NCBI GenBank assembly: GCA_017960475.1
Contig: JAGCZH010000018.1
Location: 1-64,000, forward strand
Length of the DNA: 64,000 nucleotides
Source of the DNA: Bacteroidales bacterium
GTDB lineage: Bacteria > Bacteroidota > Bacteroidia > Bacteroidales > P3
Reading direction: 5' to 3'
The notes under the pieces are model-generated. The model worked only from the letters and a program-made list of their open reading frames with translations, was not told the origin of the DNA and ran no database searches. Made by a program: the position numbers and the translations under genes. Shown here piece after piece: positions 1 through 64,000 of this stretch (within the stretch, counting starts at the first letter, position 1; each line of letters opens with the position of its first letter).

Positions 1-3000
1 ATAGTCATATACAACAGTGTCGTTATATTTGGCATATATTTCACCTGCGGCTCTGCGTTCATTGCTAAGCTCTACTGTGTCGCCCACGCTTGCCAGCGAG
101 CCGCCGCCATAGATGTTGTGGAAGATTTGGCCGCCAGTGACAGTGATATGTGTTGAGCCACGCACCAGACCTGCTGTACGGCTAATCTGGCCACCGGCAA
201 GGTCGACACCACGGCCGCCGCCGTAGACGTTGCCCACAAATTCTTGGTCACTTTGGTGTGCCAGGTTGTCCCATAGCTCACCGATCATGCAGCCATCCTT
301 AATATAAACATGAGTATAATCTTGAACGTGGCCGTTCTCGCCGCTGCCGAAGACAGCGCCATATACATGGCAGGTTTTTGTCGGCGAGTCTTCCCCGATG
401 GTCACTGTCGTTTTGCGGACGTAGGCACGGTGGGCGTATAACTGACCGGCAACACCACGTCCCGAACCAAAGACACGGCCGCTGTTCAAACCCTTGGCGG
501 CAGGGTCTCCAATAACTGCGTTGCCTTTGATGGTTACAATGGCATGGCCAGTGCCGTCGAGCAGGTTGCTGTCGTCAATGCTGATGGGGCGACCCACCGA
601 AGCCAGCGAACCGCCGCCGTAAACGTTGTGGTATATCTGTCCGCCGCTGATTTCCACTTTTGTGCCACCATAAACCTGACCGGCAGCGGCGCCCAAGTGG
701 TCGTGCAGGGTGTGGTCGACACCGCGGCCACCGCCATAGAGGTTGCCCATAAAGACAGGTTGAGGGCTATAACCATACTCGTCGGTCTCGTATTCAATAG
801 GATCCAAGGGGATACCTACAGTACCTGCTGTCATGTTTACCAATGTGCCGAAGCGAACGTGGCCGTTCTCACCACCGCCAAACACAGCGCCGGTGATATT
901 GCCACCCTTTATGATGACATTGGTTGAGTCGACATAAGCCATACGAGTATAGTGGAAGTCATCGCCTATCATACCCGGGTGACCCTTGCCGCCTCCGAAG
1001 ACACCACCGGTCTCGCCAGCCACATAACCCACATGACGATGGGTGCCGATGACTCTCTCCTCGGCATTGTTGTTACCCACGGTGCCACCGTTAATGATAA
1101 CTTGGGTGTTACCTATATGTGGATTCCAAGCGTAGGTCGTGTATGTTGTGTCGGCAGAGTTGTTCCAGTTACGTGCTGTATAGGAGGAATTGGCATTACC
1201 ATTGTATGGGATGAAGTTGTTGGCAGCGCCATTGAGAGCCATATTTATCCAGCGTCTACCCACCGAAGCCATCTCACCACCGCCATAGATGTTGCCCCAC
1301 ACTTGACCGTTGTTCATGGTCACGCGTGTGTTGCCGTATACGCGGCCCGAGTGCATGGCTGCCGTAACCGAAATACCGTTAAGGCTCAAAGTGTCGTTGA
1401 CGTGCGCGGTGATGTTGTCGCTGCCGTAGCCGCCGCCATATATTGAACCTGTGTAACGTATGTCGGGCATTGTGCCGATAGCATAGCCTATCTCAGCTGT
1501 GCCGTCGATAATGACATTGGTGCTGTCCATGACATATCCCAGCTCGCCACCGCCGTATACGTTGCCGTAGATTCTGGCGGTGTCGGTGATGGTGACCATG
1601 GTGCTGCGGCACTTAGCCAAAGCGGGCCAGAGGTGGTTGAAGGTGACGCCGTCGATCTCGAAGAGACGCCCCATGCTACCGCCGAAGACGTTGCCGCCAG
1701 TGGTGTGCTCAATCAATACTGCATGGTCGTTGTTCCATGCGCCTGCGGCGTGGTTTTGAGTGAATCTGTAGATATTGTTATTGTATTTTACAACATTGTC
1801 TTTGTCGAAAGCGCGTCCGGTGCTGAAGACATAGGGGTTGAACTCTATGGGGCTACCTATGGTGCCACCAGAGATGTTGACGCTGATGACGCCGTGTTTG
1901 CCTTCAAAGACAGCTGAGTGGTCGTCTTCGGGTATGACACCGTTGCCAGGGAAGTTACCCTGCAGGTATCCATATCGTGGGTCGGACGATGTGACCATGT
2001 GGCCACCCACCGAAGCCAGACGTCCACCGCCGTAGATGTTACCCAATATTTTGCAGTTTTCGCTGATGTTGACGGTGGTGTTGCCGCCGATAGTACCTGC
2101 GTTGAAGGAGGTGCCACCGAAACCGCGGCCACCGCCGAAGATGTTGCCGTCATAGTACGATGTGCCGCTGGTGCCCACAAAGGCGTTGCCCTTGATGTTG
2201 ACTTCGGCGTTGCCTTTCACGTGGCCGTCCTCGCCGCCGCCGAAGACGGAGCCGAAGATTACGGCGTCGCCGCCCACGGTGACATAGGCGTTAGAGACGT
2301 TGGTAAGCATATTGAACGAGGTACGCTGGTCGCCCTTGCCGGCGCCGAAGAGGTAGCAGGTCACGGGGTGGGAGAGGATTCCATCAACGGTACGAGGCAC
2401 GCCAAGGGTGCCACCGGTCATAGAGACATGGCAGTCGCCTTCCACGTCGGCATACTCGCAGCCTCCATAGATGCTGGTGAGGATATGGCCTCCGGTGATG
2501 TCGACGTAGGTGTTGCCACGTACACGGCCTTGGAAGCGATAGAAATAGCTGAAGACGGAGTCAGCGGTGTTGTTATAGTTTTTTACAGTGATACGGTAGG
2601 GGTAGTAGCCGCTGCCGCCGCCGAAGACGTTGCCGAAGAAGGTGTGGCCGTCACCAGGGTTTGCTGTGCTGGCGTCGCGAAGAACGCCATAGTTGGTCAC
2701 GTCCTCATCGATATAGGCGTCATAGGGCAGATAGCCATAGGTGGAAGAGTATTCCCAGCTCTCGCATTCTGGCATCAATGCCGAGAGCACTTTGATGGAG
2801 TCGGCATTATAAGTCTTGACAGCGTTTATGGCGCGATTCCAAAGGCCGTTGGAATAGGGGTTATTCTTTTCTTTGCCCAAGCCTATCTGACCACCTTTGA
2901 CTTTCACACCACAGTTGTGCAGCACTTGTCCGTTCTCGCTGCCACCCCACACTGCGCCGACAATGAGGGCGCTATCGCTTATGCATACCTCGGCACTGTC

Positions 3001-6000
3001 GACATAGCCGAACTTAGCGTTCTGACGGCCTGCCTCAATACCATTGATTGTGGGGTCGGTATAGTCGACATCAGGCTGTGTGTAGTAGCCCATGCCGGCA
3101 CCGAAGACATAGCCCAAGTCGGCCTCCATGGTCACACTGTGAGGTCCTACCTGGCCGCCGCTAATGCGTACCGAGGTGATGCCGGTACCATTAGCGCATG
3201 AGATGGGTTCGCCTACGACAATATCATAATAGTCACCACTTGACACATCCGATGCCGTTGCTCTGGTGAATGTTCCCACCGATGCAATCTGGCCGCCGCC
3301 GAAGATGGTGTTGTGCACATAGCCATCTTTCATGACGACAGTGGAACTGTCGCTGATGTTGGCCAAGTCGGGGTTGTCGGTGTCGCCCTTGCCGCCGCCG
3401 AACACGAAGCCGTTGTCATGATTAATGTCTCGTTTTTCGCAGCCCACATGGCCGTGGTCGATCTGGACCAAGGTGCTTCCTGTCACCGAAGCTACCTCGC
3501 CGCCGCCATAGATGGCGTTGAGCACGGTGAAGCCGGTTCGGGAGTCGTTGTGGTATACGCCGCCTTCATCGCCTCCCGAGGTGTTCATCCACACCTTGGG
3601 ACGAGCTGTCATACCGCCGGCAGCGGGGTTATTCGGGTCGCCCTTGCCGGCGCCGAAGACGCGGCCGTGACCATCCATGTGTTCTTGGTCGAAGGCGGGG
3701 AAGACTGAGCGTGTAGTGGTACGTCCCACCTGGCCATTTGTGAGGGTCACCAGAGGTGAGTAGACACCATTGCCGAGGGCGGGAGTTGGTGTGTAGACAG
3801 CCAAGTTGCTGCCGCCATAGACATTGTCAATTTGTTTTTCAGCACAGTCGCTCTGGTTCCAGTCAACCGTAACGGCTATGGTTCCAGTGATGTTGCCGTT
3901 GATGTTGCTGCCTCCGAAGGCGTTTCCGATGTCGCCGCTATAGATGTTGAGGGCGACGTCGCCGTTGATGTCGGCAGCTACGCCTGCGGGGTAGGTGGCG
4001 TCGCCCACAGCCACGCCCTTCGAGCCAGCATATACGTTGTCGATGGTGCCGCCGTTGATGGTGAGGGTAACGTTGCCGGTGATGTTGGCCATATTCGAAC
4101 CGCCATAGATGTCGCCGAAGACGGTGTGACAATTGATGATGGTGTTCAGGTCGGCAGTGATTGGTGCCAAGTTACCACCTGCGAAGAATTCTTTGATATT
4201 CTCTGTGCAGCTGCCTGTCTTGTTGATGACGGTTCTCATTTCGCCGCTGATGGTGCCTTGGGTATTGCTGCCGCCGAAGAGTTTGTTGATGATACCGGCG
4301 TTGATGACGGTGTTGGTGCCGCCGTCATTGATGTTGGCTGCCACTACGGTGCCGTTGCCGCCGCCGAAGACGAGGTCGAAGCGGCCGCCGTCGATGGTGA
4401 GGCCCACACCTGTTGCCGCAGCCGCATCGCCGCCGGCGTAGACGTTCTGTATGGTGTTGCTACAGCCATGGACATGGACTGTGGCTCTCTTGGTTGACGA
4501 TGCCAGTCCGTTTTCAGGCAGATAGTCGGCGTTCTTGCCGCCGCCGAAGACATTGGTGATGGCATAGGTTGGTGTTCCCGGCTCGGCGCCGACGAATTCG
4601 GCCGTGTCGGTGACCATGTGGTCGGTCTTCCAGATATGCACCACGACGGTGTCCTGTGGCGAGCCGTTGGTGTTGTTGCAGCCGTAGACAGAGGCGTCTT
4701 TGAGGTTGATATGGCAATTGGCGTCGGTCTGCGATTCGGCGCCGACATTGACATACACTTGGCCATAGACTTTGGCGGCGACATCAGTGTGGCCTCCACC
4801 CAGCGAAGCTTTGTCGCCGAGACCGCCGCCGAAGATGTTGCCGTGCAGGGTGCCGTTATAGAAATTGACTGTGGTGATGTCGTTATTGTCGTCGTTGACG
4901 TTGCCCAGAGCCGAGCCGCCATAGATGTCGCCATAGATGGCGGGGGTCTTGGTGCCGTCGAGTGAGCCTATGGTGACGGTGACGTTGCCCTCGGTTTCTG
5001 TCGACTGGCCGTAGCCGCCGCCGAAGATGCCGTAGAGGGCGTTGCCGTTGCCGGAAGTGCCGAGGGTGCCGCCGTTGATGTTGACGGCGATGTTGCCCGT
5101 CACGGTGCCGCTGGTGTTGCAGCCGCCATAGATACCTTTGCCGGCAGTCATGGCGCCGCCGTTGATGTTGACAGTAGAGCCGCCGGTGCCGGCTTCGTTG
5201 CCGCCGCCGTATATGTTGCCGCTCACGGTGCCGGCGGTGAGTGTCACCGTCGGTGAGCCGCTGTATGCCGCCAGGTTGCCGCCGCCGAAGACGTCGCCGA
5301 CATACCAGCTACAGGCGTCAGAGGTTTTGTTGATATTGACGGCAATGGTGCCGTTGATGTCGCCGCTGGTGTTGTTGCCACCAAAGACACGGTTCACCAT
5401 GCCGCTATTGACATTGAGAGTGATATTTGATGGGCTTAGCGCCGTTCCGATATCGGCCTGGTTGGCGCCGCCGTAGACGGTACCGATACCTTCGAGTTCA
5501 TAGCCTATGCGGTTGTCGGTGAGGTTGGCGTTGTCGTGGGTGTTTCCAGCGCCCGAGGTCCATGAGCCTGTGCATCCGATGTTCACCGAGCCAGCTTTGC
5601 CGGCAGCCTCGTTGCCGCCGCCGTAGACCTCGCCTATCTTCATGGCACAGGTTCCAGTCTTGTTGATGGTGAGCGCTGATGAACCAGTGATATCACCCTT
5701 GGAGTTGCTGCCTGCAAAGACGCGACCAAAGGTGCCGCCATAAACATTGAAGACCACATTGCCCTTCACGTCGGCATATTTCGATGGGTTGCTGGCGTCC
5801 TTGTCGCCGTGGCCGCCGCCGAAGGCGTCATGGTGGACGGTGCCGGCGTTGAAGGTGATGCTGGTGCCGTTCACGTCAGCGGCGTTGCCGCCGCCATAGA
5901 GGTAACCTATCTCGGTGTTGCAGTCATTTATGACGATGGCGGGGGTACCAGCCACGTCGGCTGCGTCGCCGCCGCCGTAGACATCGCCAAGCACAATGGC

Positions 6001-9000
6001 AGTATGGCTGCCGTTATTGTCGCCGATGTTCACCGTCGGATTGCCGGTAACCTTACCGGCATTGCCACGTTCGCCGCCGTCGACCAGGTTACCCTTGCCG
6101 CCGCCGTAGACGTTGCCGCTCACGGTACCGTTGAGGACATTTACTGCCAAGGCCTTGCCGCCGGGTATGGTGTATGTAGCCAGGTTACCGCCGCCAAAGA
6201 CGTTGCCGACATACCAGTTGCATGTCGGTGAGGTGTTCTTCTCAATGTTCACGGCAATACCGCCGCTGATGGTGCCGCTGGTGTTGTTGCCGCCGAAGAC
6301 ATTGCCCACAATACCTTCGTTAATGTTGAGGGTGATGTCGCCACTGATGTTGGCTTGGTTGGCGCCGCCATATACGGAGCCGACACCCTCGAGGGTGACA
6401 CCGATATTCTCGGGATAGTCGCTGTGGTCGCCTGTAAGGGTTCCCGTGCAGCCGATGGTAATATTGCCGACGTTGCTGGCAGCCTTGTTGCCGCCGCCGT
6501 AGACTTCGCCGACTATCATGTCGCAAGCTGACGCCGATCCTTCGGGGTCAGTATCGCCAGTTTTGTTGACATTCACGTTGATGCTTCCACCGATGGTTCC
6601 GTTGGTGTTGCTGCCACCGAAGACATGGAGTATGGTGCCACCATAGATGTTGACACTGGTGTTGCCCGTCACGTTGGCAGCCGTCACCTGACCGTTGCCG
6701 CCACCGAAGACGGTGCCTATCTTGTTGCCACCATATATCTTGACATCGGTGGAGGATACCGCTGCCGCGTTGCCGCCACCGTATACATATTCAATACTGT
6801 TGTCGCAGTTGTGGACCGTCACCTTCGGATAGCCGTTGCCATAGGTGTAGTCGGCTGCGTTGCCGCCGCCATAGACAGCGAAGAGGGCATACTCTTCAGC
6901 CGAAGGTGCAGGGTCAGTGCCATAGATATCGACACTAACCGCACGCTGCGGAGCGCCGTTGACGTTATTGCAACCGTAGACGCCACCCGAACCGTTGGCT
7001 CCGTTGGCATCGGTCTTCCTGACGCTACCGCCATATACCTTCACCTGAACAGGACCATAGACGTTGGCGGCAGTGCTGCCGTCGCCCAAAGCGCCGCCAT
7101 AAAGCGAGCCATTGATGATACCCTTGTTCAAAGTTACATAAGTATGATAGGTGTCAGCTGCTGAAGTACCATTGACATAGCCCAATGCCGACCCGCCGTA
7201 CACGTCGCCATAGACAGTGACTCCCGGAGCTGTCTGACCCGACTTGCCAAGAGTGATTTCAACATTTTGACTTACACGTGTGGCAGAGCCATAACCACCG
7301 CCATGGATATTGGCAGTTTCCAAACTAGTACCCACCTGGCCACCATTGATTTGCATGGTGACAGAACCTGAGAGGGTGCCGGTAGAATTAGAACCGCCGA
7401 AGACACCACCCTTCACCAGACCGCCGTCCATGTATATATTGACTGTGCCACCCTGATTTTGGCAGGCGCCACCGAAAACACCGCCGGTGATGGACGACTG
7501 ATACGAGGTGCCGTTGACACCGCCGTCCTTTCCGTTGACAGTTCCGCCAAGAATGAATATTTTGGATGTAGAAGTTGTATAACCGTATGAGCCACCGCCA
7601 TAGACACCTCGATCAATAATCGATTCGTCTGCGATGACAACATTAGTGCCAAGAGAAACCTGTCCTGCAGTACTGTTGTTATTATTTCCGCAGCCTGCTC
7701 CGAACACATTACCACCCACAGCACGATTCATAACAGTATTGGCTGTTGCATTTGCACAAACTGCTCTTGCAGTACCTCCAAAATAAAGATACGATGTACC
7801 ATTTAATGCACCTCCACTCTCTTGGGTACCATTAGCTCCTCCTGCTATCCAACCATTGATTGTACCACCAGTAAAGACCATGGTACGTATTCCGCGTGCA
7901 CCGGCATATTCAGCAGCGCCATACACTACACCATCGATTTGGGCAGTTCCGCGAACACGGAGGTCAAAAGCCCTGGCTCCCGTGTTTTGGTCGTTATCCT
8001 CATCCATTCCTCCAGCGATTCCTTTAATGATACCTCCTTCCATCACAAGATAACGTCGTCCTGCATTTTGTGTATTGGAATTTCCGACAGAAAAATAATA
8101 CGTTTGTGTTCCACCTGCACCAGTATAGTTATTGTCTATTGCCACTGATGATAGGAAATTACCACTTTTAATGATGCAACGAACATACAAGGCACCGGAG
8201 GCTCTTTGTAGATCCAAAGATGTTCCTGCCACATACATACTACCGGTAACATTTAATTTCTCATTGTAGGAAGCTGTCGACACTGCACGAGCCCTATCAT
8301 AGTCACAACCCAATATCATCAACTGGTCGACTGAATTTCCAGAAGAAATACCAGAAGTAAAATTTCTAAGACTTGCGTATTTCCCACTCTCTACTTTTAC
8401 AGTATGGACACAAGCTTTGTTTGATGAGCATCCTCTTAATTCGCCGCCGTTGCCACTATTGACAATACCGCGGCCCATGGTGAAGGTATAACCCGCAGCA
8501 TCCACATTCTGTGTGCTATTCATGTTGACGAACTCCACCTTTGCATTATTGCCGCCGGCAGTAATTTGACGGGTAAAATTGGTGCTAGTACTTACCGTTC
8601 CATCAGGATAGCGGGCAGACATCGTGCTGTTGGCCGGGACGGTGACTGCTGCAGTTGCATTACCTGTCAGCACCCAGAAGTTGGTCTCGTAGGTTCCTCC
8701 TGTAAATGATTGGGCAGAGGTTCCTGTTTTCACTGTCGCCGCCGTCCAGGTGGCTTCAAAAACAACAGCTCCGTTACCGGTGTTGCCAGAGGGGAGATTG
8801 ACAAAATGGATAGTGGCATCGAGCGGAAGAACATCATTGTCGCCATATTCCGAGATATACTCTCCTCCACTTATCACCTTCCAGCCGGCGAAACCCCAGA
8901 AACCGTTGGTGCCCGTGGTGCCATTGGTGCGTGGACGTTTGCTGAAGGGATTGCTGATAACGGTATAAGGATAGTCGCCCGACATACCGGGAACGCTTTT

Positions 9001-10527
9001 CTCCAAAGTCTTGTAATATATCATCTTGTTCTGCCCTTCACCGTCGAGAGCGGAGATGGCTACAGCCGAGGCGTTGTTGACACTGCCACCTTGATAGGTA
9101 ATTTTCACATTGCGGGGATCGGGTGACGAAAGGTATGTCGTGGGATAGCCGGTCGGCAAATCGCCACTGGCCTGATAGTAGCTCCAGTTGTGATCCTCGT
9201 AGTCGAAAATCGTGACAACATCACCTGAAACACCAGAAGGAATTATCAAAGTCTCAGACGCAACGGCCGAGTTGTTCCAACCGTCTTTTACGGCGATGGC
9301 CTTGATGGTGGTCATCGGGGAGAGACCGGAGATGGAGCTAGAATAGGAAGAACTTGATGTTGTCGGTTCGCTGCCATCGGTGGTGTAGTGGATGGTGGTA
9401 CCTGCTGTAGCACTGATGGTAGCCGTGCCGGCAGCAGCATCGGCAGTGATGACAGGCATCGGCAGGGTCAGCGTAACCTCCTGCTCTGCAACAGAAGATG
9501 CATTACCACTACGGACAGTGACAGCCTTGATGGTGACAGGTGACGTGCTACTGCCCGAAAGGTCGATGGCGCCGCTGTACACGGTACCGGTGGAAGCGGT
9601 CGGGTCAGTGCCGTCGAGGGTGTAGCGGATAGTAGTGGAGCCTATGGCATCAGTGGAGAGTGTGACAGTGGTACCGCTCACGCTGATAATGGGTGCCGTA
9701 GGCTTGGTGCCCTGAATGGTTATTTCTTTGGTAGCTGTAAGGGTTGTGTTGGCAGGTGCTGCCGGAGTGCCGCCGGTGGCGGTGGCCGTGACGGTAAGCG
9801 TCAAGGTGATATCGTATTCAGGCAGGCTCGTGACGGTGACCACTCCAGAGTTGTTGACTGTGGCATAGGCGTTGTCGGTCAAGTTCCAAGCATAAGTAAG
9901 GGTCGCATTGGCAGGAGTGCCGGTAAAGCTGTTGCCATTCTCATCGAAATAATGGTTTGCTGTTCTAAAGTAATAATTTGTGTAAGCTGCCCGATAAGCT
10001 GCACCCGTTGCTGTGTAAGTGGAATTACCTGTTGCCGTTAAAACATCTGCCCCATTAATAGTGGGATTGGTGGAGATAGCAGCTTGGGGTGTAATGGTGA
10101 CATCGTATAATGCACCGTTATTATTATTAGTGGTACTAAACTGCCAGGTCGTGCCATTGAGTCGGAGATAATAGCTTGTATTTGTAATACCGGCACGGTA
10201 GCGTATATTTTCATTGTTATTTCCTCTATAAAAATTACCCCAATCGGTACCGAGAGACACAGTTGTGCTGTTTTGCAGATAGTTATTGTTGTTGTTTATT
10301 GCCTCGCCACTGCTATTTGCAGTTCGAATATAGTCGCGTGATGCATAGGCCCACAGACAGGTGGCGGGATTGAACGTGGTGGTTGCTGTTGCATTCACAG
10401 TCGCCCCAGCCTCGTTGTGAGTCAGGTAATTGTCGCCATTCATAATGACAGCCTGCGCCCATGCAGCCCCGCCAGCGCCGAAGAGTAGCGCCAGAATCAT
10501 CAAATATCGCACAAAAAATGCTTTCAT
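1..10527 (-). CDS. Giant secreted YGGG-repeat surface protein (3' end outside window)
   Basis: The minus frame is open from the ATG at 10527 to the window edge, so at least 3,509 residues are visible and no stop was found where I read it. A signal peptide starts MKAFFVRYLMILALL and ends near AWAQA. Residues about 275-440 hold two chitobiase/hexosaminidase C-terminal-like domains (TIRYTLDGTDPTAS, TIHYTTDGSEPTTS). From about residue 860 on, the protein is a long array of Gly-rich units around (V/I)(Y/F)GGGN, roughly 8-9 per kb by eye, probably a beta-helix. An in-frame ATG at 10596 overlaps the stop of the upstream ORF6N gene (ATGA) and would add 23 residues; I prefer 10527 because it begins a compact signal peptide. 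The C-terminus is outside the window. Secretion by T9SS is inferred from the related 3,865-residue protein upstream. The function is unknown; an adhesin or surface-layer role is a guess. Confidence 0.85.
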   Translation of the reverse strand, partial: MKAFFVRYLMILALLFGAGGAAWAQAVIMNGDNYLTHNEAGATVNATATTTFNPATCLWAYASRDYIRTANSSGEAINNNNNYLQNSTTVSLGTDWGNFYRGNNNENIRYRAGITNTSYYLRLNGTTWQFSTTNNNNGALYDVTITPQAAISTNPTINGADVLTATGNSTYTATGAAYRAAYTNYYFRTANHYFDENGNSFTGTPANATLTYAWNLTDNAYATVNNSGVVTVTSLPEYDITLTLTVTATATGGTPAAPANTTLTATKEITIQGTKPTAPIISVSGTTVTLSTDAIGSTTIRYTLDGTDPTASTGTVYSGAIDLSGSSTSPVTIKAVTVRSGNASSVAEQEVTLTLPMPVITADAAAGTATISATAGTTIHYTTDGSEPTTSSSSYSSSISGLSPMTTIKAIAVKDGWNNSAVASETLIIPSGVSGDVVTIFDYEDHNWSYYQASGDLPTGYPTTYLSSPDPRNVKITYQGGSVNNASAVAISALDGEGQNKMIYYKTLEKSVPGMSGDYPYTVISNPFSKRPRTNGTTGTNGFWGFAGWKVISGGEYISEYGDNDVLPLDATIHFVNLPSGNTGNGAVVFEATWTAATVKTGTSAQSFTGGTYETNFWVLTGNATAAVTVPANSTMSARYPDGTVSTSTNFTRQITAGGNNAKVEFVNMNSTQNVDAAGYTFTMGRGIVNSGNGGELRGCSSNKACVHTVKVESGKYASLRNFTSGISSGNSVDQLMILGCDYDRARAVSTASYNEKLNVTGSMYVAGTSLDLQRASGALYVRCIIKSGNFLSSVAIDNNYTGAGGTQTYYFSVGNSNTQNAGRRYLVMEGGIIKGIAGGMDEDNDQNTGARAFDLRVRGTAQIDGVVYGAAEYAGARGIRTMVFTGGTINGWIAGGANGTQESGGALNGTSYLYFGGTARAVCANATANTVMNRAVGGNVFGAGCGNNNNSTAGQVSLGTNVVIADESIIDRGVYGGGSYGYTTSTSKIFILGGTVNGKDGGVNGTSYQSSITGGVFGGACQNQGGTVNIYMDGGLVKGGVFGGSNSTGTLSGSVTMQINGGQVGTSLETANIHGGGYGSATRVSQNVEITLGKSGQTAPGVTVYGDVYGGSALGYVNGTSAADTYHTYVTLNKGIINGSLYGGALGDGSTAANVYGPVQVKVYGGSVRKTDANGANGSGGVYGCNNVNGAPQRAVSVDIYGTDPAPSAEEYALFAVYGGGNAADYTYGNGYPKVTVHNCDNSIEYVYGGGNAAAVSSTDVKIYGGNKIGTVFGGGNGQVTAANVTGNTSVNIYGGTILHVFGGSNTNGTIGGSINVNVNKTGDTDPEGSASACDMIVGEVYGGGNKAASNVGNITIGCTGTLTGDHSDYPENIGVTLEGVGSVYGGANQANISGDITLNINEGIVGNVFGGNNTSGTISGGIAVNIEKNTSPTCNWYVGNVFGGGNLATYTIPGGKALAVNVLNGTVSGNVYGGGKGNLVDGGERGNAGKVTGNPTVNIGDNNGSHTAIVLGDVYGGGDAADVAGTPAIVINDCNTEIGYLYGGGNAADVNGTSITFNAGTVHHDAFGGGHGDKDASNPSKYADVKGNVVFNVYGGTFGRVFAGSNSKGDITGSSALTINKTGTCAMKIGEVYGGGNEAAGKAGSVNIGCTGSWTSGAGNTHDNANLTDNRIGYELEGIGTVYGGANQADIGTALSPSNITLNVNSGMVNRVFGGNNTSGDINGTIAVNINKTSDACSWYVGDVFGGGNLAAYSGSPTVTLTAGTVSGNIYGGGNEAGTGGSTVNINGGAMTAGKGIYGGCNTSGTVTGNIAVNINGGTLGTSGNGNALYGIFGGGYGQSTETEGNVTVTIGSLDGTKTPAIYGDIYGGSALGNVNDDNNDITTVNFYNGTLHGNIFGGGLGDKASLGGGHTDVAAKVYGQVYVNVGAESQTDANCHINLKDASVYGCNNTNGSPQDTVVVHIWKTDHMVTDTAEFVGAEPGTPTYAITNVFGGGKNADYLPENGLASSTKRATVHVHGCSNTIQNVYAGGDAAAATGVGLTIDGGRFDLVFGGGNGTVVAANINDGGTNTVINAGIINKLFGGSNTQGTISGEMRTVINKTGSCTENIKEFFAGGNLAPITADLNTIINCHTVFGDIYGGSNMANITGNVTLTINGGTIDNVYAGSKGVAVGDATYPAGVAADINGDVALNIYSGDIGNAFGGSNINGNITGTIAVTVDWNQSDCAEKQIDNVYGGSNLAVYTPTPALGNGVYSPLVTLTNGQVGRTTTRSVFPAFDQEHMDGHGRVFGAGKGDPNNPAAGGMTARPKVWMNTSGGDEGGVYHNDSRTGFTVLNAIYGGGEVASVTGSTLVQIDHGHVGCEKRDINHDNGFVFGGGKGDTDNPDLANISDSSTVVMKDGYVHNTIFGGGQIASVGTFTRATASDVSSGDYYDIVVGEPISCANGTGITSVRISGGQVGPHSVTMEADLGYVFGAGMGYYTQPDVDYTDPTINGIEAGRQNAKFGYVDSAEVCISDSALIVGAVWGGSENGQVLHNCGVKVKGGQIGLGKEKNNPYSNGLWNRAINAVKTYNADSIKVLSALMPECESWEYSSTYGYLPYDAYIDEDVTNYGVLRDASTANPGDGHTFFGNVFGGGSGYYPYRITVKNYNNTADSVFSYFYRFQGRVRGNTYVDITGGHILTSIYGGCEYADVEGDCHVSMTGGTLGVPRTVDGILSHPVTCYLFGAGKGDQRTSFNMLTNVSNAYVTVGGDAVIFGSVFGGGEDGHVKGNAEVNIKGNAFVGTSGTSYYDGNIFGGGRGFGGTSFNAGTIGGNTTVNISENCKILGNIYGGGRLASVGGHMVTSSDPRYGYLQGNFPGNGVIPEDDHSAVFEGKHGVISVNISGGTIGSPIEFNPYVFSTGRAFDKDNVVKYNNNIYRFTQNHAAGAWNNDHAVLIEHTTGGNVFGGSMGRLFEIDGVTFNHLWPALAKCRSTMVTITDTARIYGNVYGGGELGYVMDSTNVIIDGTAEIGYAIGTMPDIRYTGSIYGGGYGSDNITAHVNDTLSLNGISVTAAMHSGRVYGNTRVTMNNGQVWGNIYGGGEMASVGRRWINMALNGAANNFIPYNGNANSSYTARNWNNSADTTYTTYAWNPHIGNTQVIINGGTVGNNNAEERVIGTHRHVGYVAGETGGVFGGGKGHPGMIGDDFHYTRMAYVDSTNVIIKGGNITGAVFGGGENGHVRFGTLVNMTAGTVGIPLDPIEYETDEYGYSPQPVFMGNLYGGGRGVDHTLHDHLGAAAGQVYGGTKVEISGGQIYHNVYGGGSLASVGRPISIDDSNLLDGTGHAIVTIKGNAVIGDPAAKGLNSGRVFGSGRGVAGQLYAHRAYVRKTTVTIGEDSPTKTCHVYGAVFGSGENGHVQDYTHVYIKDGCMIGELWDNLAHQSDQEFVGNVYGGGRGVDLAGGQISRTAGLVRGSTHITVTGGQIFHNIYGGGSLASVGDTVELSNERRAAGEIYAKYNDTVVYDY

Positions 10528-10592
10528 CACTTTATTAGTTTGAACAGTTTGTTTAGTTTTATACATCTTGTTCATATCGTGTGTAGTTTTAT

Positions 10593-11126
10593 TCATATCG
10601 TTAACATGGGATTATTTTGTAATGCATCGACTAAAGGATGATAGACATTACGATCTTTAACTTCGGTTATGGTGTTCACTTTCTTCCCCGCATCTTTGGA
10701 GGATGCACCACAATGATATTTTTTTTCGGTTGCTGTACCATAGTCCAGAATGATGTACCTGTCATGAAAGATACCATTAGCCTTGCGGAAAGGTTTCCTT
10801 GTACCACCCCAGCTTGAAGTCAAATTTTTTGACATCAAGTTGCCATCAATCTTTTTTTCGTCTGATATATATATAGTTGAATTGTTTTCTAAGGTCAATT
10901 TTTTTGACCTTAGAATATTTTCGTACTCCTCTTTGGCCAACTGGAAACGGAAGTCTTCGTCAAACTTCTGGATGTTATTCTTTACCTGCTGGTTGAACGC
11001 TTTTGTAGTATATCCATAGATAGTAGCCAAGTCTGCGTCAAGCATTACCTTGACACCTCGTACCTCATAAATATACTTTTTGAGGTTGTCATGATTATCT
11101 ATGTGTTGCAGATTGTTGGTAGGCAT
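10593..11126 (-). CDS. ORF6N-domain protein, apparently internally deleted (177 aa)
   Basis: Residues about 15-85 match the ORF6N DNA-binding domain typical of phage and mobile-element proteins: VRGVKVMLDADLATIYGY, then TKAFNQQVKNN and FRFQLAKEEYE. The usual next block (TSSWGGTRKP followed by an AFTEQGVAML-type segment and a coiled coil) is cut short. Here TSSWGGTRKPF runs straight into FHDRYIILDYG and YHCGASSKDAG, which I recognise as the C-terminal end of longer family members. This looks like an in-frame internal deletion of a protein that is usually about 250-300 residues. Its stop overlaps a possible start of the giant gene downstream by 4 bases. It may be a decayed mobile-element gene or a shortened regulator. 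Family assignment is fairly sure; function is not. Confidence 0.75.
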   Translation of the reverse strand: MPTNNLQHIDNHDNLKKYIYEVRGVKVMLDADLATIYGYTTKAFNQQVKNNIQKFDEDFRFQLAKEEYENILRSKKLTLENNSTIYISDEKKIDGNLMSKNLTSSWGGTRKPFRKANGIFHDRYIILDYGTATEKKYHCGASSKDAGKKVNTITEVKDRNVYHPLVDALQNNPMLTI

Positions 11127-11165
11127 GTGTTATTGTCTTATTGCCTCGTGGCTTACGTTCTGGTA

Positions 11166-11277
11166 GAAATTGAAAATTGAAAGTTATATTTATAACATTT
11201 AATCCATTATAACCTTTAGTCCTTTAATCCTTTATAACCTTTTTATCCTTTTAAAACTTTTAATCTTTTTAAACCTG
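11166..11277. repeat. A/T-rich short-period array between ORF6N gene and lipoprotein gene
   Basis: The interval starts with 7-base units of the GAAAATT type (11166-11184). It continues with loosely 8- to 9-base units of the type AACCTTT / AATCCTTT up to about 11277. The second part is the complement of the AAAAGGTT array found near 40.6 kb and 51.7 kb. I see no gene in it. Confidence 0.7.
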
Positions 11278-11285
11278 AATGGTGA

Positions 11286-13748
11286 TTATCGTTTTCGTTT
11301 GTTTTTGCTTTTGGCTCCTGTTGCGAAGGTGGGTGCGTTGTTGATGTCGTTTTGCTGCCAGGAGTAGTAGGTGCGGCCGTCGGTGGGCTTTGTCCAGGCG
11401 TTGAGAGCGTTGGCCAGCATGCCGCCTTCATATTCGTTAAGGTCGGGGTTGACCATGGAGGATACGGAGAAGTTGCTGGGGTTTATGAGGTTGCACCCTA
11501 CGTCGTAGGAGCGTGTGAAGCAGAAGGGTCCAATGGAGGCTACGTTGGTTCCACCTGCGCCGTCGTCCTCTTCACCTAGACGGCCGTAGAGGTTCGCTGC
11601 CATAATGGTCCAGCAGCATTGTACGTCGGCGCCATAGTCGATAAGGCCAACAATGCCGCCGTTGTTAATGGCGCTTTCAACGATACAGGTGTTGTAGCAG
11701 TTGTAGACTTTGCCGCTTTTGAGGTAGCCCACAATGCCGCCGGCATGGTCGGGGTTGGTCATAACGCTGGCGTTGCCGGAGATACGGTGTCCGCCATAGG
11801 TGTAGCAGTTGTATATGTAGCCTCCGTCATTGACGGCCACTATGCCGCCCATACTGCCTGTGGCGCCTTTCAGAGCCAGACGGTTGCTGCAGAAATTGAT
11901 GTCGCCCCTGTTGGTGTTGCAGATGCCACCAATGCTGCCGTTGGTGGAGAGCACAGCCACACCCGAGGAGATGCAGTTGTAGACTGTTCCGGAGGCATTG
12001 TTGTTGTAGACAATGACACCCCAGTTGCCGGTGGCGTCGATGTCGGACTTGTTAGCGGTGACGAGGCAGTTCTGTATAAGGCCGTTGTTGGTATGGCAGA
12101 TGCCTCCGATTTGGTTGCCGGTGGGTTCGGCCTCGGAGAGCGAGAAGTTGCCCTGCACGGTGCCCTGAGTGTTATTGATAAGGCAGATGCCCGCCACGTT
12201 GCCATTGGTGCTGAGGCGACCCTCGTTGGCGCAGCCGTCGATGCGGCCGTTGTTGGTGACGCAGATGCCGGCGATGTTACGATATGACGTTGTGGTGACG
12301 TTACATTTGTTGTGGCACTCTATCATGGTGCCGTTGTTGGTGCGGCACAAGGGCGAGAATGCCGATGCTCCCGATCCCAGGTTAAAGGTGCCTTTGACGT
12401 AGATCTCACGTATCTCGCCATATTGCGATATGGATTCGAAGAGTGGGTTGCCGCTGGTGTTGGTGATGCCGCCGTTGACAGCCGTAGAGGAGGAGAAATA
12501 CATGATGCCGCGGAAGTTCTGTATGCCTTGTGACCACTGGACGCTGGTGCCGTCCTTGGGGGCGTTGTAACCCTTGCTGCTAGGTGGTATGAGGCTTATG
12601 TCGGAGCGAACAACCTTGAAGTAGGTGGGGTTGGGGTCGTCGGTGCCGTGGATCTTCTGACCGTTGATGCGGCCGTCGGCTTTAGCCATCTCTTGCGCTA
12701 TGTAGAGGAGTTCCTCGGCGGTATAGATCTGGAAGGGGCGGTCTTTGGAGCCTTCGCCGACAATCATCTGACCCGATGTCGTTGTGGTGCCGTTGCCCGA
12801 TGCCACGACCTCGGAGATGCCCACAGCGGGCATCATGGTGAGGTTGCTGCGGTGTATGTTGGCGCTGAGTATTTTGACAGCCTGTTTTTGTACTCCGCCT
12901 TGCTTGCCTTTGAGGGTGACCTTGATGGTGTAGTTCATCCTTCCTGTTGTGGTGACAGGGAGAGGCAGGTAGAAGGTGAAGAGGTTGCGGCTGACGCTGG
13001 CGCTTTCGCCGCCTATGGTTTTGTTGATGTCGGTGATGGTGATGATGTTGGAGCCGCCATTGGCGGTAAGGATAGGCTCGGCGCTCTGTATGTTGGTCTC
13101 GGGTCCGTCGGCTGTTGCCGAGGGGTCGTCATGGATTTTGAACGAGCCCGCGATGGGTTTGTCTTTCGATTCAAACTCTATGGTCTCGATGGTGAAAGGT
13201 TCCGCCATGGTGCCATAGAACTCGAGGCGGAGTATTCCGCCGACGACATGGAAAATCATGGGCTCATCTGCCAGTTTGCCAGGCCGGACATAGGTCACCA
13301 TAGGTATCACTGCTTTGCCGAAGGAGGAGTCGGGGTGCTGGGCCGATTCGGAGCTTTGGCGGTAGCGTTGTGTTGTCGGCAGGTTGAGTATCCAGTCGCT
13401 GCCGGAGTAGGTGACATTCATCTCTTTAGGGAAGAAACCATAGGAGCGTTGGTCGTCATCGAAGGGGCCGCCATTGAAACGCGCCAGCTGTTCGTCGTCC
13501 TGAACAGTGGTCAGCTCACATTCCTTTTTGACATGGTCTTCCTGGAACATGTTGATGGCGTCGCCTTCCTCCCAGTAGAGGTATTTCTCGGCATGGCCCA
13601 GGTAGACCTTGCTTTCATCCTCGAGCACGACGGGTTCGATGGTTGTGCCCAGGGTCATCATTACGCCCTTGTCTTTGTGGCATCCCGTCAGGGTTGCCAC
13701 GGCAAGCAGAAAGATAAGAATCTTATTGTTTTTCATCGTTGTTGTCAT
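11286..13748 (-). CDS. Fimbrillin-like lipoprotein with GLUG-type repeats (820 aa)
   Basis: A lipoprotein signal is clear: MKNNKILIFLLAVATLTGC followed by HKDKG. An internal ATG at 13736 is an equally good start. Residues about 25-330 resemble the N-terminal part of Bacteroidales fimbrillin/Mfa-like lipoproteins (YLYWEEGDAINMF, RSYGFFPKEM). Residues about 380-790 contain repeated segments of the form GGI-x-x-x-N-x-G-x-I-x-x-C, for example GGICHTNNGLIQNC and GGIVGYLKSGKVYNCYN, which fit the GLUG motif family and suggest a beta-solenoid. The protein ends in a basic tail, KSKNKRKR. It lies 27 bases downstream of the 59-residue small gene and is probably cotranscribed with it. It may be a surface lipoprotein or pilin-like adhesin; the exact role is unknown. 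Confidence 0.8.
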   Translation of the reverse strand: MTTTMKNNKILIFLLAVATLTGCHKDKGVMMTLGTTIEPVVLEDESKVYLGHAEKYLYWEEGDAINMFQEDHVKKECELTTVQDDEQLARFNGGPFDDDQRSYGFFPKEMNVTYSGSDWILNLPTTQRYRQSSESAQHPDSSFGKAVIPMVTYVRPGKLADEPMIFHVVGGILRLEFYGTMAEPFTIETIEFESKDKPIAGSFKIHDDPSATADGPETNIQSAEPILTANGGSNIITITDINKTIGGESASVSRNLFTFYLPLPVTTTGRMNYTIKVTLKGKQGGVQKQAVKILSANIHRSNLTMMPAVGISEVVASGNGTTTTSGQMIVGEGSKDRPFQIYTAEELLYIAQEMAKADGRINGQKIHGTDDPNPTYFKVVRSDISLIPPSSKGYNAPKDGTSVQWSQGIQNFRGIMYFSSSTAVNGGITNTSGNPLFESISQYGEIREIYVKGTFNLGSGASAFSPLCRTNNGTMIECHNKCNVTTTSYRNIAGICVTNNGRIDGCANEGRLSTNGNVAGICLINNTQGTVQGNFSLSEAEPTGNQIGGICHTNNGLIQNCLVTANKSDIDATGNWGVIVYNNNASGTVYNCISSGVAVLSTNGSIGGICNTNRGDINFCSNRLALKGATGSMGGIVAVNDGGYIYNCYTYGGHRISGNASVMTNPDHAGGIVGYLKSGKVYNCYNTCIVESAINNGGIVGLIDYGADVQCCWTIMAANLYGRLGEEDDGAGGTNVASIGPFCFTRSYDVGCNLINPSNFSVSSMVNPDLNEYEGGMLANALNAWTKPTDGRTYYSWQQNDINNAPTFATGAKSKNKRKR

Positions 13749-13775
13749 CAGTTTTTTTGTTTTTTGGGGGCGTGA

Positions 13776-13955
13776 TTAAGTCCAGCTGACGTCCCATTGA
13801 CCACGTTCGTTTTCATTCTCAGCGTCGTTGATTTCGCTGAAGTGCTCGAATCTAGTAGTACCGTCGGGCGACTGCGTGAATCCCTTTTCCACCACATACT
13901 GGTAGACTTCTATCTCGGGGGGTAGGTAGGGTAGTTTCACATTACTGTTCTCCAT
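13776..13955 (-). CDS. Small 59-residue protein upstream of fimbrillin-like lipoprotein
   Basis: A complete frame runs from the ATG at 13955 to a TAA at 13778-13776. The product begins MENSNVKLPYLPPEIEVYQY and ends GQWDVSWT; it has no signal peptide or membrane segment. The core, P-x-I-E-V-x-x-x-x-V-E-K-G-F-x-x-S, is like the many tiny Bacteroidales proteins found beside fimbrillin or lipoprotein genes (a recollection, not a search). Only 27 bases separate it from the lipoprotein start, so the two probably share a transcript. The coding call rests on the conserved-looking motif, an open frame with no A/T-rich repeat character, and the operon position. The function is unknown. Confidence 0.6.
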   Translation of the reverse strand: MENSNVKLPYLPPEIEVYQYVVEKGFTQSPDGTTRFEHFSEINDAENENERGQWDVSWT

Positions 13956-13990
13956 GGCTGATAAGCAGAGGTTTTATTATTGATGGTAAA

Positions 13991-14018
13991 GTTTAGAGTT
14001 TAAAGTTTAGAGTTTAAA
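13991..14018. repeat. Heptad array GTTTAGA/GTTTAAA
   Basis: Four consecutive 7-base units alternate GTTTAGA and GTTTAAA in exact phase. The array lies in the non-coding interval 13956-14264, downstream of the 3,865-residue gene. Confidence 0.85.
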
Positions 14019-14040
14019 GAGGGAGTTAAAATTGGAGTTA

Positions 14041-14155
14041 AAGAGGGAGTTAAAGTGGAAGTAAAAATGGACAAATGAATATGTATTGTCCTGCGCGCAG
14101 CGCATAACTTCCTTTTTTACTTCCATCGAAGATTAACTTCCTTTTATTTTCCATT
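14041..14155 (+). repeat. Palindrome-core intergenic element, copy A
   Basis: This is one of three copies in the window (others near 43.4 kb and 46.0 kb). The core is CTGCGCGCAGCGCATAACTT at 14091-14110, which contains the perfect palindrome CTGCGCGCAG. The core is flanked by GGAAGTAAAAATGGA on the left and the inverted match TTTTTTACTTCCAT on the right. A shared tail, CGAAGATTAACTTCCTTTTA, follows. No coding potential is seen. It looks like a REP- or MITE-like element. Confidence 0.75.
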
Positions 14156-14200
14156 GTTTTACGTTTAAAGTTTAGAGTTTAACGTTTAAAGATGTCTCTT

Positions 14201-14259
14201 GAATTTAGAATTTAGAATTTTGAATTATGAATTATGAATTTTCACGATTCACGATTCAC
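14201..14259. repeat. Phase-locked mixed heptad array
   Basis: Eight 7-base units follow one another without a slip: GAATTTA twice, GAATTTT, GAATTAT twice, GAATTTT, CACGATT twice. The unit sequence changes but the 7-base phase is kept. The array ends 5 bases before the stop codon of the 3,865-residue gene. Confidence 0.85.
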
Positions 14260-14264
14260 TAGTT

Positions 14265-17200
14265 TTACTTCTTAATGACTTTCTTGACCACGGTGCCGTG
14301 GGCTGTTTTGACACGTACGTAGTAGGAGCCTGCCGGGTGGTCGCGGAGGTCGAAGTTCATGATGTCGCCATCGACACGGCGCAGGAGGACGCGGCGGCTG
14401 ACGTTGTCGTAGACCTCGACGCTTTGCAGTTCGCTACCCTCGACGGTGACCATGCCCCTCGTTGGGTTGGGGTAGACCTTGACGTCGGTGAGCTGGCTGC
14501 TGACCTGAGGTGTCTCGTTGTTGCTGTTGACGACATAGAGAGTGAGGAAGACCAGGGAGTCGCAGCCGTAGGCGTTGTAGAGGCTGTCGACATAGATGAA
14601 GGTGTAGATGTCGCGGTGACCCTGACCGGCGATGCCGGCGCGGATCTCCTCGTCGCTGAACTGGAGGCCGAAGCCTTCGTAGGCCTGACCGAGGACGACG
14701 CTGTCGGATACCATGGTGCTGTCGCCATTGTTGATGGTGAGCACGAGGGTGAAGGTGCTGTCGAGGTAGTCGCTGCTGTCGACGACATGGAAGATGTAGC
14801 GTCCTGACTGGTCGAAGGTGAGGCCTTCGAACTCATATTCGTAGCAGCTGACGATGTTGAGGGAGTCGTAGATGGAGATCATGTCGGGATCGCCGAAGAC
14901 CGGGTAGCCGCTGTTCTCGCCCTCGAGGTCGGAGCGCCATGTGTTGTAGTGTATCTCGTCGGAGTTGTTCTTGACCCATGCGTTGAGGACGCGGGTGAGG
15001 TTGGTGTAGCCGTTGATGCGTTCGGTGAGGCCCACCTGGTTGCCGTAGCCGCTGAAGGTCGTGGACTTCTGTATAGCACCACCGTTGAGGGTGTAGCCTG
15101 TCATCTGGCCTGCCATGCCGTCGACATAGTAGCAGTTGCTGATGCTTACATTCTGTCCGAGGTTGCCTACGAGACCGCCGACGTAATCATCGCCCTTGGT
15201 GACACCATAGACATAGTTGTTGTTCATGTTGAGAGCCTCAGCCTTACCAATCAAACCGCCGACACGGTGGTTGTTGTCGTCGGTGACGATGTGGACGTAG
15301 TTGTTGTTGTAGTTGGCTCTTTCGCCTGACTTGACATTGCGTCCTTTCTTGCCGTTGCCGTTGCCATTTCCGTTGCCGTTGGTGTTGGATGTCGTGTCTA
15401 CCTGACCTGCCAAGCTACCGATGTAGATGGCTGTGAGGTTGGTGGCGTTGAGGTCCATGTTGCCGTTGTAGATGTTGCTGCCCTCGTCGGTGCCGAAGAA
15501 GCCGCCCGCGGAGATGGCGCTACCTTTGATTTTGAGAGCGTCGCCTCTGGTGCTGAAGTTCTCGATGGTGCTGTTGAAGCCCTTGGCTACGACACCGCCG
15601 ATGATGTACTCGCCGAAGAGCGCGCCCGCGGTGAAGCTGATGTCCTTCATCGTGGTGCCGTGGGTTTCTGCGGCAAGACCACCGACTTGGTCGTTGCCCT
15701 TGATGGCGAGGTCTTGGAGACAGAAGCCCTCAAGTTCGGCGTTATCGGTGTAGCCCATAAAGCCGACACGTGTTATTGTTTTTTCGTTGACGATAATGTT
15801 GCGGATAATCGGAGCGGTGCCGTCGGCTACCTTGATGGTGCCTCTGAATGGGTTGTTGCTATTGCCGAGCGGGGTCCATTTGTATTTCTGCATGTCGACA
15901 GAGTCGAAGGCGTTGAGACCGCTGAAGTCAATAGTGATGGTGTTGTTTTGGAAGGAGTTTGCGTTCTGGTCGTTGAGGCCGTTGATGGTGCTTATGAGCC
16001 AAGCCAGACCCTCGCGGCTGGTGATGGTGACGTCGCCGTTGTATTCGCGGACATAGCCTGCGGGTTTGGAGGTGACATGCCGATACCAGTATTCTGTAGG
16101 AGCGTAGTAGACCTCGATATTGTTTTCGGCGTTGTTGTCGCGAACCACGAAATTGGTGACTGAGTCGGACGACGGGTCGAAGTTCCAAGCCATATACTCG
16201 TAACCGGGTTTAGGTTGCGGGACGAGGTGCAGTGTCGCGCCAGGGCAGAAGTCGGCGGTAGAGAGGTCGACTTCGTGGCCTACAGCGATATCGTTGGCCA
16301 GGTAGCTGTTGATACCGTTGGCGGGAGAGACAGGACGCGCGTCGGAGGGCAGCATGGTTGCTGTGACCTTATATGACTGGTAGACACGGAGGTAGCGGGG
16401 TACCATCGGGTCGGCATAGACCGTTGCCGAGAGGCCGGAGTTGGAAGCCACACGAGTGTCGTTGTAAGGTTTGCCTTGATACTTCCAAGCGTCGCGACGA
16501 TGCTCTTCGGTGTCGAAGTCGTCGGAGGCGTAGTCGTAGCCTGGGTTGTTGGTGAAGCCGGCGCGGCGGAGACCTTTACGATCCATGCCGTCCATGTCGG
16601 TGCGGTGGACCCAGCGCTGTACGTCGTCGGAGGTGTAGTCCACCACCTCGTTGCCGCCAGCGTCGTAGAATTTGTCTTCCGTGGCGTTGTAGTTGACATG
16701 GTCGTGGAAACTGCTGCTGTCGACGCCCGAGGCGTGGATGCCGTCGCCGATGCGGTAGTGGAGTTCCGAGAGGTTGGGGTTGTTATCGTGGAGCAGGAAG
16801 TTGTCGACATCCTCATGATAGGTGGCGTCGGTGACTTTGGCGACACGTACCATGAAGGGCTGTTCTACGAAGCAGCCGCTGATGTCGGTAGCCTGTACAC
16901 GGTAGAGGTAGGTGGATTTCTGTATACTCTGCGGGTGGTGGAGAGCCGTGAGGACGAGGGTGTCGACCTGGGCACGGCCACGGAGTTTGGAGTAATAGTT
17001 GGAGCTGCTGCCATCATTCATGTTAGAGATGTTGTTGCCGCCGAAAGTCTGGCGAGAACGCAGCTGATTGTCGGTGGAGAGGACAGCGGGAGTAACGCTG
17101 TTGCCTTCCTCTTCGACGATATCCTGGAGCCAGGTGTAGGTGTAGGGGAAGAAACCGCCGCCGACGCGGAAGAAGACAGAGTCGGTGGAAGCCACACAGG

Positions 17201-20200
17201 TAGCTGTCTGGTTCCAATGGTAGGCGATGCTGTCACCCTCTTTGAAGTCGTTGAAGATAACACCGTTGCATGCCGTTGTCGGGATTTGGGTGACACCCTT
17301 GCCGAAGGTGGCGCAGCGGTGCAGGTAGACCATGTTGGGGTGTACATACTCGTGGAAGAAGACGGAGACCTGGTCACCATAGCCGGGGTTGGCAGTGGTG
17401 TTGCGTGTATAGGCGACCTTGTCGTTGGGATCGATAAGGAATGATGCCTCTGCTGGAGGATATTCGGGGTTGGGGACACGCTCGGCATTCACTGTTATGT
17501 CGACAGGAATTTCGGGTGAGCGGTTGTCGATGCTATAGAAGACAGAGTCGTTGAAGAAGACATTGTTGTCGGTGGCCTGCTTGACGAGGTCGGTGGTACC
17601 GTAGGACTGGAAGACCACGGCGATGGTGTCGCGTGGGATGTAGTTCTCGAGTTGGTGGCTTGTCTCACTGTATTTATAGCCTGGGAACCACTTGCTGATA
17701 CCGATGCGTGTTGTCGCTGTCAGCTCGGTGGCGAGGCGCATGATGTCGCTCTTCTTGTCGCGGCGCACGCTGTTGGGGCATACGCCGGAGGTGCGGCTCA
17801 GGTATACGTTGTTGAGCGAATAGTACTCGGCGAAGTTGACGGTGTCGAGGATGTAGACGTCGAACAGTGTGGTGCTGCCGCCGAGTTCGTATTTCTTACG
17901 AGGTCTGACACCTGTCGCCATACCATTGCTCTTGAGGTAGTAGTTGTGTTTGATCTCGATGTCTGTAGCGGTCTTGTTGCTGGTGGCCGCGCCGAGGGTG
18001 ACAATACCGCCGTCGACATAGATACCGGCGCCGTAGTTCATGGGGTAGTTGGGGTAGTTGGCGTTGTCTACGGCATTCCAGTCGACCATGAGGTTGTCGG
18101 CGAAAAGGGTCTTGGGACCGAGGATAAGCTCAGGTTGTTTCATGCCGGGTTCTGCGATGAGAGCCACAGCGCCGCCGGGGATAACGTAGTTGGGGTTGGG
18201 GTTGTCGTTGACAGTGATGCGGTCGTCGTAGGTGTGGTTGCCGGTGTAGGTGTCGGGAATGTCGTCATCGTCAGTGTCGATCATCTCAAATCCCAGTTTA
18301 CCGTTGTTGAAGTTGTTGATGATGTGGACGTTGGTGCTGAGGTTGACGCTACCTTCCTGATGACAGTAGATGACTGGAGCATGGCTCTCGAGGAGTGTCT
18401 GAACACGGCGGGCGCGGGAGGCATAGTAAACGCCATTGGTGGCATCGTAGTACCAGTCTGTGATATTATCGCCTGCAGGTTGGCTATTGCTGCTCTCTTT
18501 GACACGGGTACAGTAGCTGCCGTTGATCCATACGTTGCGCAGCGACAGGTTGCCCTTGACATCGAAGAGGGCATGCTTGTTGGCGCGTTCCTCGCCCGGG
18601 AATGAATAGTGGCTGCCCGAGTAGCGGATAATCTGCATGATGCTGTAGTCGTCGCCCGAGAGGTTCTGGTAGGCGCCGCCGGCTTCGACGGGGACAGTCT
18701 CGAGGATGTCGATGACGTCGCCTTCACGATACATTGACGCGACATCGGAGAAGGTGCGCAGGTATTCGTCGGGGTTATTGTAGATATATGTGTTGAGTTC
18801 AATTTCAGGAGACAAAGCCACGTTGTCGGCGATACTATGTTTGAGTCTATGAGATTGTACTGTGAAACCGTTTCTGGTGAGAGTCTCGTCGGGAGCCCAA
18901 TAGATAGTGTCGCCATGCATACGGGTAAGCACATAGATCTTGAGGTCGAAGGTGCCGGAGCCCGTTGTTTTTGTGTTGGCCCAGCCGAGGTGGAGGGTCA
19001 CTGTCGCCAGACGGTTGTTGTAGCGGTTCTGGTATACCCAGTCGCCGTTGAAGTTGAGCTTGATGTCAACGGCAGCAGGTGCACGACCGTCGAGGGTGCC
19101 TATCAGAATGCCGCGTCCAGGATTGCTGATGACGGTTCTGTCGCTGGTGTGGCCTTCGCCGTTACCGTCGCTGAGGTAGTCGGTGTTGTCGTAGAAGATA
19201 GACTGGTCTCTCTTGTATGCATTCGCGCCAAGGCTTGGGTCGGGTCCCAGGAAGGTCTCGCTGTTGTTGCCTGTGGTGTTGCGAAGGTCGGCGAGGGCAG
19301 TGTTGTAGACGTCGATATTCTCGGTCTGGATGTGGTACCATCCGAGGTGGTTGGTGACGTTGTCGCTGTTGCTCTCAGAGGGGCAGACCTCGATGGAGAA
19401 GTGTTTGTTGTTGTCGATAGGAGTTTCGACGCCTTGCATGTGGAACCAGTCGTCATCGTCGATACCGCTGTTATGATCGTCGTCTGCTTCAATGTCGTTG
19501 AGAGCCCATTCGATACCCTCAATCCAGATGTCACGCTGGAGGAAGCCTGCGGGGATGGTGACTTTGCGGATATACTGGTTGGTGATACCCTCGTTGTACA
19601 TAGCCATGACGGGAGCCTCCATGTTGCCGAAATCTCTAATCACGGTGCTGATGGTAATGATTACATCAACAGGACCCACATAATTACCCTGCGAGTCGAA
19701 CTCCTGCATACGGAAGAGGATGTCGCGGGTGATGGTGTTGGTGATATTCTTATTATATGTAAGAGTGAATGTCAGAGAGGGGATGATGCCGATACCAGGT
19801 TTGACAGTAGGCGAGATGTAGCCTTCTGTCTCGGTGTACCAGCGGTTGCCTACGACGAGAGAGTAGGGCCAGCAGGTGCTGCTGCTATTGATGACACGCT
19901 CGTTGGCGTTTATTTGTCCAACGATGTCGCTGGTCCAGCAGCTGCTGTTGTCGAAAGCGGCGACATTGTTGAAGTTGGCGGGAGCGCCGGAACCGCTGTT
20001 GCTGGTGAAAGCGAGACCAAAATAGCGGTTGGGGTTGCTTGCTATGTCGGCGAAAGAGGAGTGACGGTTGCCGTCGCCAGCTTGGAAGACATAGCTGGTT
20101 CCGCCGTAGTTGTCTTTGACAAAGCCTTCGTCGACGAGGTGAAGGTCACCGCCGTTTTCCTGGTCGATGACAACCTGGTTGATGACGTAGAAGTTGCCGC

Positions 20201-23200
20201 CGTTTGATGGGGGCAGCTCAAGTTTTGCTGTGGCATAGCCAAAGTCGTCGCCAGGGGCGAAGGTATGTGATGTCGCTGTTGTTGCGGGAGCAGCGTTGGG
20301 AGCCTCGATGACATCGAAGGTGCCGTCGAGGTTATAGTTGAGTCGGTCGTCGGGAACGGCGTTGGCCACGAGGGTGATGTGGCGTGTGCGGCTACCGAGC
20401 TGCGAGCCTACGCGCCAGGTGCGGTAGGAGGGAGCATCGATTAAGTTTACGTCGACATAGTCGATTTCGTTGGGATAGGTGCCTTCGTTGTCGCAGAGAC
20501 AGGGAGCCACGAAGCCGCCGTCGTTGGCGCCTACGCCAGCTTTTCTACGGCCATAGACATAGGCCATGGTTTTGTCCTCGTTGACGAGGTAGGACCAACC
20601 ATGGACGCCGCCATAGACCACTTCGTCCTCAACACCGTCGCCTAGGAGACTTCCGCCGACAGCGTCGATTTTGTCGATGAAACGCGAGAGCTGGAAATAG
20701 GAACCGTTGGCCATAACGATGCTGTTGAAGGCGCCGGTCTGGTCGAGTTGACCACGGGCTGTGGACATCTTCTCGCAGAAGCCGAAGTCCTGGCAGTCGC
20801 CGGGGTCTTCACCATCAGGACCTGGGCAGTCGACACCTGCGGCGAGGCCGTTGTGGAGGTTGTCGAGGAGCTCGTCGGCGACGACATTAACATCTCCACC
20901 GGTGTTCTGATAGAGCAGGTTGTTGTCGGCGTAGATCATCTGTACGTTTTTGCCATATTCTATGACACCGTGACCGTCGGGGAGTTTTTTCAAGCTGGAG
21001 AGCTCGCCGATATATTTGGCGGGAGCCTGGAGCAAGAGGATGTTGTCGGTGAGCATGATGACGGTGTCGAGACGGTTAAGGCTATAGGAGGGAGAAGCGT
21101 AAGCCATGTAGGCATCCTGTTCGCCTTCGAGAGTGATGAAGACGCTGTCGAGGATGAGCTTGTCGGCACGCTGTATAGAGCTGAGACGGCGTGAGGGGCG
21201 TGGGCAATCCCAGTCGCCGTAGTGGCGAATGGTGATAGTGCGGGTGACGTCGCCACCCTCGGTGGAGGTGCCCGAGCCGATAACGCTATAGCGGATGTTC
21301 ATAGAGGGGAGCATGTTCATCTCGGTGTTGGTCTGAGAGATGTTGTAGCCCTTACCGTCGATGAGGATGTTGGTCTCGCCGCCATAGACACCGCGGGTGT
21401 TGAAGTATGGGTTGTCGAGAGCCTCGCCCCAGTCGCTACCATTATAAACAGATGTGCGGAGGTTGACGGGGTTTTCCATAGTTGAGTTGAGTGTCTCGTT
21501 GGAGGCTATGACCTGGTTGCCAGGGGTGACGCCGGTGATGTTGGGCTTGTAGGCTGCCATGGTGAATGTGTTGGGAACTGTGCCGTAGGTTCTGGACCAT
21601 ACGGGGCTCTCGTAAACGGCGTGGGATCCGATGTTGATGTAGACAGAGCCGTAGATGTTACCTTGGTATCCGCCGCCGTAGACGCTCTTCTCGATGGTGC
21701 CGCCGACGATGTTGATGACACTGGAGGGGCGCAGGGTGCTGTTGTTGGCGAAGGTTTTGCGCAGAGAGTTGGTGTACCATTTCTCTGCGGTGTATGCCAC
21801 GCTCTTGCACTCAAAGGGGTAGCCGTCGTCGACGGACTCGCTGCCGCCGTATACGCTCATCTCGACGTGGCCGCCGTCCATATTGAAGACTTTGAAGCCA
21901 TAGACAAGCTGTTTGCCAAGCTCGCCGCCGTCGACATTCTTGCCTACAGCCTCAGCAGGGTCGGTGACAGCGTCGTTGGTCCACTCTTTGGCGCCGAAGT
22001 AACGCCAGGTGCCCATGTCGGCTTTGCCGCGGGCACCCGAGAAAATGTGGCGGTGGAAGTTGCCGCCATGGACGTTGAGGGTGATGTTGCCATAGTCTTC
22101 GGTGAGAACATTGGCGGGATTCATGTCGCGGTTGCCGACAAGACCCATGTTGCCGCCGCCATAGACGGTGTTGAGGAAGTGGCCGCCATTGATGGTGACG
22201 TCGACATCCATGGAGTAGGGGATGATGTCAGCGCAGGTGAGCTCGTTGTCAGCTTTGAGAGCCCAAACAGGATGCTCGGCGCTGCCGGTGTTGTTAGCGA
22301 TGAGTTCTGCGTTTTCCCAAAGGTTGCCTTCGCTGCCCTCGGTGCCTATGCGGCTGGTAAGCCAAGCGCGGTAGTCGTATTCGCCGTTGCCGCTACCAAA
22401 GACATGGGTGAAGGTACCGCTATTGACGATGAGTTCGGTGCTGTTGACGCGGCCGGTGAAGTCGTTGCCGCCATAGATGGTGTCGATAATCCAGGAGCCA
22501 TTGGTGGGCTCGTAGGCGTTGATGAGGCCTGTCGCGGCGACTTGTACGTCGCTGGCGAGGCAGCCGAGATAGAGGGCTTTGAGGGGAGCCTGGGCAGTGG
22601 CTTCATAGCGCACCACTGTGGTTCCCACGTTGCCGGAGCGTCCGCCACCGAACATTACGTGGCGTGCGCCGGTAAGGCTTTGGAAGTTGCGGACGGTGAG
22701 CACGGCGCTGTCGAGGACGTTGCCCATGGCTGTGGCGTTGTCAATGTAGCCGTCGATGTGCTGGCCTGTAACGTCGAGTTTAGCGACAGCGATATAGGTA
22801 TCGTGGCATCCGTCGCCGATTTTGATACCTTGGTTGTTGATACGGCCTTGGCCGGCGCCGAAGACCATGCCGCCCAGGTTGCCGCCCTCGGCGTCGAGGA
22901 GGACATCGGTTTTGCGGCAGTCGCCAGAGATGCCACCACCATAGATGCTGCCTTCGAGGGTGACATTGTCACGGATGATGACCGAGGCGCTGTCGACATA
23001 AGGACGACCTTTAAGGTCTTGATACATCTTTTGGGTGACTTTGTCGCGGATGTAGTAGTTTTGGGTGACATAGCTAGGTTTGGCGTGCCAGTTGCTGGCG
23101 AGGTCTTTGTATTGGTTTATGTGGCTTGGGTCGTTGGGGTCGTTGTAGCGATAGAAGGGGTAGTCGCCGTTGCCACCGCCGTAGACGTCGCCATGGATGG

Positions 23201-25862
23201 TGAGGTCGGCGTCGCCGCCGATGAGGACGTGGGAGCTAGGCACTTCGCCCGAGGCGTCGTTGCCGCCGAAGATCTTGCCTCCGATATAGCCTTTGGTTAC
23301 ACTGACATAGCTGTCTTGCTCAAGGTCGGCGGCGTTGCAGCCTGCATATACATGGTGTGCCACGGCCATCTTGGGAGAGGCGATGGGCACATAGGTGCTG
23401 AGGGAGAGGTTTTTGATGAACTCGTTGCCGGTCATGCCGCCGAGGTTGCCGCCACCATAGACGTAGCCTGCTTTACCTTTGACGAGGACCATGCGAGGCA
23501 CTTTGGTCATGTTGACAACGTTGTTGCCGCCAAAGAGGTTGCCGACATTGATGTTGCTGGCATCTTCTGTGGGGTCGTCGCCGACGCAGTTCATGTATAC
23601 GAAAGCGCGTCCCGCGCCGAGGGTGGAGCCGTCGGTGCCTTGGGTACCGCTGGCGGTGAGGGCTGTGCTACCGTCGCCGTAGTTGACGACATCGACACCT
23701 ACAGTGGCGCTGTTGCCGCCGGCATAGACGTTGCCGATGGTGCCGGTTTTGTTCATGTTGATGTCGACGAAGCCGCTATATTGTGTGGGGATAGCCACAG
23801 GGCGCTGGCAGCGCGACACTGTCTCGGTGTAGCGATCGTTGCTTTCCACAATCCAGCCACTTTCGTCGTCGAAATATTCGTAGTTGTATGCGCCGTTGCC
23901 GCCGCCGTAGACGCTACCTGAGATGGTGGGAGAGCCTTGTACGAGGACATAGGAGGCCGCGTTGGCCTGGTTGAGGGCGATGGTGGTATGGCCGCCGTCG
24001 AGGACGGGGATAGGAGCGATGGTGTCGAGGGTCACGCCGTCGGCTTTGGCGGTGCTGTTGCCAGTACGGCCACGGCCTGTGACGGTACCGGTTTTGTCGT
24101 TGCCGCCATAGACGTCGCCATAGATGGTGCCGCCGGTGATGATCATGTCGGCGGTGCCATAGACGCAGGCGAAGTTGCCGCCGCCGAAGATGCTGGCGCT
24201 ATTGGTGGCGTCGTCGCCGATGGTGCCTCCAGTGATTTTGACCTTGGTGGAGCCGTTGCCAGCAGCGTAGTCTTGCTTGGCCACGGTGACCAGGTTGCCG
24301 CCACCATAGATGTGCTGGAGAACGGTGCCGTTGCTGACGAGGACATTGGTATGGAAGATGGAGGGTATGTTGACGCCGGCGAGCTCGGTGTGAGTGTTCT
24401 CACTGCTGTTGAGCGAATATTTGGCGTTGACATCGTTGTAGGTGCTGTTGCCCATGCAGCGGTAGTATCCGTTGCTGCCGCCGAAGATGGTCTGGTAGAC
24501 CGTGGCGTTGGCGCCATCGATACGGACGTTGGATTTGGCGTCGTTAGGTATGTCGCCCGAGATGTTGGTACCGCCGAAGATGGTGCCTACCTTACCCTCG
24601 GTGACACAGACGTAGGTGTCGTGGGCTGTACCGGCGCTCTGACCGCCACCGTAGATGGTGTCGCAGATGATGTTGGACGAGTTGAGGACGACATATGTGC
24701 TGAGGGTTGCTGTGCCGCTGCCCTCGTTGTCGGTGGTGCTCTTGCTGGCATAGGTCGCAGAGCCGTTCATGACGCCTTTGTTGCCGCCGCCATAGACGTT
24801 GTGGATGCCGCCTTTGGTGAGGGTGAGAGTGGGTATGCCGGACATGTCTGCAGCGTTGTTGCCGCCGAAGAGGCAGCGGATGTCGAAGACGCTGGTGACA
24901 GGGCTGTAAGCTACGGGAGTGGTATGGTAGGGAGAATGAGCGAGGTCGTAAAGAGGTGTTGTGACGTTGACAGTGACAGTGGTGCTGGTGACGTCGGCGC
25001 TGTTGCCGCCGGCGAAGAGGGTGTCGATCTGGCCGCCGGTAACGCTGATGACGACATTTTTGCCAGCCACCTTGTTGCCGCCGCCGAAGAGGTAACGGAT
25101 GCCATGCTCGCTGTTGTCGCTAGTCCAAGCGTGGCCATATTGTTCCTTGCCGCCGAGGTTGACGGAGGTGGTGTTGTCGACGAGGGTGTTGGTAACGCTG
25201 ATGCTCTGGGTGGAGCCGTCGCCGAGGAAACCGCCGAAGTTGTTGCCGCCAAAAACGGAATACATGACTCCGCCGTTGATGGCGAGAGTGGTGTTGGTGT
25301 TGTTCTCGAGGCTAATGAAAGCGTTCTTGGCGCCGCCGAAGAGCGAGTCGATACGGGGATAGTCGGTGTTGACTGTGACGGAGGTCTTGCTGATTGAGGG
25401 GAAAGACAAAACCTTGTTGGCATCACCTGTGTTGGTCCAAGCTATCTCACCAGGTTGGTGGGCCTTGGTCATGGCCTTGATCGAGGCTGACGGAGCTACT
25501 GTCTGTGAGCTGTAGCTGTCGCTGGCAGCTTGGAATGATGTGCCGTTGTAAGCGTAATAGCCGTTGCCGCCGCCGTAGACAGAACCGATGGAGATTTGTG
25601 CCGCGGTGTGGTCAACATGTCCGATGGTGATGGTGGAACCGTTGGCACCATTGACGGTACCGGCGATATCGTTGCCGCCATAGACTGCAGAAACAGTGTC
25701 GCAATCGTAAACTTTGACAACGGTGTTGCCGTTAACGTCGGCCATACGGCCACCGCCAAAGACAGCTCCTCCGATGGTCTGACCCTGTGCCACTCCGGCA
25801 CCAAGAATCATCATCGAAACAGCCATCCATGTTTTAACAATTTTTAACATATATCTTTTCAT
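14265..25862 (-). CDS. Giant T9SS-secreted YGGG-repeat surface protein (3,865 aa)
   Basis: A signal peptide (MKRYMLKIVKTWMAVSMMIL, ending near AQGQ) leads directly into the repeats: GGAVFGGGR, then SVYGGGNGYY, LFGGAKNA and many more. The array continues to about residue 1,400. Residues about 1,400-3,300 are a non-repetitive extracellular region with few Cys. Residues about 3,390-3,580 carry GLUG-like segments (GGLIGKAEAL, VGGLVGNLGQ) and an Asn-Gly run. The last 72 residues (VKVYPNPTRGMVTVEG to VVKKVIKK) are a type-A T9SS sorting domain, so the protein should cross the outer membrane by T9SS and be anchored at the surface. It shares its repeat type with the giant gene at the left edge. An adhesin or S-layer-like role is an inference. 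A -7 box at 26012-26019 is the likely promoter. Confidence 0.92.
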   Translation of the reverse strand: MKRYMLKIVKTWMAVSMMILGAGVAQGQTIGGAVFGGGRMADVNGNTVVKVYDCDTVSAVYGGNDIAGTVNGANGSTITIGHVDHTAAQISIGSVYGGGNGYYAYNGTSFQAASDSYSSQTVAPSASIKAMTKAHQPGEIAWTNTGDANKVLSFPSISKTSVTVNTDYPRIDSLFGGAKNAFISLENNTNTTLAINGGVMYSVFGGNNFGGFLGDGSTQSISVTNTLVDNTTSVNLGGKEQYGHAWTSDNSEHGIRYLFGGGNKVAGKNVVISVTGGQIDTLFAGGNSADVTSTTVTVNVTTPLYDLAHSPYHTTPVAYSPVTSVFDIRCLFGGNNAADMSGIPTLTLTKGGIHNVYGGGNKGVMNGSATYASKSTTDNEGSGTATLSTYVVLNSSNIICDTIYGGGQSAGTAHDTYVCVTEGKVGTIFGGTNISGDIPNDAKSNVRIDGANATVYQTIFGGSNGYYRCMGNSTYNDVNAKYSLNSSENTHTELAGVNIPSIFHTNVLVSNGTVLQHIYGGGNLVTVAKQDYAAGNGSTKVKITGGTIGDDATNSASIFGGGNFACVYGTADMIITGGTIYGDVYGGNDKTGTVTGRGRTGNSTAKADGVTLDTIAPIPVLDGGHTTIALNQANAASYVLVQGSPTISGSVYGGGNGAYNYEYFDDESGWIVESNDRYTETVSRCQRPVAIPTQYSGFVDINMNKTGTIGNVYAGGNSATVGVDVVNYGDGSTALTASGTQGTDGSTLGAGRAFVYMNCVGDDPTEDASNINVGNLFGGNNVVNMTKVPRMVLVKGKAGYVYGGGNLGGMTGNEFIKNLSLSTYVPIASPKMAVAHHVYAGCNAADLEQDSYVSVTKGYIGGKIFGGNDASGEVPSSHVLIGGDADLTIHGDVYGGGNGDYPFYRYNDPNDPSHINQYKDLASNWHAKPSYVTQNYYIRDKVTQKMYQDLKGRPYVDSASVIIRDNVTLEGSIYGGGISGDCRKTDVLLDAEGGNLGGMVFGAGQGRINNQGIKIGDGCHDTYIAVAKLDVTGQHIDGYIDNATAMGNVLDSAVLTVRNFQSLTGARHVMFGGGRSGNVGTTVVRYEATAQAPLKALYLGCLASDVQVAATGLINAYEPTNGSWIIDTIYGGNDFTGRVNSTELIVNSGTFTHVFGSGNGEYDYRAWLTSRIGTEGSEGNLWENAELIANNTGSAEHPVWALKADNELTCADIIPYSMDVDVTINGGHFLNTVYGGGNMGLVGNRDMNPANVLTEDYGNITLNVHGGNFHRHIFSGARGKADMGTWRYFGAKEWTNDAVTDPAEAVGKNVDGGELGKQLVYGFKVFNMDGGHVEMSVYGGSESVDDGYPFECKSVAYTAEKWYTNSLRKTFANNSTLRPSSVINIVGGTIEKSVYGGGYQGNIYGSVYINIGSHAVYESPVWSRTYGTVPNTFTMAAYKPNITGVTPGNQVIASNETLNSTMENPVNLRTSVYNGSDWGEALDNPYFNTRGVYGGETNILIDGKGYNISQTNTEMNMLPSMNIRYSVIGSGTSTEGGDVTRTITIRHYGDWDCPRPSRRLSSIQRADKLILDSVFITLEGEQDAYMAYASPSYSLNRLDTVIMLTDNILLLQAPAKYIGELSSLKKLPDGHGVIEYGKNVQMIYADNNLLYQNTGGDVNVVADELLDNLHNGLAAGVDCPGPDGEDPGDCQDFGFCEKMSTARGQLDQTGAFNSIVMANGSYFQLSRFIDKIDAVGGSLLGDGVEDEVVYGGVHGWSYLVNEDKTMAYVYGRRKAGVGANDGGFVAPCLCDNEGTYPNEIDYVDVNLIDAPSYRTWRVGSQLGSRTRHITLVANAVPDDRLNYNLDGTFDVIEAPNAAPATTATSHTFAPGDDFGYATAKLELPPSNGGNFYVINQVVIDQENGGDLHLVDEGFVKDNYGGTSYVFQAGDGNRHSSFADIASNPNRYFGLAFTSNSGSGAPANFNNVAAFDNSSCWTSDIVGQINANERVINSSSTCWPYSLVVGNRWYTETEGYISPTVKPGIGIIPSLTFTLTYNKNITNTITRDILFRMQEFDSQGNYVGPVDVIITISTVIRDFGNMEAPVMAMYNEGITNQYIRKVTIPAGFLQRDIWIEGIEWALNDIEADDDHNSGIDDDDWFHMQGVETPIDNNKHFSIEVCPSESNSDNVTNHLGWYHIQTENIDVYNTALADLRNTTGNNSETFLGPDPSLGANAYKRDQSIFYDNTDYLSDGNGEGHTSDRTVISNPGRGILIGTLDGRAPAAVDIKLNFNGDWVYQNRYNNRLATVTLHLGWANTKTTGSGTFDLKIYVLTRMHGDTIYWAPDETLTRNGFTVQSHRLKHSIADNVALSPEIELNTYIYNNPDEYLRTFSDVASMYREGDVIDILETVPVEAGGAYQNLSGDDYSIMQIIRYSGSHYSFPGEERANKHALFDVKGNLSLRNVWINGSYCTRVKESSNSQPAGDNITDWYYDATNGVYYASRARRVQTLLESHAPVIYCHQEGSVNLSTNVHIINNFNNGKLGFEMIDTDDDDIPDTYTGNHTYDDRITVNDNPNPNYVIPGGAVALIAEPGMKQPELILGPKTLFADNLMVDWNAVDNANYPNYPMNYGAGIYVDGGIVTLGAATSNKTATDIEIKHNYYLKSNGMATGVRPRKKYELGGSTTLFDVYILDTVNFAEYYSLNNVYLSRTSGVCPNSVRRDKKSDIMRLATELTATTRIGISKWFPGYKYSETSHQLENYIPRDTIAVVFQSYGTTDLVKQATDNNVFFNDSVFYSIDNRSPEIPVDITVNAERVPNPEYPPAEASFLIDPNDKVAYTRNTTANPGYGDQVSVFFHEYVHPNMVYLHRCATFGKGVTQIPTTACNGVIFNDFKEGDSIAYHWNQTATCVASTDSVFFRVGGGFFPYTYTWLQDIVEEEGNSVTPAVLSTDNQLRSRQTFGGNNISNMNDGSSSNYYSKLRGRAQVDTLVLTALHHPQSIQKSTYLYRVQATDISGCFVEQPFMVRVAKVTDATYHEDVDNFLLHDNNPNLSELHYRIGDGIHASGVDSSSFHDHVNYNATEDKFYDAGGNEVVDYTSDDVQRWVHRTDMDGMDRKGLRRAGFTNNPGYDYASDDFDTEEHRRDAWKYQGKPYNDTRVASNSGLSATVYADPMVPRYLRVYQSYKVTATMLPSDARPVSPANGINSYLANDIAVGHEVDLSTADFCPGATLHLVPQPKPGYEYMAWNFDPSSDSVTNFVVRDNNAENNIEVYYAPTEYWYRHVTSKPAGYVREYNGDVTITSREGLAWLISTINGLNDQNANSFQNNTITIDFSGLNAFDSVDMQKYKWTPLGNSNNPFRGTIKVADGTAPIIRNIIVNEKTITRVGFMGYTDNAELEGFCLQDLAIKGNDQVGGLAAETHGTTMKDISFTAGALFGEYIIGGVVAKGFNSTIENFSTRGDALKIKGSAISAGGFFGTDEGSNIYNGNMDLNATNLTAIYIGSLAGQVDTTSNTNGNGNGNGNGKKGRNVKSGERANYNNNYVHIVTDDNNHRVGGLIGKAEALNMNNNYVYGVTKGDDYVGGLVGNLGQNVSISNCYYVDGMAGQMTGYTLNGGAIQKSTTFSGYGNQVGLTERINGYTNLTRVLNAWVKNNSDEIHYNTWRSDLEGENSGYPVFGDPDMISIYDSLNIVSCYEYEFEGLTFDQSGRYIFHVVDSSDYLDSTFTLVLTINNGDSTMVSDSVVLGQAYEGFGLQFSDEEIRAGIAGQGHRDIYTFIYVDSLYNAYGCDSLVFLTLYVVNSNNETPQVSSQLTDVKVYPNPTRGMVTVEGSELQSVEVYDNVSRRVLLRRVDGDIMNFDLRDHPAGSYYVRVKTAHGTVVKKVIKK
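15351..15387 (-). repeat. Asn-Gly hexanucleotide repeat in the giant gene
   Basis: About six near-identical 6-base units (GGCAAC or AACGGC-type on the coding strand) encode NTNGNGNGNGNG just before KKGRN, around residue 3,500. Copy number may vary by slippage without changing the frame, because the unit is 6 bases. Confidence 0.7.
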
Positions 25863-26011
25863 TTTTTTCGTGGGTATTACTTGTCAATAGTGAGTTTTGG
25901 TAGTTTTTTGAGTGTATTTATATATATATTTTTGAGTGTATTTTCCTCTGCACAGAAAACGCATTCGAATTCAATGTTTTGAATCGAAGGGTTCTTTATG
26001 CTCTAAACATG

Positions 26012-26019
26012 CAAATATA
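26012..26019 (-). promoter_or_regulatory. Bacteroidota -7 box upstream of the 3,865-residue gene
   Basis: On the minus strand the sequence reads TATATTTG followed by C, an exact match to TAnnTTTG. A TTTG at the ideal 19-base distance is lacking; a CTTGCG lies near the expected place. The 5' leader would be about 140 bases. The rest of 25863-26131 is A/T-rich and shows no gene. Confidence 0.5.
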
Positions 26020-26131
26020 TATAAATTTTTTATATTTACGCAAGAGTTTTCTGAGTTTTTTTCGATTTGCGTTTTATTTTTTACGTTTTAGTTTGAAAGG
26101 AATTTCAAATTTTGAAATGAGATATGCAAAA

Positions 26132-26161
26132 AAAAATCTCTGCGGGGTCGCAGAGATTTTT
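26132..26161 (-). terminator. Rho-independent terminator after the DUF3467 gene
   Basis: The stem TCTCTGCG / CGCAGAGA with a 4-base loop (GGGT on plus) is flanked by A5 and T5 runs, so it works as a terminator for minus-strand transcripts. It lies 22 bases past the stop of the DUF3467 gene and closes the rpoB-rpoC transcription block. Confidence 0.85.
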
Positions 26162-26183
26162 CCAGATTTTTTGGATTATTATC

Positions 26184-26498
26184 TTAGGCTTTGCCTTGAG
26201 GTACCATGTCGTAAGGTATGGCATCGTGAGGGCCATGAGGCTCGTCGATGGTACCAAAGTTGTCCTCGTATTTGCGCACATTCTCGGACAACGCCATGAG
26301 AAGACGTTTGGCATGAATGGGGGGCATTATTATGCGCTGACGCACTGTGGCGCCCTCTTTGCCTGGCAGAGCCTGTGCAAAGTCGAGAATGAACTCGGCA
26401 GGGGAATGGGTTATCAGGGCAAGGTTGCAATAGGTGCCCTGCGAGACCTCGTCGTTGATGCTGAGGTTGATATTCTGGGGTTGCTTTTCTTGTGGCAT
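26184..26498 (-). CDS. DUF3467 domain protein (104 aa)
   Basis: The product reads INLSINDEVSQGTYCNLALI, then HSPAEFILDFAQALPG and RIIMPPIHAKRLLMAL. This is the complete DUF3467 domain at its normal length of about 100 residues. The family is small, cytosolic and of unknown function, and commonly follows rpoC in Bacteroidota. It lies 83 bases downstream of rpoC, and a terminator follows, so it is probably the last gene of the rpoBC transcription unit. An RNA-polymerase-related role is only suggested by the position. Confidence 0.9.
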   Translation of the reverse strand: MPQEKQPQNINLSINDEVSQGTYCNLALITHSPAEFILDFAQALPGKEGATVRQRIIMPPIHAKRLLMALSENVRKYEDNFGTIDEPHGPHDAIPYDMVPQGKA

Positions 26499-26514
26499 GG
26501 TGGGTGGTTTTTGG

Positions 26515-26577
26515 GTCGGACAGGTCGGACTTGTCGGACAGGTCGGACGGGTCAGACAAGTCGGACAGGTCCGACTG
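26515..26577. repeat. Nine-base tandem repeat between rpoC and the DUF3467 gene
   Basis: Seven units of 9 bases follow in exact phase: GTCGGACAG, GTCGGACTT, GTCGGACAG, GTCGGACGG, GTCAGACAA, GTCGGACAG, GTCCGACTG. The last unit is changed so that 26559-26576 forms a perfect inverted repeat AGTCGGAC-AG-GTCCGACT just after the rpoC stop codon. There is no T-run, so it is not a classical terminator. Confidence 0.85.
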
Positions 26578-26581
26578 TTTT

Positions 26582-31045
<4,464 letters not shown>

Positions 31046-31057
31046 TGTTTTCTTGTT

Positions 31058-31111
31058 GTTTAAAGTTCAAAGTTTAAAGTTTAAAGTAGACACTTTACAC
31101 TTTACACTTTA
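31058..31111. repeat. Heptad array between rpoB and rpoC
   Basis: Seven-base units run in phase: GTTTAAA, GTTCAAA, GTTTAAA twice, GTAGACA, CTTTACA twice, then CTTTA. The last unit reaches into the rpoB stop codon (31109-31111). The array is transcribed as part of the rpoBC mRNA. Confidence 0.85.
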
Positions 31112-34100
31112 TTCAAAGGTTACCTCGAGGCCCAAGCCACGGAGTTCGTGGACGAGAACGTTGAACGATTCGGGGATGCCAGGTGTAGGCTGGTTGTCGC
31201 CCTTGACGATGGACTCGTAAGTTTTGGCGCGGCCCATGACGTCGTCGCTCTTGACGGTGAGGACCTCCTGGAGCACGTGAGAGGCGCCGAAGGCCTCGAG
31301 AGCCCAGACTTCCATCTCACCGAAGCGCTGGCCACCGAAGTTGGCTTTACCGCCGAGAGGCTGCTGGGTGATGAGGGAGTAAGGTCCAATGCTACGGGCG
31401 TGCATCTTGTCGTCGACCATGTGGTGGAGCTTGAGGTAGTAGATGTAGCCCACTGTTGCAGGTTGGTCGAAGCGTTCACCTGTTTCGCCGTCGTAGAGGT
31501 AGGTGCGACCGTTTTCGGGGAGGCCAGCCTCTTTCATGTAACCGTTGATTTGTTCGAGAGTAGCGCCGTCGAAGATAGGTGTTTTGAAGCGCTTGTTGAG
31601 CTTCTTGCCTGCCCATCCGAGGACGGTCTCGTAGATCTGACCAAGGTTCATACGCGAAGGCACGCCGAGGGGGTTGAGGACGATGTCGACAGGAGTGCCG
31701 TCGGCGAGGAATGGCATATCCTCGGCGCGGACAATCTTGGAGACGATACCCTTGTTACCGTGGCGACCAGCCATTTTGTCACCGATGCGCAGTTTGCGTT
31801 TCATGGCGATATAGACTTTTGCCATCTGCACTATGCCGCTAGGAAGGTCGTCGCCGACGGTGAGTGCGAATTTGTTGCGGGTAAAGCGGCCGTTGATCTC
31901 GCGATATTTGATATTGTAGTTGTTCAGCAGCTCTTTGATGAGGCCGTTGGTCTCTTTGTCCTGGGTCCAGCGGTTGGGGTTGACATCGGTGAAATCGATG
32001 GTGCGGAGAGCCTTCATGCTGAATTTCTCTTTCTTGTGGATGAGCTCCTCTTTGTGGGAGTTGTAAACGCCGTTGGAGGTTTTACCAGCAAGGATGACAA
32101 GGAGTTTGTCGATGAGTTTGTCCTTGAGGTCGGCGATTTCCATGTTGAACTCCTCTTCGGGTTTGGCGAGGAGTTCTTTCTCGCGGGCGCGCTGTTTGCG
32201 GTCGCGGACCACGCGAGAGAAGAGCTTTTTGTCGATGACGACGCCGCGTACCGAGGGAGGAACCTTGAGGGAGGCGTCTTTGACGTCGCCGGCCTTGTCG
32301 CCGAAGATGGCGCGGAGCAGTTTCTCTTCCGGAGTGGGGTCGCTTTCGCCCTTAGGAGTGATTTTACCGATAAGGATGTCGCCCTCTTTGACCTCGGCGC
32401 CGATGCGGATGATACCATTTTCGTCAAGGTCTTTGGTGGCGTCGCTGCTGACATTGGGTATGTCGCGGGTGAGCTCCTCGTCGCCGCGCTTGGTTTCGCG
32501 TACTTCGAGGGTGAATTCCTCGACATGGACGCTGGTGTAGATATCCTCGCGGACCACGCGTTCGCTGATGACGACAGCATCCTCGAAGTTGTAGCCTTTC
32601 CAAGGCATGAAAGCGACCATCATGTTGCGACCCAGAGCCAGTTCGCCGCCTTGAGTGGCATAGCCTTCGCAGAGCACCTGACCTTTCTTGACCTTGTCGC
32701 CTTTGCGGACGATAGGACGGAGGTTGATGGCGGTGCTGTGGTTGGTGCGCTGGTATTTGGTGAGGGGATATTCGTGCAGGTCGTCGTCGAAGCTTACGAG
32801 GCGTTCCTTTTCGGTGCGAGCGTGCTCGATGACGATTTTGGTCGAGTCGACATATTTCACCACACCGTCGGCCTCAGCGTTGAGGAGCACGCGGCTGTCC
32901 TCGGCGACGGATTTCTCGATACCTGTTCCGACGATGGGGATCTCGGGGTTGAGGAGAGGCACAGCCTGGCGCATCATGTTAGAGCCCATGAGTGCGCGGT
33001 TGGCGTCGTCGTGTTCGAGGAAGGGGATGAGAGATGCCGCGATAGAGGCGATCTGGTTAGAGGCGATGTCGATGAGGTCGACCTCTTCAGGTGAGACGAT
33101 GGGGAAGTCGGCTTGGCGGCGTGCTTTGACGCGCTGACCAATGATGTGACCCTTCTCGTCCTGAGGTGTTGTGGCCTGAGCCACGGTTTTGTTCTCTTCA
33201 GCCTCGGCAGTGTAGTATACAGGGTCCTCTTCGAACATGACCTGGCCGTTCTCGACACGCTGATAGGGGGTCTCGATGAAACCGAGGTTGTTGATTTTGG
33301 CGTAGACGCTGAGAGAGGAGATAAGACCGATGTTGGGGCCTTCAGGAGTCTCGATGGTACAGAGGCGGCCGTAGTGAGTGTAGTGGACGTCGCGGACCTC
33401 GAAACCTGCGCGGTCGCGGGAAAGACCTCCGGGACCCAACGCCGAGATACGGCGTTTGTGAGTGATTTCGGCCAGGGGGTTGGTTTGGTCCATGAACTGC
33501 GACAGCTGGTTGGTGCCGAAGAAGGAGTTTATGACCGACGACAGTGTCTTGGCGTTGATGAGTTCGGTAGGTGTGAAGACCTCGTTGTCGCGGACGTTCA
33601 TACGTTCGCGGATGGTGCGGCTCATGCGAGCCAGGCCCACGCCAAACTGTGCCGAGAGCTGTTCGCCTACGGTGCGGACGCGACGGTTGGACAAGTGGTC
33701 GATATCGTCGACGTCGGCTTTCTGGTTTATAAGAAGTATTAAATACTTTATAATAGAGGTGATGTCCGTCTGAGTGAGCACGCGCACCTCGTCGGGCACA
33801 TCGAGGTTTAGTTTCGTGTTAATCCTGTAGCGTCCCACGTCGCCCAGGTCGTAGCGTTTGTCGGAGAAGAAGAGTTTGTCGATGATGCCGCGAGCCGTTT
33901 CCTCGTCGGGAGGTTCGGCGTTGCGGAGCTGACGGTAGATGTATTCCACAGCCTCCTTGGCATTATTGGCTGTGTCTTTTTTCAGAGTGTTGTAGATTAC
34001 TGAATAGTCGATACCGTCTTTGTCTTCTGTGGTGACAAGAATGGTTTTGATGTTGAGTTCAAGGATTTTCTCGATATTCTCCTCGGTGAGTTCGACGTCG

Positions 34101-34912
34101 CGTTCGATGACCACTTCGGTACGTTCCATGGAGACCACCTCGCCGGTGTCTTCATCGACGAAGTCCTCGATCCAGGAGTCCACCACGCGGGCAGCGAGTT
34201 TGCGGCCTATATTTTTCTTGAGGTTGGCGCGAGTAGCCTTGACTTCCTCGGCGAGTTCGAAGATGTCGAGGATGTCTTTGTCGGTCTCGTAGCCGATGGC
34301 GCGGAGAAGGGTTGTGATGGGGAGTTTCTTTTTGCGGTCGATGTAGGCGTACATCACGTTGTTGATGTCGGTGGTGAATTCCATCCAGCTACCCTTGAAG
34401 GGGATGATACGGGCGCTGTAGAGCTGAGTACCGTTGGAGTGGAACTGAGTGCCGAAGAAAACGCCAGGAGAGCGGTGAAGCTGCGATACCACGACACGCT
34501 CGGCACCGTTGATGACGAAAGTGCCTTTCGGGGTCATGTATGGTATCATGCCCAGATATACAGGTTGCTCAATGGCTTGGAACTCTTCGTTTTCGGGGTC
34601 GTTGCAGGAGAGTTTCAGTTTAGCCTTGAGAGGGACGCTGTAGGTGAGGCCGCGTTCGATACATTCCTCGATAGTGTAGCGAGGAGGATCGATGAAATAG
34701 TCCAGAAACTCAAGTGTGAAATTATTGCGGGCATCCGAGATAGGGAAGTTCTCTTTGAAGACTTTGAAGAGTCCTTCATCGAGACGGTTGTCAGGGTTGG
34801 TCTCAATCTGGAAAAAGTCCTGGAACGACTTCAGCTGAATGTCCAGGAAGTCCGGATAGTTGAACTTTCTGACGGATGCGAAATTGACTACTGTGGGTTG
34901 ATTTTTTGCCAA
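31109..34912 (-). CDS. rpoB: DNA-directed RNA polymerase subunit beta
   Basis: This is the beta subunit of RNA polymerase. Recognisable blocks are the rifampicin-region sequence [17 protein letters not shown] and [18 protein letters not shown], and the active-site block [17 protein letters not shown] near residue 1,040. The ending [15 protein letters not shown] is typical. The length of 1,267 residues is normal for Bacteroidota. It is separated from rplL by 164 bases that contain a large hairpin, and is followed by rpoC. Confidence 0.98.
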
Positions 34913-35010
34913 GGGATGAAAATTTTAAGATTACGATTGGCTAGTCTTTTCTCTCGTTAGGACTAGTATTACTAGTTATATACGCACGCGAAAGTGCAGT
35001 GCATAGTAAT

Positions 35011-35054
35011 AAGGAATAGGTACACCGACCCTACGATCGGTGACCCTATTCCTT
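35011..35054 (-). promoter_or_regulatory. Large hairpin in the rplL-rpoB interval (candidate attenuator)
   Basis: The outer stem AAGGAATAGG / CCTATTCCTT is 10 perfect pairs. A 2x2 internal loop follows, then the inner stem CACCGA / TCGGTG closes an 8-base loop. It lies 22 bases after the rplL stop and about 100 bases before rpoB. Other bacteria carry a partial terminator or processing site at this place; that function is inferred here. No strong U-run follows, so it may be an RNA processing site instead. Confidence 0.6.
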
Positions 35055-35076
35055 TATGAGCTAAGCAGTAAAGAAC

Positions 35077-35460
35077 TTACTTAATCTCAATCTCTGCGCC
35101 AGCCTCTTCGAGGGCTTTCTTCAGAGCTTCGGCCTCGTCTTTGGAAACGCCTTCCTTAACGGGTTTAGGAGCGTTGTCGACGAGTTCCTTGGATTCTTTC
35201 AGACCGAGGCTAGCGAGGTCCTTAACAGCCTTTACAACTCCGAGTTTCTTGGTGGTGTCGGAAACACCCTTGAGGATAACGTCGAAGGAGGTCTTCTCTT
35301 CAGCGGCGGCGGCACCGGCGCCGGCAGCGGGAGCTGCGACTGCGACAGCGGCAGCGGCGGGTTCAATGCCGTACTCCTCTTTAAGGACGTCAGCTAATTC
35401 TTTTACTTCTTTAACGGTCAAGTTAACCAGTTCTTCTGCTAAGGCTTTAATGTCTGCCAT
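35077..35460 (-). CDS. rplL: 50S ribosomal protein L7/L12
   Basis: This is the stalk protein that recruits translation factors. An N-terminal dimerisation helix ([20 protein letters not shown]) is followed by an Ala/Gly-rich hinge at about residues 37-53. The conserved C-terminal domain follows ([42 protein letters not shown]). The length of 127 residues is normal. It is cotranscribed with rplJ. Confidence 0.97.
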
Positions 35461-35503
35461 GATATTTAAATTTTAAAATGTTTTTAAATTGATTTGATTT
35501 TTT

Positions 35504-35574
35504 GTGACCAGTGACCAGTGATTTGTGACCAGTTTATGTCGTTTCACCATTCACTTTTCACTATTAACTTTTTT
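35504..35574. repeat. Heptad arrays between rplJ and rplL
   Basis: Two arrays are present. The first, GTGACCA twice, GTGATTT, GTGACCA, occupies 35504-35531. The second, TCACCAT, TCACTTT, TCACTAT, TAACTTT, occupies 35544-35571 and ends just before the rplJ stop codon. Both keep a strict 7-base phase. Confidence 0.85.
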
Positions 35575-36105
35575 TTATTGGGCTCTCTCTTCGAGAGTTT
35601 TGAGGACACCGGTGATGGTGTTGCCGGCCGACTGAAGTCCGGAGACGACGTTCTTGATAGGCGACTGCAGGAGAGCGATGACGTCTGCAATGAGTTCGTT
35701 TTTGGACTTGATGTTGACCAGAGCCTCAAGGTGTTCAGCGCCGATGTAGAAGCTTTCCTCGACGTAGGCACCCTTAAGGACGGGCTTCGTTGTACCCTTG
35801 TTGGCCGCGACAAACTCTTTGATAAGCTTTGCGGGGGCGTTGTTGATGTTGGAGAGCATGATGCAGGTCTCACCCTTGATGACGGGCTTGAGTTCGGAGT
35901 AGTCTACGCCACTCTTTTCCATAGCCTTGATGAGAAGGGTGTTTTTGACCACCTCCAGCTTCACTTCCTTGCGGAAGGCAGCGCGGCGCAGCTTACTTGT
36001 CAGCACGGAGTTCAAACCTCCGATGTCGGCGATGTAGAGATGCGGATAGGCCTTGATTTCTTCGCACAACGAGTCAATCAGTTGGTCTTTTTGTTCTTTT
36101 CTCAT
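35575..36105 (-). CDS. rplJ: 50S ribosomal protein L10
   Basis: L10 is the base of the ribosomal stalk and binds L7/L12. The product begins MRKEQKDQLIDSLCEEIKAY and contains the family blocks LRRAAFRKEVKLEVVKNTLL and VIKGETCIMLSNINNAPAKL. The length of 176 residues is normal. It starts 28 bases after rplA. In many bacteria L10 represses its own operon by binding the leader; I cannot see that site here. Confidence 0.97.
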   Translation of the reverse strand: MRKEQKDQLIDSLCEEIKAYPHLYIADIGGLNSVLTSKLRRAAFRKEVKLEVVKNTLLIKAMEKSGVDYSELKPVIKGETCIMLSNINNAPAKLIKEFVAANKGTTKPVLKGAYVEESFYIGAEHLEALVNIKSKNELIADVIALLQSPIKNVVSGLQSAGNTITGVLKTLEERAQ

Positions 36106-36133
36106 GATTAATTATTCTGATTTACCAAATAAA

Positions 36134-36829
36134 TTACAATGTAGCGGCTTTGGTGTCGACTTTGACGCCGGGGCTCATGGTCGAAGAGACGGTGATGCTC
36201 TTGACGTAGGTACCCTTGGCTGCTGAAGGTTTCAGTTTCATGATAGCCTGAAGCACCTCGCGGGTGTTTTCGAGCAGTTTTTGATCGTCGAAGCTGCATT
36301 TACCCACAGCGGTGTGGATGATACCGAATTTGTCGACTTTGAAGTCGATTTTACCAGCCTTGGCCTCTTGGACGGCTTTGCCAATCTCCATTGTAACGGT
36401 GCCGGTCTTGGGGTTGGGCATAAGTCCACGGGGTCCCAGGATACGTCCGAGGGCACCGACTTTGGGCATTACGCTAGGCATGGTGATGATGACATCCACG
36501 TCGGTCCAACCGCCTTTGATCTTGGTGATATACTCATCGAGACCGTAGAAATCGGCTCCAGCAGCTTTTGCTTCCTCCTCCTTGTCGGGGGTGCAGAGTA
36601 CGAGGACACGCACAGTTTTACCGGTACCGTGAGGCAGAGTGACGCTGCCGCGGACCATCTGGTTAGCTTTGCGAGGGTCGACGCCGAGACGGACATCGAT
36701 GTCAAAGCTGGAGTCAAACTTGGTGTAGGTAATCTGTTTTACGACGCTGACGGCCTCTTCGAGAGAGTAGACCTGGGTCTTGTCGAATTTAGCAAAAGCT
36801 TCTTTTTGTTTTTTTGTGAATTTTGCCAT
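36134..36829 (-). CDS. rplA: 50S ribosomal protein L1
   Basis: L1 forms the mobile L1 stalk that guides tRNA exit. Family blocks are [39 protein letters not shown] and [20 protein letters not shown]. The length of 231 residues is normal. It lies between rplK and rplJ in the usual operon order. Confidence 0.97.
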
Positions 36830-36866
36830 TTTAGCTTGTTTTTGTGGTCACCGCGCTTTCAATTTC

Positions 36867-36929
36867 AATTTTGAATTTTGAATTTTGAAATTTACTTTTC
36901 AATTTTCAACTTTCAATTTTCAATTTTTT
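36867..36929. repeat. Heptad array between rplK and rplA
   Basis: Three AATTTTG units and one variant are followed by TTTTCAA, TTTTCAA, CTTTCAA and TTTTCAA, each in 7-base phase. The array lies in the 128-base interval between rplA and rplK. Confidence 0.8.
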
Positions 36930-36957
36930 ACTAACGCTACCACTGTTAATACTTTTC

Positions 36958-37401
36958 TTACTTTGCCAGGGGGCTCTCACCCGTAACGGTGATACCCATG
37001 CTGCGTGCTGTGCCGGCGACCATGCTCATAGCTGACTCGATAGTGAAGCAGTTCAAGTCGGGCATTTTGGCTTCGGCAATCTGGCGCACCTGTTCCCAAG
37101 TTACGGAAGCGACTTTGACGCGGTTGGGTTCTGCGGAACCTTTGGCGGCTTTAGAGGCCTCTTTCAACTGGACGGCAACAGGGGGAGTCTTTACTACAAA
37201 ATCAAAGGACTTGTCGGTATAGACATTGATGATGACAGGCAGAATTTTGCCGGCCTGGTCCTGCGTACGAGCGTTGAACTGCTTGCAGAACTCCATAATG
37301 TTTACACCTTTGGCACCCAAAGCGGGACCTACGGGAGGTGCCGGGTTGGCGGCGCCGCCTTTGATCTGAAGCTTAATCAATCCTGCAATTTCTTTTGCCA
37401 T
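36958..37401 (-). CDS. rplK: 50S ribosomal protein L11
   Basis: L11 binds the GTPase-associated region of 23S rRNA. The N-terminal domain shows [20 protein letters not shown] and [15 protein letters not shown]; the C-terminal RNA-binding domain ends [12 protein letters not shown]. The length of 147 residues is normal. It follows nusG after 117 bases. Confidence 0.97.
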
Positions 37402-37518
37402 TGAATGTAAGTTTAAAAAATTTGTTACTTCTTTTCTCTATTATTTTCGCATCATATCCCCACGCCCTTGTAGTGATGTCGTAGAAGAGACATATAGAAG
37501 GGGAATGATTTTGTGTCG

Positions 37519-38064
37519 CTATTCTTTTTCCACTTGGTTGTAGTTGAGCTCGAGAGGAGTCTTGCGGCCGAAGATTTTGACTGTGACTTTCAGTTTCATC
37601 TTTTCTTCGTTGACCTCTTCGACGATGCCGGAGAAGGAGTTGAAAGGGCCATCGATGACTTTGACGGGCTCGCCGACAATGAACTTGTCAATCATACCGC
37701 CGTCGCTGTCGAGCTGCTCATCCATGTTGCCAAGGATGCGGCTCACTTCGACAGGGCGCATAGGTATGGGAGCGCTGTCTTTTTCGCGGATAAAGTCTAG
37801 CACATTGGGAACGTTCTGAATGACAGGTATGATTTCATCACGGAGGTCGGCTTCAATCAATACATATCCAGGGAAAAGGTTGCGGTCTTTGACCACCTTT
37901 TTCCCGTTACGTATAGTGTAGACCTTCTCGGTAGGTATGAGCACCTGGGGCACCAAGTCAGACCAGCCACGTTTGGACATCTCACTTTCGATGTACTCTT
38001 TGGCTTTCTTCTCTTTGCCGCTGATAGCTCTTACGACATACCATTTCTTAGACTGTTGTTCCAT
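37519..38064 (-). CDS. nusG: Transcription termination/antitermination protein NusG
   Basis: The NGN domain is at residues about 8-110 (KWYVVRAISGKEKKAKEYIE, LFPGYVLIEADL). The KOW motif is near residues 128-160 (GEPVKVIDGPFNSFSGIVEE). At 181 residues it is a normal bacterial NusG. It lies 117 bases downstream of secE. It contacts RNA polymerase and can link it to the ribosome or Rho. Confidence 0.97.
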   Translation of the reverse strand: MEQQSKKWYVVRAISGKEKKAKEYIESEMSKRGWSDLVPQVLIPTEKVYTIRNGKKVVKDRNLFPGYVLIEADLRDEIIPVIQNVPNVLDFIREKDSAPIPMRPVEVSRILGNMDEQLDSDGGMIDKFIVGEPVKVIDGPFNSFSGIVEEVNEEKMKLKVTVKIFGRKTPLELNYNQVEKE

Positions 38065-38181
38065 TGCAAAACACTATTGAAAAAGATATGATTTTTCCAT
38101 TTTTCGGACAGAGAAAGCAGTGTCTCAATAATTGATTGGGAAGCAAGGCACCGCCGCTGTCGGAGGAAAATCCGACAATTG

Positions 38182-38397
38182 TTATCCGATAATGGAATAA
38201 TAGATTCCTAAAATACCTTTCCATACACCTCCCTGGACGCCGAAAACATAGTCCATAAGGAAGATGATGAGGGCAAGGATAACGGCAGCAACAGCAACGA
38301 CAACGGCGCTGTTCTGCAGTTCTTTGAATGTGGGCCACGACACTTTGTGCACAAGTTCGTCGTAGCTAGATTTCACGTAGTCTCCGAATTTAGACAT
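38182..38397 (-). CDS. secE: Preprotein translocase subunit SecE
   Basis: The protein has 71 residues with an amphipathic N-terminal helix (YDELVHKVSWPTFKELQNS) and one membrane span at about residues 31-50 (VVVAVAAVILALIIFLMDYV). The VSWPT element is the SecE signature. It lies between tRNA-Trp and nusG, the usual Bacteroidota order. Confidence 0.95.
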   Translation of the reverse strand: MSKFGDYVKSSYDELVHKVSWPTFKELQNSAVVVAVAAVILALIIFLMDYVFGVQGGVWKGILGIYYSIIG

Positions 38398-38414
38398 CTT
38401 TCTTCAGTTTTTAT

Positions 38415-38488
38415 TGGCAGGGGCAGAGAGAATCGAACTCCCAACTACGGTTTTGGAGACCGTCATTATACCATTTAACTATGCCCCT
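38415..38488 (-). tRNA. tRNA-Trp (anticodon CCA)
   Basis: The acceptor stem AGGGGCA / TGCCCCT is perfect, and the T-loop TTCGATT is present. The anticodon loop CTCCAAA gives anticodon CCA. The discriminator G is followed by a genome-encoded CCA (38415-38417), unlike the four tRNAs upstream of tuf. It lies between tuf and secE. Confidence 0.95.
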
Positions 38489-38526
38489 ATCGAAAGGGCG
38501 TACACAAGGCACGCCCCTAGGATGGA

Positions 38527-39714
38527 TTATTCAATGATCTTGGTTACCTGACCAGAACCAACGGTGCGGCCACCCTCGCGGATAGCGAAGCGGAGGTTCT
38601 CGTTCAGAGCGATGTCGGCGATAAGGTCGACGGTGATGGTGAGGTTATCGCCAGGCATAACCATTTCACGACCCTCGGGGAGGATGATGGTACCGGTGAC
38701 GTCAGTGGTACGGAAGTAGAACTGAGGACGGTAGTTGTTGTGGAATGGGGTGTGACGACCACCTTCTTCTTTCTTGAGGATATAGACGGTAGCCTCGAAT
38801 TTGTGGTGAGGTTTGATTGAGCCAGGTTTGGCGATAACCATACCACGACGGATTTCGTCCTTGTCGATACCGCGGAGCAGCAGACCTACGTTGTCGCCAG
38901 CTTCACCCTCATCGAGGATTTTGCGGAACATCTCGACACCGGTAACAACCGATTTCAGTTTCTCGGCACCCATACCGATGATGTCGACGGGGTCGGAGGT
39001 GTGGATAACACCAGTCTCGATACGACCGGTAGCAACAGTACCACGGCCGGTGATTGAGAATACGTCCTCGACGGGCATGAGGAAGTCTTTATCAACTGCG
39101 CGGGTGGGCAGTGGGATCCAGGTGTCAACAGCCTGCATAAGTTCCTCAACCTGGGCAACGCCGCTGGCTTCGCCGTTGAGGGCTGCAAGAGCAGAACCGC
39201 GGATGATGGGGATGTTGTCGCCATCATAGTCATAGCTGCTGAGGAGCTCGCGAACTTCCATCTCAACGAGGTCGAGAAGTTCGGGGTCGTCAACGAGGTC
39301 GCACTTGTTGAGGAAAACAACAAGCTGGGGAACGCCGACCTGACGGGCGAGCAGGATGTGCTCACGGGTCTGGGGCATAGGACCGTCGGTTGCAGCGACA
39401 ACGAGGATAGCACCGTCCATCTGGGCAGCACCGGTAACCATGTTCTTCACATAGTCAGCGTGACCAGGGCAGTCGACGTGAGCATAGTGACGAGTCTCGG
39501 TCTGATACTCAACGTGAGCGGTGTTGATGGTGATACCACGCTCTTTCTCTTCAGGAGCAGAGTCGATAGCGTCGAAAGATTTCACTTCGGAAAGACCCTT
39601 AGCGGCGAGCACCTGGGTGATAGCAGCGGTGAGGGTAGTCTTACCGTGGTCAACGTGGCCGATAGTACCGATGTTGACGTGCGGTTTAGAACGATCAAAT
39701 TTTTCTTTTGCCAT
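38527..39714 (-). CDS. tuf: Elongation factor Tu
   Basis: EF-Tu is the GTPase that delivers aminoacyl-tRNA to the ribosome. G motifs are GHVDHGKTT (residues about 19-27), DCPGHADYV and NKCD. Domains 2 and 3 follow, ending [13 protein letters not shown]. The length of 395 residues is standard. It is flanked by tRNA-Trp downstream and a four-tRNA cluster upstream, and is probably transcribed with both. Confidence 0.98.
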
Positions 39715-39875
39715 TTTTTAATACGTATTAAAATGTTATTAAATTAATAAGATTATTCATTAATAGTATATAGTGCAAACTTTTTTCACAGACATAGAGG
39801 CGCAAGTTTTTTGCGTCTCTTACTTATTTTTCGATGTTATCACACTCACGAGTCGTTATTTTTGCACAAAAAAAG

Positions 39876-39948
<73 letters not shown>

Positions 39949-40002
39949 TTTTACCTCTTTCGAAGCGATGGCGGTCTCGTCTCTCTCCGCCTTATTGATT
40001 TG

Positions 40003-40075
40003 AGCGGAAGACGGGGCTCGAACCCGCCACCTATAGCTTGGAAGGCTATCGCTCTACCAAATGAGCTACTTCCGC
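40003..40075 (-). tRNA. tRNA-Gly (anticodon TCC)
   Basis: The acceptor stem GCGGAAG / CTTCCGC is perfect. The anticodon stem-loop ATAGC-CTTCCAA-GCTAT gives TCC. The T-loop TTCGAGC is present. CCA is not encoded. Confidence 0.95.
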
Positions 40076-40089
40076 TTCTCTGTAGGTTG

Positions 40090-40171
40090 TGGGGAAGAGT
40101 GGACTCGAACCACTGAACTCCGAAGAGGACAGATTTACAGTCTGTTGCAATTGCCACTATGCGACTTCCCC
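40090..40171 (-). tRNA. tRNA-Tyr (anticodon GTA)
   Basis: The acceptor stem GGGGAAG / CTTCCCC is perfect. The anticodon stem-loop CAGAC-TGTAAAT-CTG gives GTA. A long variable arm (CCTCTTCGGAG region) makes it a class II tRNA of 82 bases, as expected for Tyr. CCA is not encoded. Confidence 0.95.
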
Positions 40172-40207
40172 ATTTTTTCCGATGCCTTTTCTGGCGACAA
40201 AAGGTCG

Positions 40208-40280
40208 AGCCGATGAAGGGACTCGAACCCCCGACAGGCTGATTACAAATCAGCTACTCTACCAACTGAGTTACATCGGC
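40208..40280 (-). tRNA. tRNA-Thr (anticodon TGT)
   Basis: The acceptor stem GCCGATG / CATCGGC is perfect. The anticodon stem-loop CTGAT-TTGTAAT-CAG gives TGT. The T-loop TTCGAGT is present. CCA is not encoded. It is the first tRNA of the cluster, so the promoter should lie just above 40280. Confidence 0.95.
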
Positions 40281-40611
40281 TTTTTTCGCTTTTTCAAACA
40301 ACTCTTTCTCTTGTTTTGAGAGTGCAAAAATACAACTTTTTCCAATACGTGAAAATTTTTTTTCAACTTTTTTTGTCTCTGTAATAGTATTTCTTTGTTT
40401 TTCAGTGATATCTATAAGCTATTTTTTGTTATTATTTTTATTCATCTCTTGCTATTACTCGCTTTTTCCATTCTTTTTTATCGATGCATTCTTTGTTTTT
40501 GCCCTCTTTTTTTTCGATTATTTTGAATATCTGTATAAATGTTTATCATTCAACAAAATAATCCTTTTTGCAATATTTTCGGATTATCGTCGTTCATGAG
40601 GTGAGGGGTTG
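40281..40611. other. A/T-rich intergenic region without a credible gene
   Basis: This stretch separates the minus-strand tRNA cluster from plus-strand recR. It is very T-rich. A 64-codon plus frame (40405-40599) codes almost only Phe, Leu, Ile, Tyr and Ser, as expected from base composition, so I do not call it. Promoters for the tRNA cluster are expected here, but I see no clear consensus match. Confidence 0.6.
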
Positions 40612-40793
40612 AAAGGATAAAAAGTTAGAAAGGATAAAAAGTTAGAAAGGTTAAAAGGTTAAAAGGTTAAAAGGTTAGAAAGGATAAAAAGTTAGAAAGG
40701 TTAAAAGTTTAAAAGGATTAAAAGGTTATAAAGGATTAAAGGGTTGAAAGGGTTTTAAAATTTAATTTTCAATTTTCAATTTTCACGTTTCAC
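40612..40793. repeat. Octad AAAAGGTT array followed by heptads, upstream of recR
   Basis: From 40612 to about 40752 units of about 8 bases (GAAAGGAT, AAAAGGTT, AAAAGGAT) are repeated some 15 times, with occasional one-base slips. At 40766-40793 four 7-base units follow: TTTTCAA twice, TTTTCAC and GTTTCAC. recR starts 18 bases further on. Confidence 0.8.
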
Positions 40794-40811
40794 GGGTTAC
40801 ATTTTTACAAT

Positions 40812-41423
40812 ATGAATATTCCTTCTAAGATATTAGAAAACGCTGTCGAAGAGATTGCGACATTGCCGGGAGTGGGCAAAAGGACGGCATTGCGCTATGC
40901 TTTGAGTTTGCTGAACATGCAAGACGGTGAGTTCGCCGCTTTCGTGGGCTCGCTTACAAGTCTGAAGAACGAGTCGCATTATTGCAGCCAGTGCCATTGC
41001 ATAAGTGACACGCCGGTGTGCCCCATCTGCTCCAGTGTGAAACGCAACCACAGTATTGTATGTGTTGTGGAAAACATACAGGAGGTTATGGCGATAGAGA
41101 ACACTGGCCAGTATCAAGGAGTATATCATGTGCTTGGGGGTGTCATATCGCCCCTTGACGGCATTGGCATCAACGATCTCACCATAGCGCAGTTGTTGGC
41201 GCGTGTTGAGGAGGGCGGCATTGAAGAGGTCATACTGGCCTTGCCCACCACCATGGAGGGCGACACTACCAATATCTATATAGACCGCCAGCTTCAGAGA
41301 TTCCCTTCTGTCAAGGTCACCACGATAGCGCGCGGCATTGCCATAGGCGACAACCTGGAGTATGCCGACGAGGTTACCTTGGGTAGATCAATAGTTAACC
41401 GTATTCCTTTTTCGATGTCATGA
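40812..41423 (+). CDS. recR: Recombination protein RecR
   Basis: RecR works with RecO and RecF to load RecA at single-strand gaps. A helix-hairpin-helix (LPGVGKRTALRYALSL) lies at about residues 18-33. A C4 zinc finger (CSQCHCISDTPVCPIC) lies near residues 57-72. A TOPRIM domain (CVVENIQEVMAIENTGQYQG) follows. The length of 203 residues is normal. Its stop overlaps the start of the next gene by 4 bases (ATGA), so the two are translationally coupled. Confidence 0.96.
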   Translation: MNIPSKILENAVEEIATLPGVGKRTALRYALSLLNMQDGEFAAFVGSLTSLKNESHYCSQCHCISDTPVCPICSSVKRNHSIVCVVENIQEVMAIENTGQYQGVYHVLGGVISPLDGIGINDLTIAQLLARVEEGGIEEVILALPTTMEGDTTNIYIDRQLQRFPSVKVTTIARGIAIGDNLEYADEVTLGRSIVNRIPFSMS

Positions 41424-42550
41424 AAAAAAGAGTTTTATTATCATTGCTTGTCATAGCCTCGCTTGTTGTCAGTGGCTGCGCCGAGGCGCAGAAGTACACT
41501 GCCGATGAGATGCAGTTGCGAAAAGAGATTGGTCAGCTCCTTATTGTCGGTATCAGAGGTACCGAGATTAGCGATACTAGCCACATAGTGCGAGATATAA
41601 CCGAGTACAATGTCGGTGGAGTTATACTCTTTGAATATGATGTGCCTTCACGGTCGCGTCCCCGCAACATAACGTCGCGAGATCAGCTCAAGAAATTGTG
41701 TGCCGATTTGCAGCGCAGGGCAGGCGGACGTCTGCTGATAGGCATAGACCAGGAGGGCGGCATGGTGAGCCGGTTGAAGCAGAATTATGGTTTCCCGTTA
41801 TTTCCTTCTGCCAAGAAGACCGCCCAGGAGGGCGACAAGAGTGTCAGGGAGACAGCCAGACTCACTGCCGCCACACTTGCCGACCTCAACATCAATCTGG
41901 ATTTCGCGCCCTGTGTTGATGTGGACATCAATCCCGACTGTCCTGTGATAGGCAAGTTGGAGCGTAGTTTCAGCGGTGACGCGAAGCGTGTGGCGCGTTG
42001 CGGCGCCATATGGGTCGAGGAATTGGAGAAAAAGGGTGTCATTGCCTGTCTGAAGCATTTCCCGGGTCATGGCAGCTCCCGTAACGACACACACCTTGGT
42101 GTCGCCGATGTCAGCGACAGCTGGATGCCGTCGGAACTGGAGCCCTACAGAGCCTTGATAGCCGATGGCAACGTGACAATGATAATGACCACCCATGTCT
42201 TTAATGCACAGTTTGACAGTGTGTATCCCGCCACTCTCTCGTACAAGACCCTGACGGGTCTGTTGCGTGACAGTCTGCATTATGACGGAGTCATTGTCAC
42301 CGACGACATGGCTATGGGTGCCATGACCCAGCAGTATAATCTGGAAGAGGCGCTGACATTGACGCTTCTTGCTGGTGCCGATATGCTGTGTTTGTCCAAT
42401 AACGGCGCCGAATATAACGCCGATATTGTTCCGCAGGTTGTGGATATGCTATTCCGAAAGGTGAAAGAGGGTGTTATTCCTGCCGAGCGTATCCATGACA
42501 GCTATGGCCGCATGCAGAGAATGAAGAAGGCTTTTAACCTAGGCGACTAG
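41420..42550 (+). CDS. Glycoside hydrolase family 3 beta-N-acetylhexosaminidase, NagZ-like lipoprotein
   Basis: The signal MKKRVLLSLLVIASLVVSGC is a lipoprotein leader. The GH3 catalytic domain fills the rest: GIDQEGGMVSRL, then KHFPGHGSSRNDTHLGV with the Asp-His pair typical of NagZ enzymes, and VTDDMAMGAM with the nucleophile Asp. There is no second GH3 domain, as in NagZ. It should release N-acetylglucosamine from peptidoglycan fragments, in the periplasm or at the cell surface. It is coupled to recR by a 4-base overlap and overlaps the convergent ung end by 4 bases. A NamZ-like gene lies about 5 kb away. Confidence 0.9.
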   Translation: MKKRVLLSLLVIASLVVSGCAEAQKYTADEMQLRKEIGQLLIVGIRGTEISDTSHIVRDITEYNVGGVILFEYDVPSRSRPRNITSRDQLKKLCADLQRRAGGRLLIGIDQEGGMVSRLKQNYGFPLFPSAKKTAQEGDKSVRETARLTAATLADLNINLDFAPCVDVDINPDCPVIGKLERSFSGDAKRVARCGAIWVEELEKKGVIACLKHFPGHGSSRNDTHLGVADVSDSWMPSELEPYRALIADGNVTMIMTTHVFNAQFDSVYPATLSYKTLTGLLRDSLHYDGVIVTDDMAMGAMTQQYNLEEALTLTLLAGADMLCLSNNGAEYNADIVPQVVDMLFRKVKEGVIPAERIHDSYGRMQRMKKAFNLGD

Positions 42551-43224
42551 CGTATAGCAGTCCAGTCGATAGGTTGCTGTCCTTGGCTGACGAGGTAGTC
42601 GTTGGCTTTGGAAAAATGCTTGCATCCAAAGAAGCCGCGGTAGGCTGAGAGCGGCGATGGGTGAGGAGCGGTGAGAATAAGATGTTTCCCTTTGTCTATC
42701 AGTTGGGCTTTTTGTATGGCGAAGCTGCCCCAGAGGAGGAACACTATGCCGTTGCGACGGCTGGAGAGTTCACGAATGGCGGCGTCGGTGAAGAGTTCCC
42801 ATCCGTGACGTTGGTGAGAGCCCGCCTGATGGGCGCGTACGGTGAGGGTGGCGTTAAGGAGCAGGACACCCTGTTCGGCCCAGCCGTGCAGGTCGCCACA
42901 GCCTAGAGGCACATTGGCTCCGAGATCGGAATTGATTTCCTTGATGATGTTGACCAGCGAGGGGGGCACGGTCACGCCCTGTGGTACCGAGAAGCATAGT
43001 CCGTGAGCTTGGCCGGGTTCATGGTAGGGGTCTTGACCCAGGATGACGACTTTGACTTTTTCGAATGGAGTGTTGTCGAATGCGGCGAAGATGTCGCTGC
43101 CTTTAGGATAGCATGTGTATTGCTGGCGTTCCGCGACGAGGAACTCTTTGAGTTGTGCAAAGTATGGTGCGTCGAACTGAGGCTGTAGAACTGCGAGCCA
43201 GGAGGGATGTATTTTAACTGACAT
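42547..43224 (-). CDS. ung: Uracil-DNA glycosylase, family 1
   Basis: The enzyme removes uracil from DNA to start base-excision repair. The catalytic motif GQDPYHEPGQAHGLCFSVP lies near residues 63-81. The second motif, HPSPLSAYRGFFG, is near the C-terminus. The length of 225 residues is normal. Its 3' end overlaps the 3' end of the convergent NagZ-like gene. Confidence 0.97.
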   Translation of the reverse strand: MSVKIHPSWLAVLQPQFDAPYFAQLKEFLVAERQQYTCYPKGSDIFAAFDNTPFEKVKVVILGQDPYHEPGQAHGLCFSVPQGVTVPPSLVNIIKEINSDLGANVPLGCGDLHGWAEQGVLLLNATLTVRAHQAGSHQRHGWELFTDAAIRELSSRRNGIVFLLWGSFAIQKAQLIDKGKHLILTAPHPSPLSAYRGFFGCKHFSKANDYLVSQGQQPIDWTAIR

Positions 43225-43287
43225 TGTTTTCTTTTTGTTAACGGCGAATTATTTAGTAATGGTGAAAAAATAAGGGGGAATGATTTT

Positions 43288-43487
43288 GAAGTAAAAGTGG
43301 GAGTAAAAATGGGAGTTGCTCACTGTATTTTTTTTATTTCTATGGTGTTGCCTCATCGAGCTCGGCAGGCATACCACGCAGCCTTCGGCAAAAGAGGACG
43401 AATGAATATGTATTGTCCTGCGCGCAGCGCATAACTTCCTATTTTACTTCCATCGAAGATTAACTTCCTTTTATTACTTCCATTATT
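43288..43487 (+). repeat. Palindrome-core intergenic element, copy B (split)
   Basis: The left arm (GAAGTAAAAGTGGGAGTAAA, 43288-43316 region) is separated from the rest by about 80 extra bases. The core CTGCGCGCAGCGCATAACTT and the tail CGAAGATTAACTTCC lie at about 43399-43487. Copies A and C have no such gap. The remainder of 43225-43508 holds no gene. Confidence 0.75.
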
Positions 43488-43508
43488 CCACGTTTTTTAT
43501 ATTCGCTG

Positions 43509-44147
43509 TTATGCTATGAATGGGTTGAATTTTTTCTCGTCGATTATTGTGGAGTGTTCACCGTGGCCTGGGAGAACGATGTAGTTGTCGGGGAGTGGGA
43601 GTATTTTCTCTTTGATGCTAAGTATCAAGGTCTGGTAGTTGCCGCCAGGGAGGTCGGTACGGCCAATGCTGCCTTGGAAGAGGGCGTCGCCAGTGATGAC
43701 GGCCTCCTCTTCGGCAATGGCATAGCAGATGCTGCCAGGGCAGTGTCCGGGGCAGTAAAGGCAATCCACATGAATGTCGCCGATAGAGAGTTTGTCGCCG
43801 TCGTTGACAAAGATGGTGTCGAGGTCTCTCATGTTTTCGACAGAGAAGCCCATGATGCTGCCATAGGCTTCGGCCTGACCCAGCAGCTTGACGCCGTCGG
43901 AGTGCATGGTGACAGGAAGATTGTAGCGTTCCGTGGTTTGACGGAGACCGCAGATGTGGTCGATATGAGCGTGAGTGAGCAAAATCATGACGGGAGAGAG
44001 CTCCTTGCTGTTGATGAACTGGTAGAGTTGGGCATCCTCATAGGAGGCTTCCATGCCAGGGTCGACGATGGCGCACTGGCGGGAGGTCTCGTCGTAAACG
44101 ACGTAGCAGTTGACGCCAAAATGGTTAAAGGTGAATTGTTTTATCAT
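43509..44147 (-). CDS. MBL-fold metallo-hydrolase, glyoxalase II-like
   Basis: The metal-binding motif THAHIDHICG (HxHxDH) lies near residues 59-68 from the start used here. Further ligands are YCPGHCPGS, TGDALF and LPGHGEHS. It fits the small glyoxalase II-like group of the metallo-beta-lactamase fold, probably hydrolysing a thioester such as S-lactoylglutathione or a similar substrate; the substrate is not known. An upstream in-frame ATG at 44228 overlaps lysS and adds 27 low-quality residues, so I use the ATG at 44147 (MIKQFTFNHFGVNCYVV). It lies 58 bases after lysS and is probably cotranscribed. Confidence 0.85.
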   Translation of the reverse strand: MIKQFTFNHFGVNCYVVYDETSRQCAIVDPGMEASYEDAQLYQFINSKELSPVMILLTHAHIDHICGLRQTTERYNLPVTMHSDGVKLLGQAEAYGSIMGFSVENMRDLDTIFVNDGDKLSIGDIHVDCLYCPGHCPGSICYAIAEEEAVITGDALFQGSIGRTDLPGGNYQTLILSIKEKILPLPDNYIVLPGHGEHSTIIDEKKFNPFIA

Positions 44148-44205
44148 GGTCTTAAAAAAGAGGAAGCCCTGGGGTTGTTGTTGCCAGCCAGAGCTTCCGA
44201 GTTTT

Positions 44206-45924
44206 TTATCCGTTAATCCATTTCTCAACTTCCTCTTTCTGGATGGCGGGAACGTCGAGTTTCAGTTTTTTCCGCAGTCCGCCGAGGTCGTTGAAGAGTT
44301 TGTTGATGTTGGCCTCTTTGAGTTGAGCCAGGGTGTTTATGCCCGCTTTGCGCAGCGCCGCCACCCAGACTTCGGGTACGCCGTGGCTTACGAATTCCTC
44401 GTCGGAGGTGACAGAGGCTTTCTTTTCGGGTTTCATCTGAGGGAAGAGGAGAACGTCTTGAATGCTTTGGGCACCTGTCATCATCATCACCAGACGGTCA
44501 ATACCAATGCCCATGCCCGATGTTGGAGGCATGCCGTATTCAAGGGCGCGGACGAAGTCCATGTCGATAAACATAGCCTCGTCGTCGCCTTTCTCGCTGA
44601 GGCGTAGTTGTTCTTGGAAGCGGCCGAGCTGGTCGATGGGGTCGTTGAGTTCGGAGTAGGCGTTGGCGAGTTCCTTGCCGCATACGAAGAGCTCGAAGCG
44701 TTCAGTGAGTTCGGGGTTGTCGCGGTGGCGTTTGCAGAGGGGCGACATCTCGATGGGGTAGTCGGTGACGAAGGTAGGTTGAATAAGTTTGCCCTCGCAT
44801 TTCTCGCCGAAGATGGCGTCGATGAGTTTACCTTTACCCATGGTCGGGTCTGTTTCAACGCCAAGGCGTTTGCAGGCCTCGCGAAGTTCGTCCTCGTTCA
44901 TGGCCGCGACGTCGACGCCAGTTTCCTCCTTGATGAGGTCGCACATAGGAGCGCGGCGGAATGGAGGTTTGAAGTCGATGTCGTTGCCCCAGACATTGAC
45001 TTTGGTGTTGCCGTGGAGTTCCAGGGCTATGCGTTCGAGCATGTTCTCGGTGAAGGTCATCATCCAGTTGTAGTCCTTGTAGGGGACGTAGATCTCCATG
45101 GCGGTGAATTCGGGGTTATGGGTGCGGTCCATGCCCTCGTTGCGGAAGTTGCGGCTGAACTCATATACGCCGTTGAAGCCGCCCACGATGAGGCGTTTGA
45201 GGTAGAGCTCGTTGGCGATGCGGAGGTAGAGGTCGATGTCGAGAGCGTTGTGGTGAGTCACGAAGGGACGCGCCGCGGCGCCGCCAGGAATGCTTTGCAA
45301 TACGGGAGTGTCGACCTCGAGATAGCCACGTTCATTGAAGTATTGACGCATGGTGTTGACAATCTTGGCACGCTGAACGAAGGTGTCACGAACCTGAGGG
45401 TTGACGATGAGGTCGACATAGCGTTGGCGGTAGCGCAATTCGGGATCGCTGAAAGCGTCATAGACAACGCCGTCTTTTTCTTTGACAATAGGCAGAGGAC
45501 GGAGACTTTTGCTAAGTACTGTGAGTGTTTTGACATGGATAGAAGTCTCTCCCATCTGGGTGACGAAGACAAAGCCGGTGACGCCGATGATGTCGCCGAT
45601 GTCGAGGAGGCGTTTGAAGACGGTGTTGTACATGGTCTTGTCCTCGTCGGGGCATATCTCGTCACGTTTGATGTAGAGCTGGATACGACCGAAGCTGTCC
45701 TGAAGTTCAACGAAGGAGGCCGCGCCCATGATACGGCGGCTCATGATACGGCCAGCAATGCTGATGTCCTGGAATTTGGTGTTGTCTTTGGGGAATTCCT
45801 CAAGAATTTGAGAGGATGTTGCGTTGACTTCGTATAACGCGGCTGGATAGGGGTTTATGCCGAGTTTCTTCAGCTCATTCAATGAGTTTCTTCGAATTTG
45901 TTCTTGTTCACTCAGTTCTGCCAT
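44206..45924 (-). CDS. lysS: Lysyl-tRNA synthetase, class II
   Basis: The enzyme charges tRNA-Lys. The N-terminal OB-fold is at about residues 50-150 ([20 protein letters not shown]). Class II motif 2 is [20 protein letters not shown] and motif 3 is [15 protein letters not shown]. The length of 572 residues exceeds the usual 500 or so. After [11 protein letters not shown] a tail of about 65 residues follows ([20 protein letters not shown] and onward) that looks like a helix-hairpin-helix element; I believe this tail is common in Bacteroidota. A -7 box (TAACTTTG on minus, 46163-46170) may drive it. Confidence 0.96.
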
Positions 45925-45964
45925 GATGTATTATTGCGTTAAAGTGTTGATAATTGGGAGATAA

Positions 45965-46073
45965 AAGGAAGTGAATCTTCGAAGGAAGTTAAAAAGGAAG
46001 TTATGCGCTGCGCGCAGGACAATACAGACTCATTTGTCCATTTTTACTCCCACTTTTACTTCCATTTTAACTC
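45965..46073 (-). repeat. Palindrome-core intergenic element, copy C (inverted)
   Basis: Read on the minus strand it matches copy A closely: GTAAAAATGGACAAATGA, then TGTATTGTCCTGCGCGCAGC, CGCATAACTTCC and CGAAGATTCACTTCC. The left arm has GGAAGTAAAAGTGGGAGT. It lies between the lpxK end and the lysS start, in the 243-base gap. Confidence 0.8.
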
Positions 46074-46167
46074 CGATATCATTTCACTATAATTATTTTA
46101 GTTTTAATTATTATATTTATAACTAGTAAGTTATGTTTGTAGTTATATTGTTTTGAAAAATGCAAAG

Positions 46168-47217
46168 TTAAACAAATTTTTTGATTGTCTGGTCGAAAGT
46201 GTCGTCGCCGAGGAAAGCGACTTGGATGGGGATGTAGAAGACGGGCAGTTCGCTTAGCTGTTCCCGGACTTCGGGTTGGAGCATGCGGAGGGCGTCTTTC
46301 TCGGTGGTGACCACCGCTTTGGAGGGCTCTTTGAGGGAGTGGAAGGTGGCAGCGATGTGGTGACAGTCGGCGGCGCTGAAGTTGTGGTGATCTGGGTAGT
46401 GTAGGTGGGTGACGGTGTAGCGTGTCTCGAGGTAGTGTTTGAGCGGGGCGGGGTGAGCTATACCCGTGAGCAACAGTACCTCTTTGACATGTTGCCAAGG
46501 GGTGTCATGGTATAAAGGCTGCGGTAAGCTGTAGTTGATATAAGAGAAGAAGAGCTTTTGGGAGGGTCGTAGTTTCAGCCGTTGCCTATATTCGTCGCGT
46601 TTGGATTCGCTGAGAGCCGTGGGGCATTTGGTGACGACGACGATGTCGGCGCGGTTGCGGCCGCTGCGGAACTCGCGCAGGTTGCCGAAGGGAAGTATGT
46701 GGTCGTTGAAGAATGGGTCGCCATATTCTGTTAGCAGAATCAGTACCGACGGTTTGATTCTTCGATGTTGAAAGACATCGTCGAGGAGTATCAGGCGAGG
46801 TCTCTTCTCCATTTTGGCGAGGTGAGCCACACCTTCGAGGCGGTCTTTGCAGACAGCCACAGTCAGGGAGGGGAATTTGCGAGCCATCATGGCAGGCTCA
46901 TCGCCCAACAATTGTGAATATTGAATATTGAATATTGAATTGCCAGAGGTGGATTGGAATCCTTTGGTTTTGCGTCCGTAACCACGGCTCAACAGGGCTG
47001 TGGGTATGTCGTTGAAGAGACGTACGAGATATTCTGTGTGTGGTGTCTTGCCTGTACCGCCCATACGCAGGTTGCCGACGCCGATGGTGGTGATGTCGGT
47101 AGAGGCAGACTTGCAGAGGTTGAGATTATAGAAAAGATTGCGCACCGCCACCCCTATGGGATACCATATAGATAGGGGGAACAACAGTATGGCGATGATT
47201 AGCTGAAGGGTTTTCAA
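46168..47217 (-). CDS. lpxK: Tetraacyldisaccharide 4'-kinase
   Basis: LpxK phosphorylates the lipid A precursor at the inner membrane. An N-terminal hydrophobic helix (LQLIIAILLFPLSIWYPIGV) anchors it. A Walker-type loop TIGVGNLRMGGTGKTPHTEY follows, then LSRGYGRKTKGF and LGDEPAMMARKFP. The length of 349 residues is normal. Between KGF and LGDEP the protein carries NSIFNIQYSQL, encoded by a heptad DNA repeat. It ends the probable operon trmD-clpP-dut-DUF1343-lpxK. Confidence 0.94.
   Translation of the reverse strand: MKTLQLIIAILLFPLSIWYPIGVAVRNLFYNLNLCKSASTDITTIGVGNLRMGGTGKTPHTEYLVRLFNDIPTALLSRGYGRKTKGFQSTSGNSIFNIQYSQLLGDEPAMMARKFPSLTVAVCKDRLEGVAHLAKMEKRPRLILLDDVFQHRRIKPSVLILLTEYGDPFFNDHILPFGNLREFRSGRNRADIVVVTKCPTALSESKRDEYRQRLKLRPSQKLFFSYINYSLPQPLYHDTPWQHVKEVLLLTGIAHPAPLKHYLETRYTVTHLHYPDHHNFSAADCHHIAATFHSLKEPSKAVVTTEKDALRMLQPEVREQLSELPVFYIPIQVAFLGDDTFDQTIKKFV
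46914..46941. repeat. Heptad repeat inside lpxK
   Basis: Units TGAATAT three times and then TGAATTG follow in 7-base phase inside the lpxK reading frame. Three 7-base units make 21 bases, so the frame is kept. They encode the segment around NSIFNIQYS. Confidence 0.85.
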
Positions 47218-47265
47218 GAGGGAGGTGATTATGTTTGAAGGTCTGGACTCGTTAGATACAGGGGT

Positions 47266-48531
47266 CTAGTCCTTGTAGATCAGGTATTTTTCACGGATTT
47301 GTTTATAATGAGAGAGCGCTGGTTCCCATGAGGCTCGTATTTGCTCTTCGGAGAGACCTTGCTGTATTTGGTGTCGCAACTTGTCGGTGCCAGCGAGAAG
47401 CTCGAAGCTGTTGGATTTCTTGAAGAAAGTGTCATGAGGGGTGTGAGCGTACATCCATAGCAGGTAAGTGAGGTCGAACTTGGCAGGTACATCGTAGACA
47501 TGCTGTAGGTTCAGTCCGCGGCATTCCTGTCCCTTGAAAGGGGGATTCTCGCTGACACCCTTGATGGGGTTGGGAGTGAAGATAATGTGAGGGAAAGGTT
47601 CTTTCTCGGCTTTCTTTGTGCGGTAAGAAGGTGAGCCGATGACTTCGAAAGGCCATGGTGTGCCACGTCCCACGCTGATGTTGGTGCCTTCGAAGAGGCA
47701 TAGCGAGGGGTAGAGAGCGATAGCTTGGCGGCCCTGCAGGTTGGGTGATGGCGGGACTGGCAATGGGTAAATGCTGTCGCGGTGATAGTTTTGCATAGGT
47801 ACAACGACGAGGTTGCACTGAAGGCTGTCTTTCAGCCATCGCTCGCCATTGATCATTGTCGCGTATTCGCCTATAGTGAGGCCATAGACGACAGGCACAG
47901 GGTGCATGCCTATGAAGCTTTTGTATCTGCTTTCAAGCACGGGGCCGTCGACATAGTGGCAGTTTGGGTTGGGGCGGTCAAGGACAATACACGTTTTGCC
48001 ATTCTCAGCGCATGCCTCCATGACGTAATGCAGCGTTGAGATGTAGGTGTAGAAGCGGCATCCTACGTCCTGAAGGTCGAAGATGACGGCGTCGATGTCG
48101 GACATCTGTTCCTTTGTCGGTTTTTTATTTTTGCCGTACAGTGATACAATGGGCAGTCCTGACTTTTCGTCTTTGCCGCTCTTGATTGTCGCTCCTGCCT
48201 CGGCGTTGCCACGGAAGCCATGTTCGGGGCAAAAGATTTTTGTCACTTTGACGCCGCAGGCGATAAGGGTGTCGACGAGGTGTGTGCCGCCAACAAGAGA
48301 TGACTGGTTGCCGCATACGGCAATGTGGAGTCCGCCGTAGATGTCGTATTCGGTCTCAAGGAGTCGCTGAGCCCCTGTTTTCAGAGGTTCTGTTGTGGTC
48401 TTTTCGGGCTGTGGCTCGTGGGCAGGGCGCTGTTGAGCATGGCAGCACGAGAGAAACAGCTGCGTTGCTATCGCAAGACAGAGGACAAAGATAGGAGACA
48501 GAGCCTTCATATCCTTTCGACGTTTCGTCAT
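47266..48531 (-). CDS. DUF1343 protein, exo-beta-N-acetylmuramidase (NamZ)-like
   Basis: DUF1343 enzymes remove N-acetylmuramic acid from the non-reducing end of peptidoglycan fragments. Family blocks are CGNQSSLVGGTHLVDTLIAC, FCPEHGFRGNAEAG, VIFDLQDVGCRFYTYISTLH, VLDRPNPN and GLTIGEYATMINGE. A signal peptide with Cys at its end (ATQLFLSCCHAQ) suggests a lipoprotein or periplasmic protein; an internal ATG at 48510 is an alternative start. It lies 13 bases after dut. Together with the NagZ-like enzyme encoded 5 kb away it could degrade muropeptide glycans completely. Confidence 0.9.
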   Translation of the reverse strand: MTKRRKDMKALSPIFVLCLAIATQLFLSCCHAQQRPAHEPQPEKTTTEPLKTGAQRLLETEYDIYGGLHIAVCGNQSSLVGGTHLVDTLIACGVKVTKIFCPEHGFRGNAEAGATIKSGKDEKSGLPIVSLYGKNKKPTKEQMSDIDAVIFDLQDVGCRFYTYISTLHYVMEACAENGKTCIVLDRPNPNCHYVDGPVLESRYKSFIGMHPVPVVYGLTIGEYATMINGERWLKDSLQCNLVVVPMQNYHRDSIYPLPVPPSPNLQGRQAIALYPSLCLFEGTNISVGRGTPWPFEVIGSPSYRTKKAEKEPFPHIIFTPNPIKGVSENPPFKGQECRGLNLQHVYDVPAKFDLTYLLWMYAHTPHDTFFKKSNSFELLAGTDKLRHQIQQGLSEEQIRASWEPALSHYKQIREKYLIYKD

Positions 48532-48544
48532 AGAGTATCTGGTT

Positions 48545-48982
48545 TCATTTTTTGCCAGTGTGGCCGAAGCCGCCGGCGCCGCGTTCGGTGTCGCTGAGTT
48601 CCTTCACCTCGACGATTTCGGCCTGTTCGTGGCGTGCAATAATCATCTGAGCTATGCGTTCGCCGTCGTTGATGACGAAATCCTCGCCGCTGAGGTTGAT
48701 GAGGATGACACATATTTCGCCGCGGTAGTCGGCGTCGATTGTTCCAGGACTGTTGAGGACGGTGATGCCTTTTTTCAACGCCAGTCCGCTGCGAGGACGC
48801 ACCTGTGCCTCATAGCCGGCAGGCAGTTCCATGAAGAGGCCCGTTTTAATGAGTCCTCTTTCAAGGGGTTTCAGCGTCACTGGTCCGTCAGGCAGGAAAG
48901 CACGGAGATCCATGCCGGCGGAGAAGGCGGTCTCGTATTTAGGCAGAGGATGGTGGCTGCGGTTGATGAGCTTGAGAATCAT
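48545..48982 (-). CDS. dut: dUTP diphosphatase
   Basis: The enzyme hydrolyses dUTP to dUMP and keeps uracil out of DNA. All five trimeric dUTPase motifs are seen: [37 protein letters not shown] and [11 protein letters not shown]. The length of 145 residues is standard. It lies between clpP and the DUF1343 gene with short gaps (34 and 13 bases). ung, acting on the same problem, is encoded 6 kb away. Confidence 0.97.
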
Positions 48983-49016
48983 GGAAGAGCTGTTTTTTTA
49001 TCTAGTCCGACCAGGG

Positions 49017-49712
49017 TTATTGGGCTTTTTTTACAAGAACCTCGTCGATCATGCCGTAGGCTTTGGCCTCCTCGGCAGTGAACCAATGGTCGCGGTCGCT
49101 GTCTTTTTCGACTTGCTTGAAGGATTGTCCGCTATGTTTTGCGATGATCTCGTAGAGTTCTTTTTTGAGCTTCTGTATTTCGCGGACGGTGATCTCCATA
49201 TCTGTAGCCTGTCCTTCGGCGCCACCCATAGGCTGGTGAATCATGACGCGGCTGTGAGGAAGAGCGCAGCGCATGCCTTTCTCGCCGGCGCAGAGCAGGA
49301 CAGAGGCCATGGATGCGGCAAGACCAGTGCATATTGTGGCAATCTTGGGCTGAATGTATTGCATGGTGTCGTATATGCCAAGGCCGGCATATACGCTGCC
49401 TCCTGGAGAGTTGAGATAGATTTGGATGTCTTTCTGGCTGTCGACGCTTTCGAGGAAAAGGAGCTGAGCTTGTATGACGTTGCTGGTGTAGTCGTCGATG
49501 GCGGTGCCAAGGAAGATGATGCGGTCCATCATCAGGCGGCTGAAGACATCCATCTGGGTCATATTGAGTTGGCGCTCCTCAATGATATAAGGAGTCAAGG
49601 AGTCTGATATCATGCCTGCCATGGCGTTGTTGTTGATGGCAGAGGTGTACTTGGCATAGGTGGTGCTGCTTATGCCTTGGTGACGTGTGGCAAATTTTTC
49701 GAATTCTGTCAT
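49017..49712 (-). CDS. clpP: ATP-dependent Clp protease proteolytic subunit
   Basis: The catalytic triad is recognisable: Ser134 in GLAASMASVLL, His159 in RVMIHQPMGG and Asp208 in SDRDHWF, with the family spacing of 25 and 74 residues from the Ser. The length of 231 residues includes an N-terminal extension that may be processed. It starts 6 bases after the trmD stop. No clpX follows here, so its partner ATPase is encoded elsewhere. Confidence 0.96.
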   Translation of the reverse strand: MTEFEKFATRHQGISSTTYAKYTSAINNNAMAGMISDSLTPYIIEERQLNMTQMDVFSRLMMDRIIFLGTAIDDYTSNVIQAQLLFLESVDSQKDIQIYLNSPGGSVYAGLGIYDTMQYIQPKIATICTGLAASMASVLLCAGEKGMRCALPHSRVMIHQPMGGAEGQATDMEITVREIQKLKKELYEIIAKHSGQSFKQVEKDSDRDHWFTAEEAKAYGMIDEVLVKKAQ

Positions 49713-49718
49713 TTTTGT

Positions 49719-50411
49719 TTATTTTGTTTTTTTATTGTTTTCTAGTAGGTCGGGGCGTCGTTGACGGGTGCGTTCCAAGGCTTGGTCATAGCGCCACTGG
49801 GCTATTTTGGCGTGGTTGCCGCTGAGTAATATCTCTGGCACCCGCCAGCCACGGAACTCCGGAGGACGAGTGTATTCCGGAGGAGCCAGCAGGCCATCTT
49901 GGAAGGAGTCCTCCAAAGCCGACTGCTCGTCGCCTATGACGCCGGGAAGGAGACGGACAACGGCATCGCAAATCACTGCCGCGGCCAATTCGCCACCGGT
50001 AAGGACGTAGTCGCCTATGGAGATTTCACGGGTGATGAAGTGTTCTCGTAGTCGTTCGTCGACCCCTTTGTAATGTCCGCAGAGGACTATGATGTTCTCT
50101 TTAAGAGAGAGCTCGTTGGCCATGGGCTGGTTGAACATTTGACCGTCGGGAGCCGTGTATATCACTTCGTCGTATTGGCGTTCGGATTGGAGTTTTTCTA
50201 TGCAGTTGACGAGAGGCTCTATGGCCATGACCATGCCTGCGTTGCCGCCATAGGGGTAGTCGTCGACGCTGCCGTAGCGGGTAAGAGAATAGTCGTGGAG
50301 GTTGTGGAAACACACATCGACGAGACCTTTTTTCTGGGCACGTTTCATGATGCTTTCCTCGAAGAACATGGACATCATGTTGGGGAACAAGGTGAGAATG
50401 TCGATGCGCAT
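49719..50411 (-). CDS. trmD: tRNA (guanine-N1)-methyltransferase
   Basis: TrmD makes m1G37 in tRNA and prevents frameshifting. The start [20 protein letters not shown] is typical. Trefoil-knot motifs are [28 protein letters not shown] and [16 protein letters not shown]. From 50411 the protein is 230 residues, the family length. An in-frame ATG at 50444 would add 11 residues without family character. It does not lie in the rpsP-rimM-rplS operon found in many other bacteria. Confidence 0.96.
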
Positions 50412-50454
50412 AGTTGAGAGGTGATGAATTGGTTTTATATGCAAAAAAGCATTG

Positions 50455-51603
50455 TTATCTTACACGCAGTTTTTGACCAATTTGGAGTACTTTTGTCTCC
50501 TTGATGTTGTTAAGTTTGCAGAGCTTTTTCACTGTTGTGCCGTTGCGTGCCGCTATTTTGCTGAGAGTGTCGCCGCTGCGCACCTTGTAGTATTTAGCTT
50601 GGTTGTTTTGTGTTTTCTTGGTAGTCTGTTCGGGAGCGGGCTTAGGTTTGGAGGGGTCGCGTTTTTGGTTTTCGGCAATAGTGCTGGCGTTGTTGGCAGC
50701 GGTGCCTGCATATTCGTTAATGCGGGAGATCTCGCTTTCAGAGGGTGAGGAGTGTGAGCTTCCGACTTTTGCGAAATATCTGGGGTTGAGGACAATCTCG
50801 TCGCTGCGTAGTTTGTGGTTGACACAGTCGACCACATATTCGGGGTTCATGGCTTTGCCCTGGTAGCGCATTTCGAAGTGAAGGTGGCTGCCGAAGCTGC
50901 GCCCTGTGTTGCCGCAGAGGCCTATGACGGCGCCGGCCTTGATGGTGTCGCCGGGGTTGACGTCGCGCTGAGACAGGTGGGCATAGTAGGTCTCGAGGCC
51001 GTTGTAGTGGCGTATAACGATGAGGTTGCCGTAGGATTTGTTGAATTTAGAGATGCGGACAATGCCGTCGAATGCCGCATATATAGGTTCGCCTGTGGGT
51101 TGGGCGAGGTCAACGCCATAGTGCCAACGGCGTTTGCGGGCTCCGAAATGTGATGACAGACGAGCGTGTTCTGGTGTCGGGAAGCAGAATTTGCGACCTT
51201 TTCTCTTGTCGGTGAGTTGAATGCGGACACCATTGGGGAGCTCGTTATCGCTGGCGTAGTGGATGACCTCATAGTCCATGCTGGCGTAGAGAATTTCTAA
51301 TTCACTTTCCGCACCCTCGCCCATCTGTTCGGGACGCAAGTATTGTGATGACTGAGTGAGTTCCTCGTCGTCCTCTTCCTGAGGAGCCAGGAGCATAGGA
51401 GGCACGGCGTTGTTTTTGTTGGCGGGGTCTTTGACAGGTGCTTGGAACTCCTCGCCCTCTTCGGAATATATCAGGTCAAGGTCGTCGACGGTGATAACAT
51501 TTTTATCCTCTTTCTTTGTATTGTTGTTTTGCCCATAGGATATAAGAGGCAAAAATAAGAGAGATGAAAGGGATAAAATGATGATTGCTTTATGTTTGTT
51601 CAT
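50455..51603 (-). CDS. M23 metallopeptidase with LysM domain
   Basis: The signal peptide is [20 protein letters not shown] ending near SYGQ. The peptidase domain has [20 protein letters not shown] and [10 protein letters not shown], which carry the zinc ligands of the M23 (lysostaphin/LytM) fold. A C-terminal LysM domain ([20 protein letters not shown] to QKLRVR) binds peptidoglycan. It is a periplasmic cell-wall endopeptidase or an activator of amidases. A longer frame from 51648 starts upstream of the -7 box at 51626, so the ATG at 51603 is preferred. trmD follows after 43 bases. Confidence 0.93.
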
Positions 51604-51625
51604 TGTAGTCAATAGTTTTAAAATG

Positions 51626-51633
51626 CAAAGATA
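51626..51633 (-). promoter_or_regulatory. Bacteroidota -7 box for the M23/LysM gene
   Basis: On the minus strand TATCTTTG followed by CA fits TAnnTTTG exactly. It lies 22 bases before the ATG at 51603. A TTTG at the 19-base distance is not seen. It also decides the start of the M23 gene. Confidence 0.55.
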
Positions 51634-51689
51634 CGCAAAAAAAACCAAACGGAGAATTTTTTATTTTTTATTAAGGTTCGTGGTTCATG

Positions 51690-51727
51690 TTTGAAAGGTT
51701 AAAAGGGATTAAAAGGTTAAAAAGGGT
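51690..51727. repeat. Short AAAAGGTT-type array
   Basis: Units GAAAGGTT, AAAAGGGATT, AAAAGGTT and AAAAAGGGT are of the same type as the 40.6 kb array. The interval 51604-51843 otherwise shows no gene. Confidence 0.65.
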
Positions 51728-51843
51728 ACAAGCTCCAGTGGAGCGCGTAGAGCTGATATGTGTGCGGAGGATTAAAGTTTAAAAAGTGTAAGTTTCAATT
51801 TCCCCAGATCACAGGTCACTCAACCGAAATGGGATAAAAAGCA

Positions 51844-51870
51844 AAAGGCTGCGGTACTACCGCAGCCTTT
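51844..51870 (-). terminator. Rho-independent terminator after tnaA
   Basis: A perfect 13-base stem AAAGGCTGCGGTA / TACCGCAGCCTTT with a one-base centre is followed on the minus strand by TGCTTTTTA. It begins 29 bases past the tnaA stop. Confidence 0.85.
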
Positions 51871-51898
51871 GGAGTGTTTATTCTCAGCAGCAGGGCAA

Positions 51899-53275
51899 TT
51901 AGCCGAGGCGTCTGAATTGGCAGGTGAAGTGGCGCATAAGCTCGGCTTCCCAAGTGATTTCGAGACCACGTTTGATGGTGTCGCGGCGATCGTAAACATT
52001 CTTGAGGGCAGCGGCGATGACGTCCATGTGGTTGTTGGTGTAGACACGGCGCGGGATGCAGAGGCGTACGAAGTCGTTGCCGCCGAAACGGTTCTCGCGT
52101 GTTACGGGGTCGCGGTCGGCGAGGACGTAGCCAATCTCGCAGGCGCGGATACCGGCCTCGAGGTAGAGCTCGCAGGTGAGTGTCTGTGCAGGGAATTCCT
52201 CTTTGGGAATGTTGGTGAGCACCTTGTCAGCGTCGACAAAGATGGCATGTCCGCCGGCGGGGCGCTGGTAGGGGATGCCGTACTCGTCGAGTTTCTGGGC
52301 AAGGTAGTGGACCTGTTTGATGCGGGTCTCAACCATGTCGAACTCGATGTTTTCTTTCAGACCGACGGCGAGGGCGTCCATGTCACGGCCGTTCATACCG
52401 CCATAGGTGAGGAATCCCTCGAAGGGGATGCAGAAGAGCTTGGCACCTTCGTACCAGTCCTGCTTGTTGGTGGCGATGAAGCCGCCCATGTTAACGAGAC
52501 CGTCCTTCTTGGCGCTCATGGTCATGCTGTCGGCATAGCTGAACATTTCCTTGCAAATCTCGCGGAGGGTCTTATTCTCGTAGCCCTTCTCACGGGTTTT
52601 GATGAAATAGGCGTTCTCGATGAAGCGGGCGCTGTCGATGTTGACGGGCACACCGTATTTGTGGCAGAGCTCGCAGGTCTCGCGGATGTTCTGCATGCTG
52701 ACGGGCTGGCCGCCGACGGTATTGTTGGTGACGGTGAGTACCATGAAGGGGACATTGCCTTTATTCTCGACAAGGACTTTCTCCAGTTTCTCAAGGCTGA
52801 CATTGCCTTTGAAAGGAACTTCGAGCTGGGTGTCGTAGGCTTCGGGGACGGTGACGTCGATGGCGAAGGCTTTGCGGCTCTCGATGTGGCCCTTGGTGGT
52901 ATCGAAGTGGGCATTGCCGGGGATGATGTTGCCGGGCTTCACAAGGTAACTGAACAGCACGTTCTCGGCTGCGCGGCCCTGGTGGGTGGGGATGACATAC
53001 TCAAAGCCGGTGAGCTCGGTGATGGTGTCCTTCATGTGGTAGAAAGAACGGGCGCCGCCGTAGCTCTCGTCGCCCATCATCATAGCGCTCCACTGACGGT
53101 CGCTCATGGCGCCGGTGCCGGAGTCGGTGAGGAGGTCGATGTAGACGTAGTCGCTCTTGAGCATGAAAATGTTCTGGTGGGCTTCATTGAGCCACTTTTC
53201 GCGTTGTTCACGGGTGGATTTCTTGATAGGTTCAACCATCTTGATTTTCCACGCTTCTGCAAATGGGAGTTCCAT
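51899..53275 (-). CDS. tnaA: Tryptophanase
   Basis: This PLP-dependent lyase splits tryptophan into indole, pyruvate and ammonia. Family blocks are YIDLLTDSGTGAMSDRQW, IPTHQGRAAENVLF, the PLP-lysine region MTMSAKKDGLVNMGGF and RPAGGHAIFVDADKVL. The length of 458 residues is normal. Tyrosine phenol-lyase is a close paralogue, but the start MELPFAEAWKIKMVEPI and overall match fit Bacteroides tryptophanases as I recall them. The gene is monocistronic with a consensus promoter, a structured leader and its own terminator. Confidence 0.92.
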   Translation of the reverse strand: MELPFAEAWKIKMVEPIKKSTREQREKWLNEAHQNIFMLKSDYVYIDLLTDSGTGAMSDRQWSAMMMGDESYGGARSFYHMKDTITELTGFEYVIPTHQGRAAENVLFSYLVKPGNIIPGNAHFDTTKGHIESRKAFAIDVTVPEAYDTQLEVPFKGNVSLEKLEKVLVENKGNVPFMVLTVTNNTVGGQPVSMQNIRETCELCHKYGVPVNIDSARFIENAYFIKTREKGYENKTLREICKEMFSYADSMTMSAKKDGLVNMGGFIATNKQDWYEGAKLFCIPFEGFLTYGGMNGRDMDALAVGLKENIEFDMVETRIKQVHYLAQKLDEYGIPYQRPAGGHAIFVDADKVLTNIPKEEFPAQTLTCELYLEAGIRACEIGYVLADRDPVTRENRFGGNDFVRLCIPRRVYTNNHMDVIAAALKNVYDRRDTIKRGLEITWEAELMRHFTCQFRRLG

Positions 53276-53334
53276 AAATATTATGTTTTTGTGATTATGT
53301 TTTTTTGAGGTTTATTTGTATATAGAAAATAAAA

Positions 53335-53392
53335 ATATGGCACTTTGGGGTGTCATATTTTGAGATAGAACCATATATGGATATGGCTCTAT
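53335..53392 (-). promoter_or_regulatory. Two hairpins in the tnaA leader
   Basis: The hairpin at 53365-53392 has a 12-pair stem (ATAGAGCCATAT / ATATGGTTCTAT on the minus strand, one G-U) and a 4-base loop. The hairpin at 53335-53358 has a 9-base stem with one mismatch and a 6-base loop. They lie between the promoter and the tnaA start. A 26-codon frame (53469-53389, minus) ends at a TAG inside the first stem, an arrangement that could serve attenuation. It has no Trp codon. Regulation is inferred. Confidence 0.45.
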
Positions 53393-53480
53393 AGGGTGCT
53401 GTAAATGTCTCTTCTTTTGATATTTAGGAAGAGCTGGCGAGTGTTTATATGTATGGTTTTATTTGCCATAATAGAGAATG

Positions 53481-53511
53481 CAAAAATACGCATTTTTTTT
53501 TAACTGGCAAA
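53481..53511 (-). promoter_or_regulatory. tnaA promoter, full Bacteroidota consensus
   Basis: On the minus strand TTTG (53511-53508) is followed after exactly 19 bases by TATTTTTG (53488-53481), matching -33 TTTG and -7 TAnnTTTG. The tnaA leader would be about 200 bases. Confidence 0.75.
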
Positions 53512-53600
53512 TTGTATATCGATGATTTTAGAAATGAAAAAAGAAAAAAATAGATTGAAGAGTCGCTATTTCGTTGACGGGTGGGCAAAGAATCAGAGAG

Positions 53601-54122
53601 TTATTTTATTATGTTTTTATTGTCGCGTTTTTTGTTGGGGTCACCGACTTCGAGAGTTGTAATGGTATCATAGTTGAATTTGGTCACAGCCTTTTGGTCG
53701 GAGTCTATGACGGTGCTTTCGTCACCGGCAAGGATGTCGGGGACTTTGATTTTGATTTGAGCTTTCCATTCGCCATTGTATCTTACCATCATTAGAGTGT
53801 CGTCGACTTCCTGAATAGGTGTTTTTTTGTGGAAGGCCACTCTGGCGACGCTATCATTGGTGTAAATGATGTCTTTTATGGTGATTTTGGCGGGAGTGTT
53901 TTTCTTGATATATTCAGGGTCGACCATGCGCATTACAGTTTTTTCGATGGTGCGAAGACCCTTGACAGTTTCGGGGGTAGCATATTTGCATGCCTCGTCG
54001 ATATTGTAATCGCCAGTGGCGTCAAGATAATGTTGCGCGGCGCTTTTGACTTGGTGTTTGTCGCTGGCGCAGGACGCTGAGAGCAATGTTGCCAGGCAGA
54101 TTACAAAAAGGATTTTTTTCAT
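53601..54122 (-). CDS. Small lipoprotein, NTF2-like (possibly DUF4878)
   Basis: The leader MKKILFVICLATLLSASC is a lipoprotein signal. The mature part (AAQHYLDATGDYNIDEACKY, near residues 29-48, and MVRYNGEWKAQIKIKVPD) resembles small NTF2-like lipoproteins of the DUF4878 type, in which a helix with an activity-dependent name is followed by a curved sheet. The function is unknown. It lies 112 bases after the 135-residue lipoprotein gene, with a terminator in between. Confidence 0.75.
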   Translation of the reverse strand: MKKILFVICLATLLSASCASDKHQVKSAAQHYLDATGDYNIDEACKYATPETVKGLRTIEKTVMRMVDPEYIKKNTPAKITIKDIIYTNDSVARVAFHKKTPIQEVDDTLMMVRYNGEWKAQIKIKVPDILAGDESTVIDSDQKAVTKFNYDTITTLEVGDPNKKRDNKNIIK

Positions 54123-54189
54123 TGTTGTTTTGGATTTGTTAAACAGCCGATGAGAGAGAAAAGATGCGGAACTTGTGGGAAATAAAAAG

Positions 54190-54217
54190 AAAGAGCCAGT
54201 GAATTCACTGGCTCTTT
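54190..54217 (-). terminator. Perfect palindromic terminator after the 135-residue lipoprotein
   Basis: AAAGAGCCAGTGAA / TTCACTGGCTCTTT is a perfect 28-base inverted repeat, followed on minus by TTCTTTTTATT. It lies 17 bases past the stop codon. Confidence 0.85.
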
Positions 54218-54234
54218 ACGACTCAAACGAGTTA

Positions 54235-54642
54235 TTATTTAACTTTAGCACCAGTCTTGGCGTCGCTATTTCTTTTGGTATCGTTAGCGGCGGACAATCC
54301 TTTGGTAGCAGCGCTATTAGCGTTGACTTTACCTTGGACTCTTTCGTTGGAAGTGGTGGTGTTGGGGTTACGCTCGTTGGAAGTGGCAGCTGTCATGGTA
54401 GGAGCCTTTTTGTTGTCCTTTGCTGTCTTGTTGCCTTTCTTGGCAGCGGTTTTAGCAGGGGCAGGTTCCTCAACAGGAGCGATAGTGTCCTGATCCATTG
54501 TGTCAACAACGGGAGTGTCAACAGTAGCAGGAGTATCCATGGCAGGAGTGTCCTGTTTTTCGGTGTTGTCGGCGTTGTTGCAAGCAACAGCGAGACCCAT
54601 AGCGCAGACAGCGATGGCTGCGAGTTTGAAAAACTTCTTCAT
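54235..54642 (-). CDS. Low-complexity lipoprotein (135 aa)
   Basis: The leader MKKFFKLAAIAVCAMGLAVAC is a lipoprotein signal, followed by NNADNTEKQ. The mature part is rich in Thr, Pro, Asp, Lys and Asn with no recognisable domain: DTPAMDTPATVDTPVVDT, then KKGNKTAKDNKK, and a duplicated TSNER with similar flanks (about residues 88-101). It is probably an unstructured cell-envelope lipoprotein. It starts 13 bases after the 209-residue lipoprotein gene and is likely cotranscribed with it. Confidence 0.8.
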   Translation of the reverse strand: MKKFFKLAAIAVCAMGLAVACNNADNTEKQDTPAMDTPATVDTPVVDTMDQDTIAPVEEPAPAKTAAKKGNKTAKDNKKAPTMTAATSNERNPNTTTSNERVQGKVNANSAATKGLSAANDTKRNSDAKTGAKVK

Positions 54643-54655
54643 TGTTTAATGGAAA

Positions 54656-55285
54656 TTAGATTTTATAAGGTCTTTTAGCGGATTGTTCGGTGAGAGGCAT
54701 GTTGCCAGCTTTGACATTGAGGGTGCCCTGAGCAGCGGCGTTGATGTCACCACCGGTGTAACCTTCAGCGTTTGATACGAAAGCTTGGAGAGCGCTGAAC
54801 ATGTTAGCGTCAACAACGAAGGTGGTCTTCAAAGTGGAGAGGTCGAAAGCTTTCATGTCGCAGGTAACGCTTTTTGCCCACCAGTCACCATAGGCAGAAC
54901 CATTGCTGGTGAGATAGGTGTTTTCGTAGTATTCGCAGATCATAGGACCAGTAGTGCTGCTGAGCTGACCTTGAGCGTCGGCGGTAGTGGTCTGAGAACC
55001 AGCGGCCTGCTGATAGGTGTAGAGCTCGAAGCCAGGAACGTAGCTGTCAGCGGTGCCAAAGTAGTCGGCAATCATGAAAGTGGAGCCATTATAAGTGACG
55101 TTGAGTGTTGAAGCGTCGCCAGGAACCCAAGCTTCGCCACCATTGAACTGGATTTTTACGCCGTCAGCGATCTGCTCTTCCTGATTCTGGTTGTTGTCTT
55201 CGGTGTCTTCATTTTTGTCTTTGCAGGAAGTGATAAGGCTGCAAGCAATCAGGGCAACGCCCATAATAGTGAAAATTCTTTTCAT
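54656..55285 (-). CDS. Lipoprotein of unknown function (209 aa)
   Basis: The leader MKRIFTIMGVALIACSLITSC is a lipoprotein signal. The next residues KDKNEDTEDNN are acidic, like the lipoprotein export signals described for Bacteroidota, so surface exposure is possible. The body is predicted beta-rich (QFNGGEAWVPGDASTLNVTY, FELYTYQQAAGSQTT). I do not recognise a family. A consensus promoter lies 226 bases upstream, giving an unusually long leader. Confidence 0.8.
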   Translation of the reverse strand: MKRIFTIMGVALIACSLITSCKDKNEDTEDNNQNQEEQIADGVKIQFNGGEAWVPGDASTLNVTYNGSTFMIADYFGTADSYVPGFELYTYQQAAGSQTTTADAQGQLSSTTGPMICEYYENTYLTSNGSAYGDWWAKSVTCDMKAFDLSTLKTTFVVDANMFSALQAFVSNAEGYTGGDINAAAQGTLNVKAGNMPLTEQSAKRPYKI

Positions 55286-55510
55286 TTTTTTTCAGTTTTA
55301 AGTTAATAATTATTTTGATTAGTTACTTGTATTATCGTTTTATTGCAGTTCAAAGAGAGAATTTAAAAAAAAATACCTTAAAAGATTATAATTGTCTTTT
55401 TTTTAATCTTCTTTTTGTTGAATAGGTTGTGCGAATAATAGTGTAAAATACTGTTTTAGTGAATGTTTTTAAAGTATTATAAAAACAGGCATTCATATAG
55501 TTTTACATTG
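55286..55510. other. Long 5' leader of the 209-residue lipoprotein gene
   Basis: This A/T-rich stretch between the start codon and the -7 box contains a possible hairpin around 55464-55495 (GAATGTTTTTA pairing with TAAAAAC and CATTC). No gene or known riboswitch is visible. Confidence 0.4.
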
Positions 55511-55541
55511 CAAATATACTAATATGTTTTATACCGACAAA
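55511..55541 (-). promoter_or_regulatory. Consensus promoter of the lipoprotein pair
   Basis: On the minus strand TTTG (55541-55538), a 19-base spacer, then TATATTTG (55518-55511) match the Bacteroidota consensus exactly. Confidence 0.75.
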
Positions 55542-55720
55542 TTTTTTTTATTTTTTTAGCAAAATGGGGTGTGAAAAAGAATAAAAAAGAGGTAAGGCTG
55601 TTATTGAATAACGGGGTTATAAAAAAGGGAAGCGTATAAATATCAGAGACTTCTTGCAAGAAAGTCAGAGGCTTAATGTAAATAAATATTTTTTTTACCT
55701 TATAAAATATAGAACTTTGT

Positions 55721-55728
55721 TATTTTTG
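55721..55728 (+). promoter_or_regulatory. -7 box of the YrdC/YciO gene
   Basis: TATTTTTG followed by CA fits TAnnTTTG. It lies 25 bases before the ATG at 55753 and rules out the longer frame from 55654. No TTTG occurs at the ideal -33 distance. Confidence 0.5.
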
Positions 55729-55752
55729 CACGCTCAAAAAAAGAAAGATACG

Positions 55753-56373
55753 ATGTTGAAAAGGATATATTGCGAAAATCCCAACCGTCATGATGTCAAT
55801 GCCGTTGCCGACATTCTCGGTGATGGAGGCATAGCCATAATACCCACCGACACACTGTATGCTTTTGTGTGCAGTATGGAGTTCAAGAAGTCGGTGGAGA
55901 CCATAGCGCGGCTGAAAGGTTTTTCGCTCAAGCAGGCCAAATACTCGATGTTGTGCTGCAATCTGGCGCAGGCGTCGGAATATGTGCGGCCAATGGACAA
56001 AGAGACTTTCGCGTTGCTGAAGCGATGTCTGCCGGGGCCATACACCTTCATCATGGATGCCAACAGCCAGGTGCCGCGAAACTATTTGAACCCTAACAAA
56101 ACCATAGGTATTCGAGTGCCAGCCAATCCGATATGCAACGCTATCATAGAGTCGTTGGGGATGCCCCTTATAGGAACATCAGTGCGGACTCTTGACGACG
56201 AGCGAGAGACAGAGTACCTTACCGACCCCGAGCTTATCAATGAGCTTTTCGGACGACAGGTGGAGATCGTTGTTGACGGAGGCATAGGAGATGACACACC
56301 TTCCACGGTGATAGATTGCAGCAATGGCAATATGGAGGTGGTGCGAAGGGGCAAAGGGGATGTTGATGAGTGA
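55753..56373 (+). CDS. Sua5/YciO/YrdC family protein (threonylcarbamoyl-AMP synthase type)
   Basis: The family makes threonylcarbamoyl-AMP for the t6A37 modification of tRNA. The start MLKRIYCENPNRHDVNAVAD gives 206 residues. Family blocks are GGIAIIPTDTLYAFVCSM, RLKGFSLKQAKYSMLC and LPGPYTFIMDANSQVPRNYL, then TIGIRVPANP. It resembles the YciO branch, whose role is less sure than that of true TsaC/YrdC. It is followed by the holin-like gene after 35 bases. Confidence 0.88.
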   Translation: MLKRIYCENPNRHDVNAVADILGDGGIAIIPTDTLYAFVCSMEFKKSVETIARLKGFSLKQAKYSMLCCNLAQASEYVRPMDKETFALLKRCLPGPYTFIMDANSQVPRNYLNPNKTIGIRVPANPICNAIIESLGMPLIGTSVRTLDDERETEYLTDPELINELFGRQVEIVVDGGIGDDTPSTVIDCSNGNMEVVRRGKGDVDE

Positions 56374-56408
56374 TGGAAATAGAAAATAAAAACAAAGAAG
56401 ATTAGAAA

Positions 56409-56867
56409 ATGAGAATAGATATCAATGCAAGACGTCAGCGACAGTCAGGTCCTTGGGGCTTCTTGGGCCGTACTATCGTTCTTACTTTGGCGATAATAAT
56501 AGCCATACGATTCCTGCCAGGTGTACACATGGAGGGCAACGGTGTTGGCGCCGCAGTGGTTACAGCATTGGTGATAGCACTCCTTGACAATTTTATCAGG
56601 CCGATACTCATTTTCATCACACTCCCATTCACCGTTGTGACAATGGGACTATTCATTTTTATCATCAATGCCGTCATTATTGAGATGGCAGCCGCCTTGG
56701 TGCCTCCATTCCAGGTGGACACCTTCGGCAGCGCACTTCTTTTCAGCCTTGTCATCACGGCGTTAAACTACCTTTTGGAACTTCCAAACCGTTTCCTGAA
56801 TCGTGGCGAATATAAAAGCAAAGACACGGACGACGACGGTTTTACAGAGTATGAGGAGGTGGAATAA
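56409..56867 (+). CDS. Phage-holin-IV-like membrane protein (YvlD type, 152 aa)
   Basis: Three to four membrane segments are seen: GRTIVLTLAIIIAIRFL, VVTALVIALLDNFIRPI, FTVVTMGLFIFIINAVII and ALLFSLVITALNYLLEL. The D-N-F-I-R-P block after the second segment is typical of the PF04020 family. Despite the family name it is a chromosomal inner-membrane protein of unknown role, not a sign of a prophage. An acidic tail (KDTDDDGFTEYEEVE) extends into the cytosol or periplasm. panC follows after 54 bases. Confidence 0.88.
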   Translation: MRIDINARRQRQSGPWGFLGRTIVLTLAIIIAIRFLPGVHMEGNGVGAAVVTALVIALLDNFIRPILIFITLPFTVVTMGLFIFIINAVIIEMAAALVPPFQVDTFGSALLFSLVITALNYLLELPNRFLNRGEYKSKDTDDDGFTEYEEVE

Positions 56868-56921
56868 AGATTAGTATGTTATAACAACAACGGATATCAA
56901 ATAATAAACAATTATTCATCA

Positions 56922-57800
56922 ATGGAAAGAATAACAACAGTGGCCGCTCTTGGCGAGGCTGTCAGCGCCGCCAAGGCAGAAGGCAAAAGCATAGGATTGG
57001 TGCCTACCATGGGAGCCTTGCACGAAGGGCACCTCTCACTGATACGCAAAGCCAAAGAGGAGAACGATGTCGTTTTCGTCAGTGTCTTTGTCAACCCCAT
57101 ACAATTCAACAATAAGGAAGACCTTGCCAAGTACCCCCGCACTGTCGACGCAGACTGTGAGAAGCTTGAGAGCGTAGGCTGCGACTATGTCTTTTTGCCC
57201 AGTGTCGAGGAGATGTATCCAGAGCCTGTGAAGGAAGAATATCATTTCGGTCCTCTCGAGGAGGTTATGGAAGGACCGCGGCGTCCCGGCCATTTTTCTG
57301 GTGTCGCCGTGGTTGTGCGTCGTCTGTTTGATTTGGTCAAGCCTGTACGTGCCTACTTTGGAGAGAAAGACTATCAGCAGCTCGCCATCATTCGCAACCT
57401 GATAGAACAGATACATTATGACATTGAGATTGTTCCATGTCCTATAGTCCGTGCTGACGACGGTCTGGCTTTAAGCAGCCGCAACATGCGTCTCTCAGCA
57501 TCCGCACGCGCAATGGCACCTGCAATATACGAGACTTTGCAGCAGGCGGTTGAGATGGCGGAATATGAGGATGTCGAAGAGGTTAAGGAATGGGTCGTCG
57601 AAACATTGGCGTCATTCCATGAGGTCAATCCGGACCTATGTCCTGACGATTTGAAGTTCGAGCCGGAATATTTTGAGATTGTCAATGCCAAAACACTTCA
57701 GCCTATTGATGACTGGGATGACGCTGCCGATGATGGCGCTGTGGGATGTATAGCGGTGTGGCTGAATGGGGTAAGACTTATCGATATGGTGAAGTTCTAA
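56922..57800 (+). CDS. panC: Pantothenate synthetase
   Basis: The enzyme joins pantoate and beta-alanine with ATP to make pantothenate for coenzyme A. The HIGH-like motif PTMGALHEGHLSLIRKAKEE lies at about residues 28-47. Further blocks are FVNPIQFNNKEDLAKYPRT, RPGHFSGVAVVVRRLFD, YFGEKDYQQLAIIRNL and LSSRNMRLS (KMSKS-like). The length of 292 residues is slightly above the usual 280 owing to acidic stretches near the C-terminus. No panB or panD is next to it. Confidence 0.96.
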   Translation: MERITTVAALGEAVSAAKAEGKSIGLVPTMGALHEGHLSLIRKAKEENDVVFVSVFVNPIQFNNKEDLAKYPRTVDADCEKLESVGCDYVFLPSVEEMYPEPVKEEYHFGPLEEVMEGPRRPGHFSGVAVVVRRLFDLVKPVRAYFGEKDYQQLAIIRNLIEQIHYDIEIVPCPIVRADDGLALSSRNMRLSASARAMAPAIYETLQQAVEMAEYEDVEEVKEWVVETLASFHEVNPDLCPDDLKFEPEYFEIVNAKTLQPIDDWDDAADDGAVGCIAVWLNGVRLIDMVKF

Positions 57801-57854
57801 ACGCTGCCATTTTTTATCTGTTTTTATCTACTCCGAACATCAGGAGCAGACAGT

Positions 57855-58766
57855 CTATTCCTCATAGTAGTAGTTCAGCATTTCGGTGTTGACGGTACGA
57901 TAACCCTGAGAGACGCTTTGGATGTTTACAGAGGTGCATGACACCGGGATGTCGTCACTATAGGTGTAGCTATAACGTTTCTTAGATTCCTCGTTGCCGT
58001 CTCTGAAAGAGGTCGCTGTGGTGACGTTGTTGGCATTGCAGAATGTCGTCGCACCATTTTCGGTGGGCATAACCAGAGAAAGAAGGAGCCCCTTAATGGG
58101 GTTCTTTTTGTTGTCGTATTTGAACTCCTTTTTGATGTTCTCGTAGTTAATACTAACCACGTTGTCGTTTTTCCATTTCAGGGTCACCGTGTAATTGGAT
58201 GCTTTGCTGCTTTTGGTATCGCGCATCAGGGGTTGGCCTTCGTCAAAGAGGTGCATCAAGAAGGTCTCGATGGCGTCGCATTCCGTGACAGCGCTTTTTG
58301 TGTCGACAATCTCGACATCAATACTGCTGAAATTGTGTCCGTCATGATGGAAAGTATAGGTCTGGTATACGACATCGTTTTTGTTGTAAAAATCTATTTT
58401 GTCCAGCCGACGACCATCGTATTCCAGCGTTGCGTATGAGCCACCCTGATTGCTGTTGATTCTTGTCAGGCGTTTGCCGTCGTAAACCATGGCTATGGTG
58501 TGGTCCACGCGGCCGTTGGCATAGTAGTCGATGTGGTCAAGGTTGTTGTCTTTCCAACTCCAGCGCTCGACGATATGTGAGGCCACCGAGTCGACACGGT
58601 AGGTGTGCCAAAGATGTGATGTGTCGACATGTCTCTGATACTCAACAGAAGAGTATTCATATATGGTGCTGATACGGTATTCAGGTTTGTATACGCCGTC
58701 TTTTTTGCACGATGCCAACGTGAGCGCCATTGCTGCCATTGCTATAAGTGTTACAATTCTTTTCAT
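57855..58766 (-). CDS. Lipoprotein of unknown function (303 aa)
   Basis: The leader MKRIVTLIAMAAMALTLASC is a lipoprotein signal followed by KKDG. The body has repeated Tyr-Asp and Tyr-Asn strands (DYYANGRVDHTIAMVYDGKR, ATLEYDGRRLDKIDFYN), resembling YD-repeat or DUF4595-like beta-sheet lipoproteins of Bacteroidales. The family call is weak. It is convergent with panC and divergent from the M1 peptidase gene. Confidence 0.8.
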   Translation of the reverse strand: MKRIVTLIAMAAMALTLASCKKDGVYKPEYRISTIYEYSSVEYQRHVDTSHLWHTYRVDSVASHIVERWSWKDNNLDHIDYYANGRVDHTIAMVYDGKRLTRINSNQGGSYATLEYDGRRLDKIDFYNKNDVVYQTYTFHHDGHNFSSIDVEIVDTKSAVTECDAIETFLMHLFDEGQPLMRDTKSSKASNYTVTLKWKNDNVVSINYENIKKEFKYDNKKNPIKGLLLSLVMPTENGATTFCNANNVTTATSFRDGNEESKKRYSYTYSDDIPVSCTSVNIQSVSQGYRTVNTEMLNYYYEE

Positions 58767-58819
58767 GCTTGTTGTTATCTCTTTTTACAGATAAAGTAAC
58801 GTAATGATATCTTTTTTCG

Positions 58820-58827
58820 TATATTTG
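58820..58827 (+). promoter_or_regulatory. -7 box of the M1 peptidase gene
   Basis: TATATTTG followed by CA fits TAnnTTTG. It lies 36 bases before the ATG at 58864 and argues against the longer frame that begins at 58804. The -33 element is poor. Confidence 0.5.
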
Positions 58828-58863
58828 CATTTTGTAAAAAAAGAATACAAAGGATATATTGTT

Positions 58864-61209
58864 ATGAAATTCAAACTCTTTTTAATAGCGACCCTGTTTT
58901 TTTACTTCATGGCTTCCTTCGAGGCTAAGTCGCAAGTCAGAGCAAAGACAACGGACAGCGTCGATGCCATTCATTACGATTTGCATTTGGACATTGGCAA
59001 TAAGGCCTACCACCGCATGGAAGGGTGGACAACCGTAACTTTGCGAATTGTCACCAATGTCGACACTATCGGGTTGGAGCTATGTCCATCCGATGTCGAC
59101 TCTGTGCTTGTCGACGGTGTGGCTACGCCATTCTCCTTCAATCCCTCCCAGCGGATGTTAAGAATACCTTGCAACGCCCATGCCGGCGACACCGTCGCTG
59201 TCTCTGTATATTACAGCAAAGGAGGCAGCGTTATGGCGGAAGGCTGGGGCGGCTTTTATTTTGACGAAAACATATATTATAATTTAGGTATAGCATTGTA
59301 CGAGTATCCGCACAATGTTGGCAAGGCATGGTTCCCGTGCCGCGACAATTTCACCGACAAGGCGACGTATAGTTTCCATATCACCGCCAAGCCAGGCTGG
59401 AAGGCTATATGCACAGGCTTGTTGGATACCGTTGAATACCATGCTGACGGCAGTAGCACATGGAATTGGGAGCTGTCGAGGCAAACACCCACCTATCTGG
59501 TAGGTGTCGCTGTGGCGCCGTTTCATGTGATAGAGAGGAGTTTTCAGGGGGAGAATGCTGTCTATCCAGCCATGTTGGGCTTTTTGAACCATGACAGCAC
59601 AGGGGTGTGGAATGCCTATAGTCATATGAGCAAGGTGATACCCGCCTTTGAGAGATGTTTCGGTCCATACCTATGGGACAGGGTGGGCTATGTGTCAACA
59701 CCCAAGGGCTCTATGGAGCATGTGGGCAACATCGCGTTCACAACAATTTGTATGGCTTCGCAGGATGAGGCGTGCCTTGCCACAATGTCACATGAGTTCG
59801 CCCACTCATGGTTTGGCAATCTGGTGACATGTGCCACCAATAACGATATGTGGATAAATGAAGGAGGGGCCTCTTTCTGTGAGGAGGTCGCCGTGGAGGC
59901 GATATATGCCGACAGCGATCCGCAGAGATACAGATACTATGCCCGTGAGAACCTGTACGATGTTTTGACGAGGACACATGTGCGTGATGATGGATTCAAG
60001 CCTTTGTACGGGCAGACGCCGAGATACACATACGGTTCGACGGTATACAATAAGGGGGCTACGGTGTGGCATTCGCTTAGGGGCTACCTTGGTGACACGC
60101 TTTTTTACGCCTCATTACATACACTATTCGAGCGTTGTGCTTTCGGCAACATAGACTCCTGGCAGCTTCGCGACAGCTTGTCGCTATACAGCGGGGTGGA
60201 TCTCACCGACTTTTTCGATTTCCATGTCTTCAATCCAGGCTTTATAGACTATGTCGTGGACTCTTTGCATAATGAAGGTCAGACTACCACTATAGCTATA
60301 CGTCAAAAGAGTTATGGCACAGACGCTATTGCCAGAGGCAACAAAGTAATGGTAACATTTGTCTCCCCCAATGGCGTAAAGGCCAGCCGGCAGTTGACTT
60401 TTGACGAAGAGGCGGTCAGCGCCACTTTTGAGCTTCCTTTCGCGCCTTTGTATGCCGTTGTCAACTATGACGACAGGCTCTCGTTGGCATCTCTGGGCAA
60501 TGAGCAGACAACGAGAGAGAGGGGGAGGATAAATATGGATGATGTGCATTTTGCCGCCAATATTAATTCCATAGATGCCGGTGATAGCATTTGGATGTAT
60601 GTCGTCCATCACTGGTCACGCCCAGACAGTATCAACCGTGGCAATTTCATGCGCTTTGCCAAACATTTCTGGACAGTGAGCACTATAGCCTCAGAAAGTG
60701 CAAAGATAGCTGGACGTTTCCACTATTCCACCATAGGACTCACTGCCCTTGACAAGGACTTCATATCCTCGTCGTCGGAGTTTGGCTTGGTGCGTTTGGT
60801 GTACAGAGAGCACGCAGGTCTCGAATGGAGAGAGGTCTCGTCGCTGAACACTGGTAGCGCCGGTGAGGGCTATTTTGTCTACAACAATCTTAAGCCTGGT
60901 GAGTATACTCTGGCTATGGTAGACACAAGTTATGTGGGTGTTACAGAACCTATAAAATATAATGGCAAGTCCGTACGAGTCTGCCCCAATCCCACTTCAG
61001 GCAGTATCAGTATTGTCACTGATGAGCCAGGCGAGATTCTCAATGTTGAGATTGTCGATGTCGCAGGTCGTAAAGTGATGAAATCTCGACAAGTCGTTAG
61101 CGGAGAACAACTGGTGTTGGATCTGCCTACTGGCGTGTATATGGTGAATGTCAGGAATGAAGACACCGGTGAAAGAAGTTCAATAAAAATGAACTTTAAG
61201 AAAAATTAA
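58864..61209 (+). CDS. M1-family metallopeptidase with T9SS sorting domain
   Basis: The signal peptide is MKFKLFLIATLFFYFMASFE ending near AKSQ. The zinc site is HEFAH at residues 310-314 with the third ligand Glu333 (HExxH-18-E). The substrate motif reads GSMEH where most M1 aminopeptidases have GxMEN. The last 75 residues or so (VRVCPNPTSGSISI onward) form a type-A T9SS sorting domain, so the enzyme should be exported to the surface or secreted. From 58864 it has 781 residues. It probably feeds on peptides. The ECF sigma gene follows after 40 bases. Confidence 0.93.
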   Translation: MKFKLFLIATLFFYFMASFEAKSQVRAKTTDSVDAIHYDLHLDIGNKAYHRMEGWTTVTLRIVTNVDTIGLELCPSDVDSVLVDGVATPFSFNPSQRMLRIPCNAHAGDTVAVSVYYSKGGSVMAEGWGGFYFDENIYYNLGIALYEYPHNVGKAWFPCRDNFTDKATYSFHITAKPGWKAICTGLLDTVEYHADGSSTWNWELSRQTPTYLVGVAVAPFHVIERSFQGENAVYPAMLGFLNHDSTGVWNAYSHMSKVIPAFERCFGPYLWDRVGYVSTPKGSMEHVGNIAFTTICMASQDEACLATMSHEFAHSWFGNLVTCATNNDMWINEGGASFCEEVAVEAIYADSDPQRYRYYARENLYDVLTRTHVRDDGFKPLYGQTPRYTYGSTVYNKGATVWHSLRGYLGDTLFYASLHTLFERCAFGNIDSWQLRDSLSLYSGVDLTDFFDFHVFNPGFIDYVVDSLHNEGQTTTIAIRQKSYGTDAIARGNKVMVTFVSPNGVKASRQLTFDEEAVSATFELPFAPLYAVVNYDDRLSLASLGNEQTTRERGRINMDDVHFAANINSIDAGDSIWMYVVHHWSRPDSINRGNFMRFAKHFWTVSTIASESAKIAGRFHYSTIGLTALDKDFISSSSEFGLVRLVYREHAGLEWREVSSLNTGSAGEGYFVYNNLKPGEYTLAMVDTSYVGVTEPIKYNGKSVRVCPNPTSGSISIVTDEPGEILNVEIVDVAGRKVMKSRQVVSGEQLVLDLPTGVYMVNVRNEDTGERSSIKMNFKKN

Positions 61210-61249
61210 CATTTTATTTTCGTCTTTTTCCCTTTTTAGGCACACTTCC

Positions 61250-61813
61250 ATGAGTGTAATGAAATCTCTAGACACAGTAATAGAAGGGTGCAGGAAAGGC
61301 GACCAAGCTATGCAAAGGGAGCTATACGAGCGTTATAGCGCCCGTTTCTATGCTTTGAGTCGTCGTTATGCCAAAGATGACTTTATAGCCAAAGAGATTC
61401 TTGTGGATGGTTTTTTAGAGGTGTTCAACAACATAAAAAAATATAGAGGAGAAGGCTCTTTTGAGGGGTGGATGCACACAATCTTTGTGCGCAAGGCGTC
61501 GGCGAGCTATCACAGGGAGACTTTGTTACCCACATGTCGTGAAGATGAAATTTTAGAGGATATGAAGGCCGAGCAAAACGACATAGACCGTCAGATAGAT
61601 ATAAAAGAGGCGTTTGTGGTGGCGTTAAGGAGGCTTTCAGACGACGACCGCTCGTTGTTTAATGTCATAGCAATTGAGGGCTATTCCTTCCCTGAGGCAT
61701 CGCGATTGTTCGACACACCCCCGACGACTCTGAAATCACGATACTACAAGATAAAGCAAATCCTCGGTGAGGAGCTGAAAATGCAATTGGGGGATAGATA
61801 TTTAAGAGAATGA
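61250..61813 (+). CDS. ECF-type RNA polymerase sigma factor
   Basis: Region 2 is at about residues 25-90 (LYERYSARFYALSRRYAKDD, GSFEGWMHTIFVRKASASYH) and region 4 at about residues 125-180 (LRRLSDDDRSLFNVIAIEGY, SFPEASRLFDTPPTTLKSRY). The length of 187 residues fits the extracytoplasmic-function class. An alternative ATG lies at 61259. The next gene, 41 bases on, codes for a one-TM protein of anti-sigma type, its likely partner. The regulon is unknown; a link to T9SS is suggested by both neighbours. Confidence 0.94.
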   Translation: MSVMKSLDTVIEGCRKGDQAMQRELYERYSARFYALSRRYAKDDFIAKEILVDGFLEVFNNIKKYRGEGSFEGWMHTIFVRKASASYHRETLLPTCREDEILEDMKAEQNDIDRQIDIKEAFVVALRRLSDDDRSLFNVIAIEGYSFPEASRLFDTPPTTLKSRYYKIKQILGEELKMQLGDRYLRE

Positions 61814-61854
61814 ATAAAAGATAGTAATAGGAATAATACGATTTTGATAATACC

Positions 61855-62703
61855 ATGGAAGATATAGAAAAACTGATGAGAGAAACGCTTAAGGATGCCG
61901 AAATGAAGGCACCTGAAGGTGTTTGGAGCGACATAGAGGGTCGTCTTGCCTCAAAGAGTGCGACGCTTAGACGTCTCAGATGGGTGTCTGCGACAGTGGT
62001 TGTCGCCGTAGCGGTCACCACGGCTATCATTATGCTTGGCGGCAATGGGAAAGGCGCTGACACTGCCGTTGTCGCACAGACCTCGATAGCTGATGACGTC
62101 ATAACTGTCAGCGAGCAAGCAAAAGAGGAATCTTTGCCAACAGTAGTGGCTTCAAAAGACGAGACAAAAGTCAATAAAGTCAACTCCGAAACACCGTCAA
62201 CAGTCGAGAAGAGAGACAAAGGGATAGGGGTAAAAGAGATAGAGCCTCAGGTTGTGACACCAAGCAATAACACCAATGCAATTGATGCTCAAAAGAAAAT
62301 GGCATTAAAGACTGCCGATGATGAGGATAAGCATGACCATGTCGATGTCAAAGCGGATAATAAAGAGAAGACTCCTGTCGCTGTTGTGGAGAGCGTGAAA
62401 ACGGACAAAGATAATGGCGAGCCGGAGCCAAAGACCAAACCTCAGGATTTGATTATAAGCATTCCCAATGTCATAACACCCAATGGTGACGGATATAACG
62501 ACTGCTGGCGAATACCCGATTTGGAGCGGTATTCTCATGTCGCGGTACAGATATTCACGGCAAAGAGTCAGCAAATATATTCTTCCAGCGACTATCGTGG
62601 CGATTTTTGCGGCGCTGATCTTCCTGAAGGCAATTATTTCTATGTCATTCGTATACGCGACATCAACTATAGTCGCCGAGGAGTACTTGTAATAAAAAGA
62701 TAA
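61855..62703 (+). CDS. Putative anti-sigma protein with one TM segment and gliding-type (T9SS type-B) C-terminal domain
   Basis: Residues 1-40 (LMRETLKDAEMKAPEGVWSD) show the short AP-x-x-VW-x-x-I-x-x-x-L pattern that I know from Bacteroidota proteins encoded behind ECF sigma genes. RRLRW precedes a single TM segment (VSATVVVAVAVTTAIIMLGG, about residues 44-63), so the N-terminus should be cytosolic. A charged linker of about 130 residues follows. The last 80 or so (VITPNGDGYNDCWRIP to SRRGVLVIKR) form a gliding-motility-type C-terminal domain, the type-B T9SS signal. There is no signal peptide. It may be a membrane anti-sigma factor whose periplasmic end senses T9SS; this is inference. Confidence 0.8.
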   Translation: MEDIEKLMRETLKDAEMKAPEGVWSDIEGRLASKSATLRRLRWVSATVVVAVAVTTAIIMLGGNGKGADTAVVAQTSIADDVITVSEQAKEESLPTVVASKDETKVNKVNSETPSTVEKRDKGIGVKEIEPQVVTPSNNTNAIDAQKKMALKTADDEDKHDHVDVKADNKEKTPVAVVESVKTDKDNGEPEPKTKPQDLIISIPNVITPNGDGYNDCWRIPDLERYSHVAVQIFTAKSQQIYSSSDYRGDFCGADLPEGNYFYVIRIRDINYSRRGVLVIKR

Positions 62704-62706
62704 GCG

Positions 62707-63675
62707 ATGGTGAAGGAAGAGAGATACAGACAGCTATATGCACAGATAAAGAGTGTCGCGGAAGGGGAGAGCGACAGTATTGCCGTTATGGCCAACATGG
62801 CGGCGATGATTCATGATGCTTTTCATTTCTGGTGGACCGGTTTCTATCGTGTTGTTGAAAGAGAGCTTGTGTTGGGACCTTTCCAAGGGCCTCTGGCGTG
62901 TATGCATATAGGCTATGGTCGAGGCGTATGCGGCACAGCGTGGAAAGAGCGTCGCACGGTGGTTGTCCCCGATGTGGAGCAGTTTCCTGGTCATATAGCT
63001 TGCAGCAGCGAGAGCCGTAGCGAGATAGTTGTTCCAGTAGTGCAGAAGGGTGCTGTCGTGGCCGTGCTGGACATCGACAGCCGTGAGCTTGACACTTTCG
63101 ACGACACCGATGCTGAATGGCTTGAGAAGATTGTCGCCCTGCTGCCGCCACTTGGCGGCGAACAGGAAATATATCTTGCCGCCGGTTGCTTCTGGGGTGC
63201 GGAAAAATACCTTAAACTTATAGAAGGTGTAACCTTCACCGAGGTAGGCTTCGCCAACGGCAACGCCGAAAACCCTACTTACAAGGAAGTCTATACCGAT
63301 AATACGGGATATGCCGAGACGGTGCATCTGCGATATAACCCTAATGTGGTGAGCCTACGCTTCCTGCTCGAGATGTACTTCAAGGCCATCGACCCAACCA
63401 GCCTTAACAAGCAGGGCGAGGACGAAGGTACACGCTACCGCACAGGAATCTACTATTGCAATCAGTCTGACCGCGCTATTATTGACGATGTTACGGCTAA
63501 AGAGGCGAAGAAGTACGGATTGCCGTTGCAAGTCGAAGTGGAACCGTTACGCAACTTTTACCGTGCCGAGGAATACCATCAAGACTACCTCGACAAGAAC
63601 CCATCCGGCTACTGCCACCTGCCCGTCGCCCTTTTCGAACTGGCAAAGAAAGCGAAGGATATTGTGCGACAATAA
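62707..63675 (+). CDS. Fusion of free methionine-R-sulfoxide reductase and MsrA (322 aa)
   Basis: Residues 1-150 are a GAF-fold fRMsr: Cys65, Cys75 and Cys99 (in LACMHIGYGRGVCGTAW and FPGHIACSSESRSEIVVPV) have the 10- and 24-residue spacing of the known enzyme's three cysteines. Residues about 155-322 are MsrA, with the catalytic GCFWG (Cys161) and late cysteines in YYCNQSD and PSGYCHLPV. The join LLPPLGGEQEIYLAAGCFWG has no linker. The protein should repair free Met-R-sulfoxide and Met-S-sulfoxide. No signal peptide is seen, so it is cytosolic. It starts 3 bases after the putative anti-sigma gene and is probably in the same operon. Confidence 0.93.
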   Translation: MVKEERYRQLYAQIKSVAEGESDSIAVMANMAAMIHDAFHFWWTGFYRVVERELVLGPFQGPLACMHIGYGRGVCGTAWKERRTVVVPDVEQFPGHIACSSESRSEIVVPVVQKGAVVAVLDIDSRELDTFDDTDAEWLEKIVALLPPLGGEQEIYLAAGCFWGAEKYLKLIEGVTFTEVGFANGNAENPTYKEVYTDNTGYAETVHLRYNPNVVSLRFLLEMYFKAIDPTSLNKQGEDEGTRYRTGIYYCNQSDRAIIDDVTAKEAKKYGLPLQVEVEPLRNFYRAEEYHQDYLDKNPSGYCHLPVALFELAKKAKDIVRQ

Positions 63676-63748
63676 AGCTTTCCGATTTTCAAGCGAAAAA
63701 GACCCTTAAACTTTTTAAATATTTCAAACCCTTTGAACCTTTACTAAA

Positions 63749-64000
63749 ATGTTATGCAGGGGGAAACATATATGGCTGTTGCTATTGTTGTTTGGCTGTG
63801 CCAGTCTGCGCAGCCAGGTCGTCGTCACCCTGCCTTTCTATGATAATTTTGAGAGTTACATTGAAGACTCAACTAGGCAAATCGATGCAACTTATTATTA
63901 TCATCCCGCCTATCATTTCTTCGGTGGCTGGGAAGGCTGTACTCGCGGTTGGGCGGGAAGTATGATTCGAAGGCCTCACATTTTGTTTGCGCCTTACAGC
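63749..64000 (+). CDS. Start of a secreted protein (3' end outside window)
   Basis: The frame is open for 84 codons to the window edge. It begins MLCRGKHIWLLLLLFGCASL and continues RSQVVVTLPFYDNFESYIED. The leader is either a signal peptide ending at RSQ or a lipoprotein signal with Cys18. The phrase F-x-x-N-F-E-S-Y followed by a GGWEGC block is typical of Bacteroidales surface proteins with a lectin-like jelly-roll domain, often T9SS cargo. The family cannot be fixed from the visible part. Heptad-like repeats lie at 63699-63745, just before it. Confidence 0.7.
   Translation, partial: MLCRGKHIWLLLLLFGCASLRSQVVVTLPFYDNFESYIEDSTRQIDATYYYHPAYHFFGGWEGCTRGWAGSMIRRPHILFAPYS

Follow-up and report, generated by a model that had tools for sequence, protein, structure and literature searches.

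In the FlgM/sigma28 system of flagellar type III export, the anti-sigma factor is recognised by the export machine, and the late (cargo) genes wait for the ability to export. FecI-FecR cell-surface signalling combines an ECF sigma factor with a periplasmic regulator that has one TM segment and takes its signal from a protein of the outer membrane. We know of no answer to the question of how the Bacteroidota match their large T9SS cargo output to the available channels and shuttles.

According to excerpts of PMC7712824, PorA of Porphyromonas gingivalis is a surface sorting-domain protein that acts upstream of PorXY-SigP; it is named there the first sorting-domain protein in the regulation of T9SS components. 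PMC12618676 reports that type B substrates depend on shuttles that are both specific and scarce, and argues for stoichiometric production of type B cargo and shuttles. Among the open-licence PMC papers listed for the topic, we found no description of an anti-sigma factor carrying a T9SS sorting domain. Here, we analysed a 64,000-nucleotide stretch of Bacteroidales DNA (the window, by which the whole stretch is meant) that encodes a candidate for such a protein next to an ECF sigma factor. The genome holds two pairs of this kind: the window pair on contig C38, of a line designated sub1, and a second pair on contig C32, of the line sub2. The sequence data suggest that in this gut Bacteroidales bacterium the sigma/partner switch controls genes for exported proteins.

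The sigma factor, its partner and the neighbouring genes

The sigma product displayed Pfam matches to Sigma70_r2 (E 1.3e-8, 35 bits) and Sigma70_r4_2 (E 1.1e-6, 28.6 bits), and an NCBIfam match to TIGR02937, sigma70-ECF (56.9 bits; cut-off 42.9). With regions 2 and 4.2 both above the curated cut-offs, it belongs to the ECF factors (group IV). The true start of the gene (Table 1) may be ATG 61259 (MKSLDT...), since the first position is not an ATG in the ortholog of RUG244. A further sigma-like gene of the genome, followed by a small TM-bearing protein with no visible sorting domain, is located at L062:2969-3897.

Table 1. Features surrounding the sigma/partner pair, in window positions.
Feature	Position	Strand	Basis
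M1-family peptidase with type A T9SS sorting domain	58804..61209	+	Peptidase_M1, Por_Secre_tail, TIGR04183
Promoter-like element TTAAC-N10-CGTC...CACACT before the window sigma gene	61206..61246	+	One recurrence in the genome; RUG244
ECF sigma factor, 187 aa	61250..61813	+	Pfam and NCBIfam profiles
Partner residues 1-43, predicted cytosolic N-terminus, proposed sigma-binding part	61855..61983	+	Alignments, hydropathy
Partner residues 44-62, single TM segment	61984..62040	+	Hydropathy; structure model
Partner residues 63-200, linker (~138 residues)	62041..62454	+	pLDDT; weak conservation
Partner residues 201-282, type B T9SS sorting domain (CHU_C), Ig-like	62455..62700	+	Profiles, fold match
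GAF-MsrA fusion protein, not cargo	62707..63675	+	Pfam, NCBIfam
Start of T9SS type B cargo gene, 592-aa open frame leaving the window	63749..64000	+	CHU_C match

The partner gene (61855-62703) lies downstream of the sigma gene. In alignments, the N-terminus of its product carries the motif P...(W/F)..I...L, with W24 in the window protein, and is basic close to the membrane. The hydrophobic segment starting at residue 44 has a Kyte-Doolittle 19-mer mean of 2.31, the best value more than 25 residues away being 0.66. Five K/R residues are found in the 15 positions preceding this segment and one in the 15 following it; the N-in, C-out topology is predicted from hydropathy and this K/R count only. 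No Sec signal peptide was recognised by hydropathy at the N-terminus, where about 43 mostly polar residues precede the internal TM segment. All judgements on TM segments and signal peptides are based on hydropathy only.

The structure model of the window partner places a helix, at low confidence, at residues 23-61. In the linker, pLDDT is below 50 over residues 63-111 and 113-183, and the sequence varies widely between homologs; by its length, the linker could in principle span the periplasm. The sorting domain, a block with pLDDT of 86-97, matched PF13585 (CHU_C; residues 201-279; 64.5 bits, cut-off 27) and TIGR04131 (type B domain; residues 201-282; 45.5 bits, cut-off 35). The top hit of the structure search was 8glk_D, the NucA substrate bound in a T9SS complex; both profiles and the fold thus identify a type B substrate domain. 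A complete sorting domain forms the C-terminal end of the aligned partners.

No anti-sigma domain profile was matched above cut-off in the window partner (Pfam, NCBIfam) or in four relatives (NCBIfam); for this reason, the partner is termed anti-sigma-like. A FecR domain was absent from its Pfam matches up to E 1, and no separate sensor domain was detected above cut-off between the TM and sorting domain of the window protein (Pfam, NCBIfam). The arrangement typical of TM anti-sigma factors is present in all 45 loci collected: the partner gene adjoins the sigma gene on its downstream side, and a short N-terminus, predicted to be cytosolic, precedes a hydrophobic segment that starts at residue 28-70. 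K/R residues are more numerous before this segment than after it in 35 of the 45 partners (hydropathy only).

The first-pass annotation had described an ECF sigma gene ahead of a one-TM partner with a type B domain, laid out as N-terminus, one TM segment, long linker and C-terminal domain. The Pfam and NCBIfam profiles and hydropathy agree with both the gene order and the layout. Its statement that the partner is unlike ordinary T9SS cargo is borne out by the internal TM segment of the 45 partners, as judged by hydropathy. The cargo gene it had placed directly upstream is the M1 peptidase with its type A sorting domain, which ends 40 bases before the sigma start (stop codon excluded) and whose own true start is likely ATG 58864. 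Cargo was also expected downstream. This applies to the second gene, beginning at 63749 and encoding a CHU_C domain (contig C38:65255-65458, 33.7 bits), but not to the immediate neighbour, GAF-MsrA.

The M1 peptidase family is found directly upstream in 9 of the 45 loci, including seven of the eight sub1 loci. GAF-MsrA begins 3 bases past the partner gene and is possibly on the same transcript; its family occupies this downstream place in four of the 45 loci, all of them sub1. No PorP/SprF shuttle gene was found near the pairs on C38 and C32, the three of this genome being on contigs C19, C30 and C33. The minus strand of the window also contains very long open frames at 1-10596 (at least 3532 aa) and 14265-25862 (3865 aa).

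Distribution of the pair and its two paralogous lines

The 45 sigma/partner loci come from 38 genomes of at least eight families, locus and genome counts being lower bounds; such a number exceeds what chance pairing would give. At least 41 homologs were retrieved with the window partner at E 1e-3, and at least 38 and at least 70 with two distant relatives as queries at 1e-10. Among the matches listed for these three queries, PF13585 was present in 148 of 149 homologs, and 33, 34 and 55 homologs, respectively, covered 98% or more of the query. At least 25 of the 37 genomes of the genus possess the pair. The window sigma alone, used as a query on genome contigs, retrieved one locus, that of RUG244.

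A search of 296 genomes across the phylum revealed 68 with a match at E 1e-15; none of the matches listed was full-length outside the window's genome. No sigma gene was found near any of seven short-frame candidates from other orders, although for two of them (L149 and L150) the sequence is truncated by the end of the contig. Thirty regions, picked non-randomly by frame length and similarity, were fetched: a sigma gene adjoins all 15 proteins with a profile match extending to the N-terminus and none of the other 15, of which five run past the end of their contig.

Across the 45 loci, the distances computed for sigma, for the N-terminus and for the sorting domain are correlated with one another (r 0.69 to 0.80; 0 of 2000 permutations), a relationship that partly reflects shared ancestry. 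Together with the number of loci, these correlated distances uphold the pairing of partner and sigma gene proposed in the first-pass annotation, which had also named co-occurrence with the T9SS as a check. The SprA translocon was indeed detected in 12 of 13 pair-positive genomes of the order sample, but this is weak evidence because the T9SS is so common in the order (SprA in 232 of 247 genomes overall). The remaining genome, G274 (94% complete), has the pair and 10 sorting-domain matches but no SprA match, possibly owing to an assembly gap.

Seven genomes contain two pairs. In comparisons between these genomes, the sub1/sub2 assignment coincided with the closer pairing in 21 of 21 cases for the sorting domain and 19 of 21 for the N-terminus, an agreement that is partly circular, including the 21 of 21, since distant paralogs were assigned partly by the form of their sorting domain. 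For sigma, the assignment gave the closer pairing in 12 of 21 comparisons, the reverse in eight and a tie in one; this signal was clearest within a family. Sorting domains of sub1 are short, and those of sub2 contain a longer WDG..G insert. The pair recurs as a module in two or more paralogous lines, and the partner is not a single odd protein.

In eight loci from other families (L059, L127, L128, L129, L137, L138, L139 and L140), the pair is flanked by an M16-type peptidase-like family, as judged by eye, and then by a family that, according to clustering, includes sorting-domain cargo. Overall, a family that includes sorting-domain cargo is located downstream in nine loci other than the nine with the M1 peptidase; the sorting domain itself was observed in two of them (L139 and L140).

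Promoter-like elements and candidate target genes

Outside sub1, the element A[AG]C-N17-19-GTC precedes the sigma gene in 17 of 37 loci (shuffled mean 1.6; maximum 5 in 500) and ends 9-11 bp ahead of the start codon in 12 of these 17. The AAC-GTC element was present in none of the eight sub1 loci, and the idea of one promoter common to both sigma lines was rejected.

In the window's genome, GCARCA-N16-GTCTAT has six exact matches. One precedes the sub2 sigma gene, two precede type B cargo genes (open frames of 944 and 912 aa), and one precedes a type A cargo gene (500 aa; Por_Secre_tail, 34.4 bits). Another lies before a gene for a secreted-looking protein of 549 aa (L204:299-1945), which has no Pfam or NCBIfam match, and the sixth has no gene behind it. 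Only the exact class is informative, because one mismatch yields 37 matches versus 30 in the reversed control. In eight relatives from the genus, GYADCR-N16-GTCTATA was matched 13 times (control 7): five times at sigma itself, four times before type B cargo genes (953, 981, 1005 and 900 aa), once at a lipoprotein-like gene and three times with no gene. One match in an unrelated genome had no gene behind it.

The element of the window sigma, CGTCTTT-N13-CACACTT, occurs twice in its genome at no more than one mismatch (control 1): one copy precedes the sigma gene, and the other lies 76 bp ahead of a 1052-aa type B cargo gene. TTAAC is equally spaced at both sites. RUG244 also has two copies (control 0), one before sigma and one 78 bp ahead of the ortholog of this cargo gene (1053 aa; 972 identical positions); the two genomes are from close species, so this shared target amounts to little more than one observation.

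The sorting domain of the 1052-aa target groups with that of the window partner (support 0.947) among 13 domains, namely 15 CHU_C matches minus C37 (very divergent) and C38:105969 (under cut-off). In pairwise scores against the window partner's domain, those on C3 and C21 rank above the target; exact matching of partner and target sorting domains was rejected, and the agreement holds at class level only. Elements are present before three of 13 non-partner CHU_C genes, two of the sub2 type and one of the sub1 type. Relaxed patterns gave no element before the other ten, among which the C28 gene reaches a contig start and so has no upstream sequence. No machinery, chaperone or periplasmic protease genes were seen among the candidate targets. 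The elements suggest that the sub2 sigma and the window sigma each control T9SS cargo genes via elements of their own. This candidate regulon, with its promoter-like elements and putative cargo targets, is the new part of the finding.

A proposed export-gated switch and its relation to known systems

We consider it slightly more likely than not that sigma and partner form an export-gated membrane switch coupling cargo transcription to T9SS capacity. The ECF sigma would be held at the inner membrane by the one-TM anti-sigma-like partner, whose periplasmic type B sorting domain, on its long flexible tether, would act as bait. The bait would compete with real cargo for the type B route, that is, the translocon and a PorP/SprF-type shuttle. 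At free export capacity, the route would engage the bait, the tethered partner would be pulled or cut, and sigma, now free, would direct transcription of T9SS cargo genes as well as its own operon. New cargo would then fill the route and leave the bait untouched, so that sigma would be held once more. Both paralogous switches, each with its own form of sorting domain, are present in this genome and seem to act on different cargo. Binding of sigma by the partner, competition, release and polarity (on when capacity is free) are what we infer. The bait could sense occupancy of shuttle or translocon because type B substrates depend on scarce, specific shuttles, as described in parts of PMC12618676; activation at free capacity is favoured because the candidate regulon consists of cargo, not machinery.

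The first-pass annotation had envisaged a reporter of T9SS load or failure. The architecture and pairing on which this idea was built stand, but the candidate targets, being mainly cargo genes, are more in keeping with a gate on cargo expression than with an alarm for failure. In such an alarm, cargo pile-up or a stalled translocon would expose the sorting domain, the partner would be cut and sigma would be on when export is jammed. Architecture and pairing are equally expected here, and in 4 of 45 loci the gene after the pair encodes GAF-MsrA, which is a repair enzyme. Extra cargo during a jam would, however, worsen it, and none of the candidate targets resembled machinery, a chaperone or a periplasmic protease; we regard this reading as rather unlikely. 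In a further reading, the sorting domain is exported and anchored at the outer membrane; the partner would then reach across both membranes and relay a signal from outside the cell or from the envelope, as a cell-surface signalling system in one piece. This would suit the ~138-residue linker, the complete sorting domain at the very C-terminus and the mostly surface or secreted proteins predicted among the candidate targets. It would also require the TM anchor to stay while the tail is exported, and the window protein has no sensor domain above cut-off between the two; such a sensor seems distinctly unlikely.

The sorting domain might also merely be a tether between the anti-sigma and some component of the outer membrane or the T9SS, with a different signal, for example redox, read via Cys217 (62503-62505) and Cys252 (62608-62610). 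Both lie within the sorting domain and possibly form a disulfide. They are kept in 19 of 23 aligned homologs and five of the eight sub1 loci, and the MsrA family is located beside four sub1 loci. Since the Cys pair is not found in sub2 and is incomplete in L074 (one Cys missing), L075 and L076 (both missing), it cannot be a general signal; a redox-only reading was rejected, and the tether as a whole is very improbable. We give hardly any credence to an odd secreted T9SS protein placed after a sigma gene without regulatory meaning. Its type B domain is real, the few named relatives are gliding motility-associated proteins and not anti-sigma factors, and some sub2 members, with 28-30 residues before the hydrophobic stretch, could pass as having long signal peptides. 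Against this stand the conserved N-terminal motif, the 45 loci with sigma, the correlated divergence and a hydrophobic stretch that starts only at residue 28-70.

A wider form of the export-gated switch is offered more tentatively, at somewhat less than even confidence: an anti-sigma bearing a secretion signal and drawn on by the T9SS would couple cargo transcription to free capacity as a membrane-tethered counterpart of the FlgM checkpoint, with parallel switches for each sorting-domain class in several Bacteroidales families. A sigma switch with a cargo-tagged membrane partner would give a direct feedback loop on cargo production. If true, the cell could match what gets made to what can be exported, and some proteins annotated merely as sorting-domain proteins may be regulators. 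The question of cargo/export matching would become testable by deletion of one domain.

The logic proposed here resembles that of FlgM/sigma28 in that the partner carries the export tag of its candidate-target cargo. FlgM is small, soluble and fully secreted, whereas the partner is membrane-tethered and of the T9SS type, with export only proposed; no homology is claimed. An ECF sigma with a one-TM regulator is also common to FecI-FecR, but the partner has no FecR domain (Pfam) and carries, at the periplasmic end, a type B domain of the T9SS. With type B substrates that use PorP/SprF, as presented in parts of PMC12618676, the partner shares the family and fold of the C-terminal domain; the Sec signal peptide and often linked shuttle gene of known substrates described there were not seen for the partner. 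PorXY-SigP/PorA, in the sections of PMC7712824 considered, likewise comprises an ECF sigma over T9SS-related genes and a sorting-domain protein upstream. PorA, however, is a surface protein with a signal peptide and works via the PorY kinase, and SigP controls T9SS component genes, whereas the candidate targets of the window pair are mainly cargo. Here, the sorting domain is on the putative anti-sigma itself. The parts of the switch are familiar.
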